Positions 1-64,000 of a stretch of DNA of 64,000 nt are shown piece by piece. The stretch covers positions 1 through 64,000 of the forward strand of contig NZ_JBFCVL010000010.1 in NCBI RefSeq assembly GCF_040712075.1. The letters are read 5' to 3'. The notes beneath the pieces were generated by a model. That model worked only from the letters and a program-made list of their open reading frames with translations. It ran no database searches and was not told where the DNA came from. The translations under genes were made by a program, and so were the position numbers. This stretch comes from Fodinicurvata sp. EGI_FJ10296. GTDB lineage: Bacteria > Pseudomonadota > Alphaproteobacteria > DSM-16000 > Inquilinaceae. The number at the start of each line of letters is the position of its first letter. The stretch's first letter is position 1.

Positions 1-863
1 ATGCCGTCGGCGCAGCGCTCGACGTAAGGTATCGCCATGTGTCGCCGACCGGCCTTGCCGTCGATCTGCGGGTCAAACTGGTGCCTTTTCATGACGACGT
101 CGGCGCGCCAGCCGGGTTCGTTGGCATCGCGGAGGACGCCTCGGCGCAGATCAGGGCTGAGACGCTGGCCGCTGAAACCGAACGCCGGAACGCCGTCGAC
201 AGCCTGACCGCCGGCCTCGCGCACAACCTGAACAACATCCTGATGGTGATACAGGGCAATGTCGACCAGATCGCCGCCGAGCTTCCCGACGATCATCCGG
301 CCCGGCTCAACGCCGACATGACCCGGCTGGCGAACCAGCGGGCAGCAGCAATTACCCGCCGGTTGATGGTCTATTCCGGGCAGCAAACGTCAGACATACG
401 CTCGGTGCCCGTCGATGCCGCCGTCGCGCGTATCGGCGCAGCACTCGACACGTCCCTGCCGGCCGGCGTGCGGGTGACCGTCGATCCCGGCGCAGGCGCT
501 GCAGCGACGGTCGAGGTCGACGCAACACTGTTCGACGAGACACTGGAGGAGCTGACCGCCAACGCCCGTACTGCCGTCGGCGAACGCGGCACGCTGCAGC
601 TTTCTTCAGCGCGCACCGATGGCCGCGACGGCCCCATGATCGTCATCACGATAGCCGACAACGGCACCGGCATGGACGGGGACACCCGCCGGCGCGCCAA
701 AGAGCCGTTCTTTACCACACGCGCCATCGGCCAGGGCGTCGGCCTCGGCCTCAGTCTGGCCGACGGCTTTGCGCGCTATGCCGGCGGCGAGCTGTCGGTT
801 GACAGCACTCCCGGTACCGGCACGACCGTGACGCTGACCCTGCCGCTGCACGGCAGGGCATAG
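1..863 (+). CDS. Sensor histidine kinase, C-terminal part (cut by left edge)
   Basis: The frame is open from base 3, so the gene starts outside the window; a GTG at 39 is only the first in-window start-like codon. The first ~45 residues look like the end of a PAS/PAC sensor domain (GFVGIAEDAS). A phospho-acceptor region follows with the His in AGLAHNLNNIL, then an ATPase domain with the N-box (LEELTANARTAV), G1 (DNGTGM) and G2 (GQGVGLGLSLADGFA). The AHNLNN style and PFFTT motif are typical of PAS kinases of the hybrid type common in alphaproteobacteria. The protein ends 13 residues after the last ATPase strand with no receiver domain. It should autophosphorylate and pass phosphate to an unlinked regulator. 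Signal unknown. Confidence 0.85.
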   Translation, partial: AVGAALDVRYRHVSPTGLAVDLRVKLVPFHDDVGAPAGFVGIAEDASAQIRAETLAAETERRNAVDSLTAGLAHNLNNILMVIQGNVDQIAAELPDDHPARLNADMTRLANQRAAAITRRLMVYSGQQTSDIRSVPVDAAVARIGAALDTSLPAGVRVTVDPGAGAAATVEVDATLFDETLEELTANARTAVGERGTLQLSSARTDGRDGPMIVITIADNGTGMDGDTRRRAKEPFFTTRAIGQGVGLGLSLADGFARYAGGELSVDSTPGTGTTVTLTLPLHGRA

Positions 864-936
864 GGACTTCGGGCCCCTGATCAAACCCCGGCATCGACCC
901 GGCTCTGTCGGGCAAGCCGACCTACATCATCCCGGC

Positions 937-1168
937 CTATCTTTCCATCGCACCTTTGCCTGCCAGAATACGGTCGCGATTTTTGGCGATCCGCGTGCCT
1001 ATAGCAGGGGTGGCCCCATTTCACGGTTTCGCCGAGATCCAGATCGCAGCATATGCGGCGCAGGTCGGCGAGACCCGTCGCCCATTTCCGTGTCGAGCAA
1101 TCCGGTGTGGCAAAGCGGTCGCAGCGTCCGCAACCCTTTGAAAAGAAATCCTCGATATCCGTGATCAA
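937..1168 (-). pseudogene. YdeI/DUF1801-family gene remnant with internal deletion
   Basis: From a TTG at 1168 the first ~50 codons read as the conserved start of the YdeI/OmpD-associated (DUF1801) family: GCGRCDRFATPDCST, then ETVKWGHPCY. The frame then turns to junk. In a different frame directly downstream, ending at a stop at 937-939, the sequence reads RIAKNRDRILAGKGAMER, which is the family's typical C-terminal tail. So both ends survive and about two thirds of the gene between them (the family is usually ~190-200 residues) is gone, with an out-of-frame join near base 990-1000. Family identification is from memory of the motif; the two-frame layout is seen directly. Confidence 0.65.
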
Positions 1169-1216
1169 GCGTTCACCCTCCCGTCACGGCTCTCCCGGAC
1201 ACTGAACAACCGCCGA

Positions 1217-4048
1217 TCAATGCGCCTCGGCCCAATTGTCGCCGATGCCGGCTTCAACCTCCAGCGGCACCGACAGCGTGGCGGCATTCATCATGATGTC
1301 GCGCGCGATCTCGACCGTCCGGTCGCACTGATCGGCGGGCGCCTCCAGCAGCAGTTCGTCATGCACCTGAAGCAGCATTCGCGCATCCAGACCCGCCGCC
1401 GCCAGGGCGGCCGGCAGGGGGCCCATGGCCTTCTTGATGATATCGGCCGCGGTGCCCTGGATCGGGGCGTTGATCGCCTGGCGTTCGGCGAAATTCCGCC
1501 GTGCCGGATTGGGGTCCTTGATGCCCGGCATATGGCAGCGCCGCCCGAACAACGTCGAGACATAGCCGTGCTCGCGAGCGAATTTCCTGGTTTCGTCCAT
1601 CCACGCCTTCAACTCGCCGAACCGCTCCAGATAGGTGCGGATGAACTGGTTCGCCTCGCCCTGGGAAATGCCGAGCTGAGCGGCCAGACCGAACCCGGAA
1701 ATGCCATAGATGATGCCGAAATTGATCGCCTTGGCCTTGCGCCGCGTCTCCGGCGTCATCTGGTCCAGCGGCACGCCGAAGACCTGGCTGGCTGTCATGG
1801 CGTGAATGTCGATGCCCTGCCGGAACGCGTCCTTCAGCGCCTGGATGTCGGCGATATCGGCGACCAGACGCAGTTCGATCTGGGAATAGTCGACCGAGAT
1901 CAGCTTCCAGCCCGGCTCGGTGACAAAGGCTGTGCGGATCTTGCGGCCGGCCTCGGTCCGGATCGGGATGTTCTGCAGATTCGGATCGTTGGACGACAGG
2001 CGCCCGGTGTTCGTCGCGGCAAGACTGAACGAGGTATGGACACGGCCGGCCGGCTCGACGATGTCATGCACCAGCGCATCGGTATAGGTCGATTTCAGCT
2101 TCGACAACTGTCGCCAATCCAGCAGCCGGGCGGCGATGTCGTGGCCTTGGGCCGCCAGCATTTCCAGCACGTCGGCGCCGGTGGAATACGCACCGGTCTT
2201 GCCTTTCTTGCCGCCCTGAATCCCCATCTCGTCAAACAGAACTTCGCCCACCTGTTTCGGGCTGCCGACATTGAATGGATGCCCGGCCAGCCGGTGGATC
2301 TCGGTCTCCAGGGTCGCCAGCCTTTCGCCGAAATCCCGCGACATGGTTTCCAGCACAGTGCGGTCGACGCGGATGCCGGTGGACTCCATTTCCCCGACGA
2401 CCTGGACGAGCGGCCGCTCGATCGTCTCATAGATCGTGGCCATACGCTCACCCACGAGGCGGGATTTGAACAGCTTGTGCAGGCGCAGCGTGATGTCCGC
2501 ATCCTCGGCCGCGTAATCCAGCGCCTTGTCCAGCGGCACCTTGTCGAACGTGATGGCCGTCTTTCCCTTTCCGCACAGTTCGACATAGCTGATGCAGGTA
2601 TGGTCGAGCAGCCGTTTGGCCAGCTCGTCCAGGCCATGGCCATAGGTGCCGCCGTCGAGGACATAGGACATCAGCAGCGTGTCGTCGGTCGGGGCAAGGC
2701 GGATGCCGTGGCGGCGCAAAATCTGATAATCGTATTTCAGGTTGTGGCCGACCTTCATGACGCTGTCGTCTTCGAACAACGGCTTCAGGGCGCCGATCAC
2801 CTCGTCCAGCGGCAACTGGCGAATTCGCTCGCCATCGCCCTCGCGATCGCCGAAATCGAGCGTCCCCTCGGTGCCGTCGGTATGGCCGACGGGGATATAA
2901 CAGGCCCGGCCCGGACGCACCGCCATGGAGATTCCCACCAGATCCGCGCGGGCGGCATTGAGCGAGTTGGTCTCGGTATCGACACCAATGACGCCGGCAT
3001 ACCCCGCTTCGGCGATCCATGCATCGAGCGTTTCTCGGTCCTGCACCAGTGTGTAAACCGCCTCGGACGGCGTGTCGTTCACCGGCTCCTCGACGCGCAG
3101 GGCCGGATGGTCTGTCGCAAGCCGCGACTTGGTCCGCGAGACCAGCGACGGGAATTCCATATGGTCCAGGAACGCGATCAGCTTCACGGCGTCCGGCTCC
3201 GGCACCTTCATGTCGTCGAGCGTTTCCGGCATTTCCACCGTGTCGTCCAGACGGACCAGTTGGCGCGATATGCGGGCGGACTCGGCATGGTCGATGAGGT
3301 TCTGGCGCCGTTTGGGCTGCTTGATGCGCCCGGCATTGTCCAGAAGCGTGTCGAGATCGCCGAATTCGGCGATCAACTGCGCCGCCGTCTTGATGCCGAT
3401 GCCGGGAACACCGGGAATGTTGTCGACGCTGTCGCCGGCCAGCGCCTGCACGTCGACCACGCATTTCGGCTCGACGCCGAACTTCTCGCGCACCTGTTCG
3501 ACGTCGATGACGACGTTCTTCATCGGATCCATCATGGTGACGCCGTCGCCGACCAGCTGCATCAGGTCCTTGTCCGACGACACGATGATCACCTTGTCGC
3601 CGCGCTCGCGCGCTTGACGGGCGAAGGTGGCGATGATGTCGTCGGCCTCGAAACCGTCACGCTCGATCGATGCCAGACCGAACGCCGCCGTCGCCTCGCG
3701 GATCAGGCCGAATTGGGGGCGAAGTTCTTCCGGCGGCTCGTCACGGTTGGCCTTGTAGGCGTCATAGATGTCGTTGCGGAAATTGTGACGACTGGCATCG
3801 AAAATGACTCCGATATACTCGGCATCGATATCGGCCAGCAGCTTCATCACCATCGAGCAAAAGCCGTAGACCGCATTGGTCGGCACGCCGTCGGCCTTTC
3901 GCACCCGCATCGGGATCGTATGAAACGCCCGGAAGATGTACCCCGACCCGTCGACCAGATAATAGGTTCGCCCGCTTTGCGCCGGCAGGGCGGTTTCCGG
4001 GACGGATTGACCGTTGGCAACGGTCGCGGATGTCGTATCGGTCGGCAT
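1217..4048 (-). CDS. polA: DNA polymerase I
   Basis: 943 residues, the usual size of a full three-domain Pol I. N-terminal 5'-nuclease domain at ~28-310 (YYLVDGSGYIFRAFHT, later GVPGIGIKTA helix-hairpin-helix). The 3'-5' exonuclease domain (~340-530) keeps its motifs: GVDTETNSL, GHNLKYDYQIL and YAAEDAD, so proofreading should be active. Polymerase domain ~560-943 with motif A DYSQIELR (~720), motif B RRKAKAINFGIIYG and motif C LQVHDELLLE (~894). It fills gaps in repair and removes Okazaki primers. The start at 4048 leaves a ~25-residue unconserved leader before the nuclease domain; a later start is possible. Transcribed alone, with the YdeI remnant beyond its end. Confidence 0.97.
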   Translation of the reverse strand: MPTDTTSATVANGQSVPETALPAQSGRTYYLVDGSGYIFRAFHTIPMRVRKADGVPTNAVYGFCSMVMKLLADIDAEYIGVIFDASRHNFRNDIYDAYKANRDEPPEELRPQFGLIREATAAFGLASIERDGFEADDIIATFARQARERGDKVIIVSSDKDLMQLVGDGVTMMDPMKNVVIDVEQVREKFGVEPKCVVDVQALAGDSVDNIPGVPGIGIKTAAQLIAEFGDLDTLLDNAGRIKQPKRRQNLIDHAESARISRQLVRLDDTVEMPETLDDMKVPEPDAVKLIAFLDHMEFPSLVSRTKSRLATDHPALRVEEPVNDTPSEAVYTLVQDRETLDAWIAEAGYAGVIGVDTETNSLNAARADLVGISMAVRPGRACYIPVGHTDGTEGTLDFGDREGDGERIRQLPLDEVIGALKPLFEDDSVMKVGHNLKYDYQILRRHGIRLAPTDDTLLMSYVLDGGTYGHGLDELAKRLLDHTCISYVELCGKGKTAITFDKVPLDKALDYAAEDADITLRLHKLFKSRLVGERMATIYETIERPLVQVVGEMESTGIRVDRTVLETMSRDFGERLATLETEIHRLAGHPFNVGSPKQVGEVLFDEMGIQGGKKGKTGAYSTGADVLEMLAAQGHDIAARLLDWRQLSKLKSTYTDALVHDIVEPAGRVHTSFSLAATNTGRLSSNDPNLQNIPIRTEAGRKIRTAFVTEPGWKLISVDYSQIELRLVADIADIQALKDAFRQGIDIHAMTASQVFGVPLDQMTPETRRKAKAINFGIIYGISGFGLAAQLGISQGEANQFIRTYLERFGELKAWMDETRKFAREHGYVSTLFGRRCHMPGIKDPNPARRNFAERQAINAPIQGTAADIIKKAMGPLPAALAAAGLDARMLLQVHDELLLEAPADQCDRTVEIARDIMMNAATLSVPLEVEAGIGDNWAEAH

Positions 4049-4388
4049 GATGTCACCGGAATAGCGGGTTGGGCCGGAGGATAGCAGAACATGGCCCAGA
4101 CCCGCGCCGATGTCGAGACCGGCATCAAGGGGCGGTGGTGAGTAGTGATGGGCCCGGGGTTGCCTTCTATCGCAGGCAGAAATAAATCGATCTCAAGCGA
4201 AACGGCTTCTAGTAGAATTTGGCGTGTTTTTCTAAAAAAAGCTGTGGAGTCTGGCCAATTTTCTCTATTATGGAGGGGTGTGGGCGCGGAACGTAGGGGC
4301 TGACTTCTTGCCGTATCGGGCTTGGAGGCGGCGAAGGTCACGCCGCTCTCGATCGGGCGTACTTCCCTGGAATGAAGGGCGTTGATTC
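4049..4388. other. Intergenic region between divergent polA and a PAS kinase gene
   Basis: 340 bases with no supportable gene. It must hold the promoters of polA (leftward) and the kinase gene (rightward). The stretch 4190-4275 is clearly richer in A and T than its surroundings, with TATTAT at about 4264-4269 as a possible rightward -10, but no good -35 at the right distance. No terminator or convincing repeat seen. Confidence 0.5.
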
Positions 4389-5585
4389 ATGAATTCTTTT
4401 ATGCCGCAGAGCAGCGATCTGCTTGAGTGTTTCGCGGAATGCCTGAGCGACGGTCTATTCATCATTGGTGTCGATAATCGGCTGACCTATGTCAACGCCG
4501 CCTTGTGTGAAATACTCGGCTATGATCAGGCCGAGCTAACCGGAAAGCCCCTCAATCACCTGCTTCCCGATCGGGTGCGCGCTTCTCATGATGAGAAGAT
4601 CGCTGCGTTTCGGACCGGCGTCGTCGATGTCAAGGCGATGGAAAACTGGCGGTCGATTCGCGCCCTGCACAAGGAAGGCGGCGAAATCCCCGTGGTGATC
4701 AGGGTCAAGGCGTATGGCCCGGGCATGAACAACATCATGGGCATTCTGCGCGATATGAGCCAGGCCAGTGCGATGGAGCAGGAACTGGTTGCCTCGAACC
4801 AGCACCTGAAAGCCGCGCTGATGGATGCCGAGGAAAGCCGGATTGCCCAGGTTCGATTGATCGAATCGTTCAGCCAGATTTTCCGCACGCCGATTTCGAC
4901 GGTGATCGGTTTCGCGGACGAGCTCCGGCAATCGGGCAAACTCCATCCCGATCATGCCGACTATGTATCAACGATCCGCGAGAGCGGAGAGGTGCTTCTG
5001 GACAAACTCAACCGCATCCTCGAAGCCGCCAGGGTCCACTCCGGCCGGTACGAGCCCCGGATCGAGCGTATCGACGTGACCGAGGCCGTATCGACCGCCA
5101 TCCGCGACGTCGAGGATGAGTTCGAGAATGCGGAAATTCGGCTGTTGCGTCCGTCGACACCGCTTCCGGCCATCGTCACCGACCGTTCGGCAATCGCCAA
5201 GATCGTTCGCAACCTGGCCCGCAACGCCGTTCAGCACAATACGGGTGATCGACCGCCGCAGATTGCGCTCGACATGGCTGACGAGGAGGGGGCGGTCGTC
5301 AGGATCAGCATCCGCGATTTCGGCCCGGGCTTGCCCTCCAATGTTCTGAAATACATCCAGGATCGGGATTTGACCCACCTCGCTCTCAAGGGCGAGAACC
5401 CGCGGATCGCCCAGGTGCAGCGGCTTGGCGTCGGTCTGATGATGGTTCGGAAACTCTGTGATATTCTGTCCTGCCGGCTCTGTATCGAAAGCACCGCCGA
5501 CGGTGTCTGTGCTGTGGTCGACGTGCCCGACCTGGAAAAGCAGTTCGACGACCGCCAAGCCGCGCTCAAACAAACCGTCGGCTGA
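4389..5585 (+). CDS. PAS-domain histidine kinase-like protein lacking the phospho-acceptor His
   Basis: 398 residues. PAS domain ~10-130 (LFIIGVDNRLTYVNAALCEI; NIMGILRDMS), a coiled linker, a dimerisation/phospho-acceptor-like helix ~150-215 and an HATPase domain ~265-380. The acceptor box that should read S-H-E-L-R-T-P reads S-Q-I-F-R-T-P (Gln163), so the phosphorylated His is missing though the flanking RTP and IGF residues are kept. The ATPase end looks sound: N-box NLARNAVQHN, G1 DFGPGLP and G2 RLGVGLMMVRKL. Family knowledge says such proteins cannot autophosphorylate in the usual way; they may act as phosphatases, partners of another kinase or ATP-sensing scaffolds (inference). No transmembrane segment, so cytoplasmic. 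Single-gene unit; no adjacent regulator. Confidence 0.85.
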   Translation: MNSFMPQSSDLLECFAECLSDGLFIIGVDNRLTYVNAALCEILGYDQAELTGKPLNHLLPDRVRASHDEKIAAFRTGVVDVKAMENWRSIRALHKEGGEIPVVIRVKAYGPGMNNIMGILRDMSQASAMEQELVASNQHLKAALMDAEESRIAQVRLIESFSQIFRTPISTVIGFADELRQSGKLHPDHADYVSTIRESGEVLLDKLNRILEAARVHSGRYEPRIERIDVTEAVSTAIRDVEDEFENAEIRLLRPSTPLPAIVTDRSAIAKIVRNLARNAVQHNTGDRPPQIALDMADEEGAVVRISIRDFGPGLPSNVLKYIQDRDLTHLALKGENPRIAQVQRLGVGLMMVRKLCDILSCRLCIESTADGVCAVVDVPDLEKQFDDRQAALKQTVG

Positions 5586-5741
5586 ATAGTTGCCCTTGAG
5601 GACGCCGGCTCGACATCGGGCACATTCTTTCGATCATGATGATGGCCGAAGCCGGTCTGGACGTTGATTCCGACGTCGACAGGCTTGAAGGCGGGCCGCA
5701 TCGTCATTCAAGGCCGTGATCGCGAGCGGTATCCGATCCCG

Positions 5742-6374
5742 TTACGCCGCCCGGTCCAATGCGTCGATTTCGCGCTGGACGGCCGCTGCCGCCCGACGGT
5801 TCAGGACCAGGATCGTCGAGAAGACGATGGCGACGAAGCCAATGGCGAGCGCCAGGACCAGCGGGTCGCGACCGGGATCGAGAAAGCCGCCGAACGCCAT
5901 CAAAGCAAAACCCGGCAGGAACGGGCCGAGATACCAGCGACCGACGGAATTGAGCGCATCGCGCTGACGCGCCAAAGCGCGGCGGTGGAAACTGACCACA
6001 TCGGCGGCGACGTCGAGTGCCTGTCCGGGGTCGGTGCCGGGCGGTGGCGCCGAAGCGCGGCGATGAAGCTGCCATGCGGCGGCGGCCGCACCGATGACGA
6101 CCAAAAGCGCGCCGGTACGGATAACAAGATCCGCCATCGGCACCGCCGCACGGCCAAAGACCCCCAGGGCCTCGGCCGCGAAAAACAGCCCGACCAGACC
6201 AAAGGCGGCGTATTCGATTGCATTTCGGCGTCGGATCGCGCGCGTGAAGCCGTCGGCCTTGTGCGTCATCGCCGATGGCTCGGCGGGGCTCCGGTCGACC
6301 GGCTGGTCGCGCCATGCGGATTTGACCGTCGCCCAGGTTTGATCGACACGTCCAGATTGTTCATTGTCCGTCAT
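5742..6374 (-). CDS. Four-helix membrane protein encoded with an ECF sigma factor
   Basis: 210 residues from the ATG at 6374, which lies 14 bases inside the end of the sigma-factor gene, so the two are translationally coupled. The first ~65 residues are hydrophilic and cytosolic-looking, followed by two hydrophobic segments (YAAFGLVGLFFAAEALGVF; GALLVVIGAAAAAWQL), a charged loop and two more (GPFLPGFALMAFGGF; LVLALAIGFVAIVFSTILVL). I do not recognise a family. Because it follows and overlaps a sigma gene, an anti-sigma or signal-input role is the natural guess, but no zinc-binding anti-sigma motif is visible. An upstream in-frame ATG at 6398 would add eight residues. Confidence 0.7.
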   Translation of the reverse strand: MTDNEQSGRVDQTWATVKSAWRDQPVDRSPAEPSAMTHKADGFTRAIRRRNAIEYAAFGLVGLFFAAEALGVFGRAAVPMADLVIRTGALLVVIGAAAAAWQLHRRASAPPPGTDPGQALDVAADVVSFHRRALARQRDALNSVGRWYLGPFLPGFALMAFGGFLDPGRDPLVLALAIGFVAIVFSTILVLNRRAAAAVQREIDALDRAA

Positions 6375-6927
6375 CATCGCCTCCGTCATTGGCGGCATCG
6401 GCCATGCGGCGGGTCAGGGTTTTGCGGATCCGGTGCAGGCGCGTTGACACCGCACCCGCCGACAAGCCGACGATGTCACCAATCGCCGCCGCGTCCATAT
6501 CTTCCAGGTACAGCAGCATAATCTGCCGATCCGGCGGTCGCAGGCGGCGGATCAAGCCCAATAGGCGGTCAAGATCGAGGCGTGCGCCGACCCGGCGTTC
6601 CGGACCGGGTCGGTCATCGACGGCGTCGAGGTCCAGGGTAGTGGCGACTTTCCGCCCTCGGCTGTGCCGCCGGACATGCGACGCCGCCACGTTGTGGGCG
6701 ACCCGATAAACCCAGGTCCCAAGGGCGCACCGCCCATCGAATCCGGCAAAACTGCGCCACAAGGCAACATGAATGTCCTGGATCAGGTCGCGACGGCTCT
6801 CCGGATCGGCCTCGTATCCGGCGGCAAGCCGCGCGATCGCCGCGCCATGGCCCGCGCTCGCCTCGCGGTAGAGGGTTTCACGCTCCGCCTCCTGATCTCT
6901 CCCGTTCTGATGGGCTGGCTCCCGCAT
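6361..6927 (-). CDS. ECF-type RNA polymerase sigma-70 factor
   Basis: 188 residues from ATG 6927 (an earlier in-frame start at 6978 adds 17 arginine-rich residues). Region 2 is seen as LIQDIHVALWRSFAGFDG followed by GTWVYRVAHNVAASHVRR, which covers the core-binding and -10-reading helices. After a short variable linker, region 4 reads RQIMLLYLEDMDAAAIGDIV then GLSAGAVSTRLHRIRKTL, the helix-turn-helix that reads the -35 box. There is no region 1 or 3, as expected for the extracytoplasmic-function group. It ends with an Asp/Gly-rich tail and overlaps the start of the membrane protein gene downstream, which probably controls its activity. Target promoters cannot be told from this window. Confidence 0.9.
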   Translation of the reverse strand: MREPAHQNGRDQEAERETLYREASAGHGAAIARLAAGYEADPESRRDLIQDIHVALWRSFAGFDGRCALGTWVYRVAHNVAASHVRRHSRGRKVATTLDLDAVDDRPGPERRVGARLDLDRLLGLIRRLRPPDRQIMLLYLEDMDAAAIGDIVGLSAGAVSTRLHRIRKTLTRRMADAANDGGDDDGQ

Positions 6928-7039
6928 CGGATGGGCTCCTCTCACCGTTCGGCGCCCGGCTTTTGGGGCCCCAAACAATTAGTCGGATGCGCGCGAACCG
7001 TCTTACAGAAAAATCGTGTCCCGGGACCTGTCCATAGCG

Positions 7040-7867
7040 TCAACCGCCGAGCAGAAGTTCGGTCAAAATAATGATAATGACAAAGAAGGTGACGACCTTG
7101 ATGCCCGCGATTATTCGGCTCGACAGACTGGCGGTGCCGTCCGGCCGCGGCTTTGGCGTCAGGTCGATCAGGAAGCGGTTGGTGCGGGCAAAAGCAATTT
7201 CCGGATAGGCGTCGGCGGACTGGAACAGGGGAACGTCGCGATACTTGAACAGGCCGATCAGAGCGACGCCGGCCGCAAAGCCGCCAATATGCGCCCACCA
7301 CGCCACCAGCGCGCCATCATCGTTGGGGAATAGCGCCATCATCACGTCGATGCCGACGCTGAGCCCGACGAATGCACTGGCCGGGACGATCACCGGCAGC
7401 CGGAACGCGACCAGGACCAGTATCCGTGCACGCGGATGCAACAGCAGATAGGCCCCCATGACACCGGCGATCGCGCCGCTGGCACCGACCACCGGGACGC
7501 TGGGCATGGCCGTCAACCAGGCCTCCGCCAGCCCGCCCGCCATCGCGCAGAGGACGAAGAAGATGGCATAACGCCAATGGCCCATGGCATCCTCGACATT
7601 GTTGCCGAAAACCCAAAGCACGACCATGTTCAACGCCAGATGCCAGAAGTCGCTATGCAGGAATGCGTAGGTGACGAGTTGCATCGCCGCCTCGGCCGCC
7701 GTGAAATCGGCCATCCACCCGGTGCGGGTCACGGCGCCGGGGAAAAGGGCATAGAACTCTAGCCGCGGGTTGGCGAAAAAGGTGACGACGCAGATCAAGA
7801 TGACCGCATAGTTCACATAGGCCAGCCTGATATGCTTGACCGGATTGCTGTCGCCGATCGCCAACAT
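7040..7867 (-). CDS. Rhomboid-family intramembrane serine protease
   Basis: 275 residues starting at ATG 7867. Several hydrophobic helices, the rhomboid fold landmark HSDFWHLALNMVVLWVFG in helix 2, the nucleophile motif GASGAIAGVMGAY (Ser130) and the partner His193 in AWWAHIGGFAAG. All expected catalytic elements are therefore present. The family cleaves substrates within the membrane; in alphaproteobacteria the natural substrates are mostly unknown. An in-frame start at 7909 would add a 14-residue Arg-rich leader and is less likely. It lies between the sigma/membrane pair and the amidohydrolase gene on the same strand, about 100 bases from the latter, so it may share its transcript. Confidence 0.92.
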   Translation of the reverse strand: MLAIGDSNPVKHIRLAYVNYAVILICVVTFFANPRLEFYALFPGAVTRTGWMADFTAAEAAMQLVTYAFLHSDFWHLALNMVVLWVFGNNVEDAMGHWRYAIFFVLCAMAGGLAEAWLTAMPSVPVVGASGAIAGVMGAYLLLHPRARILVLVAFRLPVIVPASAFVGLSVGIDVMMALFPNDDGALVAWWAHIGGFAAGVALIGLFKYRDVPLFQSADAYPEIAFARTNRFLIDLTPKPRPDGTASLSSRIIAGIKVVTFFVIIIILTELLLGG

Positions 7868-7972
7868 GTCGCTTCTGCCGCCCCGAACGCCACACCTGGA
7901 AAACCACACCCGAAACCCACATTGGGATCCACTTTCGCGGCAGCCCGACCGGAACTCAATTGAATTCGGCTG

Positions 7973-8884
7973 TCAGGCCGTAACGAAGCGGAACGGCCGT
8001 TCGTTGACCAGCGAGGGTATGCTGCGCCGCGCCGCCGCCACCGCCGACAGGTCCAGATCGACGACACTGAGGCCGGGCGAGGTTTCCATGTCGACCAGAA
8101 CGCGGCCCCACGGATCGACGACCATGGAATGCCCCCATGTATGGCGGCCGTCGTCATGGGCGCCGCCCTGGGCCGGGGCGACGACGAAGCAGCCGTTCTC
8201 GATCGCCCGCGCGCGGAGCAGCGGCTCCCAATGCGCCTCGCCCGTAGGCACCGTAAAGGCCGACGGGATGAACAGGATCGATGCCCCCGCCTTGGCATAG
8301 GCGCGATAGAGATGAGGGAAGCGCAGATCATAGCAGATCGACAGGGCGACGGCGCCCCACGGCGTTGCGGCCATCACGGCCTCGTCACCGGCCCTGAATC
8401 GATCGGATTCGCGCCGCGGTTTCTCGCCCGGCAGATCGACATCGAACAGGTGGATCTTGTCATAGCGCGCCACGATGGCGCCGGTCGGGTCGATCAGGTG
8501 GCCGCGATTGATGAAACGCGGATCGGCGCCCTCCACGACCGGCGTCGAGCCGGTATTGATCCACAAACCATGGCGCGCGGCCAGTGCGCGACACGCCGCA
8601 ACATAGGGATCGGCCTCCTCGACCGTGACCATCTCGCGGGCCGAGGCGTGATCCTTGTTCACCAGACCACCGACCTCGGGCAACGCCAGCAGCTCTGCCC
8701 CCTTGGCGGCCGCTTCCCCGGCCAGTTCCGTCACCGCCGCGACGTTGGGCGCGTGGCTCTTGCCGGAGCACATCTGCGCCATGGCCAGCCGCAGCGTCTG
8801 CTGCCGGGTCGGCGCCGCCGGAATTCCCTCGCTCGCCGGATCTGCCCCCGGTTTCGCCCCGGGTCCCACCCCGTGCTCAACCAC
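7973..8884 (-). CDS. Nitrilase-superfamily carbon-nitrogen hydrolase (Nit1/Nit2-like)
   Basis: 303 residues from a GTG at 8884 that overlaps the stop of glgA, which suggests coupled translation; the conserved protein starts near [11 protein letters not shown], so a shorter version is possible. The Glu-Lys-Cys triad is complete: Glu70 in LLALPEVGG, Lys143 in [11 protein letters not shown], Cys184 in [23 protein letters not shown] and [11 protein letters not shown] are characteristic of the Nit branch, whose members remove the amide from deaminated glutathione (metabolite repair) or act on related omega-amides. Placement behind glgA is probably a matter of transcription, not glycogen metabolism. 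Confidence 0.9.
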
Positions 8885-10331
8885 TGCTCCCCTCCTTCTG
8901 TACGGCAAGGCTTCGGAACAGCGCGACATACTCGGCTGCCGAGTGATCCCAACCGACATCAGTGCGCATGCCGTTTTCCTGCATCCGCCGCCACGCCGGG
9001 CGGTCACGCCACAGGTCCAGCGTCCGGAACAGCGCAGCGTCCAGGGCGTCCTGCGTGACCGGGGCGAACTGAATGCCGGTCGCCACACCCGCCGCGCGGG
9101 CGACCGCGTTGGCATCGATCACGGTATCGGCCAATCCGCCGACGCGGGCGACGACCGGGATCGCCCCATAGCGCAGCGCGCAAAGCTGTGTCAGACCGCA
9201 GGGCTCGAACCGGGACGGCACCAGAATGGCATCGCTGCCGGCCTGGATGAGATGGGCCAGCCCCTCGTCATAGGCGAAATGCACAGCCACTCGGCCGGTA
9301 TGGCTGACGGCGGCATGCGCGAACGCTGCTTCCATGCCGTGGTCGCCGGCCCCGAGAATGACGGCCTGGCCCCCGGCATCCACGAGTCTCGGCAGCGCAT
9401 CGGTCAGCAGGTCGAGCCCCTTCTGCCATGAGAAGCGGGAAACAACGCCGAACAACGGCATATCCGGATCCGGCTCCAGCCCGAACCGGGCCTGCAGTGC
9501 CGCCTTGTTCGCCGCGCGCCGGTCGAGGTTGTCGACGTCATAGGTCGACGCGATGAGTGGGTCCGTCGCCGGGTTCCAGAGGCCGTCATCGATGCCGTTG
9601 AGAATTCCCGACACGTCGGCTGTGCGCGACCGCAAAAGACCGCCCAGCCCCATGCCGTCGCCATCGGTCTGAATTTCCATGGCATAAGTCGGCGACACCG
9701 TCGTGATCCGGTCGGCGTAATACAAGCCGGCCTTCAGGAAGCTGACATTGCCGTAGAATTCCACACCATCGGTCGCAAACGCCTCGCCCGGCAGGCCGAG
9801 GCCGGCGAAACGATCGGGTGGAAAGGTGCCCTGAAACGCCAGATTGTGGATCGTCATCACCGTCTTCGGGCCGCCGCCGGCCAGTGCTATGAAAGCCGGC
9901 GCCAAACCTGCCTGCCAGTCATGGGCATGGACGATATCGGGCACAAAATCCGCCAAGAGGCCGCGTCCGATATCGGCCCCGGCAAGCCCCAGTGCCGCGA
10001 ACCGGCGGTCGTTGTCGTCCCAGTCCTGACGGTTGGAATCCGTATAGGGACCGCCGGGACGCACAAAAAGATGCGGCGCGTCCAGGATGAAAAGGTCGAG
10101 ACCCGCCACGGTCGCGCTCAGCAGCCGGGCCGGTTCGCCGAACAGGTGGTCGAAGCTGTGGACCGTTTCGGCCGCGTCCAGTTTCGACAACACTGCCGGA
10201 TAACCCGGCACCAGCGTGCGCGTTTCGACCCCATGGTGCGCGAGGGCGGCCGGCAGCGCACCCGCGACATCGGCCAATCCACCCGTCTTGACCAGCGGGT
10301 AGATCTCCGAAACGACGGAAAGAACCTTCAA
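8877..10331 (-). CDS. glgA: Glycogen synthase (ADP-glucose dependent)
   Basis: 484 residues, normal length for bacterial GlgA (GT5). Starts with the diagnostic [22 protein letters not shown], where KTGGL binds ADP-glucose. Also visible are [25 protein letters not shown] and, in the C-terminal Rossmann half, [13 protein letters not shown] and [20 protein letters not shown], which holds the catalytic Glu. It elongates alpha-1,4-glucan from ADP-glucose. It lies five bases downstream of glgC on the same strand, so the two committed steps of glycogen synthesis form one operon. No branching enzyme, phosphorylase or debranching enzyme is in the window. Confidence 0.97.
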
Positions 10332-10336
10332 TCGCC

Positions 10337-11605
10337 TTATCCTGACAGTTTGTCGATCATCGGCTGGGTGATCAGGGTTACCCCGGATTCCGTCCGCCGG
10401 AAGCGCCGGGCGTCGTCGTCAGCGTCCTCGCCGACCACCAGCCCCTCCGGGATCGTCACGCCGCGGTCGATCACCACCTTTGACAGCCGGGCTGACCGCC
10501 CGACATTGACATAGGGCAGAATGACGGCGTTGTCGATCTCCCCATACGAGTGCACATGCACGCCCGTGAACATGAGCGACCGCCGCAGCCGCGCGCCAGA
10601 GACGATGCAGCCACCGGACACCAGCGAATCGAGCGCGGTCCCGCGGCGTCCGTCATCGTCATGGACGAATTTCGCCGGCGGCGTTATTTCCGCATAACTC
10701 CAGATCGGCCAGTCCTGATCGTAGAGATCGAGCGACGGCTCAGGCGCCGTCAGATCGATATTCGCCTCCCAATAGGCGTCGACCGTGCCGACATCCCGCC
10801 AGTAGGCTTCCCCGCCCGGCGTCGTGCCGACCGCGGAATCCTTGAAATCATGGGCCACCGCCGAACCCTTCCGGACCAGATGCGGAATGATGTCCTTGCC
10901 GAAATCGTGGTCGGAGTCCGGATCCGCGGCATCCCGGCGCAACTCGTCCAGCAGAAAGCGCGTCTCGAACACATAGATGCCCATGCTGGCCAGGGCCTTG
11001 TCCGGATCGTTCGGCATGGCCGGCGGGTCGGCCGGCTTTTCCAGGAACGACGTGATGCGGCCGGACTCATCCACCGCCATGACGCCGAACGCACTGGCCT
11101 GCATCCGGGGCACGGCAAAGCATCCGACCGTGACGTCGGCACCGCTGTCTACGTGCTGACGAAGCATCACCTCGTAGTCCATTTTGTAGATGTGGTCGCC
11201 GGCCAGCACAACGATGTATTCCGGCCGGCTGCCTTCGATGATGTCGATGTTCTGGTAGACCGCGTCGGCGGTTCCGACATACCACATGGTCTCCGACACC
11301 CGCTGGCTGGCCGGCAGAATATCGAAGGTCTCGTTTCGCTCGGGCCTGAAGAAGTTCCAGCCGTGCTGCAGATGACGGATCAGACTGTGAGCCTTGTACT
11401 GCGTGGCGACGCCAATCCGGCGGATGCCGGAATTGACGGCGTTGGACAGGGCAAAGTCGATGATGCGCGATTTGCCGCCGAAATAAACCGCCGGCTTGGC
11501 CCGGATATTGGTCAGTTCCTTGAGCCGGCTGCCGCGGCCGCCGGCAAGGATGAACGCCATGGCATGGCGGGAAAGGGGCGCATTGGCTGAGCCGCGGTCG
11601 GACAT
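10337..11605 (-). CDS. glgC: Glucose-1-phosphate adenylyltransferase
   Basis: 422 residues from ATG 11605 ([16 protein letters not shown]); a longer in-frame opening to 11713 is not conserved-looking. The nucleotidyltransferase signature [16 protein letters not shown] is followed by [30 protein letters not shown] and [12 protein letters not shown], with [14 protein letters not shown] and the left-handed beta-helix at the C-terminus ([27 protein letters not shown]). It makes ADP-glucose from glucose-1-phosphate and ATP, the regulated step of glycogen synthesis. The Arg/Lys-rich N-terminal part matches allosterically controlled bacterial enzymes. First gene of the glgC-glgA unit. Confidence 0.97.
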
Positions 11606-11762
11606 GGGCGCTTCCTCGGTTGCATGTTCCGGCGAACCCGTTGACAGGCCCGCTTCGTCGAGAACGGGGCTGGTTGCCGCCGCTGTTCGGATCGGTCGTC
11701 CACTATGCCACAATCCTGCCGCCCGCGCACAGACCGATATACAACCGTTTCCGCCCCGCCGA

Positions 11763-14597
11763 TCATGCAGCCGGTTTCCGTCTGCTGCGATGCGGGGAAG
11801 CGATACGGCGCACCAGAAGCTTTTCAGCCTCGACGATCAGGAACAAGGCCGCACCGAATGCCACGACAAGACCCCATTGCCCCGACGTCATCGCGCCGCT
11901 CTCGAACAGATAGTTCATGAAGGGGACATAGGTGAAGATCATCTGAAGCAACAGCACCGCTGCGATTCCGGCCAGGCAGAGTTTCGATCCGAACAGCCCT
12001 TCCAGCGTCCAGCTCGGCATCAGCATGTGACGGGTATTCAGCAAATAGACGACCTGACCGACAACGAGCGCGTTGACGGCGACCGTCCGCGCGGTATCGA
12101 GATCGACGCCCTGCTGATACTGATGGACGAACAGCGAAAACGCCCCTGCCAGCAGAAGGAACGAAACAAAGGCGATCCGCCAGACGAGGAACCGCGAAAG
12201 CAGCGGCTCGGCCCGTGGGCGCGGCGGGCGGCGCATGATGTCGGCTTCGGCCGGCTCGAACGCCAGTGTCAGCGCCAGTGTCACGGCCGTGATCATATTG
12301 ACCCACAGGATCTGAACCGGCGTGATCGGCAGCGTCATGCCGGCCAGAATGGCGGCAAGGACGACCAGCGCCTGACCGAAGCTGGTCGGCAGGATGAACA
12401 GGATCGCCTTCTTCAGGTTATCGTAGACAGTGCGGCCTTCCTCGACCGCGCGGGCAATTGAGGCGAAATTGTCGTCGGCCAGCACCATCTCCGCAGCCTC
12501 CTTGGCCGCCTCAGTGCCCTTGATTCCCATGGCGACGCCGACATCGGCCCTTTTCAGCGCCGGCGCGTCATTGACGCCGTCGCCGGTCATGGCAACGACA
12601 TGGCCATGCTTCTGCAGTGCCGTCACCAACTGCAGCTTGTTCTCCGGCGATGTGCGGGCGAACACGCTGACCGCCGCACCCGCCGCCGCCAGATCATCGA
12701 TATTCATCGCATCGAGATCGCGGCCGGTCAGCGCATTGATGTTTGAACCGGAGGCATCCGGGCCGGACGATTCCGTGCCGCCATCCGGCGGCACAATACC
12801 AAAATCCCGCGCGATCGCCGTTGCCGTCGCCGCATGGTCGCCGGTGATCATCTTGACCTCGATGCCTGCCGCCCGGCAGGTCGCGACCGCCTCGATCGCA
12901 TCCGGCCGGGCCGGATCGATCAGGCCGAGCACGCCGAGAAACGTCAGCCGCGCGCCGGAGGACCCGCTGACGCTGTCGAATGTCAGCGGCTCGCCCTCCT
13001 CCATCGGCCGCATGGCCACACCGATCAGTCGCTGGCCGTTCCGGGCCAGATCGTCCATGACCCGGTGCCAGCGGTCGCGATCGATCGGGCCGGCGGATGC
13101 GGCGGTTCCCTCAGTATCGCACATTTCCAGAAGCCGTTCCGGCGCGCCTTTGACGAGCAAAACGTGACCGCCGTATGCCGCGGACGCCTCGTCAGGCAAA
13201 TCGTGGGACGTGGCCATGTATTTGTGGGCGCTGTCGAAGGGAATGCTTTGCAGCGCGGGGCTGCTGGTCCGTTCGGCGTCGGCGTCCATGCCGGCCTTGG
13301 CGGCAAAGGCGAGCAAGGCACCGTCGGTCGGATTGCCGCTGAGGGTCCATGCCCCGTCGCGGTGGCGGATCCGGGCTTCGTTGCACAGCGCCGCTACCCG
13401 TGCGACCCAGCGCAGGTCGTCGCCTTCTGCAGGGTCGTCGCCGGCACTCTGGCCATCCCCCGGGCCGTCCCCGGATCTGTCGTCAGGGCATACCGCGCCC
13501 TTCGGGTCATAGCCGCTTCCCGCCACCGAATAGCGGCCGGCCGTCGTCACGACGCTGCTGACCATCAGTTCGTTGCGCGTCAGAGTCCCGGTCTTATCGG
13601 AACAGATGACCGAGACCGCGCCCAGCGTTTCCACCGCCGGAAGGCGCCGGATGATCGCATTGCGCCGCGCCATCCGGGTGACGCCGATGGCCAGCGTGAT
13701 CGTCATGATCGCCGGCAATCCTTCCGGGATCGCGGCGACGGCGACGCTGACAGCCGCCATGAACATTTCCGTAACGGTATAGTCGCGGAACAGCAGGCCG
13801 AAGGCGAGCGTGATTCCGGCCAGCACAACGATGACCAGTGTCAGCCAGCGCCCGAACACGCCCATCTGTTCGAGCAGCGGCGTGGTGATGCCGCGGTCTT
13901 CGCCGATCATGCCGCTGATCCGGCCGAGTTCAGTCGCGGCGCCGGTTTCGACGACGACCCCGCTGCCGGTGCCATAGCTGACCAGTGTTCCCGAATACAG
14001 CATCGACACGCGCTCGGCGAGCGGCGCGTCTTCGTTTACCGGGTCCGTTGACTTGTCTACTGCCGAACTTTCGCCCGTCAGGGCGGCTTCCTGCACCTGA
14101 AGCGACCGGCTTTCGATGACCCGCAGATCCGCCGGGACCCGGTCGCCCGCCTTCAGATAGGCGACATCACCCGGTACCAGCGTTTGTGCAGAGACGGTCC
14201 GTCGCTCGCCGCCACGGGTGACTTGCGCCTCCGGCGAGAGCATGTCGCGAATGGCGTCGATCGCCTCCTCGGCCTTGCCCTCCTGAACGAACCCGATCAG
14301 GGCATTGATCACGACGACACCCCCGATCACGGCAGCGTCGACCCATTCGCCCAACACACCGGCAACGGCGCCGGCCGCGATCAGGACGTAGATCAGAACA
14401 TTGTTGAATTGGGCGGCCAGACGCGCCAGCGCCCCGCGCCGGGGTGGCTCCGGCAACGCATTGGGACCGTGGCGGGCAAGCCGCGCCTCCGCCTCTGCTT
14501 CCGACAGTCCGGCTTCAGGGGAAACATCCAGTGCCGCGATGACATCATCGCGGCCGCGAGCATGCCATGGAGTACCGGCGCCGCCATCTCTCATCAC
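11763..14597 (-). CDS. Cation-transporting P-type ATPase (P2 type)
   Basis: 944 residues with the full plan: N-terminal cation-ATPase domain ([17 protein letters not shown]), actuator motif TGESSAVDK, the phosphorylated Asp in [10 protein letters not shown] (~350), nucleotide-binding domain ([11 protein letters not shown]) and hinge [12 protein letters not shown]. Helix M4 carries [13 protein letters not shown], the type II signature. Helix M6 reads [17 protein letters not shown] and lacks the acidic residue used for Ca2+ binding in SERCA, so strict calcium specificity should not be assumed; Na+/K+-like or other divalent transport is possible. About ten transmembrane helices in total. A Gly/Asp/Ser-rich insert (~375-390) and another near 610-625 are unusual low-complexity loops in the N-domain. 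Inner membrane. Confidence 0.93.
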
Positions 14598-14618
14598 GCC
14601 TCCAGACCGGCGCCGATT

Positions 14619-14840
14619 TCAGCGGTCGGTCGTCTGGTGGATCTCGATCGGTGCCCCGTCCGCCGGCGGTGTGCCCCGAACGAATTCACGGTCGCAGTAC
14701 CCACATGTCACGGACCGGCTGGATCCGAAAGTATAATAGACCAACGGATGGCCAAGGGCGCCGCCGCCGCCGTCGCAGCCAACGCTCTCGGTGTCTTCAT
14801 CGACATAGATAATTTCAGGCGCATCGATCGGCATCGTCAC
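14619..14840 (-). CDS. zf-CHCC zinc-finger protein (NDUFS6-like)
   Basis: 73 residues. The zf-CHCC fold is recognisable by VGCDGGGGALGHPLVYYTFG then VTCGYCDREFV: ligands Cys22, His31, Cys46 and Cys49, all present. The family is homologous to the zinc-binding domain of mitochondrial complex I subunit NDUFS6, and small stand-alone copies are common in alphaproteobacteria. Function in bacteria is not settled; a role in complex I assembly is inferred from the mitochondrial relative. It lies just upstream of the P-type ATPase gene on the same strand (21 bases apart), which may be only co-transcription. Confidence 0.88.
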   Translation of the reverse strand: MTMPIDAPEIIYVDEDTESVGCDGGGGALGHPLVYYTFGSSRSVTCGYCDREFVRGTPPADGAPIEIHQTTDR

Positions 14841-15001
14841 ATGTCCCCCAATAGAGTCGGCATCGGCAGTGCCCGTTCCCGATCCCCTTTAAATAGCGTC
14901 GATGCCGTCGGCGATTCAAGCACGGTCGTGATTTCCGGCAGGCTGTCCGTGTCCAGCACCGGTAGAAGGCCGGTTGACGGGCAACGTGTGATACCCATTT
15001 A

Positions 15002-16153
15002 ATGGTTCCGTCTGCGGACGCGATATTCGATCGGCCGCCGTCAGAGCCGATACCTGCAGGACCCGCACCAGAGGGGCCGATGCCCCGAGTTCAGCCGAGA
15101 ATTCGGACCCCGAATCCAGTTGATGAGACCGCAAAAATGGCCGTAGCAGAATCCGTCCTATCCAACGCGACCGCGTCGCCCGAAGCCAGAGCGACAGAGG
15201 CCGGTGGTCTGCCGGTCAATGCCGTCAGCGTTTCAGGTCTTGAGAAGACCTACCGCGCCAGCGGCAAGTCGCCGGCGAAAGTCGCGCTCAAGGGCATTGA
15301 TCTCGACATCCCCCGGGGTCAGATTTTCGGGCTGCTGGGGCCGAATGGCGCCGGAAAATCGACCCTGATCAATATTCTGGCCGGTCTGGTCATGAAAACC
15401 GCCGGCACGGCGTCGATCTGGGGTTACGATATCGACCGCGATCCCCGGCATTCACGGTCGGCGATTGGCGTCGTGCCTCAGGAACTCAACATCGATCCGT
15501 TCTTCACGCCGCGCGAACTGCTCGATCTGCAGGCCGGCCTCTATGGTGTGCCAAAGCGCGAACGGATCACCGACGAACTGCTGGAAGCCGTGGGCCTCGC
15601 CGACAAGGCCACCGCCTATGCCCGAACGCTGTCCGGAGGCATGCGGCGGCGGCTGATGGTCGCAAAGGCCATGGTGCATTCGCCGCCGGTGCTGGTGCTG
15701 GACGAACCCACGGCCGGCGTCGACATCGAACTGCGTCAGTCGCTCTGGACACACGTCCGTAGCCTCAACAGGACGGGAACGACCGTTCTTTTGACGACGC
15801 ATTATCTCGAAGAAGCGCAGGAGCTGTGCGACCACATCGCGATCATCAACCATGGCGAGGTCGTCGCCAACGATACGACCGGCAACCTGCTGGCGCGTCT
15901 CGACAACAAGACGATCACGATCCATCTGACCGACACGCTGGATGCCGTGCCCGCCGGGCTGGCGGATTTCCAGGCCGAACTGTCGGCGCCCGACCGTCTG
16001 GTGATCCGGTATCAGCCCAGCCAAACGCGGCTCGGCGATATCCTCAATGCAATGCATGACAGCGGTGTCCGGGTCACTGATCTGACCACCGAGGAAACCG
16101 ATCTTGAGGATATCTTTCTTCAGCTGACCCGGCCCGCACCGGCTGCAACGTGA
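15002..16153 (+). CDS. ABC-2 type transporter ATP-binding protein
   Basis: 383 residues from ATG 15002; the first ~75 are Pro/Ala-rich and not part of the fold, so starting at ATG 15137 or later is also plausible. ATPase landmarks: Walker A GLLGPNGAGKST, Q-loop VVPQELN, signature LSGGMRRRLMVAK, Walker B VLVLDEPTAGVD and switch His in LLTTHYLEEAQELC. The C-terminal ~75 residues form the regulatory domain typical of YadG/DrrA-like exporters, ending with the TTEETDLEDIFLQLTR motif. Such ATPases pair with an ABC-2 permease usually encoded next door; here the next gene is a hydrolase and no permease is in the window, so the partner must be elsewhere. Confidence 0.92.
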   Translation: MVPSADAIFDRPPSEPIPAGPAPEGPMPRVQPRIRTPNPVDETAKMAVAESVLSNATASPEARATEAGGLPVNAVSVSGLEKTYRASGKSPAKVALKGIDLDIPRGQIFGLLGPNGAGKSTLINILAGLVMKTAGTASIWGYDIDRDPRHSRSAIGVVPQELNIDPFFTPRELLDLQAGLYGVPKRERITDELLEAVGLADKATAYARTLSGGMRRRLMVAKAMVHSPPVLVLDEPTAGVDIELRQSLWTHVRSLNRTGTTVLLTTHYLEEAQELCDHIAIINHGEVVANDTTGNLLARLDNKTITIHLTDTLDAVPAGLADFQAELSAPDRLVIRYQPSQTRLGDILNAMHDSGVRVTDLTTEETDLEDIFLQLTRPAPAAT

Positions 16154-16182
16154 CGGGGAAGTGACGGGGACGTAACGGGCAT

Positions 16183-17268
16183 ATGTGCGCCGCAATCTGG
16201 CCGAGCTTCCGGCGGATCGCCACGCTGATCGTCGTCCTGGCCGCAGGCACCGCCGTGGCGGCCTGCGGTGACAGGCTGCGCATGGGGTTGCCGTCGGGGC
16301 CGCCGGCTTTGGTCGACAGCGCCGTCGTGGCGGCCGACGGAACCGATCTGCCGCTGCGCCGATGGTTGCCGGACGACGGCCGGCCACCGCGGGCCCTCAT
16401 ACTGGCGCTTCACGGGTATAATGATCACGCCAATGCTTTCGATTCGGCTGCCTCGTACTGGGCCGACCGTGGAATTGCGACTTTCGCTTATGACCAGCGC
16501 GGCTTCGGGCGGCACGACAGCCGGGGCATCTGGTCGAGCGTCGAAGCGCTGAGTTCGGACGCCGCCGCCGCATTGTGGCTCCTGCACGACGCATACCCAA
16601 ACACTCCGCTGTATCTGCTCGGCCACAGCATGGGCGGTGCCGTTGCCATGACGGTGGCCACAGGGACCGGCTCACCGGGACTGACCGGGCCGCCGCTCGA
16701 TGGCGTCATCCTCGTAGCGCCGGCGATATGGGCGCGTGAGACCATGCCGGGCTATCAGCGTCTCGCGCTTGAGATTGGCGCCCTCACCGTCCCCGGCCTG
16801 CGGGTCAGCCCGGACGGTCTCGGCATCGTGCCGTCGGACAATCTGGAAATGCTGCGGGCGCTGGGCCGGGACCCCCTGGTCCTCAAAAACTCCCGGATCG
16901 ACGCTCTCGACGGACTGGTGACGTTGATGGACCGCGCCTATCGCTCGGCGCCCGATGTGCCGACCTCGACCCTCATGCTTTATGGCGACCGCGAGGAGGT
17001 CGTTCCGCTCGACACCGTCGACCTGATGCTCGCACGCCTCCAGCCGGGGCGATTTACACTCGCTTTTTACGAGAACGGCTATCACATGCTGCTGCGCGAC
17101 CTGCAGGCCAGGATCGTCTGGGACGATATTCTGGCCTGGATCGTGACGGTCGGCGGCCCGCTGCCGTCCGGCGCCGACCGGCGTGGCGACGAGCGACACA
17201 GTGCCCTGTTCGACGGACGATCGGTACAGACGGCTGGGCCAATCGGACGGACGGAAGCGAACGACTGA
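16183..17268 (+). CDS. Alpha/beta hydrolase, predicted lipoprotein (lysophospholipase/monoglyceride lipase-like)
   Basis: 361 residues. N-terminal hydrophobic segment ending in the lipobox-like AVAAC (Cys28) predicts lipid anchoring. The hydrolase domain has the oxyanion region LALHGYNDH, the nucleophile elbow GHSMGG (Ser149), a likely acid in LMLYGDREEVVPL and the base in NGYHMLLRD. FAYDQRGFGRHDSRG is the strand-4 motif of the lysophospholipase/monoacylglycerol lipase branch. Probable substrate: mono-acyl lipids at the envelope (inference). Starts 29 bases after the ABC ATPase gene on the same strand; the two may be co-transcribed. Confidence 0.88.
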   Translation: MCAAIWPSFRRIATLIVVLAAGTAVAACGDRLRMGLPSGPPALVDSAVVAADGTDLPLRRWLPDDGRPPRALILALHGYNDHANAFDSAASYWADRGIATFAYDQRGFGRHDSRGIWSSVEALSSDAAAALWLLHDAYPNTPLYLLGHSMGGAVAMTVATGTGSPGLTGPPLDGVILVAPAIWARETMPGYQRLALEIGALTVPGLRVSPDGLGIVPSDNLEMLRALGRDPLVLKNSRIDALDGLVTLMDRAYRSAPDVPTSTLMLYGDREEVVPLDTVDLMLARLQPGRFTLAFYENGYHMLLRDLQARIVWDDILAWIVTVGGPLPSGADRRGDERHSALFDGRSVQTAGPIGRTEAND

Positions 17269-17360
17269 GCCGAGCGGCATCCCCCACCGCCCATTCCCGA
17301 GAACCGGAGACTGGACAGCCGTGGGCGATCTGGGGCAAGACGGATGACGAGGCAGCCATC

Positions 17361-17783
17361 ATGAGCGGCCCAGGACCGAGCGACAACATCCGAGATGGCC
17401 GAATGACAGAAGCGCGCCCGACCTTCGAAACCGAAGCCGACCCTGACGAACGGCGTTGGCACCGGCCCTATGTTTTCGGTGCCCACACCATACAGGTTCC
17501 GCTGACGGCGACGCTGATCCGGTCGGAAATCCGCGACCAGTCCAGCGTCAAGGGCGGTCAGCGCAAGGGCGTCCTGCGCACCACGCGCAAGCGCCTCGCT
17601 GCCCAGCTCAAGCACGGCCAGGATGGGCTTTCGCCGCAAGCCAGAGCCGAGATGGAATGGAACGCCTTCATTCTCCTGATCGATGACGCCATCGCCAACC
17701 GGCATGTGGCGATCCGGAATAACCCCGATCTGGTCGAGGAAATCGCCGCCGATCCCCGTCTCGTCCCGCCGGACGAGACCTGA
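17361..17783 (+). CDS. Hypothetical protein, 140 aa
   Basis: I do not recognise a family by name. The protein is soluble, with no signal peptide or membrane segment. The central part (IQVPLTATLIRSEIRDQSSVKGGQRKGVLRTTRKRL) is basic, and the C-terminal half is helical with an acidic end (EIAADPRLVPPDET). ATG 17403 (MTEARPTFETE) is an alternative start that drops 14 Gly/Pro-rich residues. Codon use, with G or C in third positions, matches the neighbours, which supports it being a real gene. It precedes tRNA-Arg by ~100 bases. Confidence 0.65.
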   Translation: MSGPGPSDNIRDGRMTEARPTFETEADPDERRWHRPYVFGAHTIQVPLTATLIRSEIRDQSSVKGGQRKGVLRTTRKRLAAQLKHGQDGLSPQARAEMEWNAFILLIDDAIANRHVAIRNNPDLVEEIAADPRLVPPDET

Positions 17784-17885
17784 TAACAGAACGTCGGATT
17801 CGGGATATTTGGGGGTTGGCAGACGGCCGCCGCTTGGAGTAGTGTCCGCTCATCCTGGCGTCGGCGGCACTCCCGTCTCGTTTAA

Positions 17886-17962
<77 letters not shown>

Positions 17963-18053
17963 AGGAATTTCATAAGTTAGCAGTCGCAATGGCCGTGTCG
18001 GTGAGTTTGTGTGCACTCACGTTTCACAGGCAGATCCAGCTGATCGTTCTTGG

Positions 18054-18280
18054 CTACAGGTTTCGCGCCAGGGCGTCGAGTTGATCGATGCAGGTCGACC
18101 AGCCGTCGAAGAACCCCATCTCTTCATGCCTGACCCGGTCGGCGCCCTGGCCACCTGATAGGGTGCCGGCGCGAACCAGCGTTTCAAATTGGCGGGATCG
18201 GTCCAGGCCTGCCAGAGTTGCGCGGGACTCGCCGTGACATCGCGCTCCAGCAACAGATCCAGTTCAGGATCAAGTTTCAT
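18054..18280 (-). pseudogene. AHSA1/SRPBCC-domain gene remnant with internal deletion
   Basis: From ATG 18280 about 41 codons read as a normal start of an AHSA1-type (SRPBCC) protein: LLLERDVTASPAQLWQAWTD then KRWFAPAPY. After that the frame is nonsense. A second frame, ending at the stop at 18054-18056, reads HEEMGFFDGWSTCIDQLD and ALARNL, the family's normal C-terminal helix. The ~70 residues between are missing and the two halves are out of frame. The gene overlaps the ArsR gene by 11 bases, the classic ArsR-AHSA1 operon layout, so the intact ancestor was surely co-expressed with it. Not expected to make a folded protein. Confidence 0.75.
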
Positions 18281-18623
18281 CGTCGACTCCGTTCTCGATC
18301 GGTTGAGTGTTAGCCGCGGCCGCTACAAATGCATCCAGCCGGTCCAACCGCCCCTCCCAGGCCCTGCGCTGACCACCCAGCCAGTCTTCGGCCATTTTTG
18401 CCGTTTCGGCCTTCAGGCGACAGGTCCGGACGCGGCCTGATTTCGACGTCTCGATCAGGTCGCTACCCTCAAGCACCCGCAAGTGCTTGAGAAAGGTCGG
18501 CAACGCCATGTCATGTGGCGCGGCCAGTTCTGTCACGCTTGCCGGCCCCACGCACAAACGCTGCACCACGGCCCGCCTTGTCTCGTCGGAAAGAGAATGA
18601 AAAATCGCATTCAGGTTAGCCAT
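18270..18623 (-). CDS. ArsR-family winged-helix transcriptional regulator
   Basis: 117 residues. MANLNAIFHSLSDETRRAVV and LCVGPASVTELAAPHDMALP, then FLKHLRVLEGSDLIETSKSG: helix-turn-helix plus wing of the ArsR/SmtB fold. No Cys metal-sensing motif in the recognition helix (the only Cys residues, near 24 and 68, are not arranged as CxC), so it belongs to the non-metal branch that is normally encoded with AHSA1-like proteins. Its partner gene downstream is broken, so the regulator may be orphaned or may act on unlinked genes. Confidence 0.9.
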   Translation of the reverse strand: MANLNAIFHSLSDETRRAVVQRLCVGPASVTELAAPHDMALPTFLKHLRVLEGSDLIETSKSGRVRTCRLKAETAKMAEDWLGGQRRAWEGRLDRLDAFVAAAANTQPIENGVDDET

Positions 18624-18715
18624 TCAGCTAACCAACAACGCCGACGAGATCGCGTCAAGAAACTTAGCCGGGCGGCTATCTTTTTTCCTCCTGTGGGCAG
18701 AATGCGCCACATCGG

Positions 18716-21229
18716 CTATTCGTCAAGCACTGCGCGAACCTTCAATGCGAGATCCTGGCGCCGATAGGGTTTGCCGAGCAGGTGGACACCCCGGTCGAGC
18801 CGTCCGTGATGAAAAATCGTGTTCTCGGTATAACCGGACGTGAACAGCACCCTGATCTCCGGAAGCATCACCCTTGCAGCGTCGGCCAGTTCCTTGCCGT
18901 TCAAGCCACCGGGCATGATCACGTCGGTAAAAAGCAGATCGAACGGGTCACCCTGTTTCAGCAGGTCCAGGGCCGCGGCACCAGTGCCGGCGCTCGTTAC
19001 TGCATAACCAAGCCCCTCCAGCTGCGAGACCAGATGCTCGCAGACGAGATTGTCGTCCTCAACGACCAGAATTCGTTCCGTGCCGACTGGTACGGACACG
19101 CCGCCTGCATTCGGGACGGCCTCGTCACGGGTGGCGACGGATCGTGGAAAATAAAGCCGAACCGTTGTCCCCTCCCCGAGTTCCGAATAAATCGTGGCGT
19201 GGCCGCCCGATTGTTTCGCAAAACCGTAGACGAGGCTGAGCCCCAGACCGCTGCCCTTGCCCACCTCCTTGGTGGTGAAGAACGGCTCGAACGCGCGCGC
19301 CACGACCTCCGGCGCCATGCCTTCGCCCGTGTCCGAAACGGCGACCATGACATAGGCCCCCGCCTCGACCTCGTCATGCCGGGCCGAGTAGCGCTCGTCG
19401 AAATGGCAGTTGGCGGTTTCGATCGTCAGACGGCCGCCGTCGGGCATGGCGTCGCGGGCATTGATGGCAAGGTTCAATATGGCCACTTCGAGTTGGCCGG
19501 GATCAAGTTCAGTCGTCCAGAGGTCGCGGGCGGCGACCAGATCGATGTTGATGTTTTCCCGTAATGTGCGCCGCAGCAGCCCGTCCATACCGGATATCAG
19601 CTGATTGAGGTCGGTTTCGGCCGGCTGCAGCGGCTGCCTGCGAGCGAAGGCCAGAAGCCGGTTGGTCAGTTCCGCACCGCGTTCGGCCGCCGAGGCGCTC
19701 ATATCGGCCATCCGCCTCTCCACGGGCCGATCCGCCAGCATCTCGCTCAGGACCTCGGAATTGCCCAGAATGACGGTCAGGAGGTTGTTGAAATCGTGGG
19801 CAACCCCTCCGGTCAGCTGCCCTATGGCATCGAGGCGCTGCGACTGGCGAAGCTGATCTTCGATCTGCTTCTGATGGGTGACGTCGACCATGCTGCCGAT
19901 CATGCGGATGACCGTCCCCGAACCGTCGCGCACGAACGTACCCCGGTCCTCGATGTGGGCATAGCTGCCGTCCCCACGCCTGAAGCGGTACGCCGCCTGC
20001 CACGATGTGGCACCCTCGGCGATCAGCCGTGCCTGGTCGGAAAGGACGCGTTCCCGCTCGTCGGGGTGCAGGTGATCGGACCACGTGGCGCGGCCGGATC
20101 TGAAATCCCCCGGATCAAGGCCAAAGCGCTCCCTGATCCCGTCGCTGCACCAGACCGTGCCGGCAATCATGTCATAGTCCCAGACGACGTCACTGGTCGC
20201 CTTGACCACGACGCTGAAACGTTCATCCGCCGATCTGAGGGCCGTGATGTCCATCTGCGTCAGCACCAGGCGAGTGTCGGACGCGTTCACATCCGGGATC
20301 AGCATCTTGACGTAAAGCCGAAGCCGCTGTCCGTTGAGATCGGTGGTATCGCTTTCGGATTCGAATTCCCGCTTGCCGGCCATGAAGGCAGCCATTGCCT
20401 GCGCGAACAGGGCCATCGACGCCGGCTTCTCGATCACATCGGTATGTTGTGACAGCAGTTCCCGCGACGACCGGGCGCCGAACAGCCGAGCGCCGGTTCT
20501 GTTGACATTGTGAACACGAACCTCGTGGATCGCCGCAGTGACGAAACCCGGATGCCGGGCGAAATAGTCGGCAAAATCCGTAACGCCGGCTTCGCGCAGC
20601 GCCAGCAGCATCGCCTTCACTTCCGCCCAATCCTCTTCCCAGATGAGAACGGGGACGTGATCGTAGATGGATCGGTAATGCGCCTCACTCTTGCGCAGCG
20701 CTTCCAGTTCACCGGCCCGTTCGGCCGCCGGCCGGGACGCCAGCGCCAGACCACCGCCGATGCCGGTGGGGCTGCTGTCGTCATCGATCGGGCTGAAGCT
20801 GAACGCCTGCCAGCCATTCGCCGCCAGTGCCTCCGGGACCTCCGGCGCACCGACATCCGGCGCCGGCCCGGCAGCCACGAGCCGGTCCAGAAACGGGCCG
20901 AGCGTGGGCCAGGCGGCTTCCCAGACCGCGCGCGCCGGCTTCCCCAGAGCGTCCGGGATGGCCTCGACGCCAGACTCGTCGGCTGCGAATATCTCGGCGA
21001 AAGCATCGTTATACAGGCAAATCCGGTCGTCACCCCAGAAGATGAACGCCGGTTGCGGAATGTTCAGCACCAGCCTGACCGCGGTCCGCAGCCCCTGCGG
21101 CCACGCCGCCGGAACTCCCAGTGATGTCGCCGCCCAATCATACCCTCTGATGCGCGCGCCCATCTCACCGCCGTTCTGAATGAACGAGGGATGCGTGTCG
21201 TCATTCGCTTGGTCTCGGGTGACTGCCAC
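18716..21229 (-). CDS. Hybrid PAS sensor histidine kinase with receiver domain
   Basis: 837 residues, cytoplasmic. The N-terminal PAS-like segment (YDWAATSLGVPAAWPQGLRT, QPAFIFWGDDRICLYNDAF) is the type found in many alphaproteobacterial hybrid kinases. A second sensor region (~190-330) and a PAS/PAC domain (~335-455: WDYDMIAGTVWCSDGIRERF, GSYAHIEDRGTFV) follow. Phospho-acceptor His lies in TGGVAHDFNNLLTVILG; ATPase motifs are LNLAINARDAMP, DTGEGMAPE and GKGSGLGLSLVYGFAKQSGG. C-terminal receiver ~720-835 with acidic pocket VVEDD and phospho-Asp in DLLFTDVIMPGG, and Lys in LLGKPYRR. All catalytic residues are present. The sensed signal is unknown; similar kinases include light (LOV) sensors, but no LOV GRNCRFLQ motif is visible. 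Confidence 0.92.
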   Translation of the reverse strand: MAVTRDQANDDTHPSFIQNGGEMGARIRGYDWAATSLGVPAAWPQGLRTAVRLVLNIPQPAFIFWGDDRICLYNDAFAEIFAADESGVEAIPDALGKPARAVWEAAWPTLGPFLDRLVAAGPAPDVGAPEVPEALAANGWQAFSFSPIDDDSSPTGIGGGLALASRPAAERAGELEALRKSEAHYRSIYDHVPVLIWEEDWAEVKAMLLALREAGVTDFADYFARHPGFVTAAIHEVRVHNVNRTGARLFGARSSRELLSQHTDVIEKPASMALFAQAMAAFMAGKREFESESDTTDLNGQRLRLYVKMLIPDVNASDTRLVLTQMDITALRSADERFSVVVKATSDVVWDYDMIAGTVWCSDGIRERFGLDPGDFRSGRATWSDHLHPDERERVLSDQARLIAEGATSWQAAYRFRRGDGSYAHIEDRGTFVRDGSGTVIRMIGSMVDVTHQKQIEDQLRQSQRLDAIGQLTGGVAHDFNNLLTVILGNSEVLSEMLADRPVERRMADMSASAAERGAELTNRLLAFARRQPLQPAETDLNQLISGMDGLLRRTLRENINIDLVAARDLWTTELDPGQLEVAILNLAINARDAMPDGGRLTIETANCHFDERYSARHDEVEAGAYVMVAVSDTGEGMAPEVVARAFEPFFTTKEVGKGSGLGLSLVYGFAKQSGGHATIYSELGEGTTVRLYFPRSVATRDEAVPNAGGVSVPVGTERILVVEDDNLVCEHLVSQLEGLGYAVTSAGTGAAALDLLKQGDPFDLLFTDVIMPGGLNGKELADAARVMLPEIRVLFTSGYTENTIFHHGRLDRGVHLLGKPYRRQDLALKVRAVLDE

Positions 21230-21274
21230 TCAATCGTCCCTTCGCGGGCGGGCTGACTCTTCGACAGTAGCTAT

Positions 21275-21440
21275 GCGTCTTCCTCTCCTCACAGGCTCTG
21301 CGGCGTCCTCGACGATTCACCGCCGGCGCGAACCCCTCACGGTAATTCGACGCCCCCTGTTCGAAGCGATCCAAGGGCGTCGCAACGACCCGCTGGGAGG
21401 ATGCCACATCCCGGCGTAGTGCTGCACGCGCTTTCCAGTC
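21275..21440 (-). pseudogene. Decayed 3' fragment of an outer-membrane efflux factor gene
   Basis: This stretch aligns by eye to the 3' part of the intact OMF gene (about 22235-22400), at roughly 70% identity: both share ACAGGCTCTG, CCCCTGTTCGAA, GAGGATGCCAC and GGCGTAGTGCTGC in the same order and spacing. Translated on the minus strand it gives RAALRRDVASSQRVVAT, next to RAALRRNVASSQRAVTT in the intact protein, but the reading frame breaks shortly after. It is a truncated, diverged copy, either a partial duplication or the last trace of another RND operon. Confidence 0.7.
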
Positions 21441-21544
21441 TCTCCGCACAATCACCGACCGCTCCGGGGTTGCCGGAGGGGGTCTGCTTCAAGTTTCACA
21501 GCCGTGATCGGCTCTCCCAATTCGGCGAAATCGCGACTCATGCT

Positions 21545-21569
21545 GGAACATCGAACGCCCGCCATTGTT
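21545..21569 (+). promoter_or_regulatory. Candidate EcfG-type general stress promoter
   Basis: GGAAC (21545-21549), 16 bases, then TGTT (21566-21569). The alphaproteobacterial EcfG consensus is GGAAC-N16/17-CGTT, so one base differs in the -10 part. It lies 32 bases before the start of the PRC-barrel gene, a type of gene often under EcfG control. Confidence 0.35.
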
Positions 21570-21601
21570 GACGGTACACACCAAAAGGAAGAGAGACATC
21601 C

Positions 21602-22051
21602 ATGAAACGTACTTTTACAGCACTTGCGATGATCGGCATTCTTGGTGCCGCATCGGCATTTGCGCAGGATACAGTCGATCGGGAGAACCTCATCCGCACG
21701 GGTGACATCACCGGCGGCGCGATTTACACGACCAATCAAGCCTATGATGAAGGATCCTGGGGAACGCCAGGAGAAGACTATCGTTGGGGTTGGTCGGGCT
21801 ATGACAGCGTCGACTCCAACTGGAACGAGATCGGTGAAATCCGGGACGTGGTTCTCGACACTTCGGGGCAGATGATCGGCATCGTCGCCGAGATCGGCGG
21901 CTTTCTGGATCTCGGCGACAAACATGTCTTTCTGCCCGTCGAGGATGTCGATCTCGTCGCCGTCGACGATGCGGAATATGTGTTCATTACGCGACACTCG
22001 GAAGAGGAACTCGAGTCGCTTGAGAGCGTCGACGACTCCTGGTGGGAATAG
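21602..22051 (+). CDS. Exported PRC-barrel domain protein
   Basis: 149 residues, strong ribosome site (AGGAAGAGAG) before ATG 21602. Signal peptide MKRTFTALAMIGILGAASAF ending AFA-QD, then an acidic mature protein. The PRC-barrel core is WNEIGEIRDVVLDTSGQMIG, then IVAEIGGFLDLGDKHVFLPV and DVDLVAVDDAEYVFI. PRC-barrel proteins of this exported type are frequent in alphaproteobacteria, often stress-induced, with no known enzyme activity. An insert rich in Trp, Tyr and Gly (GSWGTPGEDYRWGWSGYDS) precedes the barrel. Flanked by the OMF gene fragment and the intact OMF gene, both on the other strand. Confidence 0.85.
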   Translation: MKRTFTALAMIGILGAASAFAQDTVDRENLIRTGDITGGAIYTTNQAYDEGSWGTPGEDYRWGWSGYDSVDSNWNEIGEIRDVVLDTSGQMIGIVAEIGGFLDLGDKHVFLPVEDVDLVAVDDAEYVFITRHSEEELESLESVDDSWWE

Positions 22052-22132
22052 CAGGCGGCGACGGTCTCAATGACAATGGCTACCGGTGGAGGGCTTCTGA
22101 CCTGCGTCGCAGGCTGCCGCCCCCATCAGCCT

Positions 22133-23599
22133 TCAACTCGACGGTGCGGCCGCGATAGCGGGCGCCGCACCGTCCCAACCGCCGCCCAGCGCCTTGTAAA
22201 GCTGGATCATCGACCGCGACAGAGCCTCTTCCGCTTCGGACAGGCTCTGCCGCGCCGTCGATAATTCACGTTGAGCATCGAGCACTTCAAGAAAACTCGA
22301 CAGCCCCTGTTCGAACAGATCCGTGGCCGTCGTAACCGCCCGTTGCGAGGATGCCACGTTCCGGCGTAGTGCTGCCCGCCTTTCCAGGGCCTCGTCATAG
22401 TCGATCAGGGCGTTCTCGACCTCCTGCATCGCCGTCAGAATCCGGCTGCGATACGAAAGAAGCGCCTGCTCGACGCGTTCCTCGGCGGCGTCGACGGCTG
22501 CCTGCCGGCTGCCACTGTCGAAAATCGGGATCGACAGCGCGGCACTGACAGCTGACGTCAGCGTTTCCACGATCGATCCGGTCCCAAGGCCGGCGGCGGA
22601 AAGCGTGATCGAGCCGGGGATGGTAAGGCTGGGATAAAGGTCGGCGATCGCCACGTCAGTCTGGGCGACCGCCGCGACCAGATCCTGTTCCGCTGCCCGA
22701 AGATCGGGACGCCTGCGAAGCAGATCGGCCGGAATGCCGATATCGGGCCCCGCGTCGGAGACGGGAACCGGTGCCGCATCGATCAGGCGGTTGCGCAGCG
22801 CGCCCGGCGGCCGGTCGAGAATGACGGATATCTGGTTGATCAGTCGCTCGATCTGCGCCGTCTGAGCCGGCCGCTGCGACTCCAGTTGGGCGACGGCGGC
22901 GTTGGCCCGTTCAGCGTCGACCACGGTGGCAATGCCGGCATCGGCCTGTTCACGGACCAGATCGCGGGTACGGCGCTGCAATCTGAGGGACTGTTCGGTC
23001 AGCGCCAGCCGTTCCTGCGTCGCCCGAAGGCGTACATAGGTATCTGCGAGCTCGGCATAGAGCGACACCATGACATCGCGGTATCGCTCCTCTTCCGCCC
23101 GAACGCCAGCCTCGGCCGCATCGATCGACCGGCGGGTGCCGCCAAACAGATCGGCCTCCCACACGGCATCGAATCCGGCCTCGAACAGGCCCTGATTGGT
23201 GGGCGACCGACCGGAATCGATGGCAACATCCGACGTCGCCCCCGCCGACGTTCCGGCATCGAGCGACGGCCAGAGGCCAGAGCGGCTTTGACGCGCCATG
23301 GCCCGTGCCTCGCGCACCCGGCTTTCAGCAATCCGGATATCAGTATTGGCCGCCGCGGACTCCTCGATCAACGCGGTCAGCACCGGGTCGTCGAAGGACT
23401 GCCACCACCGCACCATATCCACCGGCGCTTCGGTAGGAATCGCGGCGCGGGCGTCGACATAGGACGCCGGCACCGCTGGCGACGGGGTCGACGTTTCGGC
23501 GCCAAATCCCGCACATCCGGCCAGCAGAACCATTGACGCGACGGCGGGCAGCGCCCGGTATCCACGCCGAACCGGCCGGTAGGTCGCTTTATCGGTCAT
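22133..23599 (-). CDS. Outer-membrane factor lipoprotein of an RND efflux pump (NodT/OprM type)
   Basis: 488 residues. Lipoprotein signal: hydrophobic MVLLAGC (lipobox LLAGC), so the mature N-terminus is lipidated. The body is two repeats of the TolC-fold outer membrane efflux protein: VDMVRWWQSFDDPVLTALI opens the first, ADLYPSLTIPGSITLSAAGL and PIFDSGSRQAAVDAAEERV lie in the second, and the coiled-coil ELSTARQSLSEAEEALSRSM closes it. It forms the exit duct for the pump encoded upstream. Last gene of the tetR-MFP-RND-OMF unit, 11 bases behind the permease gene. An inverted repeat (GACGGTGCGGC/GCCGCACCGTC, 22140-22174) over its last codons could act as terminator. Confidence 0.95.
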   Translation of the reverse strand: MTDKATYRPVRRGYRALPAVASMVLLAGCAGFGAETSTPSPAVPASYVDARAAIPTEAPVDMVRWWQSFDDPVLTALIEESAAANTDIRIAESRVREARAMARQSRSGLWPSLDAGTSAGATSDVAIDSGRSPTNQGLFEAGFDAVWEADLFGGTRRSIDAAEAGVRAEEERYRDVMVSLYAELADTYVRLRATQERLALTEQSLRLQRRTRDLVREQADAGIATVVDAERANAAVAQLESQRPAQTAQIERLINQISVILDRPPGALRNRLIDAAPVPVSDAGPDIGIPADLLRRRPDLRAAEQDLVAAVAQTDVAIADLYPSLTIPGSITLSAAGLGTGSIVETLTSAVSAALSIPIFDSGSRQAAVDAAEERVEQALLSYRSRILTAMQEVENALIDYDEALERRAALRRNVASSQRAVTTATDLFEQGLSSFLEVLDAQRELSTARQSLSEAEEALSRSMIQLYKALGGGWDGAAPAIAAAPSS

Positions 23600-23610
23600 A
23601 ACCTTGATCC

Positions 23611-26600
23611 TTATTCGGCCGGGACGACGCCGGGCCGCCCTTCGGTGTGGGTATTTCCCTGATCCGGCTGGTCCGCTGCCGCCTCCTGTTCCTTCAGTCG
23701 CTCGGATATCCAGTTCGTCGGCCGCGTATAGCCAGCCATCAGCTTGTAGAGGACAGGGGTCAGGAACAGCGTGAACGCGGTGGCGAACAACATGCCGCCG
23801 ATGATGACCAGACCGATGGTGCCGCGGCTTTCGGCACCCGCGCCACCGGCTCGCACCAGCGGGATGGCCCCGAACACCTGCGCCAGGGTCGTCATCAGAA
23901 CCGGCCGCAAACGCAGCACGGCGGCATCGATCGACGCCTCGCGCACCCCCTGGCCGCGATCGCGCAGCTGGTTGGCGAACTCAACCACCAGAATACCGTT
24001 CTTCGCCATCAGCCCGATCAGCAGGATGATTCCGACCTGACTGTAGATGTTGAACGAGTACCCGGCGAAGAACAGCGCGATCATGGCGCCGGTCACCGCC
24101 AGCGGCGTCGAGATCAGGATGATGGTCGGATGGACGAAGCTCTCGAACTGGGCGGCCAGAACCAGGAATACCAGCAGGAACGCCAGCCCGAAGGTCAGGT
24201 AGATCTGCGCCGATCCGTCCATGAACTCCTGCGATTGACCGAGATACGAGGTCCGGACGTCCGATGGCAGTTCCTCGACCGCAATCTGGTCCAGGTAGCT
24301 CAGCGCCGATCCCATATCGTAACCCGGCGCAAGCCCCGCCTGCAGAGTGATCGCGGGCAGCCGGTCAACGCGGCCCAGCGACGCTGCGGCGCCGACCTCT
24401 TCCATCGTGACCACGGACGACAACGGCACCAGATCGCCGTCGCCGGTGCGAATGAAGAACCCGCCGACATCGTCCAGGCCGGCGCGGAGGCTGCGCGGCG
24501 CCTGCATGATGACATCGTATTCCTGGCCACCGTCGATATAGCTGGTGACATCGGTTGCGGCGAGCAGAACCTGCAGCGTCCGCCCGATCTGGTCCACGGA
24601 AATGCCCAGCGCCGCCGCCCGGTCGCGGTTGACCGACACCTCGATCTGCTGGCGCGTCCGTTCGAAATCGATGCGCGGATTGACCAGCGCGGGATTTTCG
24701 CGCGCCCTTTCCAGCATGGCCTGGGCGTGCACTTCCAGTTCCTCGTAATCAGAGCCGCCCAGGACATACTGCACCGGCTGGTCGAAGCCGCCCTGACCCA
24801 GGCCGGGCGGCGCGATCGGGAACGATTGCACCTCGGGGATGGACAGCAGACCCGGCATGAGCCGGCCAATGATCTCCTGCTGGCCGACATCCCGGTCGGC
24901 CCAGTCGGCCAGTCCAACGATGGTAAAGCCGATATTGCCGCCAATGCCGACGACCGAGAAGACGCTGTCGGCCAGGCCTTCCTCGACCAGCGGCAGCGCC
25001 ACCGATTCCACCCGCCGGACGCCCTGGTCGATGAACTCCGGCGTCGCGCCCTCCGGCCCGATGGAGGGAATGATCACGATGCCGCGATCCTCCGTCGGCG
25101 AAAGCTCCTGCGGAATTGCCATGAAGAACAGCACGACGATCGCCGCACCGAACAAACTGACGCCGATGACCGATACGGGGCGATCCACCGCCCAGGTCAC
25201 GGCCGCCCGATAGTACCGCTGCATACCCGGCTCGGCATCCCGGCGGTCACCCTCGGCGTTCTGGTGACGGGCCAGTGCCTTGCGGTTTGGCTTGAGCCAC
25301 TTGCTCGCCATCATCGGCGCCAGCGTAAGCGCCACGAAGGTCGAAAACACGACCGCCGCCGCCATGACGATACCGAACTCGGCGAACAGTCTGCCGACGC
25401 TGCCGTCAAGAAACGAGATCGGTATGAACACCGATATCAGGGTGACGGAGGTCGCCAGCACCGCGAAGCCAACCTCGCGCGTGCCGCGCACCGCCGCGAC
25501 CAGCGCCGGCTCGCCTTCATCGACGCGGCGCTGGATGTTCTCCAGTACGACGATGGCATCATCGACCACCAGGCCGATCGCCAGCAGCAGTGCCAGCAGC
25601 GTCAGGACGTTGATCGAATAGCCCAGCGCCGCCATGGCGATGAACGCCCCGATCAACGAGACCGGGATCGTCACGGCCGGGATCAGCGTGGCCCGGGGCG
25701 ATCGCAGGAAGGCAAGAATGACAAGAACGACAATGATCAGCGCTTCGATGAAGACCTTGATCACCGCATCGATCGATGACGAAACGAAAATGCTTTCGTC
25801 ATAGGCCACCTCCAGCGTCACGCCGTCGGGCAGAGTGGGCCCGATCGCCTCGACCTCCGCCCGGACAGCGTCAGCGACCTCGATCGTGTTGGACTGGCTC
25901 TGGCGCACGACGCCGATGCCGACGCCGGTACCGCCATTGATGCGCACCTGTGTGCTATCGTCCTCGACGCCCCGCTCGACCCGCGCGACGTCACGGAGCC
26001 GCAGCGGTGCCCCCTCGTGTTCGCGCAGGACCAGATCACCGAATTCTTCGGCCGTCGACAGCCGCGTCACGGTTCGCACGGTGAGTGACCGGGCTTCGGT
26101 GCGGATCTGGCCCGCAGGCAGTTCGACATTGTTGGCCCTGAGCGCCTGCTCGATATCCTGAACGGTGACACCGGTCGCCGCCATCGAGACCGGGTCGAGC
26201 CAGATACGCATGGCATAGCGCCGCTCGCCGCCGACCATGACGTCGGCGACGCCGTTGATCGTCGAAAGCCGGTCCACCACGAAACGGTCGGCATAGTCCG
26301 ACAGGAAATCGGCCTCGTAGCGCTGCGAGGTCAGCGAAATCCAGATCATCGGCTGACTGTCCGACGACGACTTCGTGACCTGCGGCGAGTTGGCGTCTGA
26401 GGGCAACTGGGACTGGACACGCGAAACCGCGTCGCGAATATCCGATGCGGCGGAATCGAGGTCGCGATCGATGCCGAATTCCAGCGAAATCTGGCTGTTG
26501 CCGTCGCGCGACGTGGATTCCATCGAGGCAATCCCCTCGACGGTCGCAAGCGAACGTTCGAGCGGTTCGGTAACCTCGTTGGACACCACTTCCGGTGCGG

Positions 26601-26760
26601 CACCGGGATAGGCCGTGGAGACGGAAATGACCGGCGGGTCAATGTCCGGATACTCGCGAATCGGCAGTGAGGACGAGGCAAACAGGCCAAGGACGACAAT
26701 CACCGCGCTCATGACGATCGCCAGGACCGGGCGTTTTACACTGATATCGGAGAGTACCAT
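23611..26760 (-). CDS. RND (HAE-1) multidrug efflux permease
   Basis: 1049 residues, normal for AcrB-type pumps. Begins MVLSDISVKRPVLAIVMSAV; porter-domain repeats follow (LPIREYPDIDPPVISVSTAY). Proton-relay residues are kept: the Asp pair in GLVVDDAIVVLENIQRRVDE (TM4) and the Lys in LIGLMAKNGILVVEFANQLRD region (TM10). Twelve transmembrane helices and two large periplasmic loops can be seen. Drives export of hydrophobic or amphiphilic compounds using the proton gradient; the specific substrate cannot be read from sequence. Its ATG overlaps the stop of the adaptor gene (TAATG at 26758-26762), so the two are translationally coupled. Confidence 0.96.
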   Translation of the reverse strand: MVLSDISVKRPVLAIVMSAVIVVLGLFASSSLPIREYPDIDPPVISVSTAYPGAAPEVVSNEVTEPLERSLATVEGIASMESTSRDGNSQISLEFGIDRDLDSAASDIRDAVSRVQSQLPSDANSPQVTKSSSDSQPMIWISLTSQRYEADFLSDYADRFVVDRLSTINGVADVMVGGERRYAMRIWLDPVSMAATGVTVQDIEQALRANNVELPAGQIRTEARSLTVRTVTRLSTAEEFGDLVLREHEGAPLRLRDVARVERGVEDDSTQVRINGGTGVGIGVVRQSQSNTIEVADAVRAEVEAIGPTLPDGVTLEVAYDESIFVSSSIDAVIKVFIEALIIVVLVILAFLRSPRATLIPAVTIPVSLIGAFIAMAALGYSINVLTLLALLLAIGLVVDDAIVVLENIQRRVDEGEPALVAAVRGTREVGFAVLATSVTLISVFIPISFLDGSVGRLFAEFGIVMAAAVVFSTFVALTLAPMMASKWLKPNRKALARHQNAEGDRRDAEPGMQRYYRAAVTWAVDRPVSVIGVSLFGAAIVVLFFMAIPQELSPTEDRGIVIIPSIGPEGATPEFIDQGVRRVESVALPLVEEGLADSVFSVVGIGGNIGFTIVGLADWADRDVGQQEIIGRLMPGLLSIPEVQSFPIAPPGLGQGGFDQPVQYVLGGSDYEELEVHAQAMLERARENPALVNPRIDFERTRQQIEVSVNRDRAAALGISVDQIGRTLQVLLAATDVTSYIDGGQEYDVIMQAPRSLRAGLDDVGGFFIRTGDGDLVPLSSVVTMEEVGAAASLGRVDRLPAITLQAGLAPGYDMGSALSYLDQIAVEELPSDVRTSYLGQSQEFMDGSAQIYLTFGLAFLLVFLVLAAQFESFVHPTIILISTPLAVTGAMIALFFAGYSFNIYSQVGIILLIGLMAKNGILVVEFANQLRDRGQGVREASIDAAVLRLRPVLMTTLAQVFGAIPLVRAGGAGAESRGTIGLVIIGGMLFATAFTLFLTPVLYKLMAGYTRPTNWISERLKEQEAAADQPDQGNTHTEGRPGVVPAE

Positions 26761-27929
26761 TACCGGGCCTCCGACACTTGCGGACCCGCTGGTCCGCCGC
26801 CGGCGCCATCATCTTCGGAGTCGGCGTCGATGAGCATGACTTGCCCACCATCGCGGGCCCGCGTCTGACCGGCAACGATGATGCTGGCGTCGGCGGCGAC
26901 ATCGCCCCTGACAGCGACCCAGCCGTCGGCGCGCTGGATGATATCGACCGCGATCTGATGGGCGACGTTCTCACCATCGACGCTGAAGACGAAGGCGTCC
27001 CCACCCTGAACGACCAGCCCATCCTCGGGCACCGCGATATGGGTTTCCGGCGTCAGCGCCAGATCGATGGTCAGGAACATGCCGGGCCGCAGGAGGTTTT
27101 CCGGATTCTCCAGAGTCGCCTCGACCGTCAGGGTGCGCGTCTGCTCGTCGACGCGGCCGCCGAGCGCGGAAACCGTGCCCTCGAAGGTGGTTTCGGCATA
27201 TGCGGAAGATCGGGCGGTCAGTTCCGTTCCCTCTGAAAGGCCACCAATGAACCGCTCGGGGACGCTGAACGTGACCTTGGTCCGCGTCCGGTCATCGAGC
27301 GTGGTCAAAAGGGTGTCCGGCCCGACCATGGCGCCGCTACTCGGGCCGATCAATCCGACCGTGCCATCGAACGGCGCCGTAATGCGGGTGTTCCTCAAGG
27401 CGAATTCAGCCGATGCGACCTGTGCTTCCGCCACCGCCAGTTCGGCCGCGTATTGCTCGATCTGAGCCTGCGGGACCGAACCCGACGCCGCGCGATTTCG
27501 CTCGTACCGGCCACGTGCATCGTCGGCACGGGCGCGGGCTTCGGCAAGGCGGGCTTCCTGCTCTGTGCTTTCCACTTCGAACAGAACATCACCGGCGCTG
27601 ACGGTGTCCCCCGCCTCGACATTCACCGTCACGAGTTCACCGGCTACGCGCGGCAGGATGGTCACGGAGTCGATGGCCCGCGCCGTGCCGACCGACCGGA
27701 CCCGCTCGACGAAACGCCGCTCGTCCGCGCCGGAGACCAAAACCGGCGTCGGCGGCATGCCACCGCCAGCGCCCATTCCGCCGCCACCCGGACCACCACC
27801 GCCGCCCTGTCCGCCGGCAACCAGCATTCCCGCCGGCGAAGGCGGAAGGAAAGCCGAAACGAGCCAGCCCCCGAACGCCCCGGCGACAAGTATCACGACG
27901 ACAATCATGAGACGCGCAATTGATTTCAT
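26760..27929 (-). CDS. RND efflux periplasmic adaptor (membrane fusion protein)
   Basis: 389 residues from ATG 27929 (MKSIARLMIVVVILVAGAFG), which gives an uncleaved-looking N-terminal membrane anchor. A Gly-rich linker follows (near 45-60, mostly Gly with Met), then the HlyD/MFP core: VSAGDVLFEVESTEQEARLA, a helical hairpin, FDGTVGLIGPSSGAMVGPD (lipoyl/barrel joint) and RTLTVEATLENPENLLRPGM. It links the RND permease to the OMF across the periplasm. The extra poly-Gly run near the membrane is longer than usual and would make the anchor very flexible. Lies between tetR and the permease gene. Confidence 0.95.
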   Translation of the reverse strand: MKSIARLMIVVVILVAGAFGGWLVSAFLPPSPAGMLVAGGQGGGGGPGGGGMGAGGGMPPTPVLVSGADERRFVERVRSVGTARAIDSVTILPRVAGELVTVNVEAGDTVSAGDVLFEVESTEQEARLAEARARADDARGRYERNRAASGSVPQAQIEQYAAELAVAEAQVASAEFALRNTRITAPFDGTVGLIGPSSGAMVGPDTLLTTLDDRTRTKVTFSVPERFIGGLSEGTELTARSSAYAETTFEGTVSALGGRVDEQTRTLTVEATLENPENLLRPGMFLTIDLALTPETHIAVPEDGLVVQGGDAFVFSVDGENVAHQIAVDIIQRADGWVAVRGDVAADASIIVAGQTRARDGGQVMLIDADSEDDGAGGGPAGPQVSEAR

Positions 27930-27966
27930 TGATATTTTCCTTGATCGATCGGGACGCGCGGCAAAA

Positions 27967-28656
27967 TCAGGTCGCCGGCGGCGCCATCGGGTCGGCAGAG
28001 TCAATTCCAGGTGCGGCTTCCTTGATGAACCGCCGCAGAAGGTCACGAAGCCGTCTGCGCATTTTCGCTCCGTCGAGTGGTTCGTCATGCCCGAACCAGG
28101 GCCAGATCCGCTGGCCCCGCGTCCCGGTCGCTGCCAGTTCCAGAACCGCCAGCACTGCAAGGGATTCACTGACCGGGTCCATGGGTTCGGATGAATATGT
28201 CCGTAATAATTCGCGGATCAAGCCAAAGACCGGTTCCAGCCACTGGCGGATGATGTCGTCGATAAGGTCGGTCGGCGCGGCCATTTCCCAATTGCCGATC
28301 TGGACCATCGAGACGCGGCTGCGGTCGGTCGTATGAGGCGCGGTAAGGCTTTCGACCACGTGATCCAGGGCCGCGTCCGGCGTCGGATAATCGCTGATCC
28401 GGGCACCGGCCTTTGGCCAGGTCGCGGCAACCTCTTGCGAGACCGCGATCGCAACCGCGCGGTACAGGTCTGCCTTGCCGCCGAAATGATAGCTGACCGC
28501 CGCGCCATTGGCTTCGGCGACGCGGCAGATATCCCGCACGGATGCGCCATGATAGCCCCGATCGGCGAACAGATCCCGTGCGGCGTCCATCAATCTTCGG
28601 CGCGTGCCGTCGGTTTCCTTCGTATCGTTGGGCACGCTGTTTACGCTCCGTGGCAC
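27967..28656 (-). CDS. TetR-family transcriptional regulator (CecR-like C-terminal domain)
   Basis: 229 residues. N-terminal helix-turn-helix: RRRLMDAARDLFADRGYHGA then SVRDICRVAEANGAAVSYHF and GGKADLYRAV, the standard TetR DNA-binding region. The C-terminal domain (WEMAAPTDLIDDIIRQWLEP, FGLIRELLR) resembles the DUF1956/CecR ligand domain often linked to RND or ABC exporters. First gene of the efflux operon on the same strand, ~40 bases from the adaptor gene, so it most likely represses the whole unit including itself through the palindrome at 28718-28735 and is released by a pump substrate (inference). Confidence 0.92.
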   Translation of the reverse strand: MPRSVNSVPNDTKETDGTRRRLMDAARDLFADRGYHGASVRDICRVAEANGAAVSYHFGGKADLYRAVAIAVSQEVAATWPKAGARISDYPTPDAALDHVVESLTAPHTTDRSRVSMVQIGNWEMAAPTDLIDDIIRQWLEPVFGLIRELLRTYSSEPMDPVSESLAVLAVLELAATGTRGQRIWPWFGHDEPLDGAKMRRRLRDLLRRFIKEAAPGIDSADPMAPPAT

Positions 28657-28717
28657 TGTTCGGATTGCTCTGGGTCAGGGAAGTTGATCGCACTGCAACA
28701 TAATGTCAATCACTTGT

Positions 28718-28735
28718 TTCAAACATTTGTTTGAA
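28718..28735. promoter_or_regulatory. Candidate TetR operator (palindrome)
   Basis: TTCAAACATTTGTTTGAA: two perfect 7-base arms around ATTT. It sits 62 bases upstream of the tetR start and 87 bases upstream of the divergent PH-domain gene. The ACA..TGT-centred form is typical of TetR sites beside RND operons. Assignment to this regulator is inferred from position. Confidence 0.6.
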
Positions 28736-28821
28736 TTTTGACGGCCCCGCCGGAAGCAGACCTTCACGGCAAAGCTGTGATATGTTGACCTTGCAACGCG
28801 GGAACAACAGAGAGAAACAAG

Positions 28822-29451
28822 ATGACGGAAACGGCACACCCGTCCGGAGATGGCGCAGGCAGCGACGTGCCTTACCAACGCACACCACAGGAGTCGGTTC
28901 GGGGCGGGCCCCAGGGAAGCCAGCAGGCTGAAAGCACACTATGGAAGGGGCATCCTGCGCTGCGGTCGACATTCTATCACTGGATCCTCGCCATCGCCGT
29001 GACCTACGGCATCCATCTGGCCTTTCCCTATATCCAGGCTGGTCTGGCGGGCGCGGGAAACGGCCTGCTGACAGAGGATCAAATGGCATCCGTCCTTTAC
29101 TGGAGCCACCTGCTCTATGCGCTGCCCGCGCTCTATGTCGGGATCAAGACCCTTGCCCGCTTTCTGGTGTCCTACGAACTGACGACCCAGCGGATCATTA
29201 TCCGCACAGGCCTTCTCGTGCGTCGACGCAATGAAGTCGCCTTGCATCGGATTCGGGATTATCAGGTCGAGAAACCGATCTACTGGGGCATTCTGGGCAT
29301 CGGATACGCCCTGATTATCAGCCGTGACGAGGCGATCCCCAACCTCAGGATGGGACCGATCCCCCACACGAGCGCGGTTCTCGACCAGATCCGTGAGGCT
29401 GCCTTCGCCTATCAACGCGAAATGGGCTACAGGGAATTCGAAAGCTGGTAG
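28822..29451 (+). CDS. Bacterial PH-domain (DUF304/YdbT-like) membrane protein
   Basis: 209 residues. A ~40-residue hydrophilic, Gly/Gln-rich N-terminus, two hydrophobic helices (FYHWILAIAVTYGIHLAF; LYWSHLLYALPALYVGIK) and then a PH-like domain: YELTTQRIIIRTGLLVRRRN, EVALHRIRDYQVEKP, GYALIISRDE. The order TTQR-I-I-R-G-L followed by hxxIxDhxV is the signature of the bPH2/YdbS-YdbT fold. Role in bacteria is poorly known. Divergent from tetR and so could share control through the palindrome. ORF is preceded by a plausible ribosome site (AGAGAAAC). Confidence 0.85.
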   Translation: MTETAHPSGDGAGSDVPYQRTPQESVRGGPQGSQQAESTLWKGHPALRSTFYHWILAIAVTYGIHLAFPYIQAGLAGAGNGLLTEDQMASVLYWSHLLYALPALYVGIKTLARFLVSYELTTQRIIIRTGLLVRRRNEVALHRIRDYQVEKPIYWGILGIGYALIISRDEAIPNLRMGPIPHTSAVLDQIREAAFAYQREMGYREFESW

Positions 29452-29488
29452 TGCGACGGAACCGGCCGTTCCTGATCCGGCACCATGT

Positions 29489-31972
29489 CTAAAGCCGTGC
29501 CGCAAAACGAAGGCGAACCTCCCATTCCGGGGCCGCGTCGATCCTGTGGCCGGCATGCTCCCGGTAGAGGGCGCTGAGCCCGATCGAAGCGCCGGGTGCC
29601 AGCGGCGCGCTATAGGACGCTCCCCATCGCGCCTCCCAGCCTGTCGGCCGGGCGTCGAAGAATGCGACCCGATCTTCGATGCCACCCTGTGTCGCTGATG
29701 CATGGTCATTCCTGACTCGCGTCACCAGCCGCCCCGGCGCGGACACAGCCCTCAGGGGGGCTTCGAACGACAGGGAGAGCCGGTCGCGCGGTGCCAGCAG
29801 GCCGTTGACGGCGGCCTCTGTCGCCACCGACGCGGTTCTTACCGGTCCCAGATCGAGGACCAGCGACGGCCCCGACAGTGATGTCAATGTCGTCCCCGCC
29901 GATGCGCCGAAGCTGAAATCGAGGAGCCCGTCAAAATATGTCCGATAGCCAGTGGCGGAAACATAGCCCGTCAGACTGCGGCCCGTCCGTCCCATGGCGC
30001 CGGTCATGCGCGTGCCGAGCATCGCACCGTCCTCGGCAATCAGACCACCGCGCACCACATCGGCACCGTCGCCGCGCAGATCGGTAACGCGAAAGGCCAG
30101 CCCGTCGGTCCGGCGCCGCGAGTATTCGCCCCGGCCCGTATAGACCCAGCCTTCGATCGACCGGCCATTGGCGAAGCTGAGGCCCATTCCAATCCCCGAC
30201 GCGCCCTCAACCATCGCGGCAAACGGATCGTCCGCCGATGGGGCGCCCAGAACCGGGTCAGGCAGTGGTGAGTCGAATATGTGGAAGCGTCCGGGGTCAT
30301 CGGAATGAAGAAAGCCGCCCGTTCCCAACGCCGTCAGTCGGAAACCGTCCCCGAACTCACCTCCACCGTTCGCTCCGGCGGCAGAAGCGGGCGCCCCGCG
30401 CTGCGCGTCGAATGTCGCCATCACACCCTCACGCCCTGCCGCGTCCATGAGGCCGCGCAGGCGAAGATTTCCCCGACTTCCGGATACGGCGACGACAGCT
30501 CGCGCCTCTCGCCGCCAACCGGCCCGCGTTTCGTGACGGTCCATCAGCGTGGCAATCGACACAGGCGCGCCCTCTGCGACCAGGGACCGGAGATCGAGCT
30601 CATAGATCGCACCGTATCTGTCGATGACGACGGTTCGAAACGGCGCAAGGCCGGCATGAAACCCGTCGCCGAAGCTCGGCCCCGGGATGATGCGTGTCCC
30701 GGCCAGCGGCGCCGATGCCGGCGTCGATTTCGACGGCGACGAAGGTGTTGGAAGCGCAGGACCCGTGGGTGACTGGGCGGTCGGGGACTCCTGCGGGCCG
30801 GGGGATTCCGGCGGCTCGGGAACCGGCACGACCAGCGGCGCCGCAGGAACCAGTGCGGCAGCGATGTCCAGCAGGCCGTTGCCGTGATGCTGCGGGTCGA
30901 AGCCGTCGAATTCCGCGTCGGCGGTATCCAATATCTTTCGGGCCGCGGCCTCCGGCGGCAGACCCAGTTCTTCTTCCAGAAGCGCCAGCGCCGCAACGAC
31001 CCGTGCTGCGGCGATCAATCCCCCACCCCAGCTTTCGTACCGGGAATCGCCGATTTGGGTTCCCATTGGCCAGCCCCGGGGCACAGCACCGGAAACCGGC
31101 GATCCCGGTGCTGCCAGACACCACGCCGCCGCTGCGCCGCAAGGTGCTGTCACGAGCGCACCGTCACCATCGACACCGACTGCCGTGATCCAGGAACGAC
31201 CCAGTTCGGGCAGCAGAGCCGGCATGCCGGCGATCAGATCAATTTCGTCCCATTCCGGCTGGTTCAGCGCCGGCTGGACCACCACCGCGCTGCCTTGAGT
31301 CGCACGGATCGCGCTCAACCACACCCGCCAGTCATGCGCGGTCGACCCTGTGGCAGCGGCCAGCCGTCCCGGCAAAATGTCCTCGGCGCGGACTCCGCCA
31401 CGGGCTCCATTGCCGCGCTCAACCTCCGGCAGGTCGCCGAGACCCATTTCCAGGCCACGGGTCATGAAGACGATTCCGGCATGGTCATAGACGGCGTCAG
31501 CAAGAGCCAGCGCCGTCTCGGCCGGATACCCGTCGGGCGTCAGACTTGTTCGATAGATCCCGAGATCGGCTCCTGAGGCCGGCCCCTGAGGGGCGGCCGC
31601 TGCCGTTGCCGATCCGGCGGCGACGGTCAGCGCGTGGGTCGCAGGCCGCTCGACAAAGGGATGAATCACCGCTCCGGGGAGACGAAGATCACGGTAGACC
31701 CGCCCGGCCAGGGACGGATGCCCGGCATCCACCCCCGGCCCGACCACGGCAATTCGAACATCGTCGGCGCGCTGGCCACGATCCAGGTCCAATCCGGCGC
31801 GCTGCCATTCGTCCCGCCAGGCGTTGTCGATTGAAGCCGACGGACTTCCCATCAACGAAAAAAAGACAAGGCAGAACACGATGGAACGACCGGAATCGGT
31901 TAGGCAAATACCGTGCAATCTGCGCAATGCGTTTGCCGAAGAAGAACATAACCTATTGTTCGTTCTGCTCAT
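29489..31972 (-). CDS. Subtilase-like autotransporter with no catalytic triad (predicted pseudoenzyme)
   Basis: 827 residues. Hydrophobic signal segment (SIVFCLVFFSLMGSPSASI), S8-like domain ~65-375, Pro/Ser-rich linker ~385-425, then an autotransporter-type region (FGDGFHAGLAPFRTVVIDRY, ending in the beta-barrel tail VRLRFAARL). Alignment by landmarks shows all three active residues replaced: Asp box V-V-G-P-G-V-D (Gly78 for Asp), His box P-A-T-H (Pro110 for His), Ser box Y-E-S-W-G-G-G-L (Leu319 for Ser). Fold landmarks such as CLAAPGSPVSG and LLDIAAALVPA persist. The frame is uninterrupted and codon use is normal, so it is probably a surface-exposed non-enzymatic passenger and not decay (inference). 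Long n-region: the true start may be later than 31972. Confidence 0.8.
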   Translation of the reverse strand: MSRTNNRLCSSSANALRRLHGICLTDSGRSIVFCLVFFSLMGSPSASIDNAWRDEWQRAGLDLDRGQRADDVRIAVVGPGVDAGHPSLAGRVYRDLRLPGAVIHPFVERPATHALTVAAGSATAAAAPQGPASGADLGIYRTSLTPDGYPAETALALADAVYDHAGIVFMTRGLEMGLGDLPEVERGNGARGGVRAEDILPGRLAAATGSTAHDWRVWLSAIRATQGSAVVVQPALNQPEWDEIDLIAGMPALLPELGRSWITAVGVDGDGALVTAPCGAAAAWCLAAPGSPVSGAVPRGWPMGTQIGDSRYESWGGGLIAAARVVAALALLEEELGLPPEAAARKILDTADAEFDGFDPQHHGNGLLDIAAALVPAAPLVVPVPEPPESPGPQESPTAQSPTGPALPTPSSPSKSTPASAPLAGTRIIPGPSFGDGFHAGLAPFRTVVIDRYGAIYELDLRSLVAEGAPVSIATLMDRHETRAGWRREARAVVAVSGSRGNLRLRGLMDAAGREGVMATFDAQRGAPASAAGANGGGEFGDGFRLTALGTGGFLHSDDPGRFHIFDSPLPDPVLGAPSADDPFAAMVEGASGIGMGLSFANGRSIEGWVYTGRGEYSRRRTDGLAFRVTDLRGDGADVVRGGLIAEDGAMLGTRMTGAMGRTGRSLTGYVSATGYRTYFDGLLDFSFGASAGTTLTSLSGPSLVLDLGPVRTASVATEAAVNGLLAPRDRLSLSFEAPLRAVSAPGRLVTRVRNDHASATQGGIEDRVAFFDARPTGWEARWGASYSAPLAPGASIGLSALYREHAGHRIDAAPEWEVRLRFAARL

Positions 31973-32134
31973 GACCGGGCCAGCTGGATTTTCCGTTCAC
32001 CAGCCCAGGGCATGCATCTTTGCGTTGAATTTAGCAACCTGAACGAAACAAAAACCCGGACAGCTACACCAATAGGTGCGCCCGAAGCGGTAACATTGCT
32101 GGAACGATCGGCGCACAGACGCTAGGGTGCGCAA

Positions 32135-34210
32135 ATGCCTGACGACTTGAACGCAGAACAAACCCCACCGAAGTCCCGCGCGGCGCAGCGCTGCGATACC
32201 GGGAACCGGGATGCCATGAGCCCGGACGAAAGCCGAATCGCCGCCGCCCTGGACGGAGCCGGCGACGCAATTGCCATAACCGACCCAGATTTTCGGCTCG
32301 TCTACTGCAACGCCGCTTTCCGCTGCCTTTTCAGGCGCCTCCGACCCGACTGGGATCTGAAAAGCAGCGAGCTGCAAACCGGCGCGGACATCGCCGCCAT
32401 GCTCGGTTCGGACCCGCCACGCCAAGGCCCCGGCGGAGCGGATCGCTGGACCCATGACGCCGTCATTCCCGCCGCTGCCGGCACTGTCCGTCACATCCAT
32501 GCGCGTATCAGCACGATACCCGAGGACGGCAATGCTCAGCCCGGCCTGCTCCTGATCGTCTCCGACGTCACACCGCAACGGCGGGCCGAGGCATTGCTAC
32601 AGCGGCGGCTGACGGCCATGGAAACCGCCAGCGACGGCATCATGATCACGAACCGGGCCGGCACGGTTACTTATGCCAATCCGGCCCAATGCAGGATGCT
32701 CGGACTCGAGCGCGGCACGATCGAGAACCGGCGGTGGGACGTCTGCCTCAGACCCGCAGAAACCTCGGCTTCAATTCACGCGATCCTGGCGGCCACGAGT
32801 GCCGGCGAGGTCTGGCGCGGCGAAATCCCTGCCGTACGTCCCTCAGGCGGACCGCTGGTGGCCGAAACGACGCTGACAGGGCTTGCGGATGGCGGGCATG
32901 TCTGGATCCAGCGTGACACGACCGAACGGCACCTCGAATACCGCGAACGCGCCCGCATCCAGCGCCAGTCGCAACAGGCGCGCAAGCTCCAGGCGATCGG
33001 TCGCCTGGCGGGCGGAATCGCCCATGATTTCAATAATCTCCTCGCGTCGATCATGGGATATGCGGGTTTTCTGAAGGACGATCTGCAGCCGGCCAGTCAA
33101 CAGCACGGCTATGTCCGGCAGATCGTCGCCGCCGGAGAACGGGGCCGCGATCTGGTCGACCGGTTGTTGTCCGTCAGCACTCGGCGCAGCGGAGAGCGCC
33201 GACCCGTCGACCTGGGCCATGCCGTTCACGAAGCGTTGTCGCTGAGCGGATCGTCGATGTCCGATCGTATCGTCTTGCGCGGACCGATACACCGGAAGCC
33301 GGTTTTCATCGACGGAAACGAGACCGAACTGATTCAGGCCGTAATGAATTTGTGCCTGAACGCACGCGACGCCCTTTCAGCCGACGGCGGTCGCGTCGCC
33401 GTCAGTCTGGGCGAACGCGACACGGCCGTTCGGCCCAGGCAGCCGGAAATCGACGACGGTCGGCCGCGCGGTAAAGGGCACTGCATCGGATTTGGCGAGC
33501 CGGTGGCCGCCAACCGCTATGCCGTCGTCACCGTCGCCGATACCGGCACCGGCATCGCCCCTGAAAATCTGGAAGAGATCGCAGAACCTTTCTACACGAC
33601 CAAACCGGCCGGCGAAGGCACGGGCCTGGGACTGGCAACGGTGAACGGAATCGTCGCCGCCCACGGGGGCACCGTAACGATCAGGAGCACACTGGGACGG
33701 GGAACCGCCGTCGAACTCGTCTTTCCGGCGATCGATTTACCGGGCACGGATTACGAGGCGCGTTCGGGACCGGCCGGCCAGCACGAGGCGGAATTGGGCG
33801 CGCCGCAGCCTGCAACGCCGCCCACGCGCGATCTGTCGACCGGCTCGGGCACGATTCTCGTGATCGATGACGACGGCGCCATCGCCGATCTGCTTGCTGA
33901 TCTGCTTGATCGGCTGGGCGTGGACGCCATCGGCTGCAACGATCCGACCACGGCAATCGATACCATCCGTGAGGCGCCGAATGCCTGGCGCGCGATCGTC
34001 GTGGACATGATCATGCCCCGCATGACGGGACTGGAGCTCATCGCCGACCTGCGGCAACACGGTATCGACGTGCCCGCCGTCCTGATCTCCGGTCAACCGC
34101 CGGAGGTCGACCGCGATACCCTCGCTGCGCTGAACATCACCGCATTTGCTCAAAAGCCCATACGAACACCTGATCTTCGGCGACTGTTCGGCGGCCGCGA
34201 TCCGGCCTGA
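32135..34210 (+). CDS. Hybrid PAS sensor histidine kinase with receiver domain
   Basis: 691 residues, no membrane segment. Two PAS domains: ~30-145 (DAIAITDPDFRLVYCNAAFR) and ~150-265 (DGIMITNRAGTVTYANPAQC). Phospho-acceptor His in AGGIAHDFNNLLASIMGYAG, then ATPase motifs VMNLCLNARDALS, DTGTGIAPENLEEIAEPFYT and GEGTGLGLATVNGIVAAHGG. C-terminal receiver ~565-690: LVIDDDGAIADLL, phospho-Asp in AIVVDMIMPRMTG, Lys in AFAQKPIRTPDL. Layout parallels the kinase at 18716-21229 but the PAS part is different. Divergent from the subtilase-like gene and convergent with the UbiH-type gene, so it is transcribed alone. No output regulator adjacent. Confidence 0.92.
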   Translation: MPDDLNAEQTPPKSRAAQRCDTGNRDAMSPDESRIAAALDGAGDAIAITDPDFRLVYCNAAFRCLFRRLRPDWDLKSSELQTGADIAAMLGSDPPRQGPGGADRWTHDAVIPAAAGTVRHIHARISTIPEDGNAQPGLLLIVSDVTPQRRAEALLQRRLTAMETASDGIMITNRAGTVTYANPAQCRMLGLERGTIENRRWDVCLRPAETSASIHAILAATSAGEVWRGEIPAVRPSGGPLVAETTLTGLADGGHVWIQRDTTERHLEYRERARIQRQSQQARKLQAIGRLAGGIAHDFNNLLASIMGYAGFLKDDLQPASQQHGYVRQIVAAGERGRDLVDRLLSVSTRRSGERRPVDLGHAVHEALSLSGSSMSDRIVLRGPIHRKPVFIDGNETELIQAVMNLCLNARDALSADGGRVAVSLGERDTAVRPRQPEIDDGRPRGKGHCIGFGEPVAANRYAVVTVADTGTGIAPENLEEIAEPFYTTKPAGEGTGLGLATVNGIVAAHGGTVTIRSTLGRGTAVELVFPAIDLPGTDYEARSGPAGQHEAELGAPQPATPPTRDLSTGSGTILVIDDDGAIADLLADLLDRLGVDAIGCNDPTTAIDTIREAPNAWRAIVVDMIMPRMTGLELIADLRQHGIDVPAVLISGQPPEVDRDTLAALNITAFAQKPIRTPDLRRLFGGRDPA

Positions 34211-34241
34211 CGCCGCAACTTTCACTATCGGGGCGGTCAGG

Positions 34242-35558
34242 TCACGATGCTGGCAGCAGACCATCCATCAGTGCCGGCCGCTGCGGGCCCGCGAAGCCCA
34301 TGGCATCCCGGATGATGCGGCGCTTGAGCGGCAGACTGGCATTGATGGCCCCCAGAACGGCGTTGCGGGCAAAACGGACCCCCGGGCGTCGCGTCAGGAA
34401 CACGCGCAGAAATGTGTCAGTATAAGCGATCGTCTGCAGCGTGTCGAAGCGCCGCCAGCGTTCGTACTGCCTGAGTACGGACAGGCTGCCGATGCCGGCG
34501 CCCCCGCGTCCCGTTCCCTCGCGCCTGGCCCCCGCGACAACTTCCGCCAGCGCGGCGGCATCCCGCATGCTCAGATTAAGGCCTTGTGCCGCGATCGGGT
34601 GGACGGCATGCGCCGCCTCGCCGGCCAGTGCGATGCCGGGAACGACGTAGCGTTCGGCATGAAGGCCGGAAATCGAATAGGAAAAGCGCTGGCCGTAATG
34701 CTCGACGCGCCCCAATCGTCCCGCTGTGCGCCACGCAATCTCGGCGTCGAACCGGTCGTCGGGCAGCGCCAGAAACGCCGGTGCGTCGGCGCGGCGCTCG
34801 CACCAGACGATGGCCGAGCGATGACGACCGTCGGCCTCGTCGGTCATCGGCACGATCGCGAACGGACCACCATCCAGCAGATGCTCCACGGCGATGCCCC
34901 GATGGGATTTTTCGTGGTGTATGTTGAAAACCAGGGCCGTCTGATCGTAATCCCAGCGCCGCGCGCGGATGCCGGCCGCCTTGCGGACAATCGACCCCCG
35001 TCCATCCGCGCCGACCAGAAGGGCGGCCCGGACCGTTCTGCCATCGTCCAGCGAGATGGTGACGCCGCCGTCATCATTCGCGCCGCCAACGTCGATCGCC
35101 GTGACCGAGCATGGCGAAAGGTCGAGTGCCCCCGGCAAGGACCGGAACCGCTGGATGAGCGCCCGGCGGATATAGCCATTTTCGACATTGAAACCATAGG
35201 GATGATCCCCGATCGCCTCCTGTCCGACCAGGAGATGGATGGGCGAAAAGCGATCGACGACATCGGTGGCCACGATCGGCTGAGCATCGGCGGCCATGCC
35301 CTCCCAGGCACCGATCCCCTTCAGGACATTGGCAGATCCATATGTCAGCGCCGTCGTGCGGCCGTCGAAACCGGCTTCCGTCCGCTTCTCGGCGCTTTCG
35401 CGGTCGAGCAGGGCGACGCTGACGCCAATCGCTGCAAGCGCCGTCGCCGCCGCCAACCCTGCCGGCCCGCCACCGACGACCGCAACGTCGACCTCGATCC
35501 TGTTGCCCCCGCTCTCGGTTGCCCAACGGTGCGCGGTCGAGCCGGTATTTCTGTTCAT
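34242..35558 (-). CDS. UbiH/UbiF-family FAD-dependent hydroxylase
   Basis: 438 residues from ATG 35558 (MNRNTGSTAHRW); the open frame runs ~150 codons further upstream but that part overlaps glnK antisense and looks non-coding. FAD Rossmann motif VDVAVVGGGPAGLAAATALA, the DG motif LLVGADGRGSIVRKAAGI, and the second FAD motif VPGIALAGEAAHAVHP with AAQGLNLSMRDAAAL. The usual GDAAH is GEAAH here, a conservative change. These are class A flavin monooxygenases that hydroxylate the ring of ubiquinone precursors; which position (UbiH, UbiI, UbiF or the broad UbiL) cannot be fixed by eye. Cytoplasmic or membrane-peripheral. Confidence 0.9.
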   Translation of the reverse strand: MNRNTGSTAHRWATESGGNRIEVDVAVVGGGPAGLAAATALAAIGVSVALLDRESAEKRTEAGFDGRTTALTYGSANVLKGIGAWEGMAADAQPIVATDVVDRFSPIHLLVGQEAIGDHPYGFNVENGYIRRALIQRFRSLPGALDLSPCSVTAIDVGGANDDGGVTISLDDGRTVRAALLVGADGRGSIVRKAAGIRARRWDYDQTALVFNIHHEKSHRGIAVEHLLDGGPFAIVPMTDEADGRHRSAIVWCERRADAPAFLALPDDRFDAEIAWRTAGRLGRVEHYGQRFSYSISGLHAERYVVPGIALAGEAAHAVHPIAAQGLNLSMRDAAALAEVVAGARREGTGRGGAGIGSLSVLRQYERWRRFDTLQTIAYTDTFLRVFLTRRPGVRFARNAVLGAINASLPLKRRIIRDAMGFAGPQRPALMDGLLPAS

Positions 35559-36273
<715 letters not shown>

Positions 36274-36278
36274 TTCAA

Positions 36279-37667
36279 ATGACAATAAGCCTTAAAAAAC
36301 TTCTCGTGCTCGGGGGCATGGCCGGGCTGGCCGGCGTAACCATGGCCGTGCCCGCGCTGGCCCAGGAAGCCGAGGAAGCGGCCGAAACCGCTGTCACGCT
36401 CGGCGTCAATCCGGAAACCGCGTTTGTCTTCAACACATTCGCTTTTCTCGTTTCCGGCTTCCTCGTCATGTTCATGGCCGCGGGCTTCTCGATGCTCGAA
36501 AGCGGCCTGGTCCGGTCCAAGAATACGGCCGCCATCTGCCTCAAGAACATTACGCTCTATTCCATCGCCGGCATCATGTACTACCTGATCGGCTACGATC
36601 TGATGTACACCGACGTCAGCGGCTATATTGGCAGCCTGTCGCTGCTGTATAATACGTCAGCCGACGAACTGGCCCTGCTGGGCGGCGATGAAGCAGCGCT
36701 GGCCGCCGTTGTCGACAACGGCTATTCGGTCATGTCCGACTGGTTCTTCCAGATGGTGTTCGTCGCCACGGCGGCATCCATCGTCTCGGGAACCGTGGCA
36801 GAGCGCATCAAGTTCTGGCCGTTCATGATATTCGTCATCATCCTGACCGGCATTCTCTACCCCATCCAGGGCTCCTGGACATGGGGCGGCGGCTGGCTGA
36901 CGGAAATGGGCTTCAGCGACTATGCCGGCTCCACGATCGTCCACTCGGTCGGTGGTTGGGCAGCGCTGGTCGGTGCCATCATTCTCGGCCCGCGCAGGGG
37001 CAAGTACAATGCCGACGGGTCGATCAACCCGATGCCCGGCGCCAATCTGCCGTTGGCCACGCTCGGCACCTTCATTCTGTGGCTCGGCTGGTTCGGCTTC
37101 AACGGCGGTTCCGTGTTGGCTCTCGGCAGCGCCGCGGCCGCGGCCGAGATGGCCATCGTCTACGTCAACACCAACCTGGCGGCCGCGGCCGGCGTGACCG
37201 CCGCCGTGATCCTCTGCCAGATCATGTTCGGCAAGGTGGATCTGTCGATGGGGCTGAACGGTGCGATCGCCGGTCTGGTCAGCATCACCGCCGGACCCGA
37301 TCTGACCAACCATTTCCTCGCACTGGTCATCGGGGCCGTGGGTGGCGCCATCGTCGTCTTCGTCGTCCCGCTGCTCGACAAGCTGCACATCGACGATGTC
37401 GTGGGCGCGATTTCCGTTCACCTTGTCGCCGGCGTCTGGGGAACCCTTGCCGTCGGAATCTTCGGTGGCGGCAACATCGTGGTCCAGTTCGTCGGCATCA
37501 TCGCGATCGGAGGCTTCATGATCGTGACCAGCGCCATCATCTGGTACATCCTGAAGCTGACCATGGGCCTGCGGGTCTCCGAAGAAGACGAGGAATCCGG
37601 GCTCGACCGTGCGGAACTGGGCATGGAAGCCTATCCGGAATTCGGCTACGGCTCCGCCCGCAGCTGA
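36279..37667 (+). CDS. amtB: Ammonium transporter
   Basis: 462 residues. Cleavable signal peptide ending PALAQ, then eleven transmembrane helices. Landmarks: FVFNTFAFLVSGFLVMFMAA, GFSMLESGLVRSKNTAAICL, the amt signature in DYAGSTIVHSVGGWAALVGA (pore His in IVHSVGG) and VHLVAGVWGTLAVGIFG (second pore His). Forms a trimeric NH4+/NH3 channel of the inner membrane, blocked by the GlnK T-loop. Encoded with glnK and followed by a strong terminator. Confidence 0.97.
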   Translation: MTISLKKLLVLGGMAGLAGVTMAVPALAQEAEEAAETAVTLGVNPETAFVFNTFAFLVSGFLVMFMAAGFSMLESGLVRSKNTAAICLKNITLYSIAGIMYYLIGYDLMYTDVSGYIGSLSLLYNTSADELALLGGDEAALAAVVDNGYSVMSDWFFQMVFVATAASIVSGTVAERIKFWPFMIFVIILTGILYPIQGSWTWGGGWLTEMGFSDYAGSTIVHSVGGWAALVGAIILGPRRGKYNADGSINPMPGANLPLATLGTFILWLGWFGFNGGSVLALGSAAAAAEMAIVYVNTNLAAAAGVTAAVILCQIMFGKVDLSMGLNGAIAGLVSITAGPDLTNHFLALVIGAVGGAIVVFVVPLLDKLHIDDVVGAISVHLVAGVWGTLAVGIFGGGNIVVQFVGIIAIGGFMIVTSAIIWYILKLTMGLRVSEEDEESGLDRAELGMEAYPEFGYGSARS

Positions 37668-37720
37668 TATCCGACGCTGCCGGCGCGGCTTGGGCCATGC
37701 CGGCGGACAAGACAGGAAAG

Positions 37721-37752
37721 GGGCCGGTGGCAATCGCCACCGGCCCTTTCTT
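37721..37752. terminator. Rho-independent terminator, probably serving both amtB and acs
   Basis: GGGCCGGTGGC, loop AATC, GCCACCGGCCC, then TTTCTT: an 11-base perfect stem. The arms extend outward as GAAAG/CTTTC-like bases, so the reverse strand also has a short T-run, fitting convergent amtB and acs. Confidence 0.85.
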
Positions 37753-37786
37753 GTCATGGGTCTGCCTGATACCACCCGGCCCGGCC

Positions 37787-39721
<1,935 letters not shown>

Positions 39722-39989
39722 CTTCGGGCGTCTCCTGGCATCTTGATCGTTGATCCTGTCGGGACCGTTCATCGCACCGTTTCGGACCGGCATCCGACCA
39801 CCGGTCGTACGGATTTCGTGGCCGCATTATCCACAGCGGGGTCGCGCCGCACAACCGGCGCCATCGGCGGCGATCGGAACAGATCGGTTTTCGTCCCGGC
39901 GTTTACTCGTCATTAACCGGAATTCGCGACCATTGATCCTGTCTTTCCTGCGCCCAACCGTCGTCAGCAACCAAGCCGAGCCGCCACTC

Positions 39990-40271
39990 ATGGAACCCGA
40001 AAGTTTTACGCCGCAGCCGACCCCGGCCCAAAGCGCCAACGAACATGTCGATCAAGAATGCGGGGAAGTGCAAGACGGAGAACAGTCTGAGCGGGACGGG
40101 CACCGCGCCACCCTCGACGCGCTGCTCGGTCTGCTGCACGACAGCGGCGACCCGGCCGCCATCCGGCTTTGCGACGATCTGGGAATTGCCGTCGATGACA
40201 CCCGTTGCGGCATGGCGACCCGCGCCGAAACAGCCCGCGCGGCCCGCAATCTTGCCGCTGCGGTTCGATAG
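39990..40271 (+). CDS. Possible small acidic protein, 93 aa
   Basis: Starts MEPESFTPQPTPAQSANEHV and continues with an acidic, helical-looking body (ATLDALLGLLHDSGDPAAIR) and a basic Ala/Arg-rich end. No recognised family, membrane segment or signal. The frame is open further upstream to ~39750, but that part overlaps the acs start antisense and looks random. Third-position GC bias is present but not strong. Ends 26 bases from the convergent EVE gene. Treat as hypothetical. Confidence 0.35.
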   Translation: MEPESFTPQPTPAQSANEHVDQECGEVQDGEQSERDGHRATLDALLGLLHDSGDPAAIRLCDDLGIAVDDTRCGMATRAETARAARNLAAAVR

Positions 40272-40297
40272 CCGCAAATCGAAAGACGTCTTCGCGC

Positions 40298-40711
40298 TCA
40301 GGCGGTAGTACCGCCAAGTTCGCAGACCAGCGCCCAATGCTCGTCGGATACCGGCATCACGGATAGCCGCGACTGGCGGACCAGCGGCATCTCCTTCAAT
40401 TCCGGATGCTCTTTGATGGCCGCCAGCGTTACCGGCGTCTTCAACGGGCGGACGGCCTTGAAATCGACCATGCCGAAGCGGCCGGACGAGTCGCTGGGAT
40501 CGGGATAGTATTCCTTCACGACCTCGACGATGCCGACGATCTCCTTTCCCTTCTGGGAATGGTAGAAGAACGCCTGATCGCCAATGCGCATGGCTTTCAG
40601 ATTGTTCGACGCCTGATAATTGCGCACACCGTCCCAATGTTCCGACTCCACAGACATCTGGTCGTCCCACGACCATGTGGCCGGCTCGGATTTGACAAGC
40701 CAATATGCCAT
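40298..40711 (-). CDS. EVE-domain protein
   Basis: 137 residues, standard length for the single-domain family. MAYWLVKSEPATWSWDDQMS is the conserved opening, with WDGVRNYQASNNLKAMRIGD, AFFYHSQKGKEIVGIVEVV and the final SRLSVMPVSDEHWALV. EVE is a YTH/PUA-like fold that binds modified bases in DNA or RNA. In proteobacteria such genes often sit in housekeeping blocks, as here beside YciI and tsaD, and the physiological ligand is not settled. ATG 40711 chosen because the conserved fold starts there; the frame extends upstream into the YciI gene. Confidence 0.95.
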   Translation of the reverse strand: MAYWLVKSEPATWSWDDQMSVESEHWDGVRNYQASNNLKAMRIGDQAFFYHSQKGKEIVGIVEVVKEYYPDPSDSSGRFGMVDFKAVRPLKTPVTLAAIKEHPELKEMPLVRQSRLSVMPVSDEHWALVCELGGTTA

Positions 40712-40743
40712 CGCGGCATTTCCCCCGTTCAGGCAGGTGGTTG

Positions 40744-41025
40744 TTACTTCGGGAATACCTTGCGCCAGGGCGTGATCGTGACGCTCTCGAACAAACCGGC
40801 CCTGGCATACGGGTCGTCGGCGCAAAAGGCATCGACCGCCGCCCGATCCGGAAACGTCATCACGAGCACCGAACCTGTCATCGCCTCACCGCTGTCGTCG
40901 AGCGTTGGCCCGGCGGCCACGACCTGATCGGCATGACGTTCCAGGTGGGCGAGATGAGCCTGGCGGTTGTCGCGGCGTATTTCCGCGGATCCGGGCTTGT
41001 CGGTGCATTGAATGACGAAATGCAT
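40744..41025 (-). CDS. YciI-family protein
   Basis: 93 residues: MHFVIQCTDKPGSAEIRRDN, HLAHLERHADQVVAAGPTLD, FPDRAAVDAFCADDPYARAG and VTITPWRKVF. The dimeric ferredoxin-like YciI fold is recognised by the PDRAAVDAFCADDPYARAGL region and terminal I-x-P-W/x-R. Some relatives are enzymes acting on aromatic lactones or dehalogenases; most have no assigned activity. On the same strand as and just upstream of the EVE gene (32 bases between), a pairing seen in many alphaproteobacteria. Confidence 0.9.
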   Translation of the reverse strand: MHFVIQCTDKPGSAEIRRDNRQAHLAHLERHADQVVAAGPTLDDSGEAMTGSVLVMTFPDRAAVDAFCADDPYARAGLFESVTITPWRKVFPK

Positions 41026-41131
41026 GATTGGAAGTCCTTGGTTCGTTGTCGCGACTCGGCGGCGGCCAGAGCCTACCCCGAATTCTCCAAAGCGTCACGT
41101 GGGCGCATTACAGAAGAGTGGCTCCGGATGG

Positions 41132-42208
41132 TCAGGCCTTGACCCCCGCCCCGGCGACTGGCGTGGCATCCGGGTCGAGCGGCCACCTGGGCCGTGCGCG
41201 GGCATCCAGCCCGTCGACCAGCCCCAGGCGCAGCCGCTCGACGCCGGCCCAGGCGATCATCGCCCCGTTGTCCGTACACAGAGCAAGCGGCGGCGCAACG
41301 AACGGAAGCCCATCCGTCTCGGCCAGCGCCGCGAGCCGGGTGCGGATGGTCCGGTTCGCGGCAACACCCCCGGCGACAACGAGTGCGGTCAGTCCCAAGC
41401 CCTTTTCCTGCTGGGCAAGGTACTTCCGGGCGATCGCCAGGGCGTTGCCCGTCCGGTCGGCCAGGGCATCAGCCGCCGCCGCCTGAAACGATGCGGCCAG
41501 ATCAGCGACGACGCTGTAGGTCAGCGGGCCCGGCGGTTGCCGGTCGACGATCTGGCGCACGGCCGTTTTCAGCCCGGAGAACGAGAATTCGCACCCGGCG
41601 CGCCCGATCAGCGGCCGGGGCAGGTCGTAGCTCTCGGGATCGCCGTCGGCAGCGGCGCGCTCCAGGGCCGGGCCGCCGGGATAGCCGAGGCCCAGGCATT
41701 TCGCGACCTTGTCGAAGGCCTCGCCGACGGCATCGTCCATGGTCGTCCCCAGACGCCGATACCGGCCAACGCCCTCGACGATGAGCAACTGGCAATGACC
41801 CCCGGAAACCAGCAGCAACAGATAGGGAAAGGCGACATCGTCCGTCAGGCGCGGCGTCAGCGCGTGCCCTTCCAGGTGATTGATCGCCAGAAACGGCTTG
41901 CCGGCGGCGAAGGCCATGGCCTTGGCGGCGGTTGTCCCGACCATGACGCCGCCGATAAGACCGGGTCCGGCTGTCGCGGCAACGCCGTCGATATCCGCCA
42001 GGTTTAGTCCCGCTTCGGCCAGCGCCTTGCGCACGATCGGCGTCAGGTGCTTCAGATGCGCGCGTGCGGCAACTTCAGGCACCACGCCGCCATAAGGACG
42101 GTGGTCCTCCAACTGGGTCAGGACGATATTGGACAGGATACGCCGATCGGCATCGACCACTGCCGCCGCCGTTTCATCGCAGGAGGTCTCGATTCCGAGC
42201 ACATACAT
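41132..42208 (-). CDS. tsaD: tRNA N6-threonylcarbamoyladenosine transferase
   Basis: 358 residues, full length. [20 protein letters not shown] is the family start; the metal-binding HxxxH is in [12 protein letters not shown], with [45 protein letters not shown] and [15 protein letters not shown]. Transfers threonylcarbamoyl to A37 of tRNAs reading ANN codons, with TsaB and TsaE encoded elsewhere. Divergent from hemC, the usual alphaproteobacterial arrangement. In many relatives gpsA follows tsaD; here YciI follows instead. Confidence 0.97.
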
Positions 42209-42322
42209 GATGCTGGCGTTCCGTGTTGACAGCGTGCCGGTCTGATGGTGGGCCGGTCGGAAGGATGGCCGGGCGCCGCTCCCCTGTTGACCCGGGGCGA
42301 CGGGGCTTCTAAACCCGACGGC

Positions 42323-43315
42323 ATGACCAACGTTATATCGCCGAGCCCAGCCGCCCGGTCAATGCCGACGAAACTGCGCATCGGAACGCGCGGCAGTCCG
42401 CTCGCCCTCGCCCAGGCGCACGAAGTACGCGACAGACTTGCCGCTGCACACCCCGATCTGGCGCCGGGTCCGGATGGCGCGCAGCCAATCGAGATCGTCG
42501 TCATCAAGACCACCGGTGACCGGATTCTGGACCGTCCATTGGCGGAAATCGGCGGCAAGGGCCTGTTCACGAAGGAACTGGATCAGGCGCTCGACGAGGG
42601 CGACATCGATCTCTGTGTCCATTCGATGAAGGATGTCCCGACACTACTGCCGGATAACATGGTTCTCGCTGCCCTGCTGCCGCGCGAAGACCCGCGCGAC
42701 GTGTGGTTCGCGCGCGGCGGCGAAACCCTCTCCAGCCTGCCCGCCGGTTCGATGGTCGGAACGGCCTCTCTTCGCAGGCAGGCTCAGGTTCTGGCGCTGC
42801 GGCCGGATCTGCGCGTCAGCGTCCTGCGCGGCAATGTCGCGACCCGGCTCGCGAAGCTTGAGCGCGGCGAGGTCGACGCCACCATGCTGGCGCTGGCCGG
42901 ACTGAATCGCCTCGGCCACGCCGTCGGTGACGGCAGCATCGTCGTGGAGCCGTCGGAAATCATGCCGGCCGTCGCGCAGGGCGCGATCGGGCTGCAGATC
43001 CGGCGATCCGACGAGGCGACGGCGCTGCGTGTCGCCGCCCTCCACTGCCCTGGCACCGGCGCTCGCGTCGCCATGGAGCGGGGATTTCTGGCGGCGCTGG
43101 ACGGTTCCTGTCGAACGCCGATTGCCGGCCTTGCCATGATCGAGGACGGCCGACTGGCATTCGCCGGTCTGGTCGCCGCCCCCGATGGCAGCCGGATCGA
43201 ACGAATCGAGGGGACCAGCGATCCGGACAATGCCGCCGAAACCGGGCATGACCTTGGCATGGCGTTGCGTTCCCGGCTGCCTGCGGGAATGCTGGCCCAC
43301 GCCACCGGGGCCTAG
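42323..43315 (+). CDS. hemC: Hydroxymethylbilane synthase (porphobilinogen deaminase)
   Basis: 330 residues from ATG 42323; ATG 42362 ([20 protein letters not shown]) begins exactly at the conserved fold and is an alternative. Landmarks: ETGDRIL-like [66 protein letters not shown], and the cofactor Cys in [14 protein letters not shown]. Polymerises four porphobilinogen units to hydroxymethylbilane in heme synthesis. First gene of a hemC-hemD-mitofilin-hemY unit. Confidence 0.97.
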
Positions 43316-43319
43316 CCCC

Positions 43320-44105
43320 GTGGAAGCGAACGGCGATGTCGACCAGCCGGGCGCCGAAAGCCGATGGATCGTCACGCGTCCCCTGCCCGACGCTGAGGAA
43401 CTGGCCGACCGCCTTGAAGAGATCGGGGTTCGCCCCCTGATTTCTCCCGCACTTGCCATCGTGCCACTGACGCCGCCGGCGGTCACCGAACGGATCGACG
43501 GGGTGATCTTCACCAGCCGCAATGGCGTTCGGTTCGGGGCGCAGCTGGCACCCGACCGCAGCCTCCGCGTTTTCGCTGTGGGCGAAGCAACGGCCGAGGA
43601 AGCGCGCCGGGCCGGTTTCACGAACGTACTCGCGGCCGATGGCGATGTGCAGTCAGTCGCGGCACTTATTGCCGATACGCTGGCCCCGTCAGGCAGAACC
43701 GACCCCCTGCGACTGCTCCATCCTGCCGGAGCACACCGGGCCGGAGACCTGGACCGCATGCTGTCGGCGTCCGGCATCCGTGTGGACAGTGTTTCCGCAT
43801 ACACCGCCGAGCCCGCCACCGGGCTTTCGGAAGAAGCGTACGGATCGCTCGTCGATGGAACCGTTGCAGGGGTTCTGCTGTTCTCACCACGTACGGCGGC
43901 CCTTATCGCACATCTTGTCACGGCATCCGGGATGGACGATCGGTTGCGGGGCGTGTACGCTGTTTGTTTGAGTGGTAACGTTGCGGATCAGATCCGGCAC
44001 CTTCCCTGGCGAAACGTCGTCGTTGCACGAGCACGCTCGACCGAGGCTGTCCTGGACGCCGTATCTCATCTGCCATCGAAGCCCCCAGCACGCCAACGGG
44101 GATGA
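43320..44105 (+). CDS. hemD: Uroporphyrinogen-III synthase
   Basis: 261 residues from a GTG at 43320, four bases after the hemC stop; the frame is open back into hemC but the fold begins at SRWIVTRPLPDAEELADRLE. HemD sequences vary greatly; recognisable parts are GVIFTSRNGVRFGAQL, VFAVGEATAEEARRAGF and VLLFSPRTAALIAHLV. Closes and inverts ring D of hydroxymethylbilane to give uroporphyrinogen III. Position directly behind hemC strongly supports the call. Confidence 0.93.
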   Translation: MEANGDVDQPGAESRWIVTRPLPDAEELADRLEEIGVRPLISPALAIVPLTPPAVTERIDGVIFTSRNGVRFGAQLAPDRSLRVFAVGEATAEEARRAGFTNVLAADGDVQSVAALIADTLAPSGRTDPLRLLHPAGAHRAGDLDRMLSASGIRVDSVSAYTAEPATGLSEEAYGSLVDGTVAGVLLFSPRTAALIAHLVTASGMDDRLRGVYAVCLSGNVADQIRHLPWRNVVVARARSTEAVLDAVSHLPSKPPARQRG

Positions 44106-44117
44106 GAGCCGACGCCC

Positions 44118-46019
44118 ATGCAGTCGACCGACGGTGACAAGAGAGACGATCAGAATCCCGACGCGACGCGGGACGGATCACCATCCGATGACGGCCGCGC
44201 CAGTGCGCCGTCGTCGACTGATCGCACGCGGGAAGGCGGCGACGCCCATCCGGCTTCCGAAAGCGCGGCGGAACGCGTGATCGCGGCGTTTGGCGGCATC
44301 CGTCCCATGGCGGCGAAGATCGGCGTACCGGCAACGACAGTACAGGGTTGGAAAAAGCGTGGCGTCATTCCCGAAGCCCGGCGCGACGAACTGGTCAAGG
44401 CCGCCGCCGACAACGGCATCACGCTGGATGACACGGCCCTTGGCGAGGCGCTGATTGCGGAACGGACCGAAGAGCCCGCCGACTCCGGCAAGCCGGACGA
44501 AACCGGCAGGACAGCCGGTTCCTCAGCGGCCGCCTCCGGCCGGGAAAGAGTGACGGGTGAGAATTTGGCGAGCGAGAGATTGACAGGCGACAAAACGAAC
44601 CAGCCGACCGGGCAAAAGCCGGGTCGCCGTACAGACACAGCTGGCGGCAATTCGCCCTGGCCAGGTTCAGGGCCAGGTTCGGGGCCGAGTTCGGGGGCCA
44701 GCCCCGCTCCGACAGCGGCGTCGGAGGGATCTTCCGACCGGAAGACCGGTGCGGCGGAACGGCCGGACAGCAAAGCGACAGCGAGCGGTCCCGGAAGCAG
44801 CACGTCCGGCGGTTCATCCGGACAGCCTCCGCGTCCCGCGGCCGATAGCGGCCCTCGACCGGCGCCGCCGCGCGACACCGCCGTGCTCATGGTCGCCGTG
44901 GTCGCCCTGGTGATCGCCGTGATTGCCGTCGCGGGCCTGGTCACATACCCGGCATGGGCGCCGCGCTATCTCGATACGCCCGATCCCGCGCTTCTGGCCG
45001 AGAGGCTTGACACGCTCGAATCCGGGGTCGACGCCGCCATGGAAGAACCGCGGGCAGCCGTCGAGAATTTCGAAACCCGCATCTCGGCCGTGGAATCCGA
45101 CATGACGGAGGCCCTGGAGCGGGTCGACGCCTTTACCGGCGTCGAGATCGACGGACGGCCGCTGGCCGATATCCTGGACGATTTCGACAGCCGGGCCACG
45201 ACGCTGGCAGACGAGGTCCAGCAATTGGACGACCGGCTGGCGGCGCGCCTGCCGGCGCTGGAAGAACGGATTGAAGCCGTCGAGGGCCAGGGCAGCGCCA
45301 TTGAGTCCCTTGAAGGACGGATCTCCGGTCTCGAATCCGAGCGTGCGGCTCTCGGTGATGTTCGTCAGGCCATCGACACACTGGAACGCCGGATCAACGA
45401 TGTCGACGACACGATGGGGGACGTCACCGGCAGGCTCGATAGCGTCGCCGGTATCGCCGAGCAGGCCGCCGCGACCGACGCCACCACCATGGCCCTGGTT
45501 CTGGCGGTCGGACAGTTGCGCGATTCCCTGTTCGTCGGCGCGCCGTTCGAGCAGTCGCTGGAAACCGTGCGGGAAGTCGCGGCCGGTGATGGTGAGATCG
45601 AGTCGGCAGCCGAAACGCTGACGCCCTATGCGTCATCCGGCGCACCGACCCTGTCGGAACTGCAGACGCAATTCCCGGCGATGGCCGACGCCGTACGCGA
45701 AGCGGCGCGAACACCGGAATCGGGCAGTTGGACCGACGAGGCGCTATCGCGGGTCCAGGGGCTGGTGTCGGTTCGACCCGTTGCCGGAGAGGTCGAGGGC
45801 GATACACCGGATGCGATCCTGGCAAGGGCGGAAGCCCGCGTCATGAGCGACAATCTGCGCGGTGCACTCGATGCGCTCGACGCCCTGGACGGGCAGGCAG
45901 CCGAGGCGGCGGCGGACTGGATATCCCTGGCACGCGATAGAATAGCGGTCGAAGATGCCCTGGCGACACTGAACAATACCGCCGTTCGCCGGCTTATGGC
46001 GACCCGCGACGGAGGCTGA
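44118..46019 (+). CDS. Mitofilin/Mic60-like membrane protein with an N-terminal carph-isopro-type helix-turn-helix segment
   Basis: 633 residues. Residues ~1-50 are disordered; ~52-100 (RVIAAFGGIRPMAAKIGVPA, TTVQGWKKRGVIPEARRDEL) look like the carph-isopro/Cro-like helix-turn-helix segment. A long Ser/Gly/Pro-rich linker (~115-250) includes the 12-base repeats at 44661-44696. One membrane helix at ~255-278 (VLMVAVVALVIAVIAVAGLV) is followed by a coiled coil (repeated RLDTLESGV, FETRISAVESD, LEGRISGLESE) and a C-terminal mitofilin-like helical domain. Alphaproteobacterial Mic60 homologues are encoded between hemD and hemY and shape intracytoplasmic membranes. Orientation predicts a cytosolic N-terminus and periplasmic coiled coil. 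Confidence 0.85.
   Translation: MQSTDGDKRDDQNPDATRDGSPSDDGRASAPSSTDRTREGGDAHPASESAAERVIAAFGGIRPMAAKIGVPATTVQGWKKRGVIPEARRDELVKAAADNGITLDDTALGEALIAERTEEPADSGKPDETGRTAGSSAAASGRERVTGENLASERLTGDKTNQPTGQKPGRRTDTAGGNSPWPGSGPGSGPSSGASPAPTAASEGSSDRKTGAAERPDSKATASGPGSSTSGGSSGQPPRPAADSGPRPAPPRDTAVLMVAVVALVIAVIAVAGLVTYPAWAPRYLDTPDPALLAERLDTLESGVDAAMEEPRAAVENFETRISAVESDMTEALERVDAFTGVEIDGRPLADILDDFDSRATTLADEVQQLDDRLAARLPALEERIEAVEGQGSAIESLEGRISGLESERAALGDVRQAIDTLERRINDVDDTMGDVTGRLDSVAGIAEQAAATDATTMALVLAVGQLRDSLFVGAPFEQSLETVREVAAGDGEIESAAETLTPYASSGAPTLSELQTQFPAMADAVREAARTPESGSWTDEALSRVQGLVSVRPVAGEVEGDTPDAILARAEARVMSDNLRGALDALDALDGQAAEAAADWISLARDRIAVEDALATLNNTAVRRLMATRDGG
44661..44696 (+). repeat. Three 12-base tandem repeats inside the mitofilin-like gene
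   Basis: CCAGGTTCAGGG, CCAGGTTCGGGG and CCGAGTTCGGGG in direct succession, encoding PGSG, PGSG and PSSG in the linker before the membrane helix. In-frame units of this kind can change number without breaking the gene. Confidence 0.8.
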
Positions 46020-46027
46020 GCGCTGTC

Positions 46028-47434
46028 ATGACACGGGCACTCTATTACATCATCAAGGTCGCGGTCCTTGTCGCCATCGCCATATGGCTCGCGGAACGCC
46101 CGGGCGATCTGGAGATCGAATGGCAGGGCTATGTCGTCGAGACCACCCTCGGCGTAGCGCTGTTGGCACTGTTCGTGCTGATCATCCTTTGTGTGGTGCT
46201 GTATCGTCTTTGGCGGGGCCTGATCGGTTTGCCGCGCCTGTTCGGCGACTGGCGTCATGGCAGCCGGCGCGAACGCGGCTACAAGGCCCTGACGCAAGGG
46301 CTGGTCGCGGTCGCCGCCGGCGACCCCGATACCGCCCAGAAGATGGCGCGCAAGGCCGACAACCTGCTCCAGGCACCGCCACTGACGCGGCTGTTGTCCG
46401 CCCAGGCGGCGCAGCTTCGCGGCGACCAGGACGCGGCGCAGCGCTATTTCGAGGAAATGCTTCAGAGCCCGGAGACCGAGTTTCTGGGCTTGCGCGGCCT
46501 GCTGAACCAGACTCTCGGTTCATCCGACACGACCGCGGCGCTGCAATATGCGCAGCGCGCGCGGGAAATCAGCCCACAGACGCGATGGGTGATCGAAGGG
46601 TGCTTCGAGCTTGAGGTCCGGCACCGGAAATGGGACGATGCCCTGCGCACGGTCTCCGCGGGCGCGAAGGGTGGTGTCTTTTCCGAGGAAACCGCCCGTC
46701 GTCACAAAGCCGCGATCATGGTCGAGCAAAGCCGCGAGGCCGAGACCGCAGGCGACACGTCGGGCGCAAAGCGGCTGGCGCAGAAAGCCGTCGGGCTGGT
46801 TCCCGACTTTGTCCCCGCCATTCTGCGCGACGCCAAACTGCTGATCACGGCAAACCAGCACAAAAAGGCACGCAAGCTGATCGAACGGCATTGGGCGGGT
46901 ACGCCGCACCCTGACCTGTTCGCCGTCTATCTCGACGCCCTGCCGGCTGGAACCGACGCGCTGGCTCGCGTACGCGCCGTTGAGACACTCGTTGCCGCGG
47001 CGCCGAGCGAACCTGAAAGCCTGCTGGTGCTGGCCGAGAGCGAGCTGGAAGCCAGACTGTGGGGTCAGGCCCGGTCAAATCTGCTGAAGGTCGAGACCCT
47101 GCGCCCGACACCGCGGGTCTACCGCCGGCTTGCCGAACTGGAGCGGGCGGAAAGCAACGATGTCGAAGCCGCGCAGGAATGGCTGGCAAAGGTCGAGGAG
47201 TCGCCCCCCGACCCGACCTGGGTCTGCGACGCCTGCGGAACCGTAACGCCAACCTGGACGGCCGTGTGCAACAGTTGCGGCACCTTCAACGACCTGACGT
47301 GGCGGTCTCCCATCCGGGTCATGCGCCTGACGGCCCGCGCGCCCGACGAAGCAGACGACGACACGGCCGAGACCCTGGACCTTACGCCGGGCGCCGTTAC
47401 GACAGGCAACCGGGCGGCGCCGGCAGGCGTCTGA
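46028..47434 (+). CDS. hemY: HemY-type membrane protein with TPR repeats and a zinc-ribbon tail
   Basis: 468 residues. Two N-terminal membrane helices (LYYIIKVAVLVAIAIWLAE; LLALFVLIILCVVLYRLWRG) with the HemY_N signature between them (PGDLEIEWQGYVVETTLGVA), then TPR-like helices (~95-390: QGLVAVAAGDPDTAQKMARK, AQYALRA-type repeats). The C-terminus has two Cys pairs, CDACG and CNSCG (~399-420), followed by DLTW, a zinc-ribbon typical of the alphaproteobacterial form. Linked to heme synthesis by operon membership only; biochemical role is unsettled, and the name must not be confused with protoporphyrinogen oxidase HemY of Gram-positives. Confidence 0.92.
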   Translation: MTRALYYIIKVAVLVAIAIWLAERPGDLEIEWQGYVVETTLGVALLALFVLIILCVVLYRLWRGLIGLPRLFGDWRHGSRRERGYKALTQGLVAVAAGDPDTAQKMARKADNLLQAPPLTRLLSAQAAQLRGDQDAAQRYFEEMLQSPETEFLGLRGLLNQTLGSSDTTAALQYAQRAREISPQTRWVIEGCFELEVRHRKWDDALRTVSAGAKGGVFSEETARRHKAAIMVEQSREAETAGDTSGAKRLAQKAVGLVPDFVPAILRDAKLLITANQHKKARKLIERHWAGTPHPDLFAVYLDALPAGTDALARVRAVETLVAAAPSEPESLLVLAESELEARLWGQARSNLLKVETLRPTPRVYRRLAELERAESNDVEAAQEWLAKVEESPPDPTWVCDACGTVTPTWTAVCNSCGTFNDLTWRSPIRVMRLTARAPDEADDDTAETLDLTPGAVTTGNRAAPAGV

Positions 47435-47501
47435 CGGCGCCACCGGGCGGATGCCTCTGCTTCGCTCGGACGACAATAGCCCAAATCAGGCCATGAGAGT
47501 A

Positions 47502-47530
47502 TTGATCGCCCGAATAAGGGGTGGTATAGA
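47502..47530 (+). promoter_or_regulatory. Promoter of tRNA-Thr
   Basis: TTGATC at 47502-47507, 17-base spacer, TATAGA at 47525-47530, ending 12 bases before the mature tRNA start. Good sigma-70 form and position. Confidence 0.65.
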
Positions 47531-47542
47531 CCGCTCCGGTTC

Positions 47543-47618
<76 letters not shown>

Positions 47619-47914
47619 TTCCCCAATTTGTCCGACCCCAAGACATGGGTAACGTCGAGCGCTGGTAGCCAGTGCCCGTTGGGATGGGGTTCTGACGTCT
47701 TGTGTCTCAAAGCTGAGAACCAGGGAATAGGGCCGGATTGGTCACCCCGGTAATGTCCGTGCGCCCGGCCAGGCCCGCCCCGCCAAGCTTGCCATGACAT
47801 GCATGCCTCGATCCGTGACGCCCGGGAGGCGCAGGCCCGACGCAAGCGCAGGCGCGGCTCTCACGATCGTGAGGAATATGGGCGCCCAGCTTGTCCAGCC
47901 CCTCCTCGTTTGGG
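47619..47914. other. Non-coding junction behind tRNA-Thr with scrambled remnants
   Basis: No intact gene. Around 47808-47860 a short frame reads REAQARRKRRRG, which resembles a piece from the middle of the same integrase family seen downstream, but in the wrong order relative to it. CCCCAAGACATGGGTAACG near 47636 recalls insertion-sequence ends from memory, without a partner end. Best read as rearranged debris at an integration hotspot. Confidence 0.4.
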
Positions 47915-48145
47915 CTCGACTCCGCCGCCCGTCGGCGCAAATACCTCACCGCCACAGAACGTCAGGCGTTCCTGCACGCCGCGAAAGATGCCGCTTTCGA
48001 AGCGCTCTCCTTCTGTCACATGCTTATCGCCGGTCGAATCGCTCTCAACGACGGGCTGATCGTTTTCGATAATCTGAAGAAGCGCCGTTCCAACGTCCTT
48101 CGGGCTGTGCCGGCGCCGGGGCCACCCCTGGGAGTCTCGATCCGG
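47915..48145 (+). pseudogene. Tyrosine recombinase (integrase) remnant
   Basis: The frame reads RRRKYLTATERQAFLHAA, then IALNDGLIVFDNLKKRRS and LRAVPAPGPPL. This matches the catalytic-domain start of small XerD-like integrases, where K-Y-L-T-x-x-E-R-x-x-F is followed by a G-C-R-I-S-E block and then D-x-G-x-I-V-F-E-x-L-K-K-R-R. The G-C-R-I-S-E block with the first catalytic Arg is deleted (A-G-R-I-A-L instead), and the C-terminal His/Arg/Tyr part is absent. The frame happens to stay open into the LysR gene. Lies ~300 bases beyond tRNA-Thr. Family assignment is from motif memory. Confidence 0.55.
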
Positions 48146-48226
48146 TGCTTTCCTGCCGCTATAGCTCACTCCTTATGCGTCAGCCGCATCAGTACATCTA
48201 TAAGCTTCAGCAATTGGGAGAAAATC

Positions 48227-49186
48227 GTGACCGAAAAAAAACATCGCAAACGCGGGCGCATCCCTGGACCGGACTTCGGGCGAACAACTGAGTTGAGCTT
48301 TACCCACCTGCAAGATTTCGCCGCCGTTGCCACCAACAAGAGTTTTTCCAGGGCTGCCACGGCACTCGGCAGCAACCAATCCAGCGTTTCGCGGTCGATT
48401 ATGCATCTTGAAGAAACGATTGGTGTTCGGCTGTTCGATCGGATTGGACGGACGGTGACGCTTACGGCAAACGGGGATCGACTTCTCAAGCTTGCGCGCG
48501 ACGTGATAGCGGCACAGTACGCCTTGGCACAAGGCGCGCAGGAGCTGTCGTCGGGCCGAAAAGGCGTGATACGGATCGGAGCCACTATCCAAACCATCCA
48601 AAGCCGATTGTCGCCCCTGGTCAGTTCATTCCGGGCGCGATTTCCGGATGTAGATGTATTTTTTGTCGAAGACACGACCGAGGTACTTGTTCGAAAGCTG
48701 GAAGACGGCGATCTCGATTTGGCGATCGGTTGGGCACCCGCAGACAGCCCAATAAAGGGGCTTCGCTTATTCACTCTGTGGGCCCAGGCCGTGATCCCCA
48801 AATCCCATCCGCTATCCGATCGTCAAAGCATCGATGTCGACTCCCTCGCTGGCGAGCGGCTCTTGATCATGCGGCGCGGATACATGACCCGTGAAATGTT
48901 TGAAGGCATATGTCAGCTACGCGGTATTCGCACCATCCCCATCCTGGAGAGCCATAATCCCCATGCGCTGGTGGCGATGAGCAATGACGGGCACGGTATC
49001 GCCATTGTGCCTTCAACCGTCGGCGCTATGCCTCCCGACGTCCGCGTTGCCGAATTGACCGAGGGGGGGCGACGTCTGGCCCACGATATGATGATCCTGT
49101 GGGATAGTCGGCGTCATCAGTCCGACTTGTGCCATGCCTTCGTTGAGCATGCCATGGCAGCGCCAGACCGGCTCGATTTTGTCTAA
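48227..49186 (+). CDS. LysR-family transcriptional regulator
   Basis: 319 residues from GTG 48227, with GGGAG eight bases upstream. A basic leader (MTEKKHRKRGRIPGPDF) precedes the helix-turn-helix: LQDFAAVATNKSFSRAATAL then GSNQSSVSRSIMHLEETIGV and RLFDRIGRTVTLTANG. The C-terminal type 2 periplasmic-binding-like domain begins VIRIGATIQTIQSRLSPLV. The frame is open back to 47891, but that part is the integrase remnant. Transcribed toward the TRAP genes and not divergent from them, yet it is the only regulator of the segment and is followed by a palindrome, so it probably controls the transporter operon (inference). Confidence 0.9.
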   Translation: MTEKKHRKRGRIPGPDFGRTTELSFTHLQDFAAVATNKSFSRAATALGSNQSSVSRSIMHLEETIGVRLFDRIGRTVTLTANGDRLLKLARDVIAAQYALAQGAQELSSGRKGVIRIGATIQTIQSRLSPLVSSFRARFPDVDVFFVEDTTEVLVRKLEDGDLDLAIGWAPADSPIKGLRLFTLWAQAVIPKSHPLSDRQSIDVDSLAGERLLIMRRGYMTREMFEGICQLRGIRTIPILESHNPHALVAMSNDGHGIAIVPSTVGAMPPDVRVAELTEGGRRLAHDMMILWDSRRHQSDLCHAFVEHAMAAPDRLDFV

Positions 49187-49217
49187 TCTATGCTTATTAT
49201 GCATCCGAGAAAAGCTA

Positions 49218-49245
49218 TTGACACATTGATTGACGGAGCTATAGC
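49218..49245 (+). promoter_or_regulatory. Candidate sigma-70 promoter for the TAXI-TRAP operon
   Basis: Perfect -35 TTGACA (49218-49223), 16-base spacer, TATAGC (49240-49245). Start of transcription would be ~130 bases before the binding-protein gene, so the palindrome at 49312 would fall in the leader. Confidence 0.45.
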
Positions 49246-49311
49246 CTAAGTGAATAGCGATCATTGCTGCGGTCAAATCCCAGCGTAAATAAGAATCGCC
49301 CAGCTTGTTCT

Positions 49312-49329
49312 ATGCAAAATATTTTGCAT
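49312..49329. promoter_or_regulatory. 18-base perfect palindrome, candidate LysR operator
   Basis: ATGCAAAATATTTTGCAT, each half the exact complement of the other, 54 bases before the binding-protein start. The partial motif ATGCTTATTATGCAT-like sequence near 49193 repeats the ATGC half-site. LysR regulators bind AT-rich dyads of this type (T-N11-A). Confidence 0.6.
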
Positions 49330-49382
49330 GGCGAGAGGCTTTGTCTGATTGATATCAGGATACCGAATTGGGAGACAGTTCA

Positions 49383-50342
49383 ATGAAATTTACCGTGGTT
49401 ACACATAGAGTATTTATGGCGACCGCTTTTGTCGCGCTCGCGGGTGCTGCGCATGCACAGCCGAACCAGCTGACGATCGTCAGTGGATCCCCGGGTGGAT
49501 CCTGGTATCCAATCGCAGCCGGCATGTCCGCCATATTTGGTCGAGAGGGCATTCGGTCCAACGCCGAGACGGGAGCCGGGGTCACCAATATGATCCAGGT
49601 TTCGATGGGCCAAGCCGAGCTTGGCGTTACAACGTCGACAATTCCACCGATGGCGGAAGCTGGAGAGGCGCCATTTGAGCAGACGCTGGACAACAATCGG
49701 GCCTTGGCCACGTTGTTTCCCAATGCGATGCACATTGCCGTAACAGATGATAGTGGCATCGCCACGTTGGATGATCTTGTCGGCATGCGGATCAATACGA
49801 CAGCCGTCGGAAATTCTACTCAGCAGGCATTTGTTGATGTTTTGACGGCCGCGGGGATAGAGGAATCCGAGGTAGAAACCAGCCGTGGCAGTCAGAACTT
49901 CGCAGCCGATGCAGTGAAGGATGGAAGCCTTGATGGCTTGGTACTGCTCTCAGCGTATCCCAACGGCACTTATACCGAGTTGTTCTCCTCGGTCGATATG
50001 AATTTGCTGAGCCTGGACGAAGAAATATTGGCAGCTCTGGGCGAGGCCAACCCTGGTTACAGCCCGTCCACGATCCCGGCCGGCACCTATCCAGGTCAAG
50101 ACGACGATGTCGCAACCGCGCGCTCGGACCTGATCCTGTTCGCCAACCAGGATATGTCCGACGAAGACGCTCACTGGATCGTGTCAACGCTGTTGAATCA
50201 TATGGACGAACTTCAAGGGATCCATGCGATCATGTCGGATTTGACTCCGGATACCATGGCCAATGTCCAGGGCATGCCGCTCCACCCGGGAGCTCTTGAG
50301 GCCTACAGCGCCGCTGGCATCGCGATCCCGGACGCTGATTGA
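49383..50342 (+). CDS. TAXI-family TRAP transporter substrate-binding protein
   Basis: 319 residues from ATG 49383 (ribosome site GGGAGA). Signal peptide MKFTVVTHRVFMATAFVALA ending AAHA-QP. TAXI signature at the mature start: QLTIVSGSPGGSWYPIAAGM, then NAETGAGVTNMIQVSMGQAE and GVTTSTIPPMAEAG. A late QDDDVATARSDLILFANQDM region matches the usual hinge. Delivers an organic acid or amino-acid-like solute in the periplasm to the fused permease encoded next. TAXI ligands are mostly unknown (glutamate and 2-oxoglutarate-like compounds in known cases), so the substrate is open. Confidence 0.93.
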   Translation: MKFTVVTHRVFMATAFVALAGAAHAQPNQLTIVSGSPGGSWYPIAAGMSAIFGREGIRSNAETGAGVTNMIQVSMGQAELGVTTSTIPPMAEAGEAPFEQTLDNNRALATLFPNAMHIAVTDDSGIATLDDLVGMRINTTAVGNSTQQAFVDVLTAAGIEESEVETSRGSQNFAADAVKDGSLDGLVLLSAYPNGTYTELFSSVDMNLLSLDEEILAALGEANPGYSPSTIPAGTYPGQDDDVATARSDLILFANQDMSDEDAHWIVSTLLNHMDELQGIHAIMSDLTPDTMANVQGMPLHPGALEAYSAAGIAIPDAD

Positions 50343-50431
50343 CGGCTCCATTGGTTGCCGGTGCGGCGGCCGATTGCATCGCCGCACCGGCGATTGATTT
50401 CCACCGGGTTGTCCCAGCATGAGAATTGAAC

Positions 50432-52324
50432 ATGACCGTTGGAATTTCATATTTCGTAACGGCGTTGTGTCTGGCCATGTCGAGCTATCATATCGTCGTG
50501 GCCTATGTCGGGACCCCGATTGCCGAAATTCACTACCCGCTCCATTTATTATTCGTTCTTCTGATCGTATTTTGGACATCGAACATCCCTGAAAGTTTTG
50601 GCAAGAAACTTTTGTTTTTGTCTTGGAATGTAATTCTTTCAATAACTGTTATTTCTTCTTGTCTATACCTTTCACTGAACTCTAATTATATACAGCAGCG
50701 CATTATGTTTATTAGCGCCTTAACATCAACAGAAATCATACTTTCTATTGGTCTTATCATCGCTGTGTTCGAAGCGGCGCGTCGAACTGTGGGTATGGTA
50801 CTTTCTATCGTCGTGGGTGCATTCCTGCTCTATGCCGTATTCGGTTTCTATTTGCCGTATCCGTTCTGGCACAGAGGTTATGGATTTCAATATATTTTGG
50901 AAACTACGTATCTGACCCAGGACGGGCTCTGGGGTGCGCCCATTGCGGTAACCGCCAACTATGTATTTCTGTTCATCCTGTTCGGTAGTTTTCTGGTTGC
51001 CTTTGGTGCGGTTGGCTTCTTCAAACTTATCGCTACCCGTCTGACCGCCGGCATGACCGGTGGCGCTGCCAAATCCTCCGTTTGCTCAAGCGCACTGATG
51101 GGCACCCTGACTGGAAGCTCAGCGGCAAATGTCGTCGTGACTGGCTCGTTCACCATTCCTACAATGAAAGCGGCCGGCTATAGGCCGCATTTCGCCGGGG
51201 CGGTTGAAGCGGTCTCTTCTTCAGGCGGGCAGTTCATGCCACCAATCATGGGGTCGGCCGCCTTCATTATGATGGAATTCATCGGCGTTCCATATGCGAC
51301 CATTATGGGAGCCGCGATAATTCCGGCAATTTTATATTTTGCTGCTGTATTTTGCATGGTCGATCTGGAGGCAAGGCGGCTCGGGCTACACCATGATGGG
51401 AGCAATGAAGATGGTCCCATATTCAAACTTCTTGCTTCGTATACATATCTGGTCTTGCCGATATTCGTCCTGATCTGGCTATTGGTCGAGGGTGCGACAC
51501 CAACGCGGTCGGCGTTCTGGGCAATAGTGGCTGTGATTTTTGCTTATGCAGCCTTCGTCCGCCCCGCACCGAAAACCTTTGTGGAAGCTTGCTTCCAGGC
51601 GATGACCCAGGCACCGAAACTCGTCGGCCCTGTTGTGGTGGCCTGCGCCTGTGGCGGCATTATCATCGGCCTGATCACGATGACCGGTCTTGGTTTGCGC
51701 ATGAGTTCGATTGTTTTGACACTTGCTCAGGACAGCCTGCTCTTGCTGCTTGGACTCACGATGATTGCCGGTGTAGTCCTGGGTATGGGAATGCCGACAT
51801 CAGGCGCCTATATCATTCTTGCCGTGCTCCTGGCACCGGGAATGATCGAGTTCGGCGTTACGCCCCTCGCAGCACACATGTTTATCATGTACTGTGCTGG
51901 CGTTTCGGCTATTACGCCCCCGGTTGCCTTGGCATCGTTCGCTGCAGCCGGTCTTGCTGGCGCCAATCCGTGGAAAACCAGCATAACGGCTTTTCGGCTT
52001 GGGCTGGCGAGTTTCATTATTCCCTACATGTTCGTCTACGGCCCGCCGCTACTGGGCTATGGCAGTATCCTTGAAATCGGCTGGTCGAGCCTGACCGCGC
52101 TCGTCGGCATCGGTTCGCTGTCGATAGCCCTGATCGGATGGCTGTTTCACCCACTTTCCGCGATCAACCGCCTCCTATTCTTTGCGGGCTCACTTTGCCT
52201 GATTCAGCCCGGATTGGCCATTGATGCTGCGGGGCTCGCGATCATTCTTTGCGCCTATTTGCTGAGCCGGACCGCAATCGGATCAGTATCGAAAGCTCAA
52301 AACCCCGAAGTAAAAATCAAATGA
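50432..52324 (+). CDS. TRAP transporter fused permease (DctQ-DctM type)
   Basis: 630 residues from ATG 50432 (TTG 50426 is also in frame). Small-subunit-like helices at the N-terminus (ISYFVTALCLAMSSYHIVVA), then the large permease: GSFLVAFGAVGFFKLIATRL, GTLTGSSAANVVVTGSFTIP (Na+-site loop), GGQFMPPIMGSAAFIMMEFI and VLGMGMPTSGAYIILAVLLA. This 4TM/12TM fusion is the normal partner of TAXI proteins. Sodium-driven secondary uptake across the inner membrane. The stretch 50560-50900 is clearly richer in A/T and uses rarer codons (ATA, AAT, TTA) than the rest of the window, a sign of foreign origin. Confidence 0.94.
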   Translation: MTVGISYFVTALCLAMSSYHIVVAYVGTPIAEIHYPLHLLFVLLIVFWTSNIPESFGKKLLFLSWNVILSITVISSCLYLSLNSNYIQQRIMFISALTSTEIILSIGLIIAVFEAARRTVGMVLSIVVGAFLLYAVFGFYLPYPFWHRGYGFQYILETTYLTQDGLWGAPIAVTANYVFLFILFGSFLVAFGAVGFFKLIATRLTAGMTGGAAKSSVCSSALMGTLTGSSAANVVVTGSFTIPTMKAAGYRPHFAGAVEAVSSSGGQFMPPIMGSAAFIMMEFIGVPYATIMGAAIIPAILYFAAVFCMVDLEARRLGLHHDGSNEDGPIFKLLASYTYLVLPIFVLIWLLVEGATPTRSAFWAIVAVIFAYAAFVRPAPKTFVEACFQAMTQAPKLVGPVVVACACGGIIIGLITMTGLGLRMSSIVLTLAQDSLLLLLGLTMIAGVVLGMGMPTSGAYIILAVLLAPGMIEFGVTPLAAHMFIMYCAGVSAITPPVALASFAAAGLAGANPWKTSITAFRLGLASFIIPYMFVYGPPLLGYGSILEIGWSSLTALVGIGSLSIALIGWLFHPLSAINRLLFFAGSLCLIQPGLAIDAAGLAIILCAYLLSRTAIGSVSKAQNPEVKIK

Positions 52325-52331
52325 GGAATCG

Positions 52332-53381
52332 ATGTCTAAAAACCAAACGTCGACAGAGCGACGGTTTCAGCCAATCGACTGGCGAAGCGAACTGTCCGAT
52401 CGCGCTGCAAAATTGAACGATGAGGCCGTAATCTGCGACTTATGTTTACCGTGGACTGCGGAAAATCTTCATGCGCGCAGCGGTGTTCTGGAAGGATATG
52501 CGGCAGCCGGGGGGACATACACGTCGCTATCATGCGGCTTCGGCAACATGGCCGGTTTCGAAGGAACAATGCGACACGTTGCGCAGGAACGACAGCGCAT
52601 ACGAAATAACCCGGAAGCCATCGTTCAGGTGGGGAGTGTCGCAGAGATCAGGGCCGCGAAGCGCGATGGTCGCCTGGCGGCGTCCTTCAACCTCCAGGGT
52701 GCAGATCCGCTCGGAGGCGAAATTTCCATGGTCGATGTTTACTATCGGCTGGGTGTGCGCCAGATGCTGTTTTGCTATAACCAACGCAACATGGCGGGCG
52801 ATGGGTGCCATGAGCGAACCGATAGCGGACTGAGCCGCTTTGGTGTCGAACTGGTGCGCGAAATGAATCGGGTCGGTATGCTTATCGACTGCACCCATAC
52901 CGGCTATCGCACCACCATGGAAATCATGGACTTGTCGGAATATCCGGTAATCTTCAGCCACTCAAACCCGAGGGCGTTGTTTGATCACGGGCGCAATATT
53001 ACAGACGAGCAGATCAAGCGGTCCGCTGAGACAGGTGGCCTTGTCGGCGTAAATGGCTTTGGCGCTTTCCTGAGCGCCGACGGTCAGGATGCATCCCCGG
53101 CAAAGGTAGCGCGTAATATTGATCACATAGTTCAACTCGTTGGTTCCCAGCACGCCGCACTTGGTTTCGATGCTGTATATACGCCCGAAATAACTTATGG
53201 TCGCATGATGACAATGGTGACCAGTTATCCCGACTATCCGCAACCGCCCTGGGATTTTTTATTGCCGCATAGGGTCCCTGAACTAACACAGGAATTCGTG
53301 GATCTCGGCTATTCAGACGAAGCGATTCTGGGCATACTTGGCGAGAATTTTCTTCGCGTTGCTGATGCTGTTTGGAAATAA
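52332..53381 (+). CDS. M19 (renal dipeptidase)-like protein with altered metal ligands
   Basis: 349 residues, no signal peptide, so cytoplasmic. Starts eight bases after the permease stop with GAGGA as ribosome site. M19 landmarks: GLSRFGVELVREMNRVGMLI, DCTHTGYRTTMEIMD (His189), VIFSHSNPRALFDHGRNI (His210, Arg214), GFD (Asp280), ILGENFLRV (ending matches ILGGNFLRV). But the first-metal residues are changed: the H-N-D-L-P box is D-L-C-L-P (Asp36, Cys38) and the E-G-G box is Q-G-A-D (Gln122). Family knowledge: M19 enzymes cut dipeptides and some N-acyl-D-amino acids with two zinc ions. Here a mono-metal site and a different substrate are likely (inference). Confidence 0.88.
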   Translation: MSKNQTSTERRFQPIDWRSELSDRAAKLNDEAVICDLCLPWTAENLHARSGVLEGYAAAGGTYTSLSCGFGNMAGFEGTMRHVAQERQRIRNNPEAIVQVGSVAEIRAAKRDGRLAASFNLQGADPLGGEISMVDVYYRLGVRQMLFCYNQRNMAGDGCHERTDSGLSRFGVELVREMNRVGMLIDCTHTGYRTTMEIMDLSEYPVIFSHSNPRALFDHGRNITDEQIKRSAETGGLVGVNGFGAFLSADGQDASPAKVARNIDHIVQLVGSQHAALGFDAVYTPEITYGRMMTMVTSYPDYPQPPWDFLLPHRVPELTQEFVDLGYSDEAILGILGENFLRVADAVWK

Positions 53382-53412
53382 AAATCCAAGACTTACTATG
53401 ATGGAGAAGAAG

Positions 53413-54327
53413 ATGTCACGTCCATTCAAAGTGTGTGCCGTTCAGACTGGCGCCGTAGGTCCGAATGATTTACCCGACATGGTCCAAAGAACCTGCGCTG
53501 AAATCTCTCGGGCCGGATCGGAAGGGTGTGACATCATTTCTTTTCCGGAATTATATTTGTCACCATTTTTCGCAAATCGCCTGGATGAAAGTGCCAGGAA
53601 ATACTTCATTTCGATTTCTGGCCCGGAGATGGAGAAAATCAGGGATGCCGTTGCAAAGGCAAAAATCAATGCCGTCGTCCCTTTTGCGGAATATAGCGGG
53701 GTCGGGTATCATAACAGCGCGGCGGTTTTCGACAGATCCGGGTCCTTGGTCCAGATCTATCGCAAGACCCATATCCCGGCATATTTTCCAACTGACCGAC
53801 CTGGCGGAACTGGAAGTTATGAGAAATTATATTTTCAACCCGGCGACCAGCTGAAAACCGTAATGCTGGATGGCGTTTCCGTGGGCGTACTGATCTGCTA
53901 TGATCGCTTGTTTCCGGAAGCGAGCCGCAGTCTGGCGCTGGAGGGGGCCGAGGTTATTATTATACCGATCAGCTACTCCAACTACAGCGACGCCGACCAT
54001 CGCAGCGGCATATGGGATGTGCCAATCCGGAGCCGAGCCTATGAAAACGGCGTATTCGTGGTTGCCTGCAACCGAGTTGGCGTTGAGGGTGTCCGGCAGC
54101 ATATCGGCCGAAGCCTGATTGTCGATCCCAAAGGCGCCATTCTATTGGAAGGAGATGGTGCCAATGAAGATCGTCTTTCCGTTACACTGGACATCGATTC
54201 CACTCGGGATGCCCGAATCAACTTTCCGTGGTGGCGTGATCGTCGGCCGGATCTTTACAGGACAAGCAGTAGCGAGAAATTCGGGCGATCCTGGCGTCAC
54301 GACGCACCTGACAGTTCATTGACCTGA
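53413..54327 (+). CDS. Nitrilase-superfamily amidohydrolase (N-carbamoylputrescine amidase-like)
   Basis: 304 residues from ATG 53413, preceded by GGAGAAGA; earlier in-frame ATGs at 53398 and 53401 are weaker. Triad complete: Glu46 in ISFPELYLSPF, Lys118 in IYRKTHIPAYFP, Cys162 in VLICYDRLFPEASR. The FPELYLSPFF and YRKTHIP motifs place it in the carbamoyl/amidase branch with N-carbamoylputrescine and beta-ureidopropionase relatives. Begins 31 bases after the M19-like gene, so it belongs to the LysR-TRAP-M19 unit. Together they suggest import of a compound that carries an amide or carbamoyl group and an acidic part, then stepwise hydrolysis (inference). Confidence 0.9.
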   Translation: MSRPFKVCAVQTGAVGPNDLPDMVQRTCAEISRAGSEGCDIISFPELYLSPFFANRLDESARKYFISISGPEMEKIRDAVAKAKINAVVPFAEYSGVGYHNSAAVFDRSGSLVQIYRKTHIPAYFPTDRPGGTGSYEKLYFQPGDQLKTVMLDGVSVGVLICYDRLFPEASRSLALEGAEVIIIPISYSNYSDADHRSGIWDVPIRSRAYENGVFVVACNRVGVEGVRQHIGRSLIVDPKGAILLEGDGANEDRLSVTLDIDSTRDARINFPWWRDRRPDLYRTSSSEKFGRSWRHDAPDSSLT

Positions 54328-54416
54328 CAGGAACGGTCGAGGCAAGACATGACCCCTGGAAGCCGAATAGGACGTAGAACTCACACAACAAATTGAACAA
54401 GACCAGATGCGTCCGT

Positions 54417-55016
54417 TCAGCGGGAGAAGTCGTGCGGATTATTGCAGGTCAATCGGCGCAGAAACAGCGGTGATGGCATTTCCCCGATACCGGTTTCCAT
54501 CACCCAAAGCGCCTGGATTTCATAGGCTTCGCGTTCAGCCTCAAGTGTGCACCGGAATTCGGCCGCCGACTCCCACTGCAGATGATGCACAAGTTCATGC
54601 ACCAGTGTGAAGTTGCAACCTACCGATTCAAAGTCTTCCGCCAGCAGAATGATCGGAGGCGTGTATAGCGCGTTGATGCAATCCTGCTGTTGGTACCCCT
54701 CGGGCAATTGCGAGTATACGATATAGTTGATCGTGGTTCTCGGCACCTTCACAAAGGCGGGCATGGTGTCCATTCGGTCGTAGGGCGAATTTTCGAAAAT
54801 CCACTCGACGATGCGGTCAACCTCAGCCAGAAATTCAGGCGGGGGAATGGGATCGAACCCCGCCTCGTTCGACGGTACGTTCAGCGCGGCAGTTGGCGCG
54901 GCGTTGGACGAAGACTGGCCACGAGCCGGCCCGCCGTCCAGGAACACGACAAGAAGACACGCCGCCAGGACGAAGCCGGCAATTCGACACACGGCACTTC
55001 TCCTTCTCGGATCCAT
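54417..55016 (-). CDS. Exported small putative zinc metalloprotein (HExxH, DUF6647-like)
   Basis: 199 residues. Signal peptide (CRIAGFVLAACLLVVFLDG ending ARG-QS). Mature part has FLAEVDRIVEWIFENSPYDR, PPIILLAEDFESVGCNFTLV and the zinc motif VHELVHHLQW, with a likely third ligand in EREAYEIQALWV. This looks like the DUF6647-type HExxH family, often of ~180-220 residues; no proven activity. Two Cys (DCIN and VGCNF) could form a disulphide. The last gene before the C69-like gene, but on the other strand; together with the next two genes it makes a run of three exported peptidase-like proteins. Confidence 0.75.
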   Translation of the reverse strand: MDPRRRSAVCRIAGFVLAACLLVVFLDGGPARGQSSSNAAPTAALNVPSNEAGFDPIPPPEFLAEVDRIVEWIFENSPYDRMDTMPAFVKVPRTTINYIVYSQLPEGYQQQDCINALYTPPIILLAEDFESVGCNFTLVHELVHHLQWESAAEFRCTLEAEREAYEIQALWVMETGIGEMPSPLFLRRLTCNNPHDFSR

Positions 55017-55286
55017 GGCACGGATACATCACCTGAACTTGACGACTCAGGTATGGGCCTTACCCTCAGGCCGCGTCAACCGCGACGAGAGTCGCATTTT
55101 CGTGGCGGATGACGATATCGCCAACCTCGCGCGCTCGATTCAGCCATGGATTCACCGAGCGAGCTGGAACACAACCCTTCCTTCTGCGTTGTGCAGGCAT
55201 GGCTCTTGCAACTGCCCCGTCATGTTTGATGACGAAGGCTGTTGCCGAAGCCAGCACTGTCTTCGTTTTTGGAAGGGGGATCATCC

Positions 55287-56996
55287 GTGAGACATCGTCA
55301 ACACTTCCGCGGCGTCTGCGCGCGCCGTACTCTGCCATTCGTTTGCACCCTGGCATTCGTCACTGCGACCCAAGCGGCTGCCGAAGATGCCGGGCCAGGC
55401 AATGCGGGGCCGGGCGCCAGGAATTTTCCCGGCGAAAAGAGCATTGGCATCTTTATCGGCAACGAGTTGACTGCCGACGGTTCCACGATCCTGGCCGGGT
55501 TCGGTCACGAGCCGTCCAGCCACTGGATCGAGATCGTCCCGCGTCAGGAGCATCCGGAGGGGTCGACCACGCGCGTCGGCGTCACCGAGGACGCCTGGAT
55601 ACCTGGCGAATTGACCGACATTCCCCAGGCCGCGACGACCTATAAGTACATCACGTCGAATTATTCCGAATATGCCGGCTTCCCGCCGCCGCTGACCAAT
55701 GGCGGTCTCAACGAACACGGCGTCGCCGCGCGGGATATCTGGTCGCCGTCGCGTGCAGAACTGGTCGAGATGTCGGAAGAAGCCGCCGAAACCCAGCCGC
55801 AAACCGGGCCGAATTACAGCGATCTCGCCCGCGCAGCCATGGAAAGGGCGACAACGGCCCGCGAAGCGGTCGAGATCATAGGCGATCTGATCGACGAGCA
55901 CGGTTTTTCAACCTATGGTGGTAATTCCCACCTGTTCGCCGACGAAAATGAAGGCTGGGTCTTCATCAACTATGCCGGCGGCGAGGGCCTGTGGGCGGCC
56001 GAGCGGATCGGCCCCGACGAAGTCCGGGTATCCTATCCGGGCTACATCCACGAGTTCCCCGCCGACTTTGAAGGCTCCGACGATTATATGGCCTCGGACA
56101 ATCTGGTCGAATTCGCGCGTGAGCAAGGCTGGTGGGACGGCGGGGAAACGCTGAACCTGCAGGACGTCCTTGGCCAGCCCTTCCCGGCCGACGATCCCAG
56201 CGCCACCGTTCCCGCCTTCTATTCCGCAGCGCGCAATCCGCCCGAACGGGAACGGGAACTGGAGGACATGGCACCGATCCGGCTGGAAGACATGCTGGCT
56301 TATGTCCGCGACCCTCGCTGGGCGGATGATCGTGCCGGCTATGGTCAGGTGGCCCATATCAGGCCGGACGTTCACCCGGAACTGCAGACGCTGTGGGTCG
56401 CGGTGACCGGCGCGATCACGACGCCCTTCGTACCGATCCCGATCGGGACTGAATCCGTCCCGCCGGAATTCACGCAGCACCGCTACATGACGAAGGATGC
56501 GGACTCGCACTTCCTCGATGCGGATTATGCACCGGTGGAAGCCACGCGCTATGCCACCCGGACTTTCAAGCGGCTGCTCTATCACACCTGCGAGCGTCCC
56601 GAGCAGTTCCTGCACCCGGTGACCGGCGAGATCGAACTTTTCGAGCAGGATCTGCTCGACGAGCGCGAAGGGTTCGAGCGTCGCGCCCTAGAGAGTTTCG
56701 ACGCCGGCGACAACGGCGAGGCCCGCGACCTCATTACCCGCAACGTGGAACGGCGGCTTTTGCAGGCGCTCGACCTGGGTGAGGATCTTGTCTCGGTCGT
56801 GGAGCGGCGCACCCGCCAGGAACACGGCATCCGCATGCCCGAGGGTGAAGACGCCGAGGGCGAGACCACGCCGGCGACCAGCCAGCACATGGCGCGTCCC
56901 AGCCTGGCCGGCAGGATCCATTGCTATGACGAGGCCCTGGACGAATACCCGCGCGAACATGGGCAGTATCGGGACTCGGCCGACCTGCTTCGGTAG
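55287..56996 (+). CDS. C69-family dipeptidase-like protein with Ser at the nucleophile position
   Basis: 569 residues from GTG 55287 (GGAAGGGGG upstream). Signal peptide (LPFVCTLAFVTATQAAA-ED). C69/PepD features: IFIGNELTADGSTILAGFG, YKYITSNYSEYAGFPPPLTN, GGLNEHGVAARDIWSPSR, ARAAMERATTAREAVEII, GNSHLFADENEGWVFINYAG and QHRYMTKDADSHFLD. In the family the mature enzyme starts with a Cys nucleophile (C-T-T-x-x-V-G-K); here the aligned residue is Ser52 (S-I-G-I-F-I-G-N), and the usual R-N-E-D further on is G-F-G-H-E. It may be a Ser-dependent Ntn hydrolase or inactive. A leader of ~20 residues between signal and Ser52 would need removal. Confidence 0.82.
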   Translation: MRHRQHFRGVCARRTLPFVCTLAFVTATQAAAEDAGPGNAGPGARNFPGEKSIGIFIGNELTADGSTILAGFGHEPSSHWIEIVPRQEHPEGSTTRVGVTEDAWIPGELTDIPQAATTYKYITSNYSEYAGFPPPLTNGGLNEHGVAARDIWSPSRAELVEMSEEAAETQPQTGPNYSDLARAAMERATTAREAVEIIGDLIDEHGFSTYGGNSHLFADENEGWVFINYAGGEGLWAAERIGPDEVRVSYPGYIHEFPADFEGSDDYMASDNLVEFAREQGWWDGGETLNLQDVLGQPFPADDPSATVPAFYSAARNPPERERELEDMAPIRLEDMLAYVRDPRWADDRAGYGQVAHIRPDVHPELQTLWVAVTGAITTPFVPIPIGTESVPPEFTQHRYMTKDADSHFLDADYAPVEATRYATRTFKRLLYHTCERPEQFLHPVTGEIELFEQDLLDEREGFERRALESFDAGDNGEARDLITRNVERRLLQALDLGEDLVSVVERRTRQEHGIRMPEGEDAEGETTPATSQHMARPSLAGRIHCYDEALDEYPREHGQYRDSADLLR

Positions 56997-57031
56997 CGCA
57001 TGCGCGCCTGGGCGTAGCCGTCCACTGTGTC

Positions 57032-57086
57032 ATGGCGGCGTGGTCCCGCGATAGTGGCGTGACTGACGCCCGGACCACGCCGCCAT
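57032..57086. terminator. Compound hairpin between two convergent genes
   Basis: ATGGCGGCGTGGTCC (57032-57046) pairs perfectly with GGACCACGCCGCCAT (57072-57086), 15 base pairs. Inside the 25-base loop GGCGT/ACGCC forms a second 5-base stem. No strong T-run on either side, but the position between the C69-like gene and the metalloprotease gene suggests a two-way terminator. Confidence 0.65.
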
Positions 57087-57098
57087 TATTCCGGCCGA

Positions 57099-59828
57099 TC
57101 AACGATAGTAGTTCCTCGGCACATCGGTTGTCGTCAAGACATCGTTGCCGCGTCGGATGACGACATCATGGGCATTGGCGTCGTCGGCGATGCGAACAGA
57201 GAATTGCGCCCACCAGAACGGTTCGTCGACATTGAGCCCGGCTTCGGCGAGCCGGTCTCTCGCGGCCTGATTCTCCACCAGCGGCGGCTCGGGCCGGAAG
57301 TGCGAGACGGCGATCACTGTTCCGGCGGAATCGCGCAACTCGGCTGTATAATCGCCGCTGTCATCCGGGTTCTCGTCGGTGGCGTCGTGGTCAAGCCAAT
57401 GGGTGCTTTCGATCACGGCGCCGGATCCGTCCGGATGAAGGGCGCCGCTGATCATCAGGCTGGACGTCTCCGCCGGGCCGGATTCTGCATAGGCAGTGCT
57501 GAACAAGGAAGGCCAGGCCGGCGGTGCGCGGTCGATGCCGCCGGATTCAATGACCGTCCCAGTGCCCGCAAAAGCATTCAGCAAATGGTCATAGTGATCA
57601 TCGAGTATAAAGACCCGATCCAACGGCCTGATTGCCGGAAACATGACGGGAAACAGCTGACCGTGTTCCTGATTGCCGTCCGTGGAAGACTTGTTCCAGC
57701 CTTCAAGGCCGTCCCGTCTGATGCGGAATCCTTCGATTCCATCAAATTCGCCCATCTCGTCGCGCGGCGTGATTTCGCTCATATGACCCGGATAATGATG
57801 GAGTCCATAGACATGGGTCAATTCATGAACGAGGCCATGAGCCAGCGCCTCGCGCTCGATTGCCACCGCCGGTGACATGTTGGCGTCGAGCGGCATCCGC
57901 ACGACCCTGCGGTCGAATCCGCTATCGGCGTCCTCTGGGCGAACCTGAACACCGCTGACGGCCAGTCCGTGATCCAGGAAGTTCAAGGGGTGAAAGGCCA
58001 CCAGAACGTCGTTGGGTCCGATCTGGCCGGCAAAATGCCGACCGAGCCGCAGCAGCATGCGGCGAACGATGGCGTCCGGACCGATCGACCATTCGCTGTC
58101 CTCGATGTCGGAGAACGCCTGTTGAATCGCATCCGTGACGCCCTCGGCATCGTCCAGCAGGGTCGATACCGTGTCGCCCGGTGTGTAAGGGCCGAGCGGA
58201 CTGGCCGCCGTGCCGAGAACGGGAAAGACCTGGGTCGTGAAATCGCTCGCGTCGTTCAGGATCCCGTTCAGACGGCCGAGATCCGTCATGTCGAGACTGT
58301 CGCTCCACGTTCCGACTTTCAATGTTACCCAGTGCAGCGTCAGCGGATCCTGCGGCGTTCCTTGCCACATCGGTGCTTCGCGGTTGAAGTCCCAGCTAAG
58401 GTCGGGCCGGGGCGCCGGATAGACGTCATGGGGCGTCAGCTCCATCGCCAGATCGACGGCGCCGTCGCCGCCCGGTTGCCAGCCATAGTAGTTCAGCGTC
58501 GTCCGCGCCATGCGCCGATGCTGCTCGGTGGCGACCTCGTCCGGGTGCCGGACGCGAAGAACCGTATCGTCCTGGATGTCGTGCCATTCGCCGAATTGAT
58601 CCTGCACCCGGCGATGAGCCGGCATCAGATCGACCTCGGCGGGAAAGGCGTCAACCTGCCATCCCGGTTCGATGTGTTCGTGCAAAGTCCAATTGACCGA
58701 CATCCGGGTCATTGTTCGCTTTCCGGGCACGAGCGGCGCGTTCCGGGTGGTCTGATAGACGTCGAGGCTGAACCGGTCGTTTTCATCGGCCTGAGTGCCC
58801 AGATCCACGACCGTGAAGAAATCCCACCAATGATCGGCTTCGAGAACGGCGCCGTCCACACCTTCGACCCCGTCAGCGCCGCCTTCGATCGTCGCCCGGT
58901 AACGAACCCCCGGATCAAGTTGTTCGTCCGGCCGAAAAGTGAATGTCGTCCCGCCGCCGGTGACGGTGCCGGCGATAGATATGCGCTGGCCGCCGGGCGC
59001 ACGGGTTTCCAGCGTGAATGCGTCGGACATGGTTTCGGCGACGACCGGTTCGCTGAATTCAACCGTGATCGGCGGCGTGTCGAAATCCACGTTTTCCCGT
59101 TCCATGGACGGTTGCGTTTCAACGACGGTCAATGGATCGTCCCGCAACGGCGGATCGACGGCGGGCGTCAGTTCGACGTGGTAGAAAAAATCGACGTCCT
59201 GGGCCGGGGCACTGTCCCGGACCAGGCCGACCATCCGTTCCGTAGATGTCATGATCAGGTTGATATCGGTAATCGCGCCCGGAAGGCCGGAAGCCCGGCC
59301 GATCAGCCTTGGCAGGTCCCTGGGCGCGCAGCCCGACTGCGCTTCGATGCCGGACAGTGTGAAGGGCGGGTCGATGCGCACACCGTCATCGGTTTCAACG
59401 GATTTGAGCCGGGGCAGGGGATCGTCGGATTCGGCGAATTCGAACGCCACCGTCATGCTGGCGGGTCCCGGAATCGGACGCCAACCAGGCGGCTCCGGCG
59501 ACGGCTCTGCTCCGGCGGCAGGCCGACCGCTCAGCCCCGACGAGCCCGATCGGCTCATGATGAAACCGCCATCCTCGCGTGGTTCCGGTTCGGCGACGAT
59601 GGGGCGTGGGCCGATCAGGGCATATCCGTTCAGGTAGCGGACATACCATGCCCCATGATCGATCGAGACGATCCCGTCGAGCAGTGCGTCGAGAGCTTCG
59701 GGGTCGTCTGGCATGCCGCAAAGCCGCGTCTCCTGCGCACTCGCCGGGGTTCCGGCGACAGTAATCGCCGCAAATGCCGCCGACACTGCGACCGTGCCCG
59801 CATAGACACCAATTCGTGCCGCGATCAT
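57099..59828 (-). CDS. Large exported metzincin-type metalloprotease with an Ig-like domain
   Basis: 909 residues from ATG 59828. Signal peptide GTVAVSAAFAAITVAGTPAS ending ASA-QE. Unrecognised N-terminal part (~30-300) with a possible disulphide pair, then a Big_5/SbsA-type Ig-like domain (~300-400: DTPPITVEFSEPVVAETMSD, TFTFRPDEQLDPGVRYRATI). A long central region follows, then the zinc motif HELTHVYGLHH at ~666-676, which is the full HExxHxxGxxH of metzincins, with a possible Met-turn in LFPVMFPAIRP. The C-terminal ~120 residues look like a beta-sandwich (SSLMISGALHPDGSGAVIES, AQFSVRIADDANAHDVVIRR). Probably secreted or periplasmic. I cannot name the family. The frame extends to 60011 upstream but the signal peptide fixes the start. 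Confidence 0.8.
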   Translation of the reverse strand: MIAARIGVYAGTVAVSAAFAAITVAGTPASAQETRLCGMPDDPEALDALLDGIVSIDHGAWYVRYLNGYALIGPRPIVAEPEPREDGGFIMSRSGSSGLSGRPAAGAEPSPEPPGWRPIPGPASMTVAFEFAESDDPLPRLKSVETDDGVRIDPPFTLSGIEAQSGCAPRDLPRLIGRASGLPGAITDINLIMTSTERMVGLVRDSAPAQDVDFFYHVELTPAVDPPLRDDPLTVVETQPSMERENVDFDTPPITVEFSEPVVAETMSDAFTLETRAPGGQRISIAGTVTGGGTTFTFRPDEQLDPGVRYRATIEGGADGVEGVDGAVLEADHWWDFFTVVDLGTQADENDRFSLDVYQTTRNAPLVPGKRTMTRMSVNWTLHEHIEPGWQVDAFPAEVDLMPAHRRVQDQFGEWHDIQDDTVLRVRHPDEVATEQHRRMARTTLNYYGWQPGGDGAVDLAMELTPHDVYPAPRPDLSWDFNREAPMWQGTPQDPLTLHWVTLKVGTWSDSLDMTDLGRLNGILNDASDFTTQVFPVLGTAASPLGPYTPGDTVSTLLDDAEGVTDAIQQAFSDIEDSEWSIGPDAIVRRMLLRLGRHFAGQIGPNDVLVAFHPLNFLDHGLAVSGVQVRPEDADSGFDRRVVRMPLDANMSPAVAIEREALAHGLVHELTHVYGLHHYPGHMSEITPRDEMGEFDGIEGFRIRRDGLEGWNKSSTDGNQEHGQLFPVMFPAIRPLDRVFILDDHYDHLLNAFAGTGTVIESGGIDRAPPAWPSLFSTAYAESGPAETSSLMISGALHPDGSGAVIESTHWLDHDATDENPDDSGDYTAELRDSAGTVIAVSHFRPEPPLVENQAARDRLAEAGLNVDEPFWWAQFSVRIADDANAHDVVIRRGNDVLTTTDVPRNYYR

Positions 59829-60289
59829 AGTGTGGCCACCGATGCCTGTTGCCGGGTCCGCCTCATGACATTTGCCTCCTCTCTTAGCGTCACTTCTGCT
59901 TGCACTCATGATTCTACAGGCCCAGTTCGATTGCCGCAATGCTCGGGAGAAGCACCCGATTACAGAATGCCCGCGACCGGGCCCGAGGCGCCCGCAATAT
60001 AGACCGGGCAATCCGATTCACGAGCCCGAAGCCTCCGCAGGGAATCATGGCGCAAGCTGCTGGGTGGACGCGGGGCACTGCCTTGCATCTGAACGCTGAC
60101 ATTCGCCACGATCTCAGCCGCCCCGCCTGAATCCATGCCAGTATCTGTACATACAAGGCTATGGAGACCGACACGCTTCAAAGCTTGTTTCCACATTGAT
60201 TCTGAATAATAATAAAATGAAACGGATGAGTGGTGAGGGCCTCCGGGCATCGACTTTCGCGATTCGGACTCCGCAACATTGAGGTCTTC
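59829..60289. other. Intergenic region between divergent metalloprotease and amidase operon
   Basis: 461 bases without a supportable gene. Holds an A/T-rich patch at 60180-60220 with a promoter candidate, and a 21-codon frame (ATG 60217 to TGA 60282) that ends eight bases before the amidase GTG; this could be a leader peptide but has no independent support. Confidence 0.45.
60185..60212 (+). promoter_or_regulatory. Candidate promoter of the amidase-ABC operon
   Basis: TTGTTT (60185-60190), 16-base spacer, TAATAA (60207-60212). Reasonable sigma-70 form in the only A/T-rich patch upstream of the operon. Confidence 0.35.
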
Positions 60290-61813
60290 GTGGCTCACAA
60301 GGAACTCGTCGCCGGTCTTGAAGCCATCTTGACGACCGCCGACCGCGTCGGTTTCGACGACCCAACGATACCGGCCTTCGCGCCGCACACCGTCAAAGCG
60401 GCGCCGCAATTCGCATCGGACGCTCCGCTCCATAACACGTCGATCCGATCCGCGATCTTGCCGATCGCCGGGGCCTACCGGTCCGGTCGATCCGCGCCGG
60501 GCACCGTTGTCCACACCGCGCTTTCGGCAGCCGAGGGGTCGGATAACGCGTTTTTGCGGCTGACCCCGGCGGAAGCCCGGACGGCGGCGGCGGCGTCCGA
60601 CGCCCGGTTTTCAGACAACGCGCCAGTCGGATTGCTCGACGGTATCCCGATTGCGGTAAAGGACGTCATCGACATCGCCGGCCATCCCACAACCGGGGGC
60701 AGCGCCCTTTTCAAGGATCGCGTGGCAGCGACGGACGGCGAATGCGTGGCGCGATTGAAGCAGGCCGGCGCCGCGATCATCGGCAAGACGGTCCTGCATG
60801 AATGGGCCTATGGCGTTACTTCGGACAATCCCGCTCATGGCCGCGTTGGCAACCCCCGCGCCCGGGGACGAATTCCCGGCGGCTCCAGCGGCGGGTCAGC
60901 AGCAGCCGTGGCGGCCGGAATTGTGCCGGCGGCGCTCGGATCAGATACCGGCGGATCGGTCAGGATTCCCGCATGCTGTTGCGGAATCGTCGGATTCAAA
61001 CCGAGCTACGATCTGATCTCCCGGCAGGGCGGTGTTCCGCAGGCCTGGAGCCTCGATCACATCGGACCGCTAACAGAGACGGTTGCCGATGCCTGGCTGA
61101 TGACGGCGGCGGCCTCCGGATCTCAGGCCCTCATGGACCGATTCACAGACTCCTTTGCATCCGGCCCGACGGGCGCTCTGAACGGGATGGCACTCGGCAT
61201 CCCGTCCAATTGGGAACGGGGCGTATCCGACGAGGTGGCCGAGGCTGTGGGAACGGCCATAGGCATACTCACCGACGCCGGCGCCCGCATCAGCACCTTC
61301 GACTACCCGGATACCGACGTCGCCCGCGCCGCCTGGCTCATGATCATAATTTCGGAATCGGCCGCTTATCATCGCGAGCACATGAAAAAGCATCCCGAGG
61401 CCATTTCCGACGATGTGCGGGTATTTCTGCAGGCAGGAGGAGAAGCACGCGCCGTCGACTATCTCCGCGCTCAGCAATTCCGCCGGGCCTGGTGCCGCGA
61501 AGTCGCCGACGCGATGGGTGGCTTCGACGCCGTTATCTCGCCCACGTTGCCTGATGTTCCGCCTGAAATCGGGCAGGAAATTCTTACCCTTCGTTCAGGG
61601 CCGACGCCCGTGCGGGATGCGATGGTCACCTTTCAGTGGCCGGCAAACCTGCTGGGGGCGCCATCACTGTCGCTTCCGCTGGGCACTCGCCACGCGCTCC
61701 CGACCGGACTGATGGTGACGGGCCGGTATGGATGCGACGGCGACCTGCTGCATCTCGCGGCACGGATCGAAAACTGCCTCACGCTTGCGGATGGTACGAA
61801 TGACGGTTTCTGA
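60290..61813 (+). CDS. Amidase-signature family amidohydrolase
   Basis: 507 residues from GTG 60290 (GTG 60230 is also in frame and would add 20 residues). Ser-Ser-Lys triad complete: Lys ~122 in [14 protein letters not shown], Ser ~197 in [19 protein letters not shown], Ser ~218 in [20 protein letters not shown]. The triple Cys after the signature is unusual. Hydrolyses amides, ureides or carbamoyl compounds; relatives near Liv-type transporters act on the imported compound or a product of it. First gene of an operon with two ABC ATPases and a binding protein, overlapping the first ATPase gene by 14 bases. Confidence 0.9.
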
Positions 61814-62600
61814 AAGTCCCGCCGGAGATGCTGACGATGCACTGCTGGAGACGAGAGGGCTTACGAAGTCGTTCGGCGGCGTGACGGCCGTCGCCGACGT
61901 GGATCTGATGGTTCGGCGCGGGCAGCTCAACGCTGTCGTCGGGCCCAACGGCGCCGGAAAGACAACGCTTTTCCATCTCCTTACCGGAACCATGCCGGCC
62001 ACAGCCGGACATGTGATCTTCGAGGGTGAAGACATCACACGCACGGGCCTGAGTGCCCGTGTCAAACTCGGGATCGCGCGTTCCTACCAGAAGACGAACA
62101 TTTTCCCGCGGCTTTCAGTCCGACAGAACATCCTGGCGGCCGCCTATCGAGCCAAGGGCGTGGGTTGGACGTCGATGTTCGGACGGCGAAAGGAAGTCGA
62201 GGCGGCCGAAGCTCTGGCGGATCGGATACTCGGTGAGCTTGATCTGGCCGATCAGGCGCACAAGGAAGCGCAGACCCTTCCCTATGGGGCGCAACGCCTG
62301 ATCGATATCGGCATCGCGCTCGCGTGCGAGCCAAGCCTGCTGCTGCTGGACGAACCGACGAGTGGCCTGTCGTCAGGCGAATTACAGAAGACGATCGCCT
62401 TCATCAGTGACCTGAAATCCCGCTACTCCATTCTCCTGATCGAACACAATATGGACCTCGTTCTGGAATTCGCCGACGGCATTACCGTGCTCAACTTCGG
62501 CCATGTGATCGCAAGGGGAAATGCCGCTGAAATTTCGGCGGATGAGGGAGTTCAGGAAGCGTATTTCGGACGAAGTGTCAGCCCTGAAGGTGTCGCATGA
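61800..62600 (+). CDS. Branched-chain amino acid-type ABC transporter ATPase (LivG-like)
   Basis: 266 residues from ATG 61800, inside the end of the amidase gene. Walker A VVGPNGAGKTTLFHLLTG, LivG-specific insertion RTGLSARVKLGIARSYQKTN, signature region TLPYGAQRLIDIGIALACEP (L-P-Y-G in place of L-S-G-G, as usual in LivG/UrtD), Walker B LLLLDEPTSGLSSGE, switch His in LLIEHNMDLVLEFAD. One of the two ATPases powering a Liv-type importer. Ends in an ATGA overlap with the second ATPase gene. Confidence 0.94.
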   Translation: MTVSESPAGDADDALLETRGLTKSFGGVTAVADVDLMVRRGQLNAVVGPNGAGKTTLFHLLTGTMPATAGHVIFEGEDITRTGLSARVKLGIARSYQKTNIFPRLSVRQNILAAAYRAKGVGWTSMFGRRKEVEAAEALADRILGELDLADQAHKEAQTLPYGAQRLIDIGIALACEPSLLLLDEPTSGLSSGELQKTIAFISDLKSRYSILLIEHNMDLVLEFADGITVLNFGHVIARGNAAEISADEGVQEAYFGRSVSPEGVA

Positions 62601-63301
62601 CCGGCCTTACCCTGTCCGGCGTCCATGCCTATTACGGCAAGAGCCACATCCTTCACGGCATCGACCTTACGCTGGATCCGGGCGAGGTCGTGGCCCTGCT
62701 CGGGCGCAACGGCGCCGGCAAGACGACCACTATTCGAACCATCGCCGGATTGCTGCCCACCGCCGAAGGGCAGATTACCTTCGATGGCCGCGTTATTACG
62801 AATCTGCGGGCGGATACGATCGCGCGATCGGGCCTGATAACCGTGCCCGAAACGCGGGATATCTTCGCGACCCTGACTGTTCGCGACAACCTGATGCTGG
62901 CGGCCCGCAGGACCAGCGCGGGTGCCGGCGCCATGGAACGCGTCCTGGATACATTTCCGATCATCAGGCCACTGCTGAAACGGCTCGGCGGTCATCTCAG
63001 CGGTGGCGAACAGCAGATGGTGGCGATCGCCCGGGCCCTCCTGGCCGAACCCAAGGTCGTCATGCTCGACGAACCATCTCAGGGTCTGGCGCCGGTCATG
63101 GTCGATCTGGTTACCGATGTACTCACGACGCTGAAAAAGGAGAATATGTCGATGCTGCTCGTCGAGCAGAAGCTCGATGTGGCGATGGCGCTATGTGATC
63201 GCATCTACGTGCTCGATACCGGCCGCATCGCACACACCTGCTCGCGCAGCGAACTGGCCGATGCCCCGCAACTGGCGCAGCGGCATCTTGGCATTGGGTA
63301 A
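62597..63301 (+). CDS. Branched-chain amino acid-type ABC transporter ATPase (LivF-like)
   Basis: 234 residues. MTGLTLSGVHAYYGKSHILH is the LivF start; Walker A LLGRNGAGKTTTIRTIAGLL, RSGLITVPETRDIFATLTVR, signature LSGGEQQMVAIARALLAEPK, Walker B VVMLDEPSQGLAPVMVDLV. Starts four bases before the LivG-like stop (ATGA), so translationally coupled. The two permeases (LivH/LivM) expected for this system are not in the window and probably follow the binding-protein gene beyond the right edge. Confidence 0.95.
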   Translation: MTGLTLSGVHAYYGKSHILHGIDLTLDPGEVVALLGRNGAGKTTTIRTIAGLLPTAEGQITFDGRVITNLRADTIARSGLITVPETRDIFATLTVRDNLMLAARRTSAGAGAMERVLDTFPIIRPLLKRLGGHLSGGEQQMVAIARALLAEPKVVMLDEPSQGLAPVMVDLVTDVLTTLKKENMSMLLVEQKLDVAMALCDRIYVLDTGRIAHTCSRSELADAPQLAQRHLGIG

Positions 63302-63309
63302 GATCAATC

Positions 63310-63459
63310 ATGGAATTACCAGAGAGACACCGGATCGCCGCAGCCATGGTCGTGCTGAATGACGGCGGCGGGTCGGATGGGTTGGAGGCATGCCCCGAAA
63401 GTGCCTGCTCACGCGTTATCGGCGGCACCGCACCGTATTGCCGTCGGATGGCCGAATAA
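63310..63459 (+). CDS. Possible 49-aa Cys-containing small protein
   Basis: ATG 63310 to TAA 63459, in the gap between the LivF-like gene and the binding-protein gene. It starts MELPERHRIAAAMVVLNDGG and ends with CPESACSRVIGGTAPYCRR then MAE; the three Cys are spaced C-x4-C-x10-C. The gap of 173 bases is long for this tightly packed operon, and the frame fills it neatly with genome-like codon use. No family recognised and no clear ribosome site (GATCAATC upstream). May be chance. Confidence 0.4.
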   Translation: MELPERHRIAAAMVVLNDGGGSDGLEACPESACSRVIGGTAPYCRRMAE

Positions 63460-63474
63460 TTCAAGGAGGCTCAA

Positions 63475-64000
63475 ATGACAGCCAGAAATGGCGTTTCAGG
63501 ACGTTGCGTTTCCAGACGGGGCGTAATGAAAGGGATGGGCGCCGCAGGCCTGGCGGCAGGCGCCCTCGGCACCTTCAGTCCGTCACGGCTTCTTGCCGGC
63601 GAAGGGCCGGTTACGATCCTTGGAATCATTCCGCAGACCGGTCCCTATGCGGCCGACGGGGAACAGATCATGCGCGGCCAGCAGATGGCGGTCGAGTCAT
63701 TCGGCGGCGAAATCCTGGGCCGGCCCATCAATTACATCATCCGGGACACCGGCAACGATTCCGGCATCGCCACCCGCCGGGTTGCGGAGGCGATCGAGAG
63801 CGAGAATGTCGTCGGCATTGTCGGCCCCTGGGCGGACGACGTCGCCCAGGCAGTGGCCGACGTGGCCCGGCGCGAAAAAGTCATTCACTACTGGAGCGGC
63901 GGGCCGGTGGAATGCCATCGCTACTGGTTCCAGTGGGCGCCGCCTTACTATACCGGCGTCAAGGGTTCCATGGACTACGCCATGCAGAAGAACCCCGACG
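63475..64000 (+). CDS. Branched-chain-type ABC transporter substrate-binding protein, N-terminal part (cut by right edge)
   Basis: 175 codons of a gene that continues beyond the window, with a perfect AAGGAGG eight bases before ATG 63475. Tat signal peptide: CVSRRGVMKGMGAAGLAAGA, so it is exported folded. The mature start VTILGIIPQTGPYAADGEQI is the periplasmic-binding type 1 fold of LivK/AmiC/UrtA proteins; MRGQQMAVESFGGEILGRPI, YIIRDTGNDSGIATRRVAEA and VVGIVGPWADDVAQAVADVA follow. The solute is unknown; an upstream amidase suggests an amide or ureide (inference). Confidence 0.94.
   Translation, partial: MTARNGVSGRCVSRRGVMKGMGAAGLAAGALGTFSPSRLLAGEGPVTILGIIPQTGPYAADGEQIMRGQQMAVESFGGEILGRPINYIIRDTGNDSGIATRRVAEAIESENVVGIVGPWADDVAQAVADVARREKVIHYWSGGPVECHRYWFQWAPPYYTGVKGSMDYAMQKNPD

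Follow-up and report, generated by a model that had tools for sequence, protein, structure and literature searches.

A LysR, TAXI-TRAP, M19-fold, and nitrilase gene unit next to a tRNA-Thr gene: a possible acquired operon for import and hydrolysis of a capped acid

TAXI-TRAP transporters are described as widespread yet poorly understood, and the TAXI proteins VcGluP and TtGluBP are reported to bind glutamate, the amino group of which is held in VcGluP by the side chains of Tyr45, Gln93, and Glu125 (PMC11574862). Among catabolic gene sets, the opa phthalate cluster is presented with a TAXI-TRAP importer (PMC6362003), and a plasmid-borne acesulfame set is presented with LysR, amidase, and anion importer genes (PMC10413263). 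The five-gene unit described here resembles VcGluPQM/TtGluBP in pairing a TAXI binding protein with a fused permease. It also resembles the opa and acesulfame sets in that the importer accompanies enzymes, whereas the enzymes themselves differ; the comparison is an analogy only and no kinship is asserted. Among the open-access TAXI papers in the matches listed, no title or abstract opening describes such a gene set. Open-access literature searches also returned no paper joining membrane dipeptidase to TRAP transporter, catabolism, and gene cluster, or to nitrilase, operon, and degradation, none linking PA5396 to dipeptidase, and none combining any three of renal dipeptidase, metal ligands, peptidase M19, and amidohydrolase.

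The unit is located in a window of 64,000 nucleotides, the whole stretch of Fodinicurvata sp. EGI_FJ10296 DNA that was analyzed, and consists of five close-packed genes on the forward (+) strand. The genes encode a LysR-type regulator with a GTG start (48227-49186; PF00126 and PF03466, the HTH and substrate domains), a TAXI-type TRAP solute-binding protein with a signal peptide recognized by eye (49383-50342; TIGR02122, 207.3 bits, cut-off 84.35), a fused TRAP permease starting at TTG 50426 or ATG 50432 (50426-52324; TIGR02123, 585 bits, cut-off 320.65), an M19-fold hydrolase of a divergent subfamily that has no HxD and a Gln in place of Glu (52332-53381; PF01244, 260.8 bits, cut-off 26), and a nitrilase-superfamily amidohydrolase starting at ATG 53398 or 53413 in a frame open from TTG 53338 (53398-54327; PF00795, 166.6 bits, cut-off 23.2). 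The TAXI protein adjoins a fused DctQM permease and both exceed their NCBIfam cut-offs, which is the makeup of a TAXI-TRAP system. The permease stop and the M19 start are separated by 7 nt. The original prediction had named these five families, on a common strand with short gaps; the profile scores bear out the families, and the order, strand, and packing are likewise as predicted. Neither promoter nor terminator scans departed clearly from shuffled sequence (8 vs 5.5, sd 1.9, and 7 vs 7.1, sd 2.6, respectively), and neither the M19 protein nor a 199-aa neighbor had a match in a defence library.

The five genes form the lowest-GC 6.1-kb stretch in the window (sampled every 250 nt), with 53.6% GC vs 64.3% for positions 1-47400 and 62.8% for positions 55242-64000. 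A tRNA-Thr (CGT) gene at 47543-47618 on the + strand, in line with the tRNA that had been claimed ahead of the unit, marks the left border of the species-specific stretch. The same TPR gene followed by tRNA-Thr was found in four of the seven relatives examined, and the first gene past the tRNA is different in those four, as judged by eye. Six queries from the window (the claimed integrase remnant and five downstream genes) were run against the ∼14 kb that surround this TPR gene in each of the seven relatives and gave no match, with the sole exception of a weak ABC-ATPase similarity in one of them (L095). An operon inherited with the species is rejected on this ground and because the same-order M19 proteins placed in the tree fall into other clades. 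The locus has the tRNA border and the foreign composition of a genomic island; no integrase gene was found, and the 3′-terminal 14 nt of the tRNA occur once in the 64-kb window, the part of the contig covered, which leaves no direct repeat there. The integrase remnant of the original prediction is not supported, as the 81-aa fragment has no Pfam or PHROG match at E ≤ 1; a 42-aa piece gave three weak plasmid matches, the best with an E of 0.03.

An Erythrobacter contig (L054) carries the TAXI-TRAP-M19 core with its gene order unchanged, at identities of 53, 56, and 60%, respectively. The Erythrobacter unit has a GC content of 54.0 vs 63.0%, its LysR counterpart (38.5% identity) is divergently placed, and the contig also has MobA/MobL, TraG-type, and ParA-type genes (mobilization and partition). 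The window and Erythrobacter M19 proteins are sisters in a 100/100 clade of the tree. Because the core is also found in a distant relative, on DNA that looks mobile, it is a real traveling unit of a known general type, the unusual part of which is one altered enzyme, the M19-like protein. That the core recurs as a unit elsewhere and that the genes have the lowest GC of the window together place their grouping beyond chance. The Erythrobacter unit runs on into an FAD (DAO) oxidoreductase; no FAD oxidase follows the unit in the window, and the downstream steps therefore differ between the two organisms. The full five-gene set, which had been proposed as a search target across genomes, was found only here in the stretches searched, and 37 other stretches (35 distinct), at least ten of which span only 4-10 kb, gave no nitrilase match in the vicinity of M19. 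The neighbors of M19 subfamily members, which were picked by eye and then scanned rather than counted, include peptide-type binding proteins, gamma-glutamyltranspeptidase, hydantoinase A, aminotransferase, and FAD oxidases, a set that would fit amide and amino acid-derivative catabolism.

The contact residues of the window TAXI protein were read from an alignment to TtGluBP in combination with the VcGluP contacts; the paper, in the part relied on, gives TtGluBP equivalents for Y45 and Q93 only, and the other contacts are our own mapping (PMC11574862). By this mapping, all six glutamate contacts of VcGluP are changed (Y45 to W41, S75 to G66, Q93 to T84, E125 to N114, Y200 to L188, and M201 to L189), leaving none of the residues of a glutamate-type TAXI protein. 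A glutamate importer is disfavored by these changes, and the residues suggest that the imported acid is one without a free amino group. Between the LysR and TAXI genes lies a perfect 18-nt palindrome, ATGCAAAATATTTTGCAT (49312-49329, + strand), which is a candidate LysR operator. The palindrome is unique in its own genome at ≤2 mismatches and is one of three perfect 18-nt palindromes in the entire window; no counterpart was seen in the Erythrobacter locus. The sole element common to the two loci upstream of TAXI is TTGACACATT (window 49218, Erythrobacter contig 2732), which could be chance.

The binuclear metal site of M19 enzymes is built from an HxD motif, a Glu, and two His. The window protein, which has no signal peptide by eye, matches PF01244 best over profile positions 59-318 of 319, with the N-terminal ligand strand outside, and its structure model (pLDDT 90.7) has the M19 barrel fold (Z of 42.8 and rmsd of 2.0 over 315 for 2i5g; Z of 39.4 and rmsd of 2.0 over 309 for 1itq). 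The protein shares this barrel with human DPEP1, Sco3058, GliJ, and 2i5g (Z 39-43) and keeps His189, His210, Arg221, and Asp280, whereas the HxD and Glu ligands of the membrane dipeptidases are replaced; the first strand has no His, and Gln122 occupies the Glu position. In a gapless alignment to His-bearing relatives, Asp36 pairs with the Asp located two residues ahead of the metal His, Cys38 with that His itself, and Pro40 with the second ligand of HxD, and Cys38 probably replaces the metal His; another alignment, containing wrong-strand rows, has a 2-residue gap before Cys38 and leaves the Asp36 pairing unchanged. The changed metal ligands of the original prediction are borne out for the absent HxD, with Cys38 and Pro40 in its place by the gapless alignment, and for Gln122. 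Asp36, which had been named with Cys38 and Gln122, is present as they are and is an ordinary conserved residue. In the conservation check proposed for these three positions, Asp36 and Gln122 were found in 18/18 subfamily members, whereas position 38 is Cys in two and Thr in 16. The same 18 members keep His189, His210, Arg221, and Asp280 and have an invariant Tyr149 at the position of a mammalian dipeptidase His, which we take to be His152 of DPEP1. The missing first metal site is a feature of the entire subfamily, present in alpha-, beta-, and gammaproteobacterial records, and not of the window protein alone. The Pseudomonas aeruginosa structure 2i5g, titled only "amidohydrolase," has the same Gln and Tyr.

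The nitrilase has an intact triad of Glu71, Lys143, and Cys187 (residues counted from 53338), in keeping with the complete nitrilase fold that had been claimed. It resembles N-carbamoylputrescine amidase in the CN_hydrolase fold and the Glu-Lys-Cys triad but scores far below the AguB cut-off (TIGR03381, 153.9 vs 410.25 bits). With D-carbamoylase it shares the fold, the triad, a gapless loop after the Lys, and an equivalent of Arg175, since Arg190 aligns with Arg175 of 1erz. Of the D-carbamoylase recognition residues reported as His129, His144, Arg175, Arg176, and His215 (PMC3546935), two of five are kept by hand count against 1erz (His145 and Arg190), and His144, Arg176, and His215 are replaced by Ser160, Leu191, and Trp226, the last near an alignment gap. 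Judged by profile score and residues, the enzyme is neither AguB nor D-carbamoylase.

The explanation that we favor, with middling confidence, is an acquired catabolic operon for a capped acid. The operon would have been acquired horizontally and placed after tRNA-Thr, and LysR would control it, probably via the palindrome at 49312-49329. The TAXI-TRAP system would import one small carboxylate without a free primary amino group, examples being acids capped by an N-acyl, N-carbamoyl, or comparable group. The M19-fold enzyme, with a barrel whose metal site is reduced to two His and one Asp and which keeps the carboxylate-binding Arg, would carry out the initial hydrolysis in the cytoplasm, and the nitrilase would hydrolyze the resulting amide or carbamoyl acid, both enzymes acting in series on one compound. 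The import and two-step hydrolysis of the original prediction live on in the transferable TAXI-TRAP-M19 core with LysR and in the hint of an acid lacking a free amine, and not in a recurring five-gene set. A more far-reaching version, which we regard as quite improbable, is a mobile cassette for a capped acid (for instance, a cyclic ureide or an N-carbamoyl or N-acyl acid, natural or man-made). The M19 protein, lacking the binuclear metal site, would open or cut the substrate by a novel chemistry with one metal or none, and the nitrilase, as a member of a new subfamily, would finish the reaction, giving a hydantoinase-carbamoylase logic from other parts.

A tentative alternative, less probable but of real weight, is that the functional unit consists of LysR, TAXI, TRAP, and M19 only and that the nitrilase joined it afterwards to act on another amide, with no two-step pathway on one compound. 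The Erythrobacter core, in which nitrilase is absent and the FAD oxidoreductase follows M19, points this way, as do three nitrilase relatives (45-50% identity), one located next to an acetamidase/formamidase gene, another close to hydantoinase A/B, and the third in an F420 cluster, in stretches of 9, 9.3, and 31 kb with no M19, TAXI, or TRAP match. The original prediction had equated nitrilase genes in unrelated contexts with a chance assembly, and these close relatives do sit in other contexts; chance assembly is rejected for TAXI-TRAP-M19 by the Erythrobacter recurrence, a rejection that does not extend to the nitrilase. However, the nitrilase has a GC content of 51.7%, like TRAP (51.7%) and M19 (54.2%), and the M19 stop precedes its likely start, 53398 or 53413, by 16 or 31 nt. 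Because the low GC and the tight spacing are in common with the unit, the nitrilase probably arrived together with it.

Since neither HxD nor the bridging Glu is retained, hydrolysis by the M19 protein may be lost, and an ex-hydrolase (a lyase, isomerase, or binding protein keeping the barrel and the Arg), with the nitrilase as the sole hydrolytic step, would also account for the Gln and the Tyr149 found throughout the subfamily. We consider this unlikely given the invariance of the two His, Arg221, and Asp280 and the high fold match to characterized dipeptidases. A plain scavenging role, for gamma-glutamyl or Cys-Gly-type peptides or for glutamate, is very unlikely. Such a role is in keeping with glutamate binding by VcGluP and TtGluBP and with another locus (L055), where a TRAP permease, a gamma-glutamyltranspeptidase, and a TAXI protein adjoin two copies of M19, but the TAXI and TRAP proteins of that locus are only 25% and 33% identical to those of the window, and by our mapping the VcGluP contacts are lost here.

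For the M19 family, the metal-poor subfamily presents a dipeptidase-family match despite missing ligands for dipeptidase chemistry. The transferable TAXI-TRAP-M19 core ties one transporter to one enzyme, and therefore the ligand of the TAXI protein would suggest the substrate of the enzyme; it would also test the "dipeptidase" label of the M19 relatives.

The five genes at 48227-54327 lie on the forward strand in the predicted order and with small gaps, as the original prediction held: a LysR regulator, a TAXI binding protein, a fused TRAP permease, an M19-fold hydrolase, and a nitrilase. Families were assigned at the curated Pfam cut-offs, all of which were exceeded, and additionally with NCBIfam for the TAXI and TRAP proteins. 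The operon, which is preceded by a tRNA-Thr (47543-47618), has a GC content of 53.6% over its 6.1 kb as compared to 64.3% for positions 1-47400 and 62.8% for 55242-64000. When the window was scanned in steps of 250 nt, the six lowest-GC 6.1-kb windows all started within 48001-49251.

The gene context of the tRNA was compared among relatives. The TPR gene before the tRNA was matched in 15 of the 17 genomes of the host's order, its own included (E≤1e-20), and is followed by tRNA-Thr in four of seven fetched relatives. By eye, the first gene after the tRNA is unlike among those four; the loci L096 and L098 have one gene in common further downstream. The C69-type peptidase gene downstream of the operon (55242-56996) found no match (E≤1e-20) when the order's 16 remaining genomes were searched. 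Since the genes behind the tRNA vary and the C69-type gene is unmatched in the order, the stretch is species-specific and the operon looks foreign. Phage- or transposase-like genes, identified by eye, stand behind the tRNA-Thr in another relative (L099), a possible sign that this tRNA is a hot spot for insertion. The integrase remnant proposed ahead of the operon was not borne out (it matched nothing in Pfam or PHROG at E≤1, and its best plasmid hit had E 0.03), and neither an integrase nor a repeated tRNA end was found within the window. Also downstream, 54417-55016 on the reverse strand encodes a 199-residue secreted-looking protein with no Pfam match and, by eye, a HELVHH zinc-protease-like motif. 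Further on (60230-63301), an amidase-signature enzyme immediately precedes a pair of ABC ATPases, of which the first shows a C-terminal match of the branched-chain amino acid transporter type; this is a second possible amide uptake-and-hydrolysis unit.

A search for the neighborhood elsewhere recovered its core, TAXI-TRAP-M19, and not the full set of five genes. The core recurs on a 16.1-kb contig of an Erythrobacter metagenome-assembled genome (L054), with identities to the operon of 53% (TAXI), 56% (TRAP), 60% (M19), and 38.5% (LysR, divergently placed); here the M19 gene is followed by an FAD oxidoreductase (DAO). The module has a GC content of 54.0% versus 63.0% elsewhere on the contig, which also carries a MobA/MobL gene, a TraG-type gene, a ParA-type ATPase, and, by eye, a resolvase. 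A looser case, L055, has two M19 copies, TRAP (33%), TAXI (25%), and a gamma-glutamyltranspeptidase on opposite strands. Its tandem M19-like pair, with permease, transpeptidase, and TAXI gene on the other strand (1032-8345), forms a possible pathway for a gamma-glutamyl compound.

These two were the only loci with TAXI and TRAP matches (E≤1e-6) among 16 M19 loci in named genomes, two of which are apparently Stella loci counted below, and none of the 16 had a nitrilase match. M19 relatives were found at 12 places besides the operon's own among the order's 17 genomes (E≤1e-30) and at 10 places among 385 class genomes (E≤1e-75). The surroundings of 20 of these 22 (those in G003 and G012 left out) contained no TAXI, TRAP, or nitrilase match (E≤1e-8), and five had a distant LysR-type match. 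One more relative, L103, had neither a TAXI/TRAP nor a nitrilase match; because at least 10 of the 37 M19 stretches span just 4-10 kb, absence from the short ones is weak evidence. A strict profile search (E≤1e-105) of 398 Pseudomonadota genomes returned the host and just one other genome, and the M19 of the latter belongs to the His/Glu-bearing type. Plasmid records gave 307 M19 matches (E≤1e-20), every one below 60% identity, and none of five neighborhoods examined (7 kb each side) was annotated with TAXI or nitrilase. The five-gene set is thus unique so far within the genomes and plasmids searched.

The M19-like protein was predicted to have changed metal ligands, and the ligand loss itself stands. 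Its model is confident (pLDDT 90.7), with the best fold match to 2i5g (Z 42.8, rmsd 2.0 over 315 residues), followed by GliJ, porcine dipeptidase, PvdM, and human dipeptidase (Z 39-41). Eighteen aligned members, which were found, apart from the window's own, with patterns built from four members and are therefore biased to close relatives, share invariant Asp36, Gln122, Tyr149, Cys159, His189, His210, Arg221, and Asp280. Of the residues singled out in the original prediction, Asp36 and Gln122 are conserved; Cys38 is not, as position 38 is Thr in 16 of 18 and Cys only in the window and Erythrobacter proteins. Alignment with His-keeping relatives ([VI]WDxH) has no gap across the first strand, and in this register Cys38 falls on the metal His, Asp36 on the Asp two residues earlier, and Pro40 on the second HxD ligand. 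The original prediction thus most likely erred in counting Asp36 among the changed ligands. The placement of Cys38 is less certain than that of Asp36, since an earlier alignment containing bad rows had a two-residue gap at this strand. Unlike the operon's protein, a second M19 of the same genome has a normal D-L-H-V-D and Glu. In the M19 tree, the window protein forms a sister pair with its Erythrobacter counterpart (100/100), apart from the rows of the host's order; three rows have long branches, and support for where the pair attaches deeper in the tree is weak (93/66, 82/82). A sister M19-like group in the host's order and class (L036-L042, L044-L051) keeps [VI]WDxH and Glu, with Gly or Cys in place of the second Asp ligand.

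Ligand contacts of VcGluP, taken from PMC11574862, were transferred to the TAXI protein via a TtGluBP alignment. All six positions differ, and among those lost are Gln93 and Glu125, through whose side chains VcGluP holds the amino group. A severe drop in affinity was seen in that paper only for Y45A and Q93A, and the Tyr45 position is still aromatic (Trp41), so the loss of Gln93 weighs most. The six changes speak against free glutamate and favor a ligand that lacks a free amino group. The Erythrobacter protein has identical Trp, Gly, and Thr at contact positions. TAXI relatives (E≤1e-60) occur in five of 384 other class genomes; the four regions fetched (G273 left out) all have a TRAP partner and no M19 or nitrilase match. 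A Salipiger plasmid combines TAXI, TRAP, an annotated LysR, and an amidase, with no M19 or nitrilase match.

The nitrilase has a complete triad (Glu71, Lys143, Cys187, numbered from 53338). Its Arg190 aligns with Arg175 of the D-carbamoylase 1erz, where AguB (5h8i) has Gln, and the loop after the Lys is gapless against 1erz and gapped against AguB. However, only two of five D-carbamoylase recognition residues given in PMC3546935 are kept, and both positions assigned to the carbamoyl group by docking, Arg176 and Asn173 (PMC11503299), are changed. The nitrilase therefore belongs to a subfamily of its own, which probably acts on an amide or carbamoyl acid. Relatives (E≤1e-55) occur in one of 384 other class genomes, as two copies, one beside an acetamidase/formamidase gene and one near hydantoinase A/B. 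The best plasmid relative (48%) lies within an F420 cluster of Variovorax sp. PBL-E5 plasmid 3 (L070, 9482-23973). This cluster contains an LLM-class oxidoreductase, a nitroreductase, RidA, an amidohydrolase, and cofC, D, E, G, H, and npdG, and looks like an F420-dependent degradation cluster. In the operon, the nitrilase likely works in the same pathway as TAXI-TRAP-M19.

Between LysR and TAXI lies a perfect 18-nt palindrome (49312-49329), a plausible candidate for the LysR operator. It is the sole such site in its own genome, allowing up to two mismatches, and was not found in L054; counting any sequence, perfect palindromes of 18 nt occur three times in the whole window.

The kind of operon is known, and what is new is the gene combination and the metal-poor M19 subfamily. 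Taken together, this is a foreign operon for uptake and hydrolysis, and its TAXI-TRAP-M19 core is transferable.
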